Of a DNA stretch of 22,848 nt, positions 1 to 22,848 are shown one piece after another. Origin of the DNA: a virus; IMG/VR virus record IMGVR_UViG_3300047673_000155, positions 1 through 22,848 of that record; one strand, given 5' to 3'. The notes under the pieces were generated by a model. It had not been told where the DNA came from. It ran no database searches and saw only the letters and a list, made by a program, of their open reading frames with translations. Made by a program: the position numbers and the translations under genes. Each line of letters starts with the position of its first letter. Position 1 is the stretch's first letter.

Positions 1-2
1 AT

Positions 3-407
3 ACGACAGTTACGCGCGACGAGACGCAGACCGACTACACGATCGTGGACGCGGCGGGCCGTGTGCAACAGGTCGGCAACATGCCTGCGTGGATGGTCGC
101 TGACCAGGACGCGCACGTGCCTGACGGTGGCCACATTCTGCCGGGCAGGGCTGATTTCTACGCAGACTATGCCGACAGCAGCACCACGCCGTGGTCGCTG
201 AAGGCACGCCCTCAAAACTCTGCAGTCCTGAGCGGTATGAAAATCTCTAACGTGCCGAACCCCTCTGCCGTTACAATCGGCGGCGATGAGCCGGTCATGG
301 TCACCGACGGCGAGGTCGAGCTGGAATTCACCCAGCCGGGCACGTTCGATATTAAGGTGTCCTCATGGCCTATGCTAGACGTAACCTTTAGCGTGACCGT
401 GCCGTGA
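3..407 (+). CDS. Tail-associated protein, 3' part (truncated at window edge)
   Basis: The reading frame is open from the left edge and ends at TGA 405-407; the true start lies outside the window, and a GTG at 45 is an internal Val codon in the open frame. The visible part carries a segment ending LPGRADFYADY, then a small beta-rich domain (motifs VPNPSAVTIGG and TQPGTFDIKVSSWP). Proteins with this kind of ending (an Ig-like or beta-sandwich tail before SWP-LD) are common just upstream of tail fibre genes in siphophages and podophages; this is from memory of the family and not a search. It overlaps the next gene by GTGA, so the two are probably translationally coupled. A structural tail or fibre-adaptor role is inferred from position. 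The exact function is unknown. Confidence 0.75.
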   Translation, partial: TTVTRDETQTDYTIVDAAGRVQQVGNMPAWMVADQDAHVPDGGHILPGRADFYADYADSSTTPWSLKARPQNSAVLSGMKISNVPNPSAVTIGGDEPVMVTDGEVELEFTQPGTFDIKVSSWPMLDVTFSVTVP

Positions 408-598
408 AGATCACACACAACCCCGACCATCGACCGCTGCGCGCGGCGGCGTACCCCAGCGTTGGCGACCAGCTTGACGCGCTGTGGAAGATCGTTGAAG
501 CGCTGACGACACACACCGCTCCCCCGCCTGACGCGCTGGCGGTGTACGCGCAGGTGCAGTCGGTGAAGGCGAAGTACAGGAACAGGAGTACGAAATGA
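404..598 (+). CDS. Small tail-module protein (YPSVGDQLDALWK type)
   Basis: This 64-residue protein starts with GTG inside the stop of the preceding gene (GTGA) and ends in an ATGA overlap with the next. It carries the motif YPSVGDQLDALWK at about residues 18-30, which is typical of short phage proteins encoded beside tail fibre genes (established by family resemblance, function not known). The rest is an Ala/Pro-rich linker and a basic C-terminus (KAKYRNRSTK). There are no membrane segments or signal peptide. Coupling on both sides argues that it is a real gene made in proportion with its neighbours. A minor virion component or fibre-assembly factor is the likely role, inferred from context only. 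Confidence 0.75.
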   Translation: MKITHNPDHRPLRAAAYPSVGDQLDALWKIVEALTTHTAPPPDALAVYAQVQSVKAKYRNRSTK

Positions 599-1002
599 GC
601 GGCGCTGCATATGACCTGAAGATCGAGCAGGGGGACGACTGGAGCCCGATCTGGACGCTGCGCTATCGCGGCTCGCAGCAGCCCTTCGATCTTACGGGCT
701 ACACCGCGAAGATGCAGATCCGCTCGACCTACTACGCAGCGGCGAAGCTGGTCGACCTGGTGTCGCCGGCGGGAATCATCCTCGGCGGCGTCGCCGGAAC
801 GGTTCAGCCGGTGATCAGCGACGCTCAGACGATGACGCTGATCCCGGCAGGGGCGCCGGCCCCGAACCCGGTGAACGTCAAGATCAACGACCGGGCGTAC
901 ACGCTGGTAGGCGTGTACGACCTGAAGATCACCAGCGCAGGCGGCGTGACGACGACTGTCGCCGGTGGCCGTGTGCTCGTGTCGCCCGACGTAACCCGAT
1001 AA
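595..1002 (+). CDS. Tail/baseplate-adjacent beta-domain protein
   Basis: The protein has 135 residues. The ATG at 595 lies within the ATGA overlap with the previous stop, preceded by AGGAG near 582-586. The N-terminal motif EQGDDWSPIWTLRY followed by FDLTGYTAKMQIRS is a recurrent signature of small phage structural proteins encoded next to fibres (similar in style to the N-terminal beta-sandwich of BppU-like baseplate proteins). The remainder is predicted beta-strand, ending in VYDLKITSAGG and RVLVSPDVTR. The next gene, the tail fibre, starts 12 bases after the stop. A structural role at the fibre attachment point is likely, but no enzyme motif or metal site is visible. Confidence 0.75.
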   Translation: MSGAAYDLKIEQGDDWSPIWTLRYRGSQQPFDLTGYTAKMQIRSTYYAAAKLVDLVSPAGIILGGVAGTVQPVISDAQTMTLIPAGAPAPNPVNVKINDRAYTLVGVYDLKITSAGGVTTTVAGGRVLVSPDVTR

Positions 1003-1014
1003 ACAGGACCAGAC

Positions 1015-3540
1015 ATGGCATCGGATCTCGAACTTGTAGTAGACGAAACCGTCATCGAGCTGGTTGACTCTGACGTAGGCGGCACGGCTGCGGGCGCGGC
1101 TGCGGGCAGCGCAACTGCGGCTGCGGGCAGCGCAACTGCGGCGAGCGCTTCGAAGGACGCTGCAGCTACCAGCGCAGCCGCCGCACTCGCGTCGAAAAAC
1201 GCAGCTGGCACCAGTGAGACGAACGCGGCCACGAGCGCAGCTGCCGCACTCGCGTCGAAAAACGCAGCTGGCACCAGTGAGACGAATGCAGCTACCAGCG
1301 CAGCCGCCGCACTCGCGTCGAAAAACGCAGCTGGCACCAGTGAGACGAACGCGGCCACGAGCGCAGCTGCCGCACTCGCGTCGAAAAACGCAGCTGGCAC
1401 CAGTGAGACGAATGCAGCTACCAGCGCAGCCGCCGCACTCGCGTCGAAAAACGCAGCTGGCACCAGTGAGACGAACGCGGCCACCTCAGCCGCGCAGGCG
1501 GCGTCGAGCGCAGCTGCGCTGGGCTCTGGCCTGCAGAACCTGCTGGTGAATAGTACAGGCGAACTCGGCGACCTGAACTGGCCGACGCAGGTCTACCACG
1601 GCGTACCCGGCAGCGCAGCGACTGGTGGCCCGTACTTCACCAACTCCCTCACGCCGCTGACTGGCTCGCCGTTGTACTCGTACTCGAACTACATGCCGGT
1701 CGCGGCGGGCGTGGTCCTCAATATCCAAGGCATTCTCAGCGCGGCGGGGCTCACGGCAGGCGCTGCGACAATCGGAATCGAGTTTCACGATGTATCGGGC
1801 ACCTTGCTGAATGTCGTCTCGCCGTCGAACGTGAACTTCGGAACAGGGCCGACATTCCGCACGGCTAGCGGTTCAGGCACCGCAGGCACGACGCAGTTTC
1901 GTATCCGCATGGGCGCTACCAGTTCCCCGGTCGGCCCGGTCAACGCTGTCACGTTCCAGAATATCAAGGTTGCGCTCGGGACCGCACAATCGACCTACTC
2001 GCAGGAAGCGAACGACCTGTGTTTTTCTCCCAACCCGCCCGCGAACCTATCACCCATCTTCCAGGCTGTGCAGGCTCTCGGAACGATCTCGGGAGTCAAC
2101 AACCCGAACTTGCTTCCGAACAGCACTGGAGAACTCGGTCAGCTCGGGTGGGTGACTAGTAACTTCACGGTTGGCTCTGACGGGCACGGCTCGTGGTGGA
2201 CTAACGGAGCAGCGATCTCCGGGACTACTACTGAGGATATCTCGCAGAACATTCCCATCGGCGCGGGTGTCACCCTCTCGCTGTCCTACATGATCTACAC
2301 GGCGGGCGTTACGGCCGGGCGAGCTTTCGTGCGTATGGAGGCGTTCAACTCCAGCAACGCGTCGCTCGGGTCCGTGGGTACTGTCCCTATCCCCGCTAAC
2401 GGCCAGCCGTGGGCCTACTACTCCATGTCGGGGGCCACGCCGGCCGGGACGACGTACGTCAAGGTTCACAAGTCGCTCGACACGAGCCCGACAGTGTCTC
2501 AGGGCGGCGTAGCGTTCGCGAGGATCAAGCTCGAACAGAGCGCGGTGCCGACGCTGTATTCGACGGAAGCCAGCGACATCTACAGCAACATGCAGTCTGC
2601 GACTGTCCCCACAGGCAACCGTAATGGCTTCATAGACGGGGCTTGCGCGACGTGGACTGACGGGGTCGCGGCAACGGGCGTCGCCCTGTCGGCTGTTGCC
2701 GGTTTTGTTGGTCCCGCGATGTGGCGCGTCTCGTGCGGCACTGGTGGCGCTGGCACCGTCAACTTGATAGATGAGCGGGTTACTGGCGCGCTGGCGTCCT
2801 TCGAAGGCTCGGAGACCACCAACAGCATCAACATCAACATCACCACGGCGTCGACGGGCACAGTCGCGGCTCGAACGACTCCACTCATCTATCAGAACAT
2901 CGAGAGCGTCGCAAAGTACGCCGGCAAGTCTGTCACCTTTCAGGTAAAACTGAAAGTTGCATCGGGCAGCATCACAATTCCGTCAGTAATTTTGGGTCAG
3001 GGTTTCGGTACTGGCGGTAGCCCTTCGGCCTCTGTCAGCTTCGATAAGGCGGTATCGTGGGTTGTCGGAACAACGTGGAAGAAGTTCTCTGTCCGACTCG
3101 ACGTTCCGTCAATAGCTGGGAAGACAATAGGCACTAGCGGCAACGACGTGCTCGGTATCGGCCTTTTGTTCCCCCCTGGCTTGACATACTCAGTCACGAT
3201 GGCGGAATTCCAGGTTGAGCTGTGCAGCCCGTTAGCGAGCAGCGATATTAACGGTCTCGGCGGTGCGCCGACGACGTTCGAACATCGCGGCGTTCAGGCA
3301 GAGCGGGCACGCGTCGATCGGTACTATCAGCGGGTTGACCAGGTATATACGATCACAGGCGGCGTTTATAACCAGCTTGCATTTATTGCGCGAATGCGGG
3401 CCGTACCCGCAGTAGCGCTAACCACTAACGCAGGCACGATCACTCTCGGCGGGGCCGTAGTCAACGGCATGTGGTTCACAATGTCCTATACATCGAATTA
3501 CAACGTTGCAGTCGGCTGTGTAGCCGACTGCAGAGTCTAA
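1015..3540 (+). CDS. Tail fibre protein with Ala-rich repeat shaft
   Basis: The protein has 841 residues; ATG 1015 follows AGGA at 1005-1008. Residues 1-25 are acidic and probably attach to the virion. Residues 28-160 are an Ala/Ser/Thr-rich shaft: two heptad repeats (AAAGSAT) and five 21-residue repeats at 50-154, suited to a trimeric coiled coil or similar rod. Two related beta-modules follow, starting with NLLVNSTGELG (from 175) and NLLPNSTGELG (from 365); each ends with an IK-x-E/A-x-G type strand and Y-S-x-EA-x-D, like the carbohydrate-binding-like modules of phage fibres. A third module begins NGFIDGACATW at 537. The C-terminal part (from 755, FEHRG ... RYYQR) matches a widespread fibre-tip motif. 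Host receptor binding is the likely job. The last 600 bases look less GC-rich than the shaft, which fits modular exchange of the tip. Confidence 0.9.
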   Translation: MASDLELVVDETVIELVDSDVGGTAAGAAAGSATAAAGSATAASASKDAAATSAAAALASKNAAGTSETNAATSAAAALASKNAAGTSETNAATSAAAALASKNAAGTSETNAATSAAAALASKNAAGTSETNAATSAAAALASKNAAGTSETNAATSAAQAASSAAALGSGLQNLLVNSTGELGDLNWPTQVYHGVPGSAATGGPYFTNSLTPLTGSPLYSYSNYMPVAAGVVLNIQGILSAAGLTAGAATIGIEFHDVSGTLLNVVSPSNVNFGTGPTFRTASGSGTAGTTQFRIRMGATSSPVGPVNAVTFQNIKVALGTAQSTYSQEANDLCFSPNPPANLSPIFQAVQALGTISGVNNPNLLPNSTGELGQLGWVTSNFTVGSDGHGSWWTNGAAISGTTTEDISQNIPIGAGVTLSLSYMIYTAGVTAGRAFVRMEAFNSSNASLGSVGTVPIPANGQPWAYYSMSGATPAGTTYVKVHKSLDTSPTVSQGGVAFARIKLEQSAVPTLYSTEASDIYSNMQSATVPTGNRNGFIDGACATWTDGVAATGVALSAVAGFVGPAMWRVSCGTGGAGTVNLIDERVTGALASFEGSETTNSININITTASTGTVAARTTPLIYQNIESVAKYAGKSVTFQVKLKVASGSITIPSVILGQGFGTGGSPSASVSFDKAVSWVVGTTWKKFSVRLDVPSIAGKTIGTSGNDVLGIGLLFPPGLTYSVTMAEFQVELCSPLASSDINGLGGAPTTFEHRGVQAERARVDRYYQRVDQVYTITGGVYNQLAFIARMRAVPAVALTTNAGTITLGGAVVNGMWFTMSYTSNYNVAVGCVADCRV
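1096..1137 (+). repeat. 21-bp direct repeat, two exact copies
   Basis: Positions 1096-1116 and 1117-1137 are identical 21-base units encoding the heptad AAAGSAT twice. They lie at the start of the tail fibre shaft, and their unit length is one third of the 63-bp repeats that follow. Confidence 0.9.
1162..1476 (+). repeat. 63-bp tandem repeats in tail fibre shaft (two alternating variants)
   Basis: Five in-frame 63-base units lie at 1162-1224, 1225-1287, 1288-1350, 1351-1413 and 1414-1476. All encode the same 21 residues (three heptads). Units 1, 3 and 5 are identical to each other at the DNA level, and units 2 and 4 are identical to each other. The two variants differ only at synonymous positions near the start and end of the unit (gcagctacc versus gcggccacg; aac versus aat). 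The real higher-order unit is therefore 126 bases, present 2.5 times. A partial unit follows at 1477. Confidence 0.95.
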
Positions 3541-3554
3541 TCAAGGAGTGGCAC

Positions 3555-3743
3555 ATGACAATCCGTTTCCAGTATCGGTATGACGCATTTTCAGGGTCTT
3601 CTGAAATCGACCCCAACTACATCCTGTACTACGCCGAAGACGGGCAAGAGTGGCTTGTTCCGCTAAACGTCGGGAACTGGATAGAAACTGACATCTATCT
3701 GCCGTGGCTCGCGGCAGGCAACGTGCCCGAGCAGCCGTCGTAG
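3555..3743 (+). CDS. Small protein after tail fibre (possible fibre chaperone)
   Basis: This 62-residue protein starts at ATG 3555, chosen because AAGGAG sits at 3543-3548, seven bases upstream; an in-frame ATG at 3471 lies inside the tail fibre gene and lacks such a site. The sequence is rich in aromatic and acidic residues (NYILYYAEDGQEW) and ends YLPWLAAGNVPEQPS. That ending, a short helix followed by WLAAGN-x-P, is common in small proteins encoded directly after phage fibres, where some act as fibre assembly factors. The function here is inferred from position. There is no membrane segment. It lies 14 bases after the fibre stop and is followed by a non-coding gap of 133 bases. Confidence 0.75.
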   Translation: MTIRFQYRYDAFSGSSEIDPNYILYYAEDGQEWLVPLNVGNWIETDIYLPWLAAGNVPEQPS

Positions 3744-3820
3744 CATGCAGAGGTATCTGTAGTGCGTTTCAGGCGCACGCTGCCTGACCAGGAAAACCGC
3801 AGTTAGTTCGGATTCCTATG

Positions 3821-3826
3821 TACAAT
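3821..3826 (+). promoter_or_regulatory. Possible -10 element upstream of lysis cassette
   Basis: TACAAT at 3821-3826 preceded directly by TG resembles a sigma70 -10 box in the only sizeable gap of the + strand block (3744-3876). No convincing -35 hexamer is seen 16-18 bases upstream (around 3798-3804). The gap could carry a promoter for the lysis genes, but this is a weak call. Confidence 0.25.
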
Positions 3827-3828
3827 GC

Positions 3829-3853
3829 GGGCAGCCGTCCCACCCGGCTGCCT
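3829..3853 (+). other. Stem-loop between tail and lysis genes
   Basis: GGCAGCCG (3830-3837) pairs perfectly with CGGCTGCC (3845-3852) around a 7-base loop, and a G-T pair extends the stem. No T-run follows on the + strand, so it is not a standard intrinsic terminator. It lies just after the possible -10 element and just before the 8-base palindrome TACATGTA (3853-3860). It may be an mRNA leader structure or a protein-binding site. Confidence 0.5.
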
Positions 3854-3876
3854 ACATGTACAGGACCGACAATTAA

Positions 3877-4293
3877 ATGGATGCCCCGACCATTGTCGCC
3901 GTCTTCGGAGTTGCTGTGCCCGTCTTCACGGGCGTATTCGGCTATCTGTGGAAGGTGCACCAAGACCGCATCAAGGCGCTGGAAGACGCGAACGCTGAGC
4001 AGGACACGGCGCTCTCCGACTTCAAGCTCTTGCACGAAAAGTCTATGGCCGAAATGCAACGTCAAACCGCCGAAGCAATCGCCGAAGTCGAGCGCAAGCA
4101 GTCCGCGTTCGAGCTTGAAGCGGCGAAGGTATTTGTCACGCAGCCAGCGCTGCTGCAGGTCATGAACTCTCTGGACAAGACGCTCACTGCGATGGGCACG
4201 ATGATGCAGGAAAACCAGAAAGAGACGCGGGCGGGATTGGACGCGCTGAACAAGCGCATTGACTACATCCTCAACCCAAGGCCCGCACAATGA
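3877..4293 (+). CDS. Membrane-anchored coiled-coil protein at head of lysis cassette
   Basis: The protein has 138 residues. The N-terminus (about residues 5-25, IVAVFGVAVPVFTGVFGYLW) is one hydrophobic span. It is followed by a long charged helical region (residues 28-130) rich in E, K, Q and A with heptad character, so it should be a membrane-tethered coiled coil. The stop overlaps the endolysin start (ATGA at 4290-4293), so the two are coupled. AGGA at 3862-3865 is a modest ribosome site. The position at the head of a lysis cassette suggests a lysis-timing or holin-associated role (for example an antiholin-like partner), but a separate holin with two spans lies downstream and no family is recognised with certainty. 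A tail or peripheral membrane function cannot be excluded. Confidence 0.7.
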   Translation: MDAPTIVAVFGVAVPVFTGVFGYLWKVHQDRIKALEDANAEQDTALSDFKLLHEKSMAEMQRQTAEAIAEVERKQSAFELEAAKVFVTQPALLQVMNSLDKTLTAMGTMMQENQKETRAGLDALNKRIDYILNPRPAQ

Positions 4294-4826
4294 CCCCACG
4301 CTTTCTCACCTGCCTCAAGTCCGTCCTCGGTATCGAGGGCGGCGTCTCCAACGACCCGGCTGACCGCGGCGGCCTCACCAACGCCGGTGTGACGCAGGCC
4401 ACCTACGACGCATGGCGCACGAGCCAGCACCTCCCGCAGCAGCCTGTGACGACGATCTCGCTCATCGAGATCCAGCAGCTGTACTGGGAAGACTACTGGG
4501 GCGCTGCGCAGTGCTACGCGCTTCCGGAGCCCGTCGACGCCATCGCGTTCGATATGGCGGTGAACAGCGGAGCCAAGCAGGCTCGGATGACGCTGCAGCG
4601 CACGCTCGGGTTCACGGACAAGGCCGTCGACGGCGTGATCGGCCCGAAGACGCTCGGCCGCATTGCGAGCTACCAGCCGCTCACGCTGGCCGACCAGTAT
4701 CTCGACGCGCGCGAGCGCTTCTACTACGACATCTGCGCGCGCGACCCGAGCCAGAAGAAGTTCCTGTCGGGCTGGATCAACCGCATCAACACGCTGGGCA
4801 AGCAGCTCGGCATCGCGCGGAGCTGA
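4290..4826 (+). CDS. Endolysin, GH108-type N-acetylmuramidase
   Basis: The protein has 178 residues. The N-terminal domain has the family signature EGGVSNDPADRGGLTNAGVT (residues 16-35), with Glu16 as the expected catalytic acid of glycosyl hydrolase family 108 (ZliS-like muramidases). The C-terminal part (about 95-170: VDGVIGPKTLGRI, then RFYYDICARDPSQKKFLSGWINRIN) matches the peptidoglycan-binding domain usually paired with it (PG_binding_3). The size is normal for the family. It has no signal peptide or SAR anchor, so release should depend on the holin encoded next, two bases after its stop. It would cleave the MurNAc-GlcNAc glycan backbone of peptidoglycan at the end of infection. Function is inferred with good confidence from the motifs and cassette. 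Confidence 0.93.
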   Translation: MTPRFLTCLKSVLGIEGGVSNDPADRGGLTNAGVTQATYDAWRTSQHLPQQPVTTISLIEIQQLYWEDYWGAAQCYALPEPVDAIAFDMAVNSGAKQARMTLQRTLGFTDKAVDGVIGPKTLGRIASYQPLTLADQYLDARERFYYDICARDPSQKKFLSGWINRINTLGKQLGIARS

Positions 4827-4828
4827 CC

Positions 4829-5095
4829 ATGTGGGCGACGCTCAAGAAGCTGGTGAAGGACTGCATCACCGAGAACGACGGCCAGAGCTATGACGTCATC
4901 CGCGTGATCGTGATGCTCGTGGGCGCGTCGGGCTTTCCGACCTTCCTCGGGCTCGCGATCTACAGCGTGATCGCATCGCCCGAGCATCGCTTCGCCATGA
5001 CCGAGTTCGGCGCGGCGATGTGCGCGATCCTCGTCGGGCTTTGCACGGCTGCGATCGGTGTTGGGCAGAAACAGAAGACGGACCACCTGGGGTAA
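4829..5095 (+). CDS. Holin (two membrane spans)
   Basis: This 88-residue protein starts at ATG 4829, two bases after the endolysin stop. A larger open frame extends upstream but merely shadows the endolysin. The N-terminus is short and polar (WATLKKLVKDCITENDGQSYD). It is followed by two hydrophobic segments, about residues 23-46 (VIRVIVMLVGASGFPTFLGLA) and 57-78 (TEFGAAMCAILVGLCTAAIGVG), and a short charged tail (KQKTDHLG). Size, topology and position between endolysin and spanin genes are typical of a class II-like holin, which forms the inner-membrane lesions that free the endolysin. No sequence family is certain, so the call rests on topology and context. There is no obvious dual start. 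Confidence 0.85.
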   Translation: MWATLKKLVKDCITENDGQSYDVIRVIVMLVGASGFPTFLGLAIYSVIASPEHRFAMTEFGAAMCAILVGLCTAAIGVGQKQKTDHLG

Positions 5096-5099
5096 CGAC

Positions 5100-5690
5100 A
5101 TGCCGAAGCTGAATCCGTACGTAATCCTCGCCGAGCTGGCAATCGTGCTCGGGCTGTGTTTTGGGTCTTACCAGTGGGGAAGTCACAACGAAAGCCTCGT
5201 GTTCGAGGCGTATAAGTCGCAGCAGGCATCCAAGGCCGAGGAGCAGGTCGCGGACAACAAGGGTGCATTGCTGGATCAGGAGCGGCAGCAGAGCGCTGCG
5301 CTCGCGAAGATAGTTCAAGACCAGAAGGGGAATATCAATGAAATCACTCAGCGCCGTGACGCTTTGCTTGCTGACAATCAGCATCTTTCTCTGCAGCTGC
5401 GCCGGTTCCTCACCGGTTCCAGTAGCACAGCAGCTCTCGTGTCCAGCTCTACAGCCGGCACCCAAGGGCTTGATGGAGCCAGTGACGCCGCATTTTCAGA
5501 GCGACTGGCAAAACTTTCTGAATTCAACACCGCCCAGTTCGGGGCCGCAGACCTCTACATTGCCCAGATCTCAGCCCTTCAAGCTGTCGTCGCCGAGGAC
5601 CGCAAAATCTGCAACGGGGTACTGCCTGGTGTAGGGACGAAAAAAAGCGCCGACGCAGTCCCACCCACATCGGCGCAACCCCCAGCTTAG
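5100..5690 (+). CDS. Rz: Rz-like inner-membrane spanin subunit
   Basis: The protein has 196 residues. ATG 5100 is chosen because the hydrophobic anchor starts almost at once; an in-frame ATG at 5058 would lie inside the holin gene. Residues 6-25 (YVILAELAIVLGLCFGSYQW) are a signal-anchor. The rest is a periplasmic, largely helical domain (AKAEEQVADNKGALLDQERQQ onward in heptad-like style), then a Ser/Ala-rich stretch and a Pro-rich end (VPPTSAQPPA). This is the usual layout of an i-spanin, which joins an outer-membrane lipoprotein to fuse the two membranes after the cell wall is degraded. The Rz1 gene is nested inside it in the +1 frame, as in lambda. The bases near its stop form part of a series of hairpins leading to the terminator. 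Confidence 0.9.
   Translation: MPKLNPYVILAELAIVLGLCFGSYQWGSHNESLVFEAYKSQQASKAEEQVADNKGALLDQERQQSAALAKIVQDQKGNINEITQRRDALLADNQHLSLQLRRFLTGSSSTAALVSSSTAGTQGLDGASDAAFSERLAKLSEFNTAQFGAADLYIAQISALQAVVAEDRKICNGVLPGVGTKKSADAVPPTSAQPPA
5338..5634 (+). CDS. Rz1: Rz1-like outer-membrane lipoprotein spanin (nested in Rz)
   Basis: This 98-residue frame lies wholly within Rz in another reading frame. It begins with a lipoprotein signal: basic start, hydrophobic core (AVTLCLLTISIFL), and lipobox LCSC with the lipidated Cys at position 21. The mature part is Pro- and Ser-rich (SSPVPVAQQ, PALQPAPKG, STPPSSGP), as in o-spanins. The site AAGGGG at 5325-5330 precedes the ATG at normal spacing. Nesting, signal and Pro content together make the call strong. 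It is longer than lambda Rz1 (60 residues). The partner is the Rz product. Because both frames overlap for 297 bases, each constrains the other's evolution. Confidence 0.9.
   Translation: MKSLSAVTLCLLTISIFLCSCAGSSPVPVAQQLSCPALQPAPKGLMEPVTPHFQSDWQNFLNSTPPSSGPQTSTLPRSQPFKLSSPRTAKSATGYCLV
5647..5676 (+). other. Stem-loop at 3' end of Rz
   Basis: GCGCCGA (5647-5653) pairs with TCGGCGC (5670-5676) around a 16-base loop inside the last codons of Rz. It is the first of three successive inverted repeats leading to the terminator. Confidence 0.45.
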
Positions 5691-5719
5691 CGGTTGCGCA
5701 CTAACAGTCCGCGCAACCG
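5691..5719 (+). other. Stem-loop directly after Rz stop
   Basis: CGGTTGCGC (5691-5699) pairs perfectly with GCGCAACCG (5711-5719) around an 11-base loop, starting on the base after the Rz stop codon. No T-run follows. It could protect the 3' end of the mRNA or assist the terminator 15 bases downstream. Confidence 0.55.
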
Positions 5720-5733
5720 TCCACCCTACCTGC

Positions 5734-5770
5734 AAAAGACCGGCGACCATCATCTGGTCGCCGGTCTTTT
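5734..5770. terminator. Bidirectional intrinsic terminator between convergent blocks
   Basis: A perfect 16-base inverted repeat (5734-5749 with 5755-5770, loop TCATC) has AAAA at one end and TTTT at the other, so it is a GC-rich hairpin with a U-tract on both strands. It sits between the end of the + strand lysis genes and the end of the - strand replication block, where it would stop both transcripts. Confidence 0.95.
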
Positions 5771-5807
5771 TCGTCTGTGCCCTAGAGCACAAAACATCTG
5801 ACCCTGC

Positions 5808-6137
5808 TTACTGCGTTTCTGGCTCGACAATCTGGAGCAGCGCCGAGCTGGCCGCCTGAGCCGCAGCCTTTAGAGCTTCCTTGTGAGTCTGATCGGGGAG
5901 TTCGTCAGCATTGGCTGACTCGACCGCGGCGCTGAGATTATCAGAGATAGCTTTCAACTCAGCGTTACCAAGTAGTCTAGGCTTAACCAAGGCTTGAAGA
6001 TGAGGTTTCTTAAGCTCGTCATGAGCTTCGATGAGGGCTTGCAAGGCTCTACCCTCCCGGACTCTGTCGGAGTCCTCTGAGACTAGGAGGCGGTCCCTCA
6101 AAGTCACTAGCGAAGTTATTTCCAAGTCTGAAATCAT
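5808..6137 (-). CDS. Uncharacterised helical protein, last gene of - strand block
   Basis: The protein has 109 residues and is mostly helical and acidic (ISDLEITSLVTLRDRLLVSE, EAHDELKKPHLQALVK, ANADELPDQTHKEALKAAAQ). ATG 6137 is preceded by AAGGAA at normal distance and follows the thyA stop by 11 bases, so it is cotranscribed with thyA. No family or catalytic motif is recognised, and there is no signal peptide or membrane span. Codon use and base composition look less GC-rich (by eye near 52%) than most of the block, which together with its terminal position suggests a later acquisition. The function is unknown. Confidence 0.75.
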   Translation of the reverse strand: MISDLEITSLVTLRDRLLVSEDSDRVREGRALQALIEAHDELKKPHLQALVKPRLLGNAELKAISDNLSAAVESANADELPDQTHKEALKAAAQAASSALLQIVEPETQ

Positions 6138-6148
6138 TTGGTCGTTCC

Positions 6149-7054
6149 TTAGATCGCCACTTGGGCGCGGATAATACTCTGAGGATTGTATTTAGACAAC
6201 CTCACGGCGCCAGGGCCGAACTCTAGCAATTCTTCAAGACTGTCAAACTTTCGGGGTGTGTGACCGATACCGCGCTCGATCTCGACGACTGGGCCATCTC
6301 CGAAGTAGTGGCAACCCGTGAACGGGGACGGCTCCCGGCGCAGCTGCTCGACGGCTTGCTCGCGGTGGTTCGAGTAGAGGTGGACGTCGCCGGCGGTCCA
6401 AATAAACCGGCCAGGCTTGAGGCCGACCAGATGAGCGACGATGTGACAAAGAAGTGCGTAAGATGCAAGATTAAAAGGAACGCCTAAGAAAATGTCGCAG
6501 CTGCGTTGATAAAGCTGCAAGTCTAACAAACCTGACGGCCTCACGCGGAATTGGAACAGGCAATGGCAAGGTGCGAGGGCCATTTTCCCTTGGTCAACAT
6601 TCGCTTGAGGGGAGATTCGCTCGTCAGGGAGGTCCGTGACGTTCCAGGCGCTGATCACGTGGCGGCGGCTGTACGGCCGCTCCTTAAGGTTGGCGAGCAA
6701 CTCAGCGATCTGGTCGACGCTGCTGCCCTCCTCGCCCGGCCAGCCGCGCCACTGCGCGCCGTACACCGGTCCCAGCTCGCCGGCCTCGTCCTGCCACTCG
6801 TCCCAAATGGTCGTGCCGTACTTCTCGCGTAGCTCCTTGGCGCTGGTTGACCCGCTGAGCATCCAGAACAGTTCGCCTACGACTGCCTTCCAGGCGACTT
6901 TCTTGGTCGTCATCAGGGGGAACTCCTGTTGCAGGTCGACAACGATCTGGCGGCCAAAATCACTGTATGTGCCCACGCCGGTACGATCATTCTTGATCTC
7001 GTCGCCGCGTAGAAGCAGGTCGCGCAGCAGGTTCAGGTATTGGGTTTCCCACAT
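6149..7054 (-). CDS. thyA: Thymidylate synthase ThyA
   Basis: The protein has 301 residues. It converts dUMP to dTMP with methylenetetrahydrofolate, supplying thymine for phage DNA. Clear hallmarks are DRTGVGT near residue 23, [21 protein letters not shown] (48-68), the catalytic loop APCHCLFQF with Cys163, the dUMP-binding [20 protein letters not shown], and the C-terminal VAI required for closure over the active site. The length is slightly above that of E. coli ThyA (264) because of small insertions. ATG 7054 follows AAAGGA at good spacing. The gene lies 26 bases downstream of the methylase-like gene. Its 3' half looks less GC-rich than its 5' half. ThyA rather than ThyX is certain from the motifs. 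Confidence 0.97.
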
Positions 7055-7080
7055 GGTATCGGTCCTTTCTTAACGGTTTC

Positions 7081-7701
7081 TTAGGCTGCCTTCAGCAGCG
7101 TCTGTTGTTCAACGTAGGTGCCCCACTGATCCGCCATCGCAATCCCCACCCCGTCGTAGGTACGGCTGCGGATCTTCCAGCGATCCTTGCCCGGCGATGC
7201 AAAGTGCACCTTGGGGGTACGTCCGTCGACGATGTCGGTCGGCGTGAGCGGCGGCAGGTTCTTGAGCCAGAAGCACGTGCGCTTCACCTCGCCGTGGCCG
7301 TGCTGCCAAGGCTGCAGCGAGAACGTGAAGTCGGCGCCGATGATTTCCTTTGCGTATTTGTGCATCACCGGGTTCTCCAGAGCGATGTGCTCGATGTCCG
7401 CGTTGAGCAGCATCTTGAAGAACTCGGCGCCCTCGCGCAGCTGGTCCCAGCGCTCGGGCCGCTTCGGGTCGTGCAGCCACCGCACGCCGCTGTTGCACAG
7501 GTACGTGCAGCTCGGGTGGGCGATCATCGCGTCGAAGCGGCCACGCTGCGCCAGCAGGTCGCGCACGTCGCCGCGGTAGTGGCGGTCGAGGTGTTTGCCC
7601 TCGCCGGGCTCGAAGTCGCATGAGATGACGTCGTGGCCTCGCTCGATGAGGGCGTCGCGCACGACGCCGGAATACTCACATGCCACAAGGAAGCGGGCCA
7701 T
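7081..7701 (-). CDS. Cytosine-C5-methylase-like phage protein
   Basis: The protein has 206 residues and belongs to a widespread phage family often annotated as DNA methylase or hypothetical. It has a Rossmann-type start VACEYSGVVRDALIERGHDV with CD-F at residues 28-30, GDVRD at 44-48, HPSC at 62-65 followed by TYLCNSGVRWL, and LENPVMHKYA from 108. The order (glycine loop, acidic end of strand 2, P-x-C, EN-P) mirrors motifs I, IV and VI of C5-cytosine methyltransferases, but the protein is much shorter, has no recognisable target-recognition domain, and reads HPSC where relatives I recall read HPPC. Methylation is possible but unproven. The start ATG shares one base with the stop of the upstream gene (TAATG), so they are coupled. 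Confidence 0.8.
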   Translation of the reverse strand: MARFLVACEYSGVVRDALIERGHDVISCDFEPGEGKHLDRHYRGDVRDLLAQRGRFDAMIAHPSCTYLCNSGVRWLHDPKRPERWDQLREGAEFFKMLLNADIEHIALENPVMHKYAKEIIGADFTFSLQPWQHGHGEVKRTCFWLKNLPPLTPTDIVDGRTPKVHFASPGKDRWKIRSRTYDGVGIAMADQWGTYVEQQTLLKAA

Positions 7702-8072
7702 TATGCGGACCTCCCTTTGACTTCGGCGCGCGCGGCGAGCAGCGCGGTGTACAGGTTGCTGAGATGCTCCGCAGAGAACGTGCTCAACTCCTCGGCCCTC
7801 AACCCCTCCAGATCTCTCACCGCCCTGTACCTCGCGTTGCGCTCGCGAACGTGCTCGGTCACCGGCTCGACCTTCCTGTACGACTTCTGCAGTATGAGGT
7901 CGTCTTTGCGCGCGCGGCGCTCGCGAATGGTGCCTTCGTTGAAGACTAGCAGCGTTGCGGTCTCGCGGCTGAACGTGACGATCTCGTAGGGCGTTTCGTA
8001 CCGGTTGCCGATGAGTATGGCAGCCTGATCGCCGGGTTTAAGGGCTTTCGCCCATTCGTGGTTGTCGCTCAT
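7701..8072 (-). CDS. Uncharacterised protein with SH3/KOW-like N-terminus
   Basis: This 123-residue protein starts at ATG 8072, chosen because it overlaps the upstream stop as ATGA and is preceded by GGAGA. Residues 8-55 (LKPGDQAAILIG ... YEIVTFSRETATLLVF) look like a small beta-barrel of the kind found in many short phage proteins (set strand, variable loop, strand, then charged RRARKDD). Residues 70-120 are helical. No enzyme motif is seen. It sits in a run of coupled unknown genes between the SbcC-like gene and thyA. The function is unknown. A nucleic-acid-binding role would be a guess from the basic barrel. Confidence 0.75.
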   Translation of the reverse strand: MSDNHEWAKALKPGDQAAILIGNRYETPYEIVTFSRETATLLVFNEGTIRERRARKDDLILQKSYRKVEPVTEHVRERNARYRAVRDLEGLRAEELSTFSAEHLSNLYTALLAARAEVKGRSA

Positions 8073-8374
8073 CGGGTCTCCGTGACGATGGTTTCTGTTT
8101 TGTGCCGCGTGCAGTTTTTGCCGCACTGCTCCGTGTAGTTGCGCTCAGTAGTGACGACAGAGTTGGGGCACCGGGTGAAGTAGTGCGTGGTGCCCCGACC
8201 GCCGTCGTCTCGCCACGCATACACCTTGCAGCTGTCGACCTCCCGGACGATGTGAGGCTTCGACTCGGCGCGGTACTCCGCCTCCTGCGCGGCGTTCTGC
8301 GCCTTGCCCCAGTCGGAGAACTCGCAGCCGTAGATCAGGCCGGCAAGCACGGCCATAAATGCGATCGCGAACAT
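8069..8374 (-). CDS. Small lipoprotein-like or membrane-anchored protein
   Basis: This 101-residue protein starts at ATG 8374, sharing one base with the upstream stop (TAATG). The N-terminus FAIAFMAVLAGLIYGC is hydrophobic and ends in a lipobox-like LIYGC with Cys17, although basic residues before the hydrophobic core are lacking, so a plain membrane anchor is also possible. The mature part has DSCKVYAWRDDG-GRGTTHYFTRCP, a motif seen in other small phage proteins, plus further Cys (QCGKNCTRH) that could form disulfides if exported. Host envelope interaction or exclusion would fit a secreted early protein, but no function is known. Confidence 0.7.
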   Translation of the reverse strand: MFAIAFMAVLAGLIYGCEFSDWGKAQNAAQEAEYRAESKPHIVREVDSCKVYAWRDDGGRGTTHYFTRCPNSVVTTERNYTEQCGKNCTRHKTETIVTETR

Positions 8375-9249
8375 TAGACGGGCCTCCGTGCGAGAGCCTC
8401 CGTGGCGACCGCTGCGCCGTACGCGCGCAACTTGTCGGCCTGGTCGCCGTCCGGGTGGTAGCTCGACACGCCTGCCGACTGCCACAGAACATCGAGCACT
8501 CTCGGCGGCAGGTCGACGGAGGGCGCAGCCGGCGCCAGCTCTCCCAGCTGCGTGGTCATCGAATAGACACCAGCACCTACCTTAACCCTCCCCGTCACGA
8601 TACCGGCGCGGTTCAGCGCTTCAAGATCCACGCGGTCCTCGGCGGGCTCGTCGAAGTTCCGCTCGATACCGTCCTGCACGAGCAGGATCACGTCATGCTT
8701 CGCGCCGGGGTGATCCATCGCTTCGGTGATCTTGCCGAAGATGCGGTGCTCTGCATCGTGGTCGCCGGTGCTCACGTCGACCGAGACTTCCATGCCCTCG
8801 ACCAGCTCCGCCAGTTGCTCGCGGGTAGGCGGCACGAAGTGGCTGATCGGCTCACCTTCGCCGTTCTCCGGAAGCTCGACCACGTCTCCCGTCGCACTCT
8901 CATACAGCTGCACGTCTTCGCCGCAGAAGTGGCAGGCCCAGTACGGCTTGGTCTTGCTGTCCACGCGGCCGTCGGCGTGCTCCTCGCGCGAGAACTCGAA
9001 CAGCTTCGGGTATGGCATGACGTGCTCACAGCCTGAGTCGCAGCAGAACTCGAAGCCCGCGGGCGGCACGCATACGAAGCGCTTGAGCGTCGCTCCGCAG
9101 TAGGCCACGTTCGCAAAGAACACACTCAGCGGGCGCGACCACGTCTGCCCGTCGTCGCTGCGGTAGACGACCATGATCTCTTGCGTCGCTTCGTCCTTGG
9201 CGAGCGCGACCAGATCGTATTCGCCGCCTTTGTAGTGTTTGAATTTCAT
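8374..9249 (-). CDS. DUF1653 domain fused to Cys-rich region, function unknown
   Basis: The protein has 291 residues. Residues 1-45 (KFKHYKGGEYDLVALAKDE ... VVYRSDDGQTWSRPLSVFF) match the DUF1653 fold, usually a stand-alone protein of about 70 residues. Residues 51-115 hold seven Cys (51, 60, 69, 70, 74, 106, 109) including C-x2-C in ACHFCGEDV, which suggests a zinc ribbon. Residues 136-200 (FVPPTREQLAELVEGMEVSVDVSTGD) form a further alpha/beta region, and the C-terminus (240-291) is helical with an Ala/Arg-rich end. The first ATG overlaps the stop of the next gene upstream (TGATG). I know of no assigned function for such a fusion; a nucleic-acid or regulatory role is speculative. Confidence 0.8.
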   Translation of the reverse strand: MKFKHYKGGEYDLVALAKDEATQEIMVVYRSDDGQTWSRPLSVFFANVAYCGATLKRFVCVPPAGFEFCCDSGCEHVMPYPKLFEFSREEHADGRVDSKTKPYWACHFCGEDVQLYESATGDVVELPENGEGEPISHFVPPTREQLAELVEGMEVSVDVSTGDHDAEHRIFGKITEAMDHPGAKHDVILLVQDGIERNFDEPAEDRVDLEALNRAGIVTGRVKVGAGVYSMTTQLGELAPAAPSVDLPPRVLDVLWQSAGVSSYHPDGDQADKLRAYGAAVATEALARRPV

Positions 9250-9368
9250 CAGCGTGTCATCCAGTAGATTGCGATCAGTTTGCCGAGCAGGTGGCCGAGG
9301 TCACCTACGATATCGTTGAGGGCCGCGCCGACCATCGCGGCGCTGACCAGGGTCCAGTAGAGCTTCAT
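9249..9368 (-). CDS. 39-residue small membrane protein
   Basis: ATG 9368 lies in an ATGA overlap with the upstream stop, and the stop shares a base with the next start, so it fits between two coupled genes with no spare sequence. The product has a hydrophobic segment at residues 4-18 (YWTLVSAAMVGAALN) and a second amphipathic stretch (LGHLLGKLIAIYWM). It is too short for family assignment. The tight coupling on both sides is the main support that it is translated. Confidence 0.6.
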   Translation of the reverse strand: MKLYWTLVSAAMVGAALNDIVGDLGHLLGKLIAIYWMTR

Positions 9369-9613
9369 TCGAACACCCTTTTGATGGTCACGGTCACGAT
9401 GTTGTGAGGCTCCGTGTTGTTCAGGTCGATGTATTGGCCGTTGCCCAACCACGCGACGTCCATCGGGATGTCGTCGCCGTCCTTGGGGTCTGTGTAGCCA
9501 CGTTGCACGTTGTAGAGCGCTCGCGGAGTGTCGTGGACCGAGTCCATCCAGCACACCTTGTGATTCCGCCGCGCCAACATCCGCTCCAATTGGTCTATCT
9601 GTTCTGGCGTCAC
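9365..9613 (-). CDS. Uncharacterised 82-residue protein
   Basis: The start is taken as GTG 9613 because GGAGGT lies about six bases upstream, within the last codons of the SbcC-like gene, and because longer in-frame starts would lie deep inside that gene. The product begins TPEQIDQLERMLARRNHKVCWMDS and ends in a beta-rich GNGQYIDLNNTEPHNIVTVTIKRV. No family is recognised. It is coupled downstream through ATGA. It may be a small soluble alpha/beta protein; the function is unknown. Confidence 0.65.
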   Translation of the reverse strand: MTPEQIDQLERMLARRNHKVCWMDSVHDTPRALYNVQRGYTDPKDGDDIPMDVAWLGNGQYIDLNNTEPHNIVTVTIKRVFE

Positions 9614-9614
9614 T

Positions 9615-11798
9615 TCACACCTCCACGATGTTGTCGAAAACTTCTTCCGTGCCGCTCTCGTGCGTAATGACGATCGTCTGCCCGAACCCCGCGCCGGCTG
9701 CGAACGCGAGGCACGCCTGCGTACGATCCGCGCTGCACGCACTGAACGGCTCGTCGAGCACCAGCATGTCGGCACCGGGCACGAAGACCTTGGTCAGGCC
9801 GACGCGGATGCCGAGCCCCAGAAGGTCCAAGGCGCTGCCGCTGTAGCTCGTGTAGGGCTTACCATTGATCAGGAACGTCTTGCCCTCACGCGTGACCTCT
9901 GACGGCTCACGGCGCATGCGTGTGAGGTACGTAGAGACCGCGGAGAGGATCATGTTCCAGAGCTGGTTGCCCACCACCGGCCGCGCGCGGCGCAACGCTG
10001 CGATCAGGTCGTTGTTGAACTGGTACTTCGCAGCCTTCGCTTCGTCCTCAGCCAACAGCTGCTTCAGCCGCGCGAGCATCTGCTTGTGACGCGCTTCGTT
10101 TTCGGTGAGCGACTTCAGCTGGCCCTGCAGCTCGCCGAGGCTGCCCGTGATGTCATTCAGCTTCGCGCGCAGCGTTGCGTTCTGCTGCTCCAGCTTTTCG
10201 ATCAGTTCGTTCAGCTGACCCTCGGTCTCGTCGCGCTTCGTCTTGCGGTGCTCCGCCAGATCGTAGCGCGCGTCGTCGAGGCGCTTGGCAGCTTGCTCAG
10301 CCGCAGATCGGGCAGCCGCGATGTCGCTCTCCGCGCGCTGGATGCTGCGTACCTCCTGCTCAATGCGCGCGATCCCCGGGGCGCTGTCGTGCTGAGCGCC
10401 TTCCGTATCCTTCGGGCCGATCCACTTCATGCGGAACGGTACGAACGTCGAGTCGATCTCGAATAGGTCAGGAAACTGGAGTGCGGTCTCGAAGCGCGGC
10501 GTGCGCAGGATCGCTTCGCCTGCCTCGACGTTTTCCTCGGCCTCGGCGCGCGCTGCCTCGATAGCCGGGATCTGCGAGCGCAGCTTCTGCTGGTCGTTCT
10601 GAAGCGCGACAACGTGATCCTCAAGCCGGCCGTTACTTGCCTTCACTTCGGGGAACTCGCTCACGTCCTTGCCGCACAGCCCGCAGGCGCTCGACGACAC
10701 CTTCTTGCCTTCGGTGACGGCGATGTCCTTGTCGATCCGCGCGATGTCAGCGCGCAGGCCAGTGAGCTGCGTGTCGGCCTTCTTCACCGCGGCGCGCTGC
10801 TCGTTGATGAACTCGCGCAGCCCCCCCTCGCCGGTCTCCGACCACTCCGTTTCCGGCACCGCGTACGCGTCGAACTTCCGCTTCGCTGCAACCACCGACG
10901 CCCACCGCTTCTCCTGCTCCAGCGCGCGGCGCAGCTGCACGAGCTGAGGCTCCAGGTCCGACATCTTGGGTAGCTGCCCGAACGCCGTGATCTGCGAGGT
11001 GACCTTCTCGAACGCTTCGGCGTGATCCTGCTCTGCACGAGCGACGTTGCGGCTCAGCTGTGTTTCGGCGGTGAAGTACTGGCCCAGCTCGCGCAACCGC
11101 GTGCGGGCCTCCTTGAGCGGCTCCACGCGCTTGTTCAGCGCCTCGACGTACTCGGCCTGCTTTGCGACCAGCGGCGCGATGCTCGTGTTGATGTCGGCAA
11201 TCGCAGCTGCGTGGTCGACTGCCTCAGCGTCCGTGATCTGCTCGCGCGTCGACGCGATGCGGTCGTCGATCGAGCCTGTCGGGCCGCATTCGCCCTTCGC
11301 CTCGATCTGCCCGATGATCCACTCGACGATGTCCAGGCCGCTCATCTTCTCGATGAACTCGACCGCCTTGGTGTTGCCCTCATCGAGCAGGCCGCCGATC
11401 TCCTTCTGGCCGGCGAACGACATCTTCTCGACGATATCGAGCGGCGCGCCGAACTGTTCGGTGAACCACGCGGTGACCTCGTTCTGGCCGGTGACGGTCG
11501 GCTTCGGTGCGTCGGCCGGCACGTAGATCTCCGCGCCGTTCTTGCCGCGCGTGGCGCGCACCGAGATACCGTTGAACGTGAACACGCCTTCGACCTTCGT
11601 CGAACTGGCCTTCGCGCCCCACGTCGTGAAGTCGCTATTACGACAGCGCTTGGAGCCGCCCATCAGGTACATCACCGACTCGATGATGGTCGTCTTGCCT
11701 GCTTCGTTCTCGCCGCGCAGTGCGGTGTTGCCGGGCAGGAAGTGGACCACCTTGCTGGTGTGCTGGCGGAAGTTGGTGAGGTGGATTGAGTTAAGCAT
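9615..11798 (-). CDS. SbcC/Rad50-like recombination nuclease ATPase (T4 gp46 type)
   Basis: The protein has 727 residues. It has a Walker A GENEAGKTT at 29-37, a long coiled coil on both sides of a zinc hook C-G-L-C near residues 373-376, an ABC signature-like YSGSALDLLGLG near 648, and Walker B LVLDEPFS near 676 with the D-loop following. This is the SMC-like architecture of SbcC, Rad50 and T4 gp46. With the SbcD-like nuclease encoded two genes upstream it would form an ATP-driven complex that resects ends and opens hairpins during phage replication and recombination. It is shorter than E. coli SbcC (1048), as is usual in phages. It starts at ATG 11798 within an 8-base overlap with the preceding small gene. 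Confidence 0.95.
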   Translation of the reverse strand: MLNSIHLTNFRQHTSKVVHFLPGNTALRGENEAGKTTIIESVMYLMGGSKRCRNSDFTTWGAKASSTKVEGVFTFNGISVRATRGKNGAEIYVPADAPKPTVTGQNEVTAWFTEQFGAPLDIVEKMSFAGQKEIGGLLDEGNTKAVEFIEKMSGLDIVEWIIGQIEAKGECGPTGSIDDRIASTREQITDAEAVDHAAAIADINTSIAPLVAKQAEYVEALNKRVEPLKEARTRLRELGQYFTAETQLSRNVARAEQDHAEAFEKVTSQITAFGQLPKMSDLEPQLVQLRRALEQEKRWASVVAAKRKFDAYAVPETEWSETGEGGLREFINEQRAAVKKADTQLTGLRADIARIDKDIAVTEGKKVSSSACGLCGKDVSEFPEVKASNGRLEDHVVALQNDQQKLRSQIPAIEAARAEAEENVEAGEAILRTPRFETALQFPDLFEIDSTFVPFRMKWIGPKDTEGAQHDSAPGIARIEQEVRSIQRAESDIAAARSAAEQAAKRLDDARYDLAEHRKTKRDETEGQLNELIEKLEQQNATLRAKLNDITGSLGELQGQLKSLTENEARHKQMLARLKQLLAEDEAKAAKYQFNNDLIAALRRARPVVGNQLWNMILSAVSTYLTRMRREPSEVTREGKTFLINGKPYTSYSGSALDLLGLGIRVGLTKVFVPGADMLVLDEPFSACSADRTQACLAFAAGAGFGQTIVITHESGTEEVFDNIVEV

Positions 11799-11991
11799 TT
11801 TTATTGTCCTTGGCGATACGTGCGATGCGAGTCACGTCATCAGTGCGTACGCGGAAAGTGTTGTCCTTGTCGACCAGCGCAAAACGACTCACACGCCAAC
11901 CGGTCGCGCTGCACACGCGTTGAATGAACTCCTGTTCTTCAGCCTCGCGTGTCAGCTCCGGGTACTCGTCATAGTGGCCGGGGTTAGACAT
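11791..11991 (-). CDS. Small protein between SbcD-like and SbcC-like genes
   Basis: This 66-residue protein overlaps the SbcD-like stop (8 bases) and the SbcC-like start (8 bases). It is acidic at the N-terminus (GHYDEYPELTREAEEQEFIQRV) and basic at the C-terminus (RIARIAKDNKN). It resembles no family I recognise. In T4 and relatives small genes also lie between gp47 and gp46, so position alone does not define a role, but it might modulate the complex. Translation is supported by the conserved overlap geometry. Confidence 0.65.
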   Translation of the reverse strand: MSNPGHYDEYPELTREAEEQEFIQRVCSATGWRVSRFALVDKDNTFRVRTDDVTRIARIAKDNKNA

Positions 11992-13057
11992 CCTCGGTCT
12001 CCTTGCGCGTCGCCACGATCGCGTCTACAGCCCCTTGCTGCTCGGGCGTCAGGTTGTCCTTCAGGAAGGTCAGCACGTCGAACCGCTGCACGTTCTCGAC
12101 CGCCTCCAGCGCGCTCACGTCCATCGAGCGGCCGTCGACTTCCACCGCGTTGGTGATGACGAACGCGTTGTGCGACTTGCGCAGCGTCGACACCGCGGCG
12201 AGCACGTCGGCCGCCTGCTCCGCTGTGGCCTCGCCCTTCACGCGGATGAACTCGATCTCGGGCGGCACGGTGCTGAGCTTCGTCCAGTCGACTTCCATGT
12301 AGCTGCCGCGGTCTTCCCACGTCGTGATCGTCGTCATGCTGTGCTGCTCGACACGCAGCGCCCGCTTCATGCTGTTGCCCAGGCAGTCCGAGATCGACGT
12401 CGGGAACTGGTTGCCCACCACGAACACGCCGCTCGCCTCCTGACGCTGCTGGTGCTCGTGGCCGAAGATGATCGACTTCACGCCGGCGCGGTGCAGGCGC
12501 TCGGCCTGAACCTTCGACATGTTCAGCGAGTGATCCGCTTCTTCAGCGAAGCCGTTGTCGAAGTTCGCGTGCACGAAAAGGTACGGGCGCGGGTTCTTTC
12601 CGATGTCGTCGAGCGCAAGGTTGAACAGCTCCTGATTCGGCAGGTGCGGAAGAATCCACACCGGGCCTGCGTCAGTGATCACCTGCTCATAGTCGATGAC
12701 GACGATCACGCGCTCGACGCCGAGCGCTGCAGTGAGCATCGAGCCGAACACGTCGAACGAGCTGAGCTTCTCGCTGTTCTTCGAGATGTCGTGGTTGCCG
12801 CGCGAGAGGATCAACTTGCGGATCTTGCCGAGGCGGAACGCGTCGAGCACTGTGTTGAACGCGCGAACGAGGTCGTTGTTCGAGATTACGAAGCCATCGA
12901 ACAGGTCGCCATTGACGAGCACGTCCTCGTCAGGCTCAGCCAGATCGAGCAGCTGCGCGAAGCAGTCGTGCGCGTAATTGCTCAGCAGGGCGTAGGAGAT
13001 CGGCGTAGTGCCGCCGGTACGGTGTGGTCCGATGTGCAGGTCGTTGAGTGTCAGCAT
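11984..13057 (-). CDS. SbcD/Mre11-like nuclease subunit (T4 gp47 type)
   Basis: The protein has 357 residues. ATG 13057 is chosen because AAAGGA precedes it and the metallophosphoesterase motif starts at once. Motifs in order: LNDLHIG (Asp6, His8), VNGDLFDG (50-54), SRGNHDIS (GNHD 87-90), FVHANFD (His163) and FGHEH (199-202). Together these form the two-metal site of calcineurin-like nucleases of the Mre11/SbcD group. The C-terminal 130 residues would bind the SbcC-like partner. It overlaps the HD-domain gene by 7 bases and the next small gene by 8. The complex processes DNA ends and hairpins. Functional assignment is firm at family level. Confidence 0.95.
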   Translation of the reverse strand: MLTLNDLHIGPHRTGGTTPISYALLSNYAHDCFAQLLDLAEPDEDVLVNGDLFDGFVISNNDLVRAFNTVLDAFRLGKIRKLILSRGNHDISKNSEKLSSFDVFGSMLTAALGVERVIVVIDYEQVITDAGPVWILPHLPNQELFNLALDDIGKNPRPYLFVHANFDNGFAEEADHSLNMSKVQAERLHRAGVKSIIFGHEHQQRQEASGVFVVGNQFPTSISDCLGNSMKRALRVEQHSMTTITTWEDRGSYMEVDWTKLSTVPPEIEFIRVKGEATAEQAADVLAAVSTLRKSHNAFVITNAVEVDGRSMDVSALEAVENVQRFDVLTFLKDNLTPEQQGAVDAIVATRKETEDV

Positions 13058-13635
13058 TGTTCTGTTTCCTTTCCTGCGTTGATGAGGCACTCGCGGTAGC
13101 GCGCGAGGAACTGTTCGTACGCGATCTCGGGGATCATCGGCTCGTCGATGTGGAACTTGTCGATTGCTTCGCAGCCGTAGACTCCGAGCAGCGAGCCCCA
13201 CGCGTCCGTGTTGTGCATGATGTCGCGCTGCTCAATTGCGAGAGCGATCAGGTCAGCAGTGCGCGTGCCGTGCTCGTTGAACACCGCACCCGGCGCGAGC
13301 CGATCCATCAGGTAACGCTGCACCTCAGCCTCGATCTCGACGTACCCCGGCAGCAGGCTCTTGAGCGGCGAGGTAATGTCACCCAGCAGCGCCTCGCTCG
13401 CGTCGTGCATCAGGCCGCCGAACACGACGCTCGCGGGCGCGTCTGCACGCTGCAGGATGTCGGCCACGAGGATGCTGTGCTCCGCGACGCTATAGAAGCG
13501 TTCACACTGCCCTGCGAACCGGCACACGTTGGACAGACCCTTGGCGATGTCGGGGATCTCGACTTCGTTCGACCAGATGTTCGTGAAGTCGAAGTAGCGG
13601 CCGGTGAAAGTGATGATGTCTTTGCGGATAGTCAT
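13051..13635 (-). CDS. HD-domain phosphohydrolase (YfbR/DatZ-like nucleotidase)
   Basis: The protein has 194 residues. The HD metal site is complete: CRFAGQ with Arg39, SVAEHS with His53, LMHDASEA with His77, Asp78 and Glu81, and Asp128. The segment FYSVAEHSILV and GLMHDASEALLGDITSPLK are characteristic of the YfbR-type deoxynucleotide phosphohydrolases. The same broad group contains DatZ, a dATP hydrolase of phages with 2-aminoadenine DNA, so the substrate (dNMP or dNTP) cannot be fixed from sequence by eye. It lies between the ligase (ATGA overlap) and the SbcD-like gene. A role in tuning the dNTP pool alongside ThyA and the dNMP kinase is the natural inference. Confidence 0.88.
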   Translation of the reverse strand: MTIRKDIITFTGRYFDFTNIWSNEVEIPDIAKGLSNVCRFAGQCERFYSVAEHSILVADILQRADAPASVVFGGLMHDASEALLGDITSPLKSLLPGYVEIEAEVQRYLMDRLAPGAVFNEHGTRTADLIALAIEQRDIMHNTDAWGSLLGVYGCEAIDKFHIDEPMIPEIAYEQFLARYRECLINAGKETEQC

Positions 13636-14999
13636 GCGATCACTCCCGGTGACGTGACCAGATCGCGGAACGCTTTCTTCCGCGCGTGGCGCAGCGCACC
13701 GCTCGGCATCCTTCCGTTGAACTCGACGTCGATGAGTCTGCCGATTACATAATTCTTCGGGTCAGGCTGCGCTACGTGCTCCGTGATGACGCGGAGACCT
13801 GTAGCCTTGTCTTGCTCGATCGCGGTGTAGGTCACTGCCCTGCCGCTATGTGCGGCCCAGATAGCTGCGCGCTCGTACACCGACCAACCGCCACCGACAT
13901 CCGAGGGCACGCCGTCGAGCGAGACCATGACACCACCCAACGAGTTTTCGAATTGGCCGCCTGCATGGCCGGCGTACACCGCAGTGATCTCGACCGTCGC
14001 TGGGTCGGTCTGCTTGATCTTCAACCAGTCGGCCGAGCGCTTCTTCGAGTAGCGCGACGCTGCGTTCTTGAACACACCCCCTTCGAAGCCCGCGTCCATC
14101 CACGCGTCGCCCATAGCGAGCATCGCGGTCGCGTCATCACCGAACGACGTGTGCGACAGGTAGCGCACGTTTTCCGGCTCGTTGCCGCGGAAGTAAGCCT
14201 GCAGCTCCAGCAACCGATCTTCAAGCGCTGCGCCAACCACATCGCCGCCGCGCGTATCGTTGAACAGGTCGAACGGGATGATGTCGAAGCACTGCAGGAT
14301 CGTGGTCGACTTCAGGCTCTCGATGTTGACCGTGCGGCGCAGCTGCCCGATCGAGTCGAGGAAATCCACGCCCACGCCCTCAGCGTCGACCACGAGGTGC
14401 CGGCCGCCGAACACTTCAAGCACCTGCGGCTCCAGATGCTTCAGCGCCGGGATTTCGTTACCGCTGCGGGTGAAAAATGTCGCGCTGTTGTCGCGCACTA
14501 CGGCCAGCGAACGCATGCCGTCGAACTTGATCGAGCCGAGCCAGTTGGAACCCGGCTTGATGCGCTTCGCTTCGAACGGCTTGGCGAGCGCACAGGTGAA
14601 TACCGGGATGTGGAAGTCGAGACCGAGCTGGTTGATCGTCTTGATGCCGACGCCGCACTTCAGCTCCTTGTCGAGCGCGCGGTTCAGCAAGTCCACAGCG
14701 ATCTGGCTGTAGTGCTGGCCGAAGTTCATCAGCGCCGTCTTCGCAGCGTTGCCGGTGATCTCGCGTTGAGCGAGCGAGTCGAGCAGCGTGTAGCAGCCCT
14801 CATCCCATTCGCACTGACCGCCGCCCCACGCGACCTTGCCCTTCTGGCCGTAGGTGATGCTGGGGTCGAGCACGGCCATGATGTAGCGCCGCACGTTGTC
14901 GCCGGCGGGGCCGTTGTAGGAGAGCAGGCTTTTGACTTTAGATTCGAGAGCGCTGCCGCTGACTGATGCGAACTGGCTCAGGACGTCGTAGATACTCAT
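13632..14999 (-). CDS. ATP-dependent DNA ligase
   Basis: The protein has 455 residues and seals nicks using ATP. The nucleotidyltransferase core shows motif I KFDGMR at 158-163 (Lys158 is adenylated), motif III near VVDAEGVG, motif IV FEGGVFKN and motif V DWLKIK, followed by a C-terminal OB-fold region (ITAVYAGHAGG onward) ending near 455. The N-terminal 140 residues form a helical DNA-binding-type domain, as in T4 ligase (487 residues). ATG 14999 follows CAAAGGAACC at suitable spacing. It is encoded in the same block as the PolA, with the helicase directly upstream and 41 bases between, and would complete Okazaki-fragment processing. Confidence 0.96.
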   Translation of the reverse strand: MSIYDVLSQFASVSGSALESKVKSLLSYNGPAGDNVRRYIMAVLDPSITYGQKGKVAWGGGQCEWDEGCYTLLDSLAQREITGNAAKTALMNFGQHYSQIAVDLLNRALDKELKCGVGIKTINQLGLDFHIPVFTCALAKPFEAKRIKPGSNWLGSIKFDGMRSLAVVRDNSATFFTRSGNEIPALKHLEPQVLEVFGGRHLVVDAEGVGVDFLDSIGQLRRTVNIESLKSTTILQCFDIIPFDLFNDTRGGDVVGAALEDRLLELQAYFRGNEPENVRYLSHTSFGDDATAMLAMGDAWMDAGFEGGVFKNAASRYSKKRSADWLKIKQTDPATVEITAVYAGHAGGQFENSLGGVMVSLDGVPSDVGGGWSVYERAAIWAAHSGRAVTYTAIEQDKATGLRVITEHVAQPDPKNYVIGRLIDVEFNGRMPSGALRHARKKAFRDLVTSPGVIA

Positions 15000-15040
15000 T
15001 GCGGGTTCCTTTGGGTGGGTAAAGGAGTTGTGGGGGTGAA

Positions 15041-16555
15041 TCAGTAACCGATGATTGCGTCGAAACGGGCGCGGGTGACCGCCACGTACAGCGCTGTGTT
15101 GTACTCAAAGGTCGTGGGCATCTGCATCAGGTTCGGCAGATCGATCAGCGCGATGTCGAACGTGCTGCCCTGCGACTTGTGCGTGGTCATCGCGAACGTG
15201 TGGCGGATATCAGCGAAGCTGTTCTTGTAGAGCCACGCAGCGCCGCGCGCCTGCGTGTACTTTTCCTTCAGCTGGATGTTGCGCGGCTCGCGCTGGTGCT
15301 GATACTTCAGATCCTGCACTTCGGCGAACATCTCTCCGAGGCGCGAGTTCAGTGCGTTCATCAGCTTCGGCGTGTACACCTTCACGTAGTTGCCGAGGTC
15401 GTCCTTCAGGACCATCACGTAGCAGGTGAAGCCGGGGTACTTGTGGTGCTCGCCCATCTCGACGTGCTCGATCACCAGCTCCTCGCTCGTCACCAGATCG
15501 ACGTCCTTGCCGGTGTCGATGTTCTCGCCCTTGGTCGCGCTCTGCACGATCACGCGCTCGCCTACAGAGAACATCAGCGGCACCGACTCCGGGTATAGGT
15601 CGAAGTGGATCTCGCGGTTGTAGTCGAGCACAGCGCGGTTCATGTACGCGAGAATCCGCGCGTCGCGTCCTTCACGCTGCAGATCGAGCGCCATGCCGTA
15701 GAGGCGGTTGCGCTTGACCATCGAGTCGGGCAGCAGGTCCATCAGGTCGCTGACCTGCACGCGGTCTTCCTGCCCGAGAGAGCGGATGATGCGCTCCTGC
15801 TCGTCGACGGTCGGCGCAGCGAGGATGTCTTCAATGCGATTCTTGCGCCGGATGAACATCGACGCCTCGATCAGCGGGTTGCCCTCAGCCTGCCGGATGA
15901 TCTTCGTCATCGTGGCCTTCTGCGGCAGCGCGAACACGCGCGACATGCCAGCCTCCATCACCGGCTTCAGCTGACCGGGGTCGCCGACGAACAGCACCAG
16001 CGTACGGCCGCGGCTGTTCTGGATCGCCTGCAGCAGCATCTTCGAGTCGACCATCGACGCCTCGTCGACGATCAGCAGGTTCACGCCGTCGAACTTCGAG
16101 TAGCCGGTGCTGGAGATCTTCAGCTCGCCGTCATCGCTCTCGACCATGCGCAGCCCACAGATGCTGTGCAGGCTGCTGAACGTAGCGTTGACCACGCGCG
16201 CCTTGGCAATGGCGCGGACCTTCTCCTGCAGGATCGAGACCGCCTTGTTGGTCGGCGCTGTGACCGCGAGGTTCCAGTCGTGGGCCGACGCTTCCATGAT
16301 CAGCTCGCCGACGAGCACCGTCTTGCCGACGCCAGCGAAGCCGCGCAGCACGTAGTAGTCGTCGGGGTTGTCGGAGAACCACTCCTCGGAGTCCTCGGGC
16401 ATCCGGAAAGCAGGCTTCTTCCACTTGAGTTCGTCGCCGCCTTCCTGCCGCGGGTCGCGGCGCACCATCCAGGTGAGGATCTTGTCGAGTTCAGTCCGCT
16501 GTTCAGCGGACAAACCCTCATAGGACGCGACGGCGTCCTGGGTGATCGTGCTCAT
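15041..16555 (-). CDS. SF1 DNA helicase, Dda/RecD-like
   Basis: The protein has 504 residues. Superfamily 1B motifs appear in order: Walker A GFAGVGKT (72-79), motif Ia TAPTNKA (99-105), Walker B LIVDEAS (161-167), motif III GDPGQLKPV (191-199), an accessory region with a long insertion (about 380-430), motif V TTHKSQGSTFDIALID and motif VI YVAVTRARF near the C-terminus. This matches the 5'-3' helicase Dda of T4 (439 residues) and RecD-type helicases. It probably supports origin firing, fork restart or recombination. The start at ATG 16555 is fixed by GGGAG at 16562-16566. A short stem-loop lies just upstream of that site. The replicative hexameric helicase is not in this window. Confidence 0.94.
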   Translation of the reverse strand: MSTITQDAVASYEGLSAEQRTELDKILTWMVRRDPRQEGGDELKWKKPAFRMPEDSEEWFSDNPDDYYVLRGFAGVGKTVLVGELIMEASAHDWNLAVTAPTNKAVSILQEKVRAIAKARVVNATFSSLHSICGLRMVESDDGELKISSTGYSKFDGVNLLIVDEASMVDSKMLLQAIQNSRGRTLVLFVGDPGQLKPVMEAGMSRVFALPQKATMTKIIRQAEGNPLIEASMFIRRKNRIEDILAAPTVDEQERIIRSLGQEDRVQVSDLMDLLPDSMVKRNRLYGMALDLQREGRDARILAYMNRAVLDYNREIHFDLYPESVPLMFSVGERVIVQSATKGENIDTGKDVDLVTSEELVIEHVEMGEHHKYPGFTCYVMVLKDDLGNYVKVYTPKLMNALNSRLGEMFAEVQDLKYQHQREPRNIQLKEKYTQARGAAWLYKNSFADIRHTFAMTTHKSQGSTFDIALIDLPNLMQMPTTFEYNTALYVAVTRARFDAIIGY

Positions 16556-16566
16556 GTTTTTCTCCC

Positions 16567-16585
16567 GGCGACATTTTCAGTCGCC
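16567..16585 (-). other. Stem-loop directly upstream of helicase ribosome-binding site
   Basis: GGCGAC (16567-16572) and GTCGCC (16580-16585) pair around a 7-base loop; the stem abuts GGGAG that precedes the helicase ATG. It may tune helicase translation or simply occupy the 50-base gap after the nuclease gene. No T-run follows on the - strand, so termination is unlikely. Confidence 0.4.
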
Positions 16586-16605
16586 TCGAATCTGCTATCT
16601 GAATA

Positions 16606-17121
16606 CTAAAGGGTGTTATTGAACCAGGGTCTCAGCTCGGCGTCAAGCGCGGCCTTCGCAGTGGGGTACGAAGGCCAGCCGTCTGTTGCGAAGTCGCCCT
16701 TCGTCTGCTCGAAGAAGGGGTCAATCAGCATCGCCACCCACCGGTCGTTGTCCCCGGTGTGATGCACGAGCACCACGACGGGCACGCCAGCCAGAGAGCG
16801 GCGCTTCAGGCGGTTGATCTGCGGACGCGGGAAGTTCTTCGAGGGCAGCTTGTCGAAGCTGGTCTCCTTCACTTCGAGCGTCAGCAGCCTGCCGGTCCAC
16901 ATCATGTCGTAGTCGCCCACCACGGCCTTCACAACACCGCCCGCTTCACGCGTATCGACCGGGCGGTCCCAGGCGAACCCCATGCCGCGCTTCAGCTGCT
17001 CAGCCTTGAGCCACTGCTTCACGGCGTTCTCGCTCGCCTTACCCTTCTGGCCTTGCTTCTTGCGTCGCGCGCGGTCGTCGCGCCACGCAGTGAAGGCTGT
17101 GTTGTCGGCGGTTTCAGACAT
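16606..17121 (-). CDS. PD-(D/E)XK nuclease, possible Holliday-junction resolvase (RecU-like)
   Basis: The protein has 171 residues. A PD-(D/E)XK core is visible: Glu31 in KGKASENAVKQWL, Asp70 and Asp72 in VVGDYDMMW, ExK in LTLEVKET (Glu83, Lys85) and Gln101 in RPQINRL. This spacing and order match RecU-type resolvases and related DNA nucleases, and the basic N-terminus (RARRKKQGQKGK) fits DNA contact. It ends with a small alpha/beta tail (MLIDPFFEQTKGDF). The neighbours (helicase, ligase, SbcCD) support a recombination or junction-resolving role, but a general restriction-type or VRR-NUC-like nuclease cannot be excluded. It overlaps the previous gene by 8 bases (ATGTCTGA). Confidence 0.8.
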   Translation of the reverse strand: MSETADNTAFTAWRDDRARRKKQGQKGKASENAVKQWLKAEQLKRGMGFAWDRPVDTREAGGVVKAVVGDYDMMWTGRLLTLEVKETSFDKLPSKNFPRPQINRLKRRSLAGVPVVVLVHHTGDNDRWVAMLIDPFFEQTKGDFATDGWPSYPTAKAALDAELRPWFNNTL

Positions 17122-17383
17122 ACCGGAAGCGCCCCGACAATCCGGTGTGGAACTCGCCGTCCCAATCGAGCGGGTAGACGTCCTGCAGCGCTCGCTGGTT
17201 CGGCGTGCCTGCTGCGTCGACCACGTTCACATCGATCCTGAACGCCCGCGCCTCAGCGCTCCACTTCACCTCGCGGCTCGTGACCTTGACGGGCACCGGC
17301 GCCTTGCGCGAGTTCAGTTTGATCAGCACCTCGGTGCCCACTTCCGGCAGTCCTGCGCCGTTCCAGTTTTTCTTTACGCCCAT
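17114..17383 (-). CDS. Uncharacterised 89-residue beta-rich protein
   Basis: The protein starts VKKNWNGAGLPEVGTEVLIKLNSRKAPVPVKVTS, a pattern of a small beta-barrel (GT-x-V-L-I strand, basic loop, VKVTS strand), and then EARAFRIDVNVVDAAG and PLDWDGEFHTGLSGRFRYV. It has no catalytic motif or membrane span. It overlaps the zinc-finger gene by 10 bases and the nuclease gene by 8. It could bind nucleic acid or a partner, but no family is recognised. Overlaps on both sides are the main evidence that it is expressed. Confidence 0.7.
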   Translation of the reverse strand: MGVKKNWNGAGLPEVGTEVLIKLNSRKAPVPVKVTSREVKWSAEARAFRIDVNVVDAAGTPNQRALQDVYPLDWDGEFHTGLSGRFRYV

Positions 17384-17643
17384 GATTTCTGCCCCCGGTT
17401 ACCAATACGTTTTTCGTGGTCCTGCTGACACTCTGACTTTCCACCGCTGACGAGCGGCGGGCAGTAGAGCGTGCCCTTGTCGATGGATTCCCGGCAGTTG
17501 AGGCATACACCTGCTGCGAGATTTCTTTCTTCATGCTCCTTGCGCTCTCGGGCGATTTTTTCGGCGGCCTTGCGTTGAACTGACAAGCTCGCTGCCAGCT
17601 CAATCTCGACCGTGTCGTTTGCTGCATCTGCAATATCTGGCAT
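17374..17643 (-). CDS. Small treble-clef-like zinc-finger protein
   Basis: The protein has 89 residues. The first 45 are helical and charged (AAEKIARERKEHEERN). Then come C47-x2-C50 (CLNC), C61 (LYCPP) and C72 with QQDHEKR, which resembles the short phage zinc-finger proteins with a C-x2-C ... C-x3-C-x-D pattern (treble clef, DksA/TraR-like in style), but with a Gly/Ser-rich insertion (VSGGKS) between the last ligands. It is the first gene after a 64-base gap that contains a hairpin. DNA or RNA polymerase binding is possible; no function is assigned. Confidence 0.75.
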   Translation of the reverse strand: MPDIADAANDTVEIELAASLSVQRKAAEKIARERKEHEERNLAAGVCLNCRESIDKGTLYCPPLVSGGKSECQQDHEKRIGNRGQKSWA

Positions 17644-17671
17644 CTCTGAACCCCATATATCTTGTGGAATA

Positions 17672-17687
17672 CCCGGTCTTTGCCGGG
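17672..17687 (-). other. Short hairpin in gap between two small genes
   Basis: CCCGG (17672-17676) and CCGGG (17683-17687) pair around a 6-base loop in the 64-base gap 17644-17707. The stem is short and no T-run follows in the direction of transcription, so it is a weak terminator at best. It lies 28 bases before the zinc-finger gene start. Confidence 0.35.
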
Positions 17688-17707
17688 CATTCGTATCGTA
17701 CTCCGAA

Positions 17708-17893
17708 CTACTTTAGCGCTCTATAGATCCACGGCGTACCGTTCGGGCTATAGGTCACCAGCTCGCCCTGCTGAAGCACGGGCACAGCACGGCTGTTCGG
17801 GCGGCCCGGTTGCAGGTGAGCGATGCGGCGCACTTCCTCGCGACCATTGGCGACCACCAGAACCTCGGTGAAGATGTCGTACCTACGCTGCAT
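17708..17893 (-). CDS. Small 61-residue protein after DNA polymerase
   Basis: ATG 17893 lies inside the last codons of the polymerase gene (11-base overlap) and follows GGGGGTG at good spacing. The protein is basic at its start (QRRYDIFTEVLVVANGREEVRRI) and ends TPWIYRALK. No family is recognised. The length of the overlap and the ribosome site support translation. It is followed by the 64-base gap with a hairpin, so it may end a local segment of the transcript. Confidence 0.6.
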   Translation of the reverse strand: MQRRYDIFTEVLVVANGREEVRRIAHLQPGRPNSRAVPVLQQGELVTYSPNGTPWIYRALK

Positions 17894-20800
17894 GCTTCAC
17901 CCCCGAATCGTTCGCTGCGTGTTGCGGCCAGAGCTGGTCGATTGCACCCTGGATCTTGTCGGTGCTCGGCACCTCGCCGATCTCGATCAGGTTCAGGAAG
18001 TCGTGGCCGATGCCGATGCTCGACTCGATCGGGATAGTCATGTTTGCGTACTGCATCGTCATCAGTGCGTGCAGCTCCTGCGTGAACTTGACGATATCAC
18101 CGCGACCGACGCTGAACACCAGCTCGTCGTGCACCACGCCGATGAACGTTGCGTCGTAACGAACCAGCAACTTCGCGCGCCAGATCCGACCCATCGCGAG
18201 CTTCGTCATCTCGGCGCAGCTGCCCTGAATGACGAAGTTCACCGCCTGACGCTCGGCCCGGCTGCGAATCCACCATTCCGACGATGCGAACGCGCTCGCG
18301 AGATGGCGCCGGCCGCCGAGCAGCGTGAGGCTGTAGCCCTGGCGCTTGGCCTGCGGAATGATCTCCTCCTTTTTCCATTCTTCCGCGCGCCAGAACGTGC
18401 CGTGCTTTGCGTCGAGATAGGCTTGCGCTTCTTCTTCCGGAACCATCAGCGTTGCAGCCATCTTCGGGGCCATCGCGCCGTACTCCGAAGCGAAGTTCGT
18501 CGTCTTGGCCTTTTTGCGCAGCGCCTTGATCTGCTTGTGCAGCGGGTGGTTCACGTCCTTCTCGACCGCAGCGAACCACTCGTACGTGACTTCCTCGTTG
18601 ACCTCGATCTCCTTGGTCTGAGCCTTGCGCTGCGTGATCGACACGCCGGTGAGGTGGTGCATATCGCGCTTGTTGTCGCCCACGAAGCACGACGTCATCG
18701 CTTCGTCGCCTGACGCGTCGGCGATCACGCGCAGCTCCTGCGCCTTGAAGTCGAGCGCCACAATCGCTGCGTCGTGGTGGTGTGGCTTGATCGTCGCGCG
18801 GAAGTCGCCCTTCTCGCCCTTCGGCCATTGCGCCTTGTTCGGCTTGTTCGGCGCGAACCGGCGCGTCACCGTGCGGCACTGACCGTCGCTGCCATGCACG
18901 CTGCCATCCATCCAGTGCGGCAACGCACGGTACGGGCGGTAATACATCTTGCGCCGCGTGCCGACGGCTCGCATGTCGTGGATTGCGTCGAGCATCGCGA
19001 CTTCCGTCGGGTGCGTTTCGCTGTCGTAGAACTTCGCCGACGCAATCGCGAGCGCGTCGGTCTTCGGCGTGCCCACAGCGCTACGGCCCTGCTCCGCCTT
19101 CATTGCCTTGGTCGGGCGGTTGCGAGCGCGCACAGGCAGACTCATGACTTCGTACAGCAGCCGGGACATCTGCTTCGGGCTGTCGCTGTTCAGCTCGGGC
19201 TCGCCCTTATAGAAGCGCCGCACGTACGCTTCGACGTGAGACATGTTGCCGTCGGCAGTCTTGATTGCAGCGTCGTACAGGTCAGCCAGCGTCGCCGCGT
19301 CGTCGTTCTCGCGCATCACTGCGGTGATCTTCGACGGCGTGCGCGCCTTGCACTCCAGCTCGACGCCGGTAACGATCTGATACATCACCTTCATCGACGC
19401 GGGTTCGAGCGTCACAGCGGGCAGCTCGACGCCGTCCCACTTCTTCTCGATCAGGTACGAGCGCAGTTTCGCCCACGCTGCGTCGTAGAGCTTGTCGTCT
19501 GCACGCTCCTGCTTGCGCATTTCTTCGCGGCTGAAGTTGACGCCAGTGATGAAGCCCGCCGCGCTCAGGTACGCTGCGTCGATCTCGACCTCGCGGTACA
19601 GGTCGAACGTACGCTCCAGCTGCATCACGATCTCGTAGTAGTTGCGCAGCGCCGCGGTGACGATCGTGTCGTCGGTGCCGTATGCAAACGCCTCCTGCGG
19701 CGTGAGCTGGTTCATCTTGCGGCCCTGCGTCACTTCCTCGTACGAGACCTGCTCATAGCCCAGCACCATCTGCGCCTGCTGCTTGAGGCCGAGCGACACG
19801 TTCTCGTCGACGTAGCTCGCCATGAAGAACGTGTCGTCGATGCGCGGCATGAAGCCGTTGTCGAACTGATCGTCGCCGTCCGTCCACTCGATCAGGTTCA
19901 TGAACCACACCGGCAGTTCGAACGCGCTGTTGTGTACAGGGAAGCGAATCTCCACGTCCTCGCGGATGAGTCGCGCGAGGAACTGGTACAGGTTGTGCAT
20001 CGAGATGTTTTTGTCGGTCTTGTGGTTGACCGTCAGGTACAGCGTTTTCTCGGTGTTCTCGCCGTAGGTCACACCCATGCTGACAATCTTCGAAGCCAGC
20101 ACATCGACGCCGCCTGCGCGCTTCTTCGCAACAGCTTCCTGCGGATCTTCGTCCTCGTCGTCGCTCTCGATCTCCTCGACATAGTCCGGGTCGTTCACCT
20201 GCGCGAGCCACTCATCGGACTCAGGGGGCGTCGCCGTTTCCAGGTCGAGCGTGACATACGGCGACTTCCGGATGTCGGCCCACAGTTTGCTCGCCATGAA
20301 CTGCGCGAAGTTACCGCTGGTCACGAGCTTGCGCAGCTGATACCAGTGATCGAAGCGCTCGTCCTTGGGCTCGCCTTCCGGCTTCTCCGTCACCATGCCG
20401 ACGTCCCACTGCAGCTCCTTGCCCGGCTGGCCGATCTCCGCATCGAAAAACTGCACGCACTGGTAGCAACGGCGCACGACGTCCTTGTGTTCGAGCAGCT
20501 TGGCGAGAGGCTTGAAGTCCGCAGCTGCGACCTCGATCGACTTCCAGTCGGCCTTCACGATGACGTCTTCCAGCTCGCGCATGCCGTCGGCGTCTGCCGC
20601 GCAGTACAGGTCGGTGAACGCTGCCACGCCAAAGCCGTGCGCGCCGGGCAGCGTGTCGCTCTTGTCGCCGACCAGCGCCTTGTACAGGCGGTTGAATTCG
20701 AGCGGCCACGGCCCGAGCGGATTCTCGTTCGGGTCGATGACCTTCGACTGGTAGCGGATCTTCACGTCGGGCAGCGTCGCGAGGATCAGCATGTCACCGT

Positions 20801-21245
20801 CGTCGGCCACGCCGACGCGCGGACCCTGCAGGTTCTTCATCAGGTACGCGAACACGTCGTCGGCCTCGCGGCCGTCGAGCTTCACGAACACGCTGCCCAG
20901 TCGCTTGAAGAACTCGACGACCTTGTTCTCCATCAGCAGGTACTGCTCCAGCTGCTCGGGCGGCTTTTCCTTCTTCTGCTTGTAGCCTGCGAAGATGTTG
21001 CGGCGCAGCTGCGAGCCGTTCTCGCCTTCGCGGATGAAGATGATGTCCATCGGCGTGGCGTCGTGCTCGCGCAGCGTTTTCTCGACGCTGTTCAGGAAGT
21101 TCTCGAAGCCGTATTGCCAGCCGTTGACATGCTCGGACTTCTCGTTGAACGTGACCTTGAAGCCGAACTCCTTATCCTGGCCGGCGAAGTAGCAGCGCTT
21201 GGCGACGCTGCTGAGGTCGTAGACGATGCGGGTGCGCTTACGCAT
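17883..21245 (-). CDS. polA: DNA polymerase I family, with 5' nuclease and proofreading domains
   Basis: The protein has 1120 residues, longer than bacterial Pol I (about 930). The 5' nuclease (FEN) domain spans residues 1-300: IVYDLSS (Asp10), GREADDV (124-130), DDGDML and LVGDKSDTLPG (191-201), so its metal ligands are largely intact. The proofreading domain has DLE (about 334-336), NSAFELPVW and YGTDD (about 522-526), with a very acidic insertion after ExoI (ESDDEDEDPQ, about 355-370). The polymerase has motif A LDFKAQELR (about 830), motif B TTNFASEYG (about 915-923, Phe at the dideoxy-discriminating position) and motif C VVHDELVF (about 1038). All three activities look functional. It is the likely replicase, able to remove primers or flaps and leave nicks for the ligase. 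ATG 21245 follows GGAGG and overlaps the kinase stop by 8 bases. Confidence 0.96.
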   Translation of the reverse strand: MRKRTRIVYDLSSVAKRCYFAGQDKEFGFKVTFNEKSEHVNGWQYGFENFLNSVEKTLREHDATPMDIIFIREGENGSQLRRNIFAGYKQKKEKPPEQLEQYLLMENKVVEFFKRLGSVFVKLDGREADDVFAYLMKNLQGPRVGVADDGDMLILATLPDVKIRYQSKVIDPNENPLGPWPLEFNRLYKALVGDKSDTLPGAHGFGVAAFTDLYCAADADGMRELEDVIVKADWKSIEVAAADFKPLAKLLEHKDVVRRCYQCVQFFDAEIGQPGKELQWDVGMVTEKPEGEPKDERFDHWYQLRKLVTSGNFAQFMASKLWADIRKSPYVTLDLETATPPESDEWLAQVNDPDYVEEIESDDEDEDPQEAVAKKRAGGVDVLASKIVSMGVTYGENTEKTLYLTVNHKTDKNISMHNLYQFLARLIREDVEIRFPVHNSAFELPVWFMNLIEWTDGDDQFDNGFMPRIDDTFFMASYVDENVSLGLKQQAQMVLGYEQVSYEEVTQGRKMNQLTPQEAFAYGTDDTIVTAALRNYYEIVMQLERTFDLYREVEIDAAYLSAAGFITGVNFSREEMRKQERADDKLYDAAWAKLRSYLIEKKWDGVELPAVTLEPASMKVMYQIVTGVELECKARTPSKITAVMRENDDAATLADLYDAAIKTADGNMSHVEAYVRRFYKGEPELNSDSPKQMSRLLYEVMSLPVRARNRPTKAMKAEQGRSAVGTPKTDALAIASAKFYDSETHPTEVAMLDAIHDMRAVGTRRKMYYRPYRALPHWMDGSVHGSDGQCRTVTRRFAPNKPNKAQWPKGEKGDFRATIKPHHHDAAIVALDFKAQELRVIADASGDEAMTSCFVGDNKRDMHHLTGVSITQRKAQTKEIEVNEEVTYEWFAAVEKDVNHPLHKQIKALRKKAKTTNFASEYGAMAPKMAATLMVPEEEAQAYLDAKHGTFWRAEEWKKEEIIPQAKRQGYSLTLLGGRRHLASAFASSEWWIRSRAERQAVNFVIQGSCAEMTKLAMGRIWRAKLLVRYDATFIGVVHDELVFSVGRGDIVKFTQELHALMTMQYANMTIPIESSIGIGHDFLNLIEIGEVPSTDKIQGAIDQLWPQHAANDSGVKHAA

Positions 21246-21858
21246 GCTGGGCCTCCAGCTTGCGGCACATCGTGCCGAGCATCACACCGACTTCGAGCGC
21301 GAGGCGGTCCACGCTGCCGGTGTTGCTCAGTGTGAAGTCGCCGTCCTTGCACGCTACGCCGCGGGTGCTTCGGTGGCCGCCGCCGTCACCAGCTGCGCGA
21401 CCGCGCACCGGGCCGTCGAGATGCACGACGAAGCTGTTGGGCAGCGACCTCACCCACTCCGACTCGATCTCGCCGATCGGGTCTGTGAGGTCCGTGATGA
21501 CGATCACGGGGCCGCGGCTGATGTCATCGCCGCCATGTAGCGATTGCCACGTAGCGTCGGCCGTACGCACCCAAAAGTCAGCGCCGAACTTATCCTGGTA
21601 GATATCGGCCGTCGTCTGGTACATCTGGCGCGGCGTGATGCACCACACCGGATGCGTGAGCCCCTTGTGGGTGTCGTCGAGCCACTCGTCGCTCAGGCCG
21701 AACGCAGCTTGCGCAGCCTTCTTCACGGGGCCTGCGAACGCGAGGCGATGCGGCGACAGCGTGTTATTCGTCGCAGCTTGCTGGATCAGTCTGTAGACGG
21801 TGTCCTTGCCGACACCGTGCGGGCCGGTCAAAGCGATGGTCATGCTGGGGAGGTACAT
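21238..21858 (-). CDS. Deoxynucleoside monophosphate kinase (T4 gp1-like)
   Basis: The protein has 206 residues. The P-loop GPHGVGKDT (12-20) and the later VITDLTDPIGEIESEW and SNTGSVDRL segments match the phage dNMP kinase family, where the aspartate-containing strand and the C-terminal N-x-G-S/T-x-x-D-L turn are conserved. It would phosphorylate dNMPs (including dTMP from ThyA) to dNDPs. A Gly-rich lid (AAGDGGGHRS) lies near residue 155. ATG 21858 is supported by AAGGAGACC; an ATG 15 bases later lacks this. It overlaps the upstream small gene by 19 bases and the polymerase start by 8, so nucleotide supply and synthesis are coupled. Confidence 0.88.
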   Translation of the reverse strand: MYLPSMTIALTGPHGVGKDTVYRLIQQAATNNTLSPHRLAFAGPVKKAAQAAFGLSDEWLDDTHKGLTHPVWCITPRQMYQTTADIYQDKFGADFWVRTADATWQSLHGGDDISRGPVIVITDLTDPIGEIESEWVRSLPNSFVVHLDGPVRGRAAGDGGGHRSTRGVACKDGDFTLSNTGSVDRLALEVGVMLGTMCRKLEAQHA

Positions 21859-22061
21859 GCGGTCTCCTTGTTCGTTTCATTCAGTGCGATGCACATCGCC
21901 TTCGCGTCGTTCCTGTCGTGGCACTCGGCCACGGCGTAGAAACGCCACGCTTCGGGCGTGTACGGGTTGCCCATCGAGTCGCGGGTCGTATCAACGACCG
22001 TCGCCTGGAAAGCGCTGTAGCCGGCCTGGGAGCCTTCGATAACCTTGAATCGCTCAGCCAT
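21840..22061 (-). CDS. Small conserved phage protein (FKVIEGSQ ... ATVVDTT type)
   Basis: The protein has 73 residues. ATG 22061 shares a base with the stop of the exonuclease gene (TGATG), and longer upstream extension would lie inside that gene. The sequence RFKVIEGSQAGYSAFQATVVDTTRD, then RFYAVAECHDRNDAKAMCIALNETN resembles a family of 60-80 residue phage proteins of unknown function that occur near replication genes. It is predicted as one beta-hairpin pair and a final helix. There is no zinc site. It overlaps the kinase start by 19 bases. The role is unknown. Confidence 0.7.
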   Translation of the reverse strand: MAERFKVIEGSQAGYSAFQATVVDTTRDSMGNPYTPEAWRFYAVAECHDRNDAKAMCIALNETNKETACTSPA

Positions 22062-22780
22062 CACAGCTCCCTCAACGCGCGCTTCAGTTCCCAGCTGGCC
22101 GTCTCGCACTCGCCGCTGAGCAGCCAGTTCACGTACGTCTCGGGCAGCGCAGTGAGCGCGCGGCCTTTGTACTGGCCGAAGCTGATCTTCGTGAGGCGTT
22201 CGCACATCACGTCGACGAGCAGCTCCCAGCCGGTGCCGAAGCTGAGGATGTAGTTGATGAGCGCGAGACAGCGTTCGCAGTCGCCCATCGCACTGTGTGC
22301 GTTCTTCATCGGGGGCAGCGTGACGCCGTGCGTTCTTTCGAGCGTGCTCAGCAGCAAATCCAGCCGATAGCCCGAAACGTCCTGAATGAATCGCTTGGCG
22401 CCGCGGATCGTGCAACCGACCTCTGCGCCCTTGGGCACGTAGTAGTCGATGTACTTCATGTCGAAGCTGGGGAAGCCGTGGCCGAAGATGTAGAACTTCT
22501 CGGTGGGCAGAACACCGAATGCCTCGGGCAGCACTTCGCTGATCGTCGGAGCCTGCTTGACCTGATAGTCGTACAGGCCGTGAACGTCGGTGGCTCTAGG
22601 GTCGATAGGTCGCAGGGGGTTGACCAGGGTCTCGAAGCGGCGAACCGGTTCGAGCTGCGTCATGAATTCGCCGATGTTCAGGCGGCACTCGATGAACGCG
22701 ATTTCGCAGACCTTGTCGTCGCGGGACATGCCCGTGCACTCCAGGTCCATAACAAAAATTTTCATGTGGGTGGGTTCCAT
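22061..22780 (-). CDS. DEDDh 3'-5' exonuclease with C-terminal DUF3820-like domain (ExoX-like)
   Basis: The protein has 239 residues. The DnaQ-type site is complete: FVMDLECTG (Asp12, Glu14), SFDMKYID in the ExoII region, and NAHSAMGDCERC with the final His and Asp of the DEDDh set. The C-terminus (about 195-235: ISFGQYKGRALTALPETYVNWLL, ELKRALREL) matches the small DUF3820 domain found at the end of ExoX-like exonucleases. It would degrade DNA 3' ends in repair or mismatch processing, or hydrolyse host DNA. Two starts are possible, ATG 22780 and ATG 22765 (MKIFVMD). Neither has a good ribosome site, and the first begins only four bases after a terminator-like hairpin. Confidence 0.9.
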   Translation of the reverse strand: MEPTHMKIFVMDLECTGMSRDDKVCEIAFIECRLNIGEFMTQLEPVRRFETLVNPLRPIDPRATDVHGLYDYQVKQAPTISEVLPEAFGVLPTEKFYIFGHGFPSFDMKYIDYYVPKGAEVGCTIRGAKRFIQDVSGYRLDLLLSTLERTHGVTLPPMKNAHSAMGDCERCLALINYILSFGTGWELLVDVMCERLTKISFGQYKGRALTALPETYVNWLLSGECETASWELKRALREL

Positions 22781-22809
22781 GAAAAGAGCCGCTCCCGAAA
22801 GAGCGGCTC
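22781..22809 (-). terminator. Terminator-like hairpin directly before ExoX-like gene
   Basis: GAGCCGCTC (22786-22794) and GAGCGGCTC (22801-22809) form a perfect 9-bp stem with a 6-base loop. Read on the - strand it is followed by TTTTC and then the ATG at 22780, as an intrinsic terminator would be. It would stop or attenuate transcription coming from the right of the window. Confidence 0.75.
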
Positions 22810-22830
22810 ACTGCTATAGGACTGCAGTGC

Positions 22831-22848
22831 TTACAGCTGCGGCGCTTC
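22831..22848 (-). CDS. Possible 3' end of another - strand gene (partial)
   Basis: Read from the right edge on the - strand, the frame GAA-GCG-CCG-CAG-CTG runs into TAA at 22831-22833 (EAPQL then stop), about 21 bases before the terminator-like hairpin. This is what the end of a gene would look like, but only five codons are visible, so the call rests on context. Confidence 0.3.
   Translation of the reverse strand, partial: EAPQL

Follow-up and report, generated by a model that had tools for sequence, protein, structure and literature searches.

A probable leaky terminator behind a putative single-stranded DNA-binding protein gene in a phage replication block

A terminator lies behind gene 32 of phage T4. 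Control of that gene involves a leader pseudoknot and RNase E, according to the accessible text of two reports (PMC3014915, PMC535899). In the T7-like phage LUZ100, as described in the accessible part of its report (PMC10134795), the major capsid gene stands between a promoter of its own and what seems to be a strong terminator, while other parts of the genome are transcribed by sequential read-through. The same text gives tandem promoters for the single-stranded DNA-binding protein (SSB) genes of LUZ100 and LUZ7 (Drc) and states that SSB is often needed in high abundance. Promoters and terminators were also predicted by the authors of phage PMBT3, so far as the accessible text goes (PMC8421299), and the available text of a groundwater-phage paper that mentions PMBT3 (PMC7368026) yielded nothing on promoters or terminators. 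A literature search for terminators near start codons gave nothing usable.

The locus described here lies at one end of the window, by which we mean the whole stretch of DNA analysed, a complete virus record of 22,848 bases classed as linear. It resembles the LUZ100 capsid unit (accessible text of PMC10134795) in having a local promoter-like site, one gene and a probable terminator directly after it, within a longer block probably served by read-through; it differs in that the gene probably encodes a replication protein, that the unit is a predicted one and that the next start is very close to the stem. The promoter-like site belonging to a probable SSB gene in a replication block also recalls the SSB genes of LUZ100 and LUZ7 in that text, although here there is mostly one sigma70-like site per gene instead of tandem promoters. 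T4 gene 32 is a parallel in that the gene here is preceded by a leader, 113-148 bases long in the eight sequences that allow a measurement, and that its product may have a gp32-like fold. With phages of the PMBT3, Lana, UAntarctica and Vibrio SHOU24 type it shares primase and SNF2-type helicase genes just upstream and a hairpin after the gene; in our lineage the primase/helicase order is swapped. In those phages a MazG-like gene or polA follows the hairpin, and its start has a ribosome site and a wider spacing from the stem. The features of the window are collected in Table 1.

Table 1. Coordinates of the features discussed, in window positions.
Feature	Position	Strand	Evidence
Terminator-type hairpin	22786..22809	-	Stem base 22 bases past stop codon; same sequence in the two longer contigs
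Short T run TTTTC after stem	22781..22785	-	Tail score second weakest of 13 homologous junctions
ExoX/DnaQ-type DEDD 3'-5' exonuclease, long reading from ATG 22780	22061..22780	-	PF00929 E 3e-15, phrog_192 E 1e-34
exoX, preferred reading from ATG 22765	22061..22765	-	Predicted opening cost 10.5 vs 26.0 kcal/mol; aligns with L027 start
Predicted three-way RNA junction	22736..22830	-	-45.5 kcal/mol, z -6.36
Last five codons (E A P Q L) and TAA stop of upstream ssDNA-binding-like gene	22831..22848	-	Identical to 3' end of L002:4880-5950
Strong hairpin, T runs on either strand	5735..5769		Far convergent end of same minus-strand block

The hairpin and the gene it follows

On the minus strand, positions 22809-22786 read GAGCCGCTC TTTCGG GAGCGGCTC, which forms nine perfect pairs and a closing U-G, 10 pairs in all. 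Seven of these are G-C and the loop has four bases, so that the stem is G+C-rich as in an intrinsic terminator; folded alone, the hairpin is predicted at -18.2 kcal/mol. Downstream of the stem comes TTTTC and then ATG 22780, with five T in the first eight bases, as is likewise expected of an intrinsic terminator. The sequence-only reading had described a perfect 9-bp stem and TTTT on this strand; both stand, and only the spacing has to be corrected, since the stem ends five bases and the TTTT one base before ATG 22780. The hairpin is one-directional, the plus-strand side having ACTGC after the stem and no T run. The hairpin and its tail pass the rule of the terminator-finding program, and a score of the d'Aubenton-Carafa type is 33.6, above zero.

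Without its context such a hairpin is not rare, and the stem alone is little proof. Terminator-like sites in 12849-22848 number nine against 7.6 expected, and shuffling of the window (n = 40, both strands) gave seven hairpins at or below -17 kcal/mol. What goes beyond chance is the position of the hairpin, 22 bases after the stop codon of the upstream gene, a placement that recurs in the 12 other relatives examined. Searches for known RNAs returned no Rfam match at the gathering score in the whole window, three sub-threshold matches in a relaxed Rfam search of 22600-22848 (the best, sbrA, at 25.3 vs 45 bits) and no tRNA; comparison of the window DNA with named phages gave no match.

The same hairpin is present in two longer IMG/VR contigs, of 85,240 and 40,205 bases. 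The final 146 bases of the window recur without a difference in the locus from the 40,205-base contig (L002), and the locus from the 85,240-base contig (L003) reads the same at the junction. Upstream of the hairpin both carry a same-strand gene of 356 codons (L002:4880-5950), which ends in TAA at window 22833-22831, and the hairpin is thereby seen to mark where a gene finishes. The rest of this gene is beyond the contig end, which is why the sequence-only reading was blind to it. The puzzle of a terminator abutting a start codon has two sources: the contig stops 39 bases short of the hairpin, and the first ATG was taken as the start.

Homologues of the upstream gene are PMBT3 gp053, Lana gp049 and UAntarctica uan_095, together with genes on five further IMG/VR contigs in the Pseudomonas-phage group (seven were returned, two of them PMBT3 and Lana again). 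The homologue in L027 is divergent (33% identity), and that in Vibrio phages SHOU24, K449 and K45 sits between helicase and polymerase genes; hhalign to the Vibrio phage proteins gave a probability of 98.9 and E 2e-17. The L002 protein aligns with that of PMBT3 at 25% over 240 columns, and direct comparison gives E 6e-4 for that pair alone, while tblastn of the L002 and L027 upstream proteins against named phages gave no match at E 0.01 and 0.001. Removal of repeats left 13 distinct sequences from about four lineages. Those dropped before counting were L003 (the L002 junction), L028 (PMBT3 again), L032 (Lana again), and L004-L007, L025 and L026 (both contigs again); L030 and L034 share a sample, and their proteins are near-identical.

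A gene end was scored as terminator-like when a hairpin of -10 kcal/mol or lower lay within 70 bases of the stop, with at least three T in the next five bases. All 13 distinct homologous genes pass this rule, against 17 of 134 other genes. For the six annotated loci alone the comparison is 6/6 vs 17/134 (Fisher 1e-5, which is not a true probability, the sequences being related). The 134 controls are same-strand genes from those six loci, exclusive of cut genes, opposite-strand genes, one uncut UAntarctica gene (L016:21125-21346) and those genes of the three Vibrio loci that lie before about 8.5 kb. This is a lax criterion, since PMBT3 terB passes as well: after that gene a -20.1 kcal/mol hairpin with TTTGTTTA lies at L015:7927-7948, a place where the accessible text of the phage's authors (PMC8421299) reports no terminator. 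Among 17 gene ends examined in the window's own block, two pass, namely the convergent end that comes last (-20.3) and, weakly, that of the dNMP kinase (-10.7); several of these ends, and of the 18 starts compared below, belong to open frames without a family match.

In 13/13 sequences the stem base lies 18-31 bases past the stop. T tails are longer or better by score in 11 of the 13, the exceptions being the window and L027 (only TTTG). The stem sequences differ between lineages, and so does the next gene where it is known, which is an exonuclease in the window's lineage and L027, MazG-like in PMBT3 and Lana, a pyrophosphohydrolase in UAntarctica and polA in the Vibrio group. Since both vary, the element goes with the upstream gene and not with exoX. 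The suspicion of a terminator in the sequence-only reading is thus strengthened by comparison (13/13), except that the terminator would belong to the upstream gene, and the hairpin is probably not a special start signal for exoX.

A sigma70-like site precedes the upstream gene in 13/13 sequences, in a scan of 200 bases upstream (650 for L031, L033 and L034, whose gene start is uncertain). The eight Pseudomonas-phage-like sequences have TTGACA-18-TATAAA, with 11 of 12 matches, and the other five, the window's lineage included, match at 9 of 12. In the same loci the background is about 0.45 per kb for sites of at least 9 of 12 and 0.03 per kb for at least 11. Such a site and a terminator-like hairpin occur together in 6/6 of these genes vs 3/134 others; all three exceptions are from a single position beside the tail genes in Vibrio phages, annotated GroES in two. 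A sigma70-type search found no minus-strand site of at least 9 of 12 between 22848 and 6199. With that, and with 20 bases between the stem and ATG 22765, the earlier statement that the downstream block needs read-through or a promoter of its own was a fair one.

The identity of the upstream protein is approached mainly through models and neighbours. The L002 protein has no sequence match in PHROGs, Pfam, NCBIfam or PDB, and so falls in none of their named SSB families. A single-sequence structure model was useless (pLDDT 35.5), whereas a nine-sequence model, still poor, had a mean pLDDT of 58.6, with a better core. Among viral models (BFVD), two proteins annotated as ssDNA-binding match at E 1.5e-4 and 9e-4; against solved structures Foldseek returned nothing at E 0.001 or better, with RB69 gp32 at about 0.2. 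A second-look aligner matched the RB69 and T4 gp32 cores at Z 5.5, 5.1 and 5.0, with 4-8% identity; Z of about 5 falls in the range that the tool calls common, and the top rank in the same alignment went to an unrelated integrase-RDF fusion (Z 5.6). This structural evidence for a gp32-like fold is suggestive, no more. In L002, SNF2-type helicase and primase-like genes precede the gene, a neighbourhood that fits an SSB role. The gene probably encodes a phage ssDNA-binding protein, possibly with an OB-fold of T4 gp32-like shape.

Two observations concern the start of this gene in relatives. The leader of the SSB-like gene is well conserved in the Pseudomonas group (L015:5339-5464, L017:4605-4717 and relatives), with one helix predicted just after TATAAA and a second before TATAAA, thus outside that RNA. 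By analogy with T4 gene 32 this leader could be a translational operator; the covariation term for its helices is not supportive. In UAntarctica the annotated start of uan_095 (L016:7159-7275) runs through the leader, and homologues begin at a later MALKRAA, so the annotation is probably 39 codons too early.

The start of exoX

ATG 22765 is in frame with ATG 22780, 15 bases downstream of it. GGGAG, which also occurs in the Shine-Dalgarno position before 16555 and 13635, stands 11 bases upstream of ATG 22780, where it forms part of the hairpin's 3' arm; the sole candidate for ATG 22765 is GGAA. It had been held that neither start has a clear ribosome site, which is right for ATG 22765 and overlooks the GGGAG of ATG 22780, sequestered as that may be. 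Opening the RNA from -15 to +10 around ATG 22780 is predicted to cost 26.0 kcal/mol, the highest among 18 starts in the block. The other 17 cost 4.1-17.4 kcal/mol, so that ATG 22765, at 10.5, is ordinary. For the next starts in the 12 other phages the cost is 2.8-8.3 kcal/mol, the next start in L030, L031, L033 and L034 being taken as the first ATG at least 55 bases past the stop. A Shine-Dalgarno-like site precedes the next start in the seven relatives checked, namely L015, L016, L017, L027 and, by eye, three Vibrio phages.

ATG 22765 lies 20 bases past the stem and the exonuclease start of L027 lies 22 bases past its own. The shorter reading fits the exonuclease core; L027 and an Acinetobacter phage agree with it, while other homologues are longer and have variable N-termini. 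In our judgement ATG 22765 is probably the start in use, and ATG 22780 most likely falls merely within the leader. If translation starts at 22765, the exoX start no longer abuts the hairpin.

Readings of the junction

We consider it quite likely that the hairpin is an intrinsic terminator of the upstream probable-SSB gene, that this gene forms a promoter-gene-terminator unit of its own in the replication block, and that the terminator is leaky, exoX being expressed by read-through. RNA polymerase would start before the SSB-like gene and mostly stop at about 22785-22781, which would give an SSB-only message. A fraction would read on into exoX, the dNMP kinase, polA and the rest of the block, and the downstream genes would be transcribed mainly via read-through from upstream. 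The terminator is expected to be leaky because only TTTTC, a short T run, follows the stem. In the 12 other phages the gap from stem to next start is also short, about 22-37 bases, and therefore read-through would seem to be usual at this junction. A separate unit inside a co-directional replication block could provide abundant SSB, in excess of the enzymes that follow, and ExoX would most likely be translated from ATG 22765. An odd hairpin at a contig edge would in this way become a testable rule, that the probable SSB gene is a self-contained unit, which extends over 13 sequences in about four lineages. The rule helps to annotate a gene unnamed by the libraries searched and suggests how SSB could exceed polymerase and nucleases, while the three-way junction considered below is a small lead on exonuclease control.

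It may be asked whether the hairpin acts after transcription, as a 3'-end stabiliser or a processing site of the RNase III or RNase E type. One block transcript would then be cut at the hairpin, which would leave the upstream message stable and exoX on an RNA of its own. The weak T runs of the window (TTTTC) and L027 (TTTG) would suit such a role, as would the predicted outer helix of the junction, which might form one long duplex by stacking on the hairpin. T4 gene 32 offers a precedent in the accessible text of PMC3014915, where RNase E cuts all its messages upstream of the start and there is another site close to the stop. Nevertheless, by the score used, the T tails of 11 of 13 sequences are longer or better, in keeping with a classical terminator, the T run is on one strand only, and the outer helix is absent from four other junctions folded; we think this reading unlikely. 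Far more improbable is a leaderless exoX message, or a promoter inside the hairpin, with a start at 22780 or 22765. ATG 22780 does come directly after the T run, and the sequence-only reading had raised a leaderless message or a processed 5' end there. Yet no minus-strand sigma70-like site of at least 9 of 12 lies at the junction, the best L002 junction site, found under looser rules, matches 8 of 12 and would place the transcript start within exoX, a Shine-Dalgarno-like site is present in the seven relatives checked, and ATG 22780 is the most deeply buried of the 18 starts, so that neither proposal gains support.

Another possibility takes the RNA around the hairpin into account. In the predicted three-way junction, an outer helix pairs 22830-22811 with 22755-22736 and encloses the terminator hairpin and a helix of UUUUCAUG (22785-22778) with CAUGAAAA (22766-22759). 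The structure runs from the base after the stop to exoX codon 10, counted from 22765, and holds both ATGs. In addition to termination, read-through RNA might thus lock the terminator, both exoX ATGs and GGGAG together and keep the exonuclease low until a helicase, a ribosome or a DNA-binding protein opens it. The predicted energy speaks for this, since 0/200 shuffles are as good, and so does the burial of ATG 22780. The core is kept in 8/8 contexts folded, the window's own allele included, with the outermost pairs rearranged in the 400-base context. When the 21-base spacer is replaced, 0/1000 shuffles and 0/2000 genomic 21-mers reach -45.5 kcal/mol, but the best, at -44.9 and -44.7, are within 1 kcal/mol. 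Against it, the junction is confined to this lineage, and its members do not differ over the stretch, so covariation cannot show, and neither it nor its outer helix is present in the four other junctions folded. Its boundaries were a best cut met by chance; in a 95-base scan of the 85-kb relative it is not among the top 20 listed, and in a 120-base scan it ranks 21st over both strands. The cost at ATG 22765 is ordinary, the next starts in the 12 other phages are predicted to open for 2.8-8.3 kcal/mol, and the UAntarctica junction reaches z -4.2 without burying its start. A similar junction in L027 was not counted: the outer helix is drawn, but the start opens at 5.7-7.7 kcal/mol and z is -2.1. 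Regulation by the predicted junction is, in our view, doubtful, and we treat the structure as a lead, an unexplained extra to the terminator. Slightly less probable again is an elaboration in which the terminator is built into a three-way junction enclosing the ribosome site and both starts, the exonuclease being limited twice, by termination and by an occluded start, and in which the upstream SSB itself could open the RNA. Were that so, SSB opening of the junction would link exonuclease supply to free SSB.

Mosaicism and other features of the window and its relatives

Sequence conservation at the junction was considered as proof of RNA constraint and rejected. Recombination explains the identity equally well, because exoX is mosaic, with a near-identical stretch at about 22068-21890, and polA is again nearly identical. 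Relative to contig G002, window 21246-22702 carries a different allele, with about 82% identity in exoX and roughly half in the dNMP kinase gene, whereas 4000-21245 is 100% identical as rounded, with two mismatches; the switch is at or near the polA start. Between L002 and L003, all 45 differences over 12.7 kb fall within about 460 bases of polA (8228-8690), another mosaic patch.

At the far end of the block, the hairpin at 5735-5769 lies between a converging spanin gene and the minus-strand block, and the end of the plus-strand gene contains a second minus-strand terminator-like hairpin, with TTTTTTT, at 5676-5647. The most structured minus-strand stretch of the 85-kb relative is G001 80071-80330 (L022), with z -11.2 and -8.9 (40 shuffles) and long inverted repeats. 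Finally, window 1098-1538 holds 63-base tandem repeats in the tail-fibre gene, with six overlapping 126-base copies that are 68-100% like the reference.
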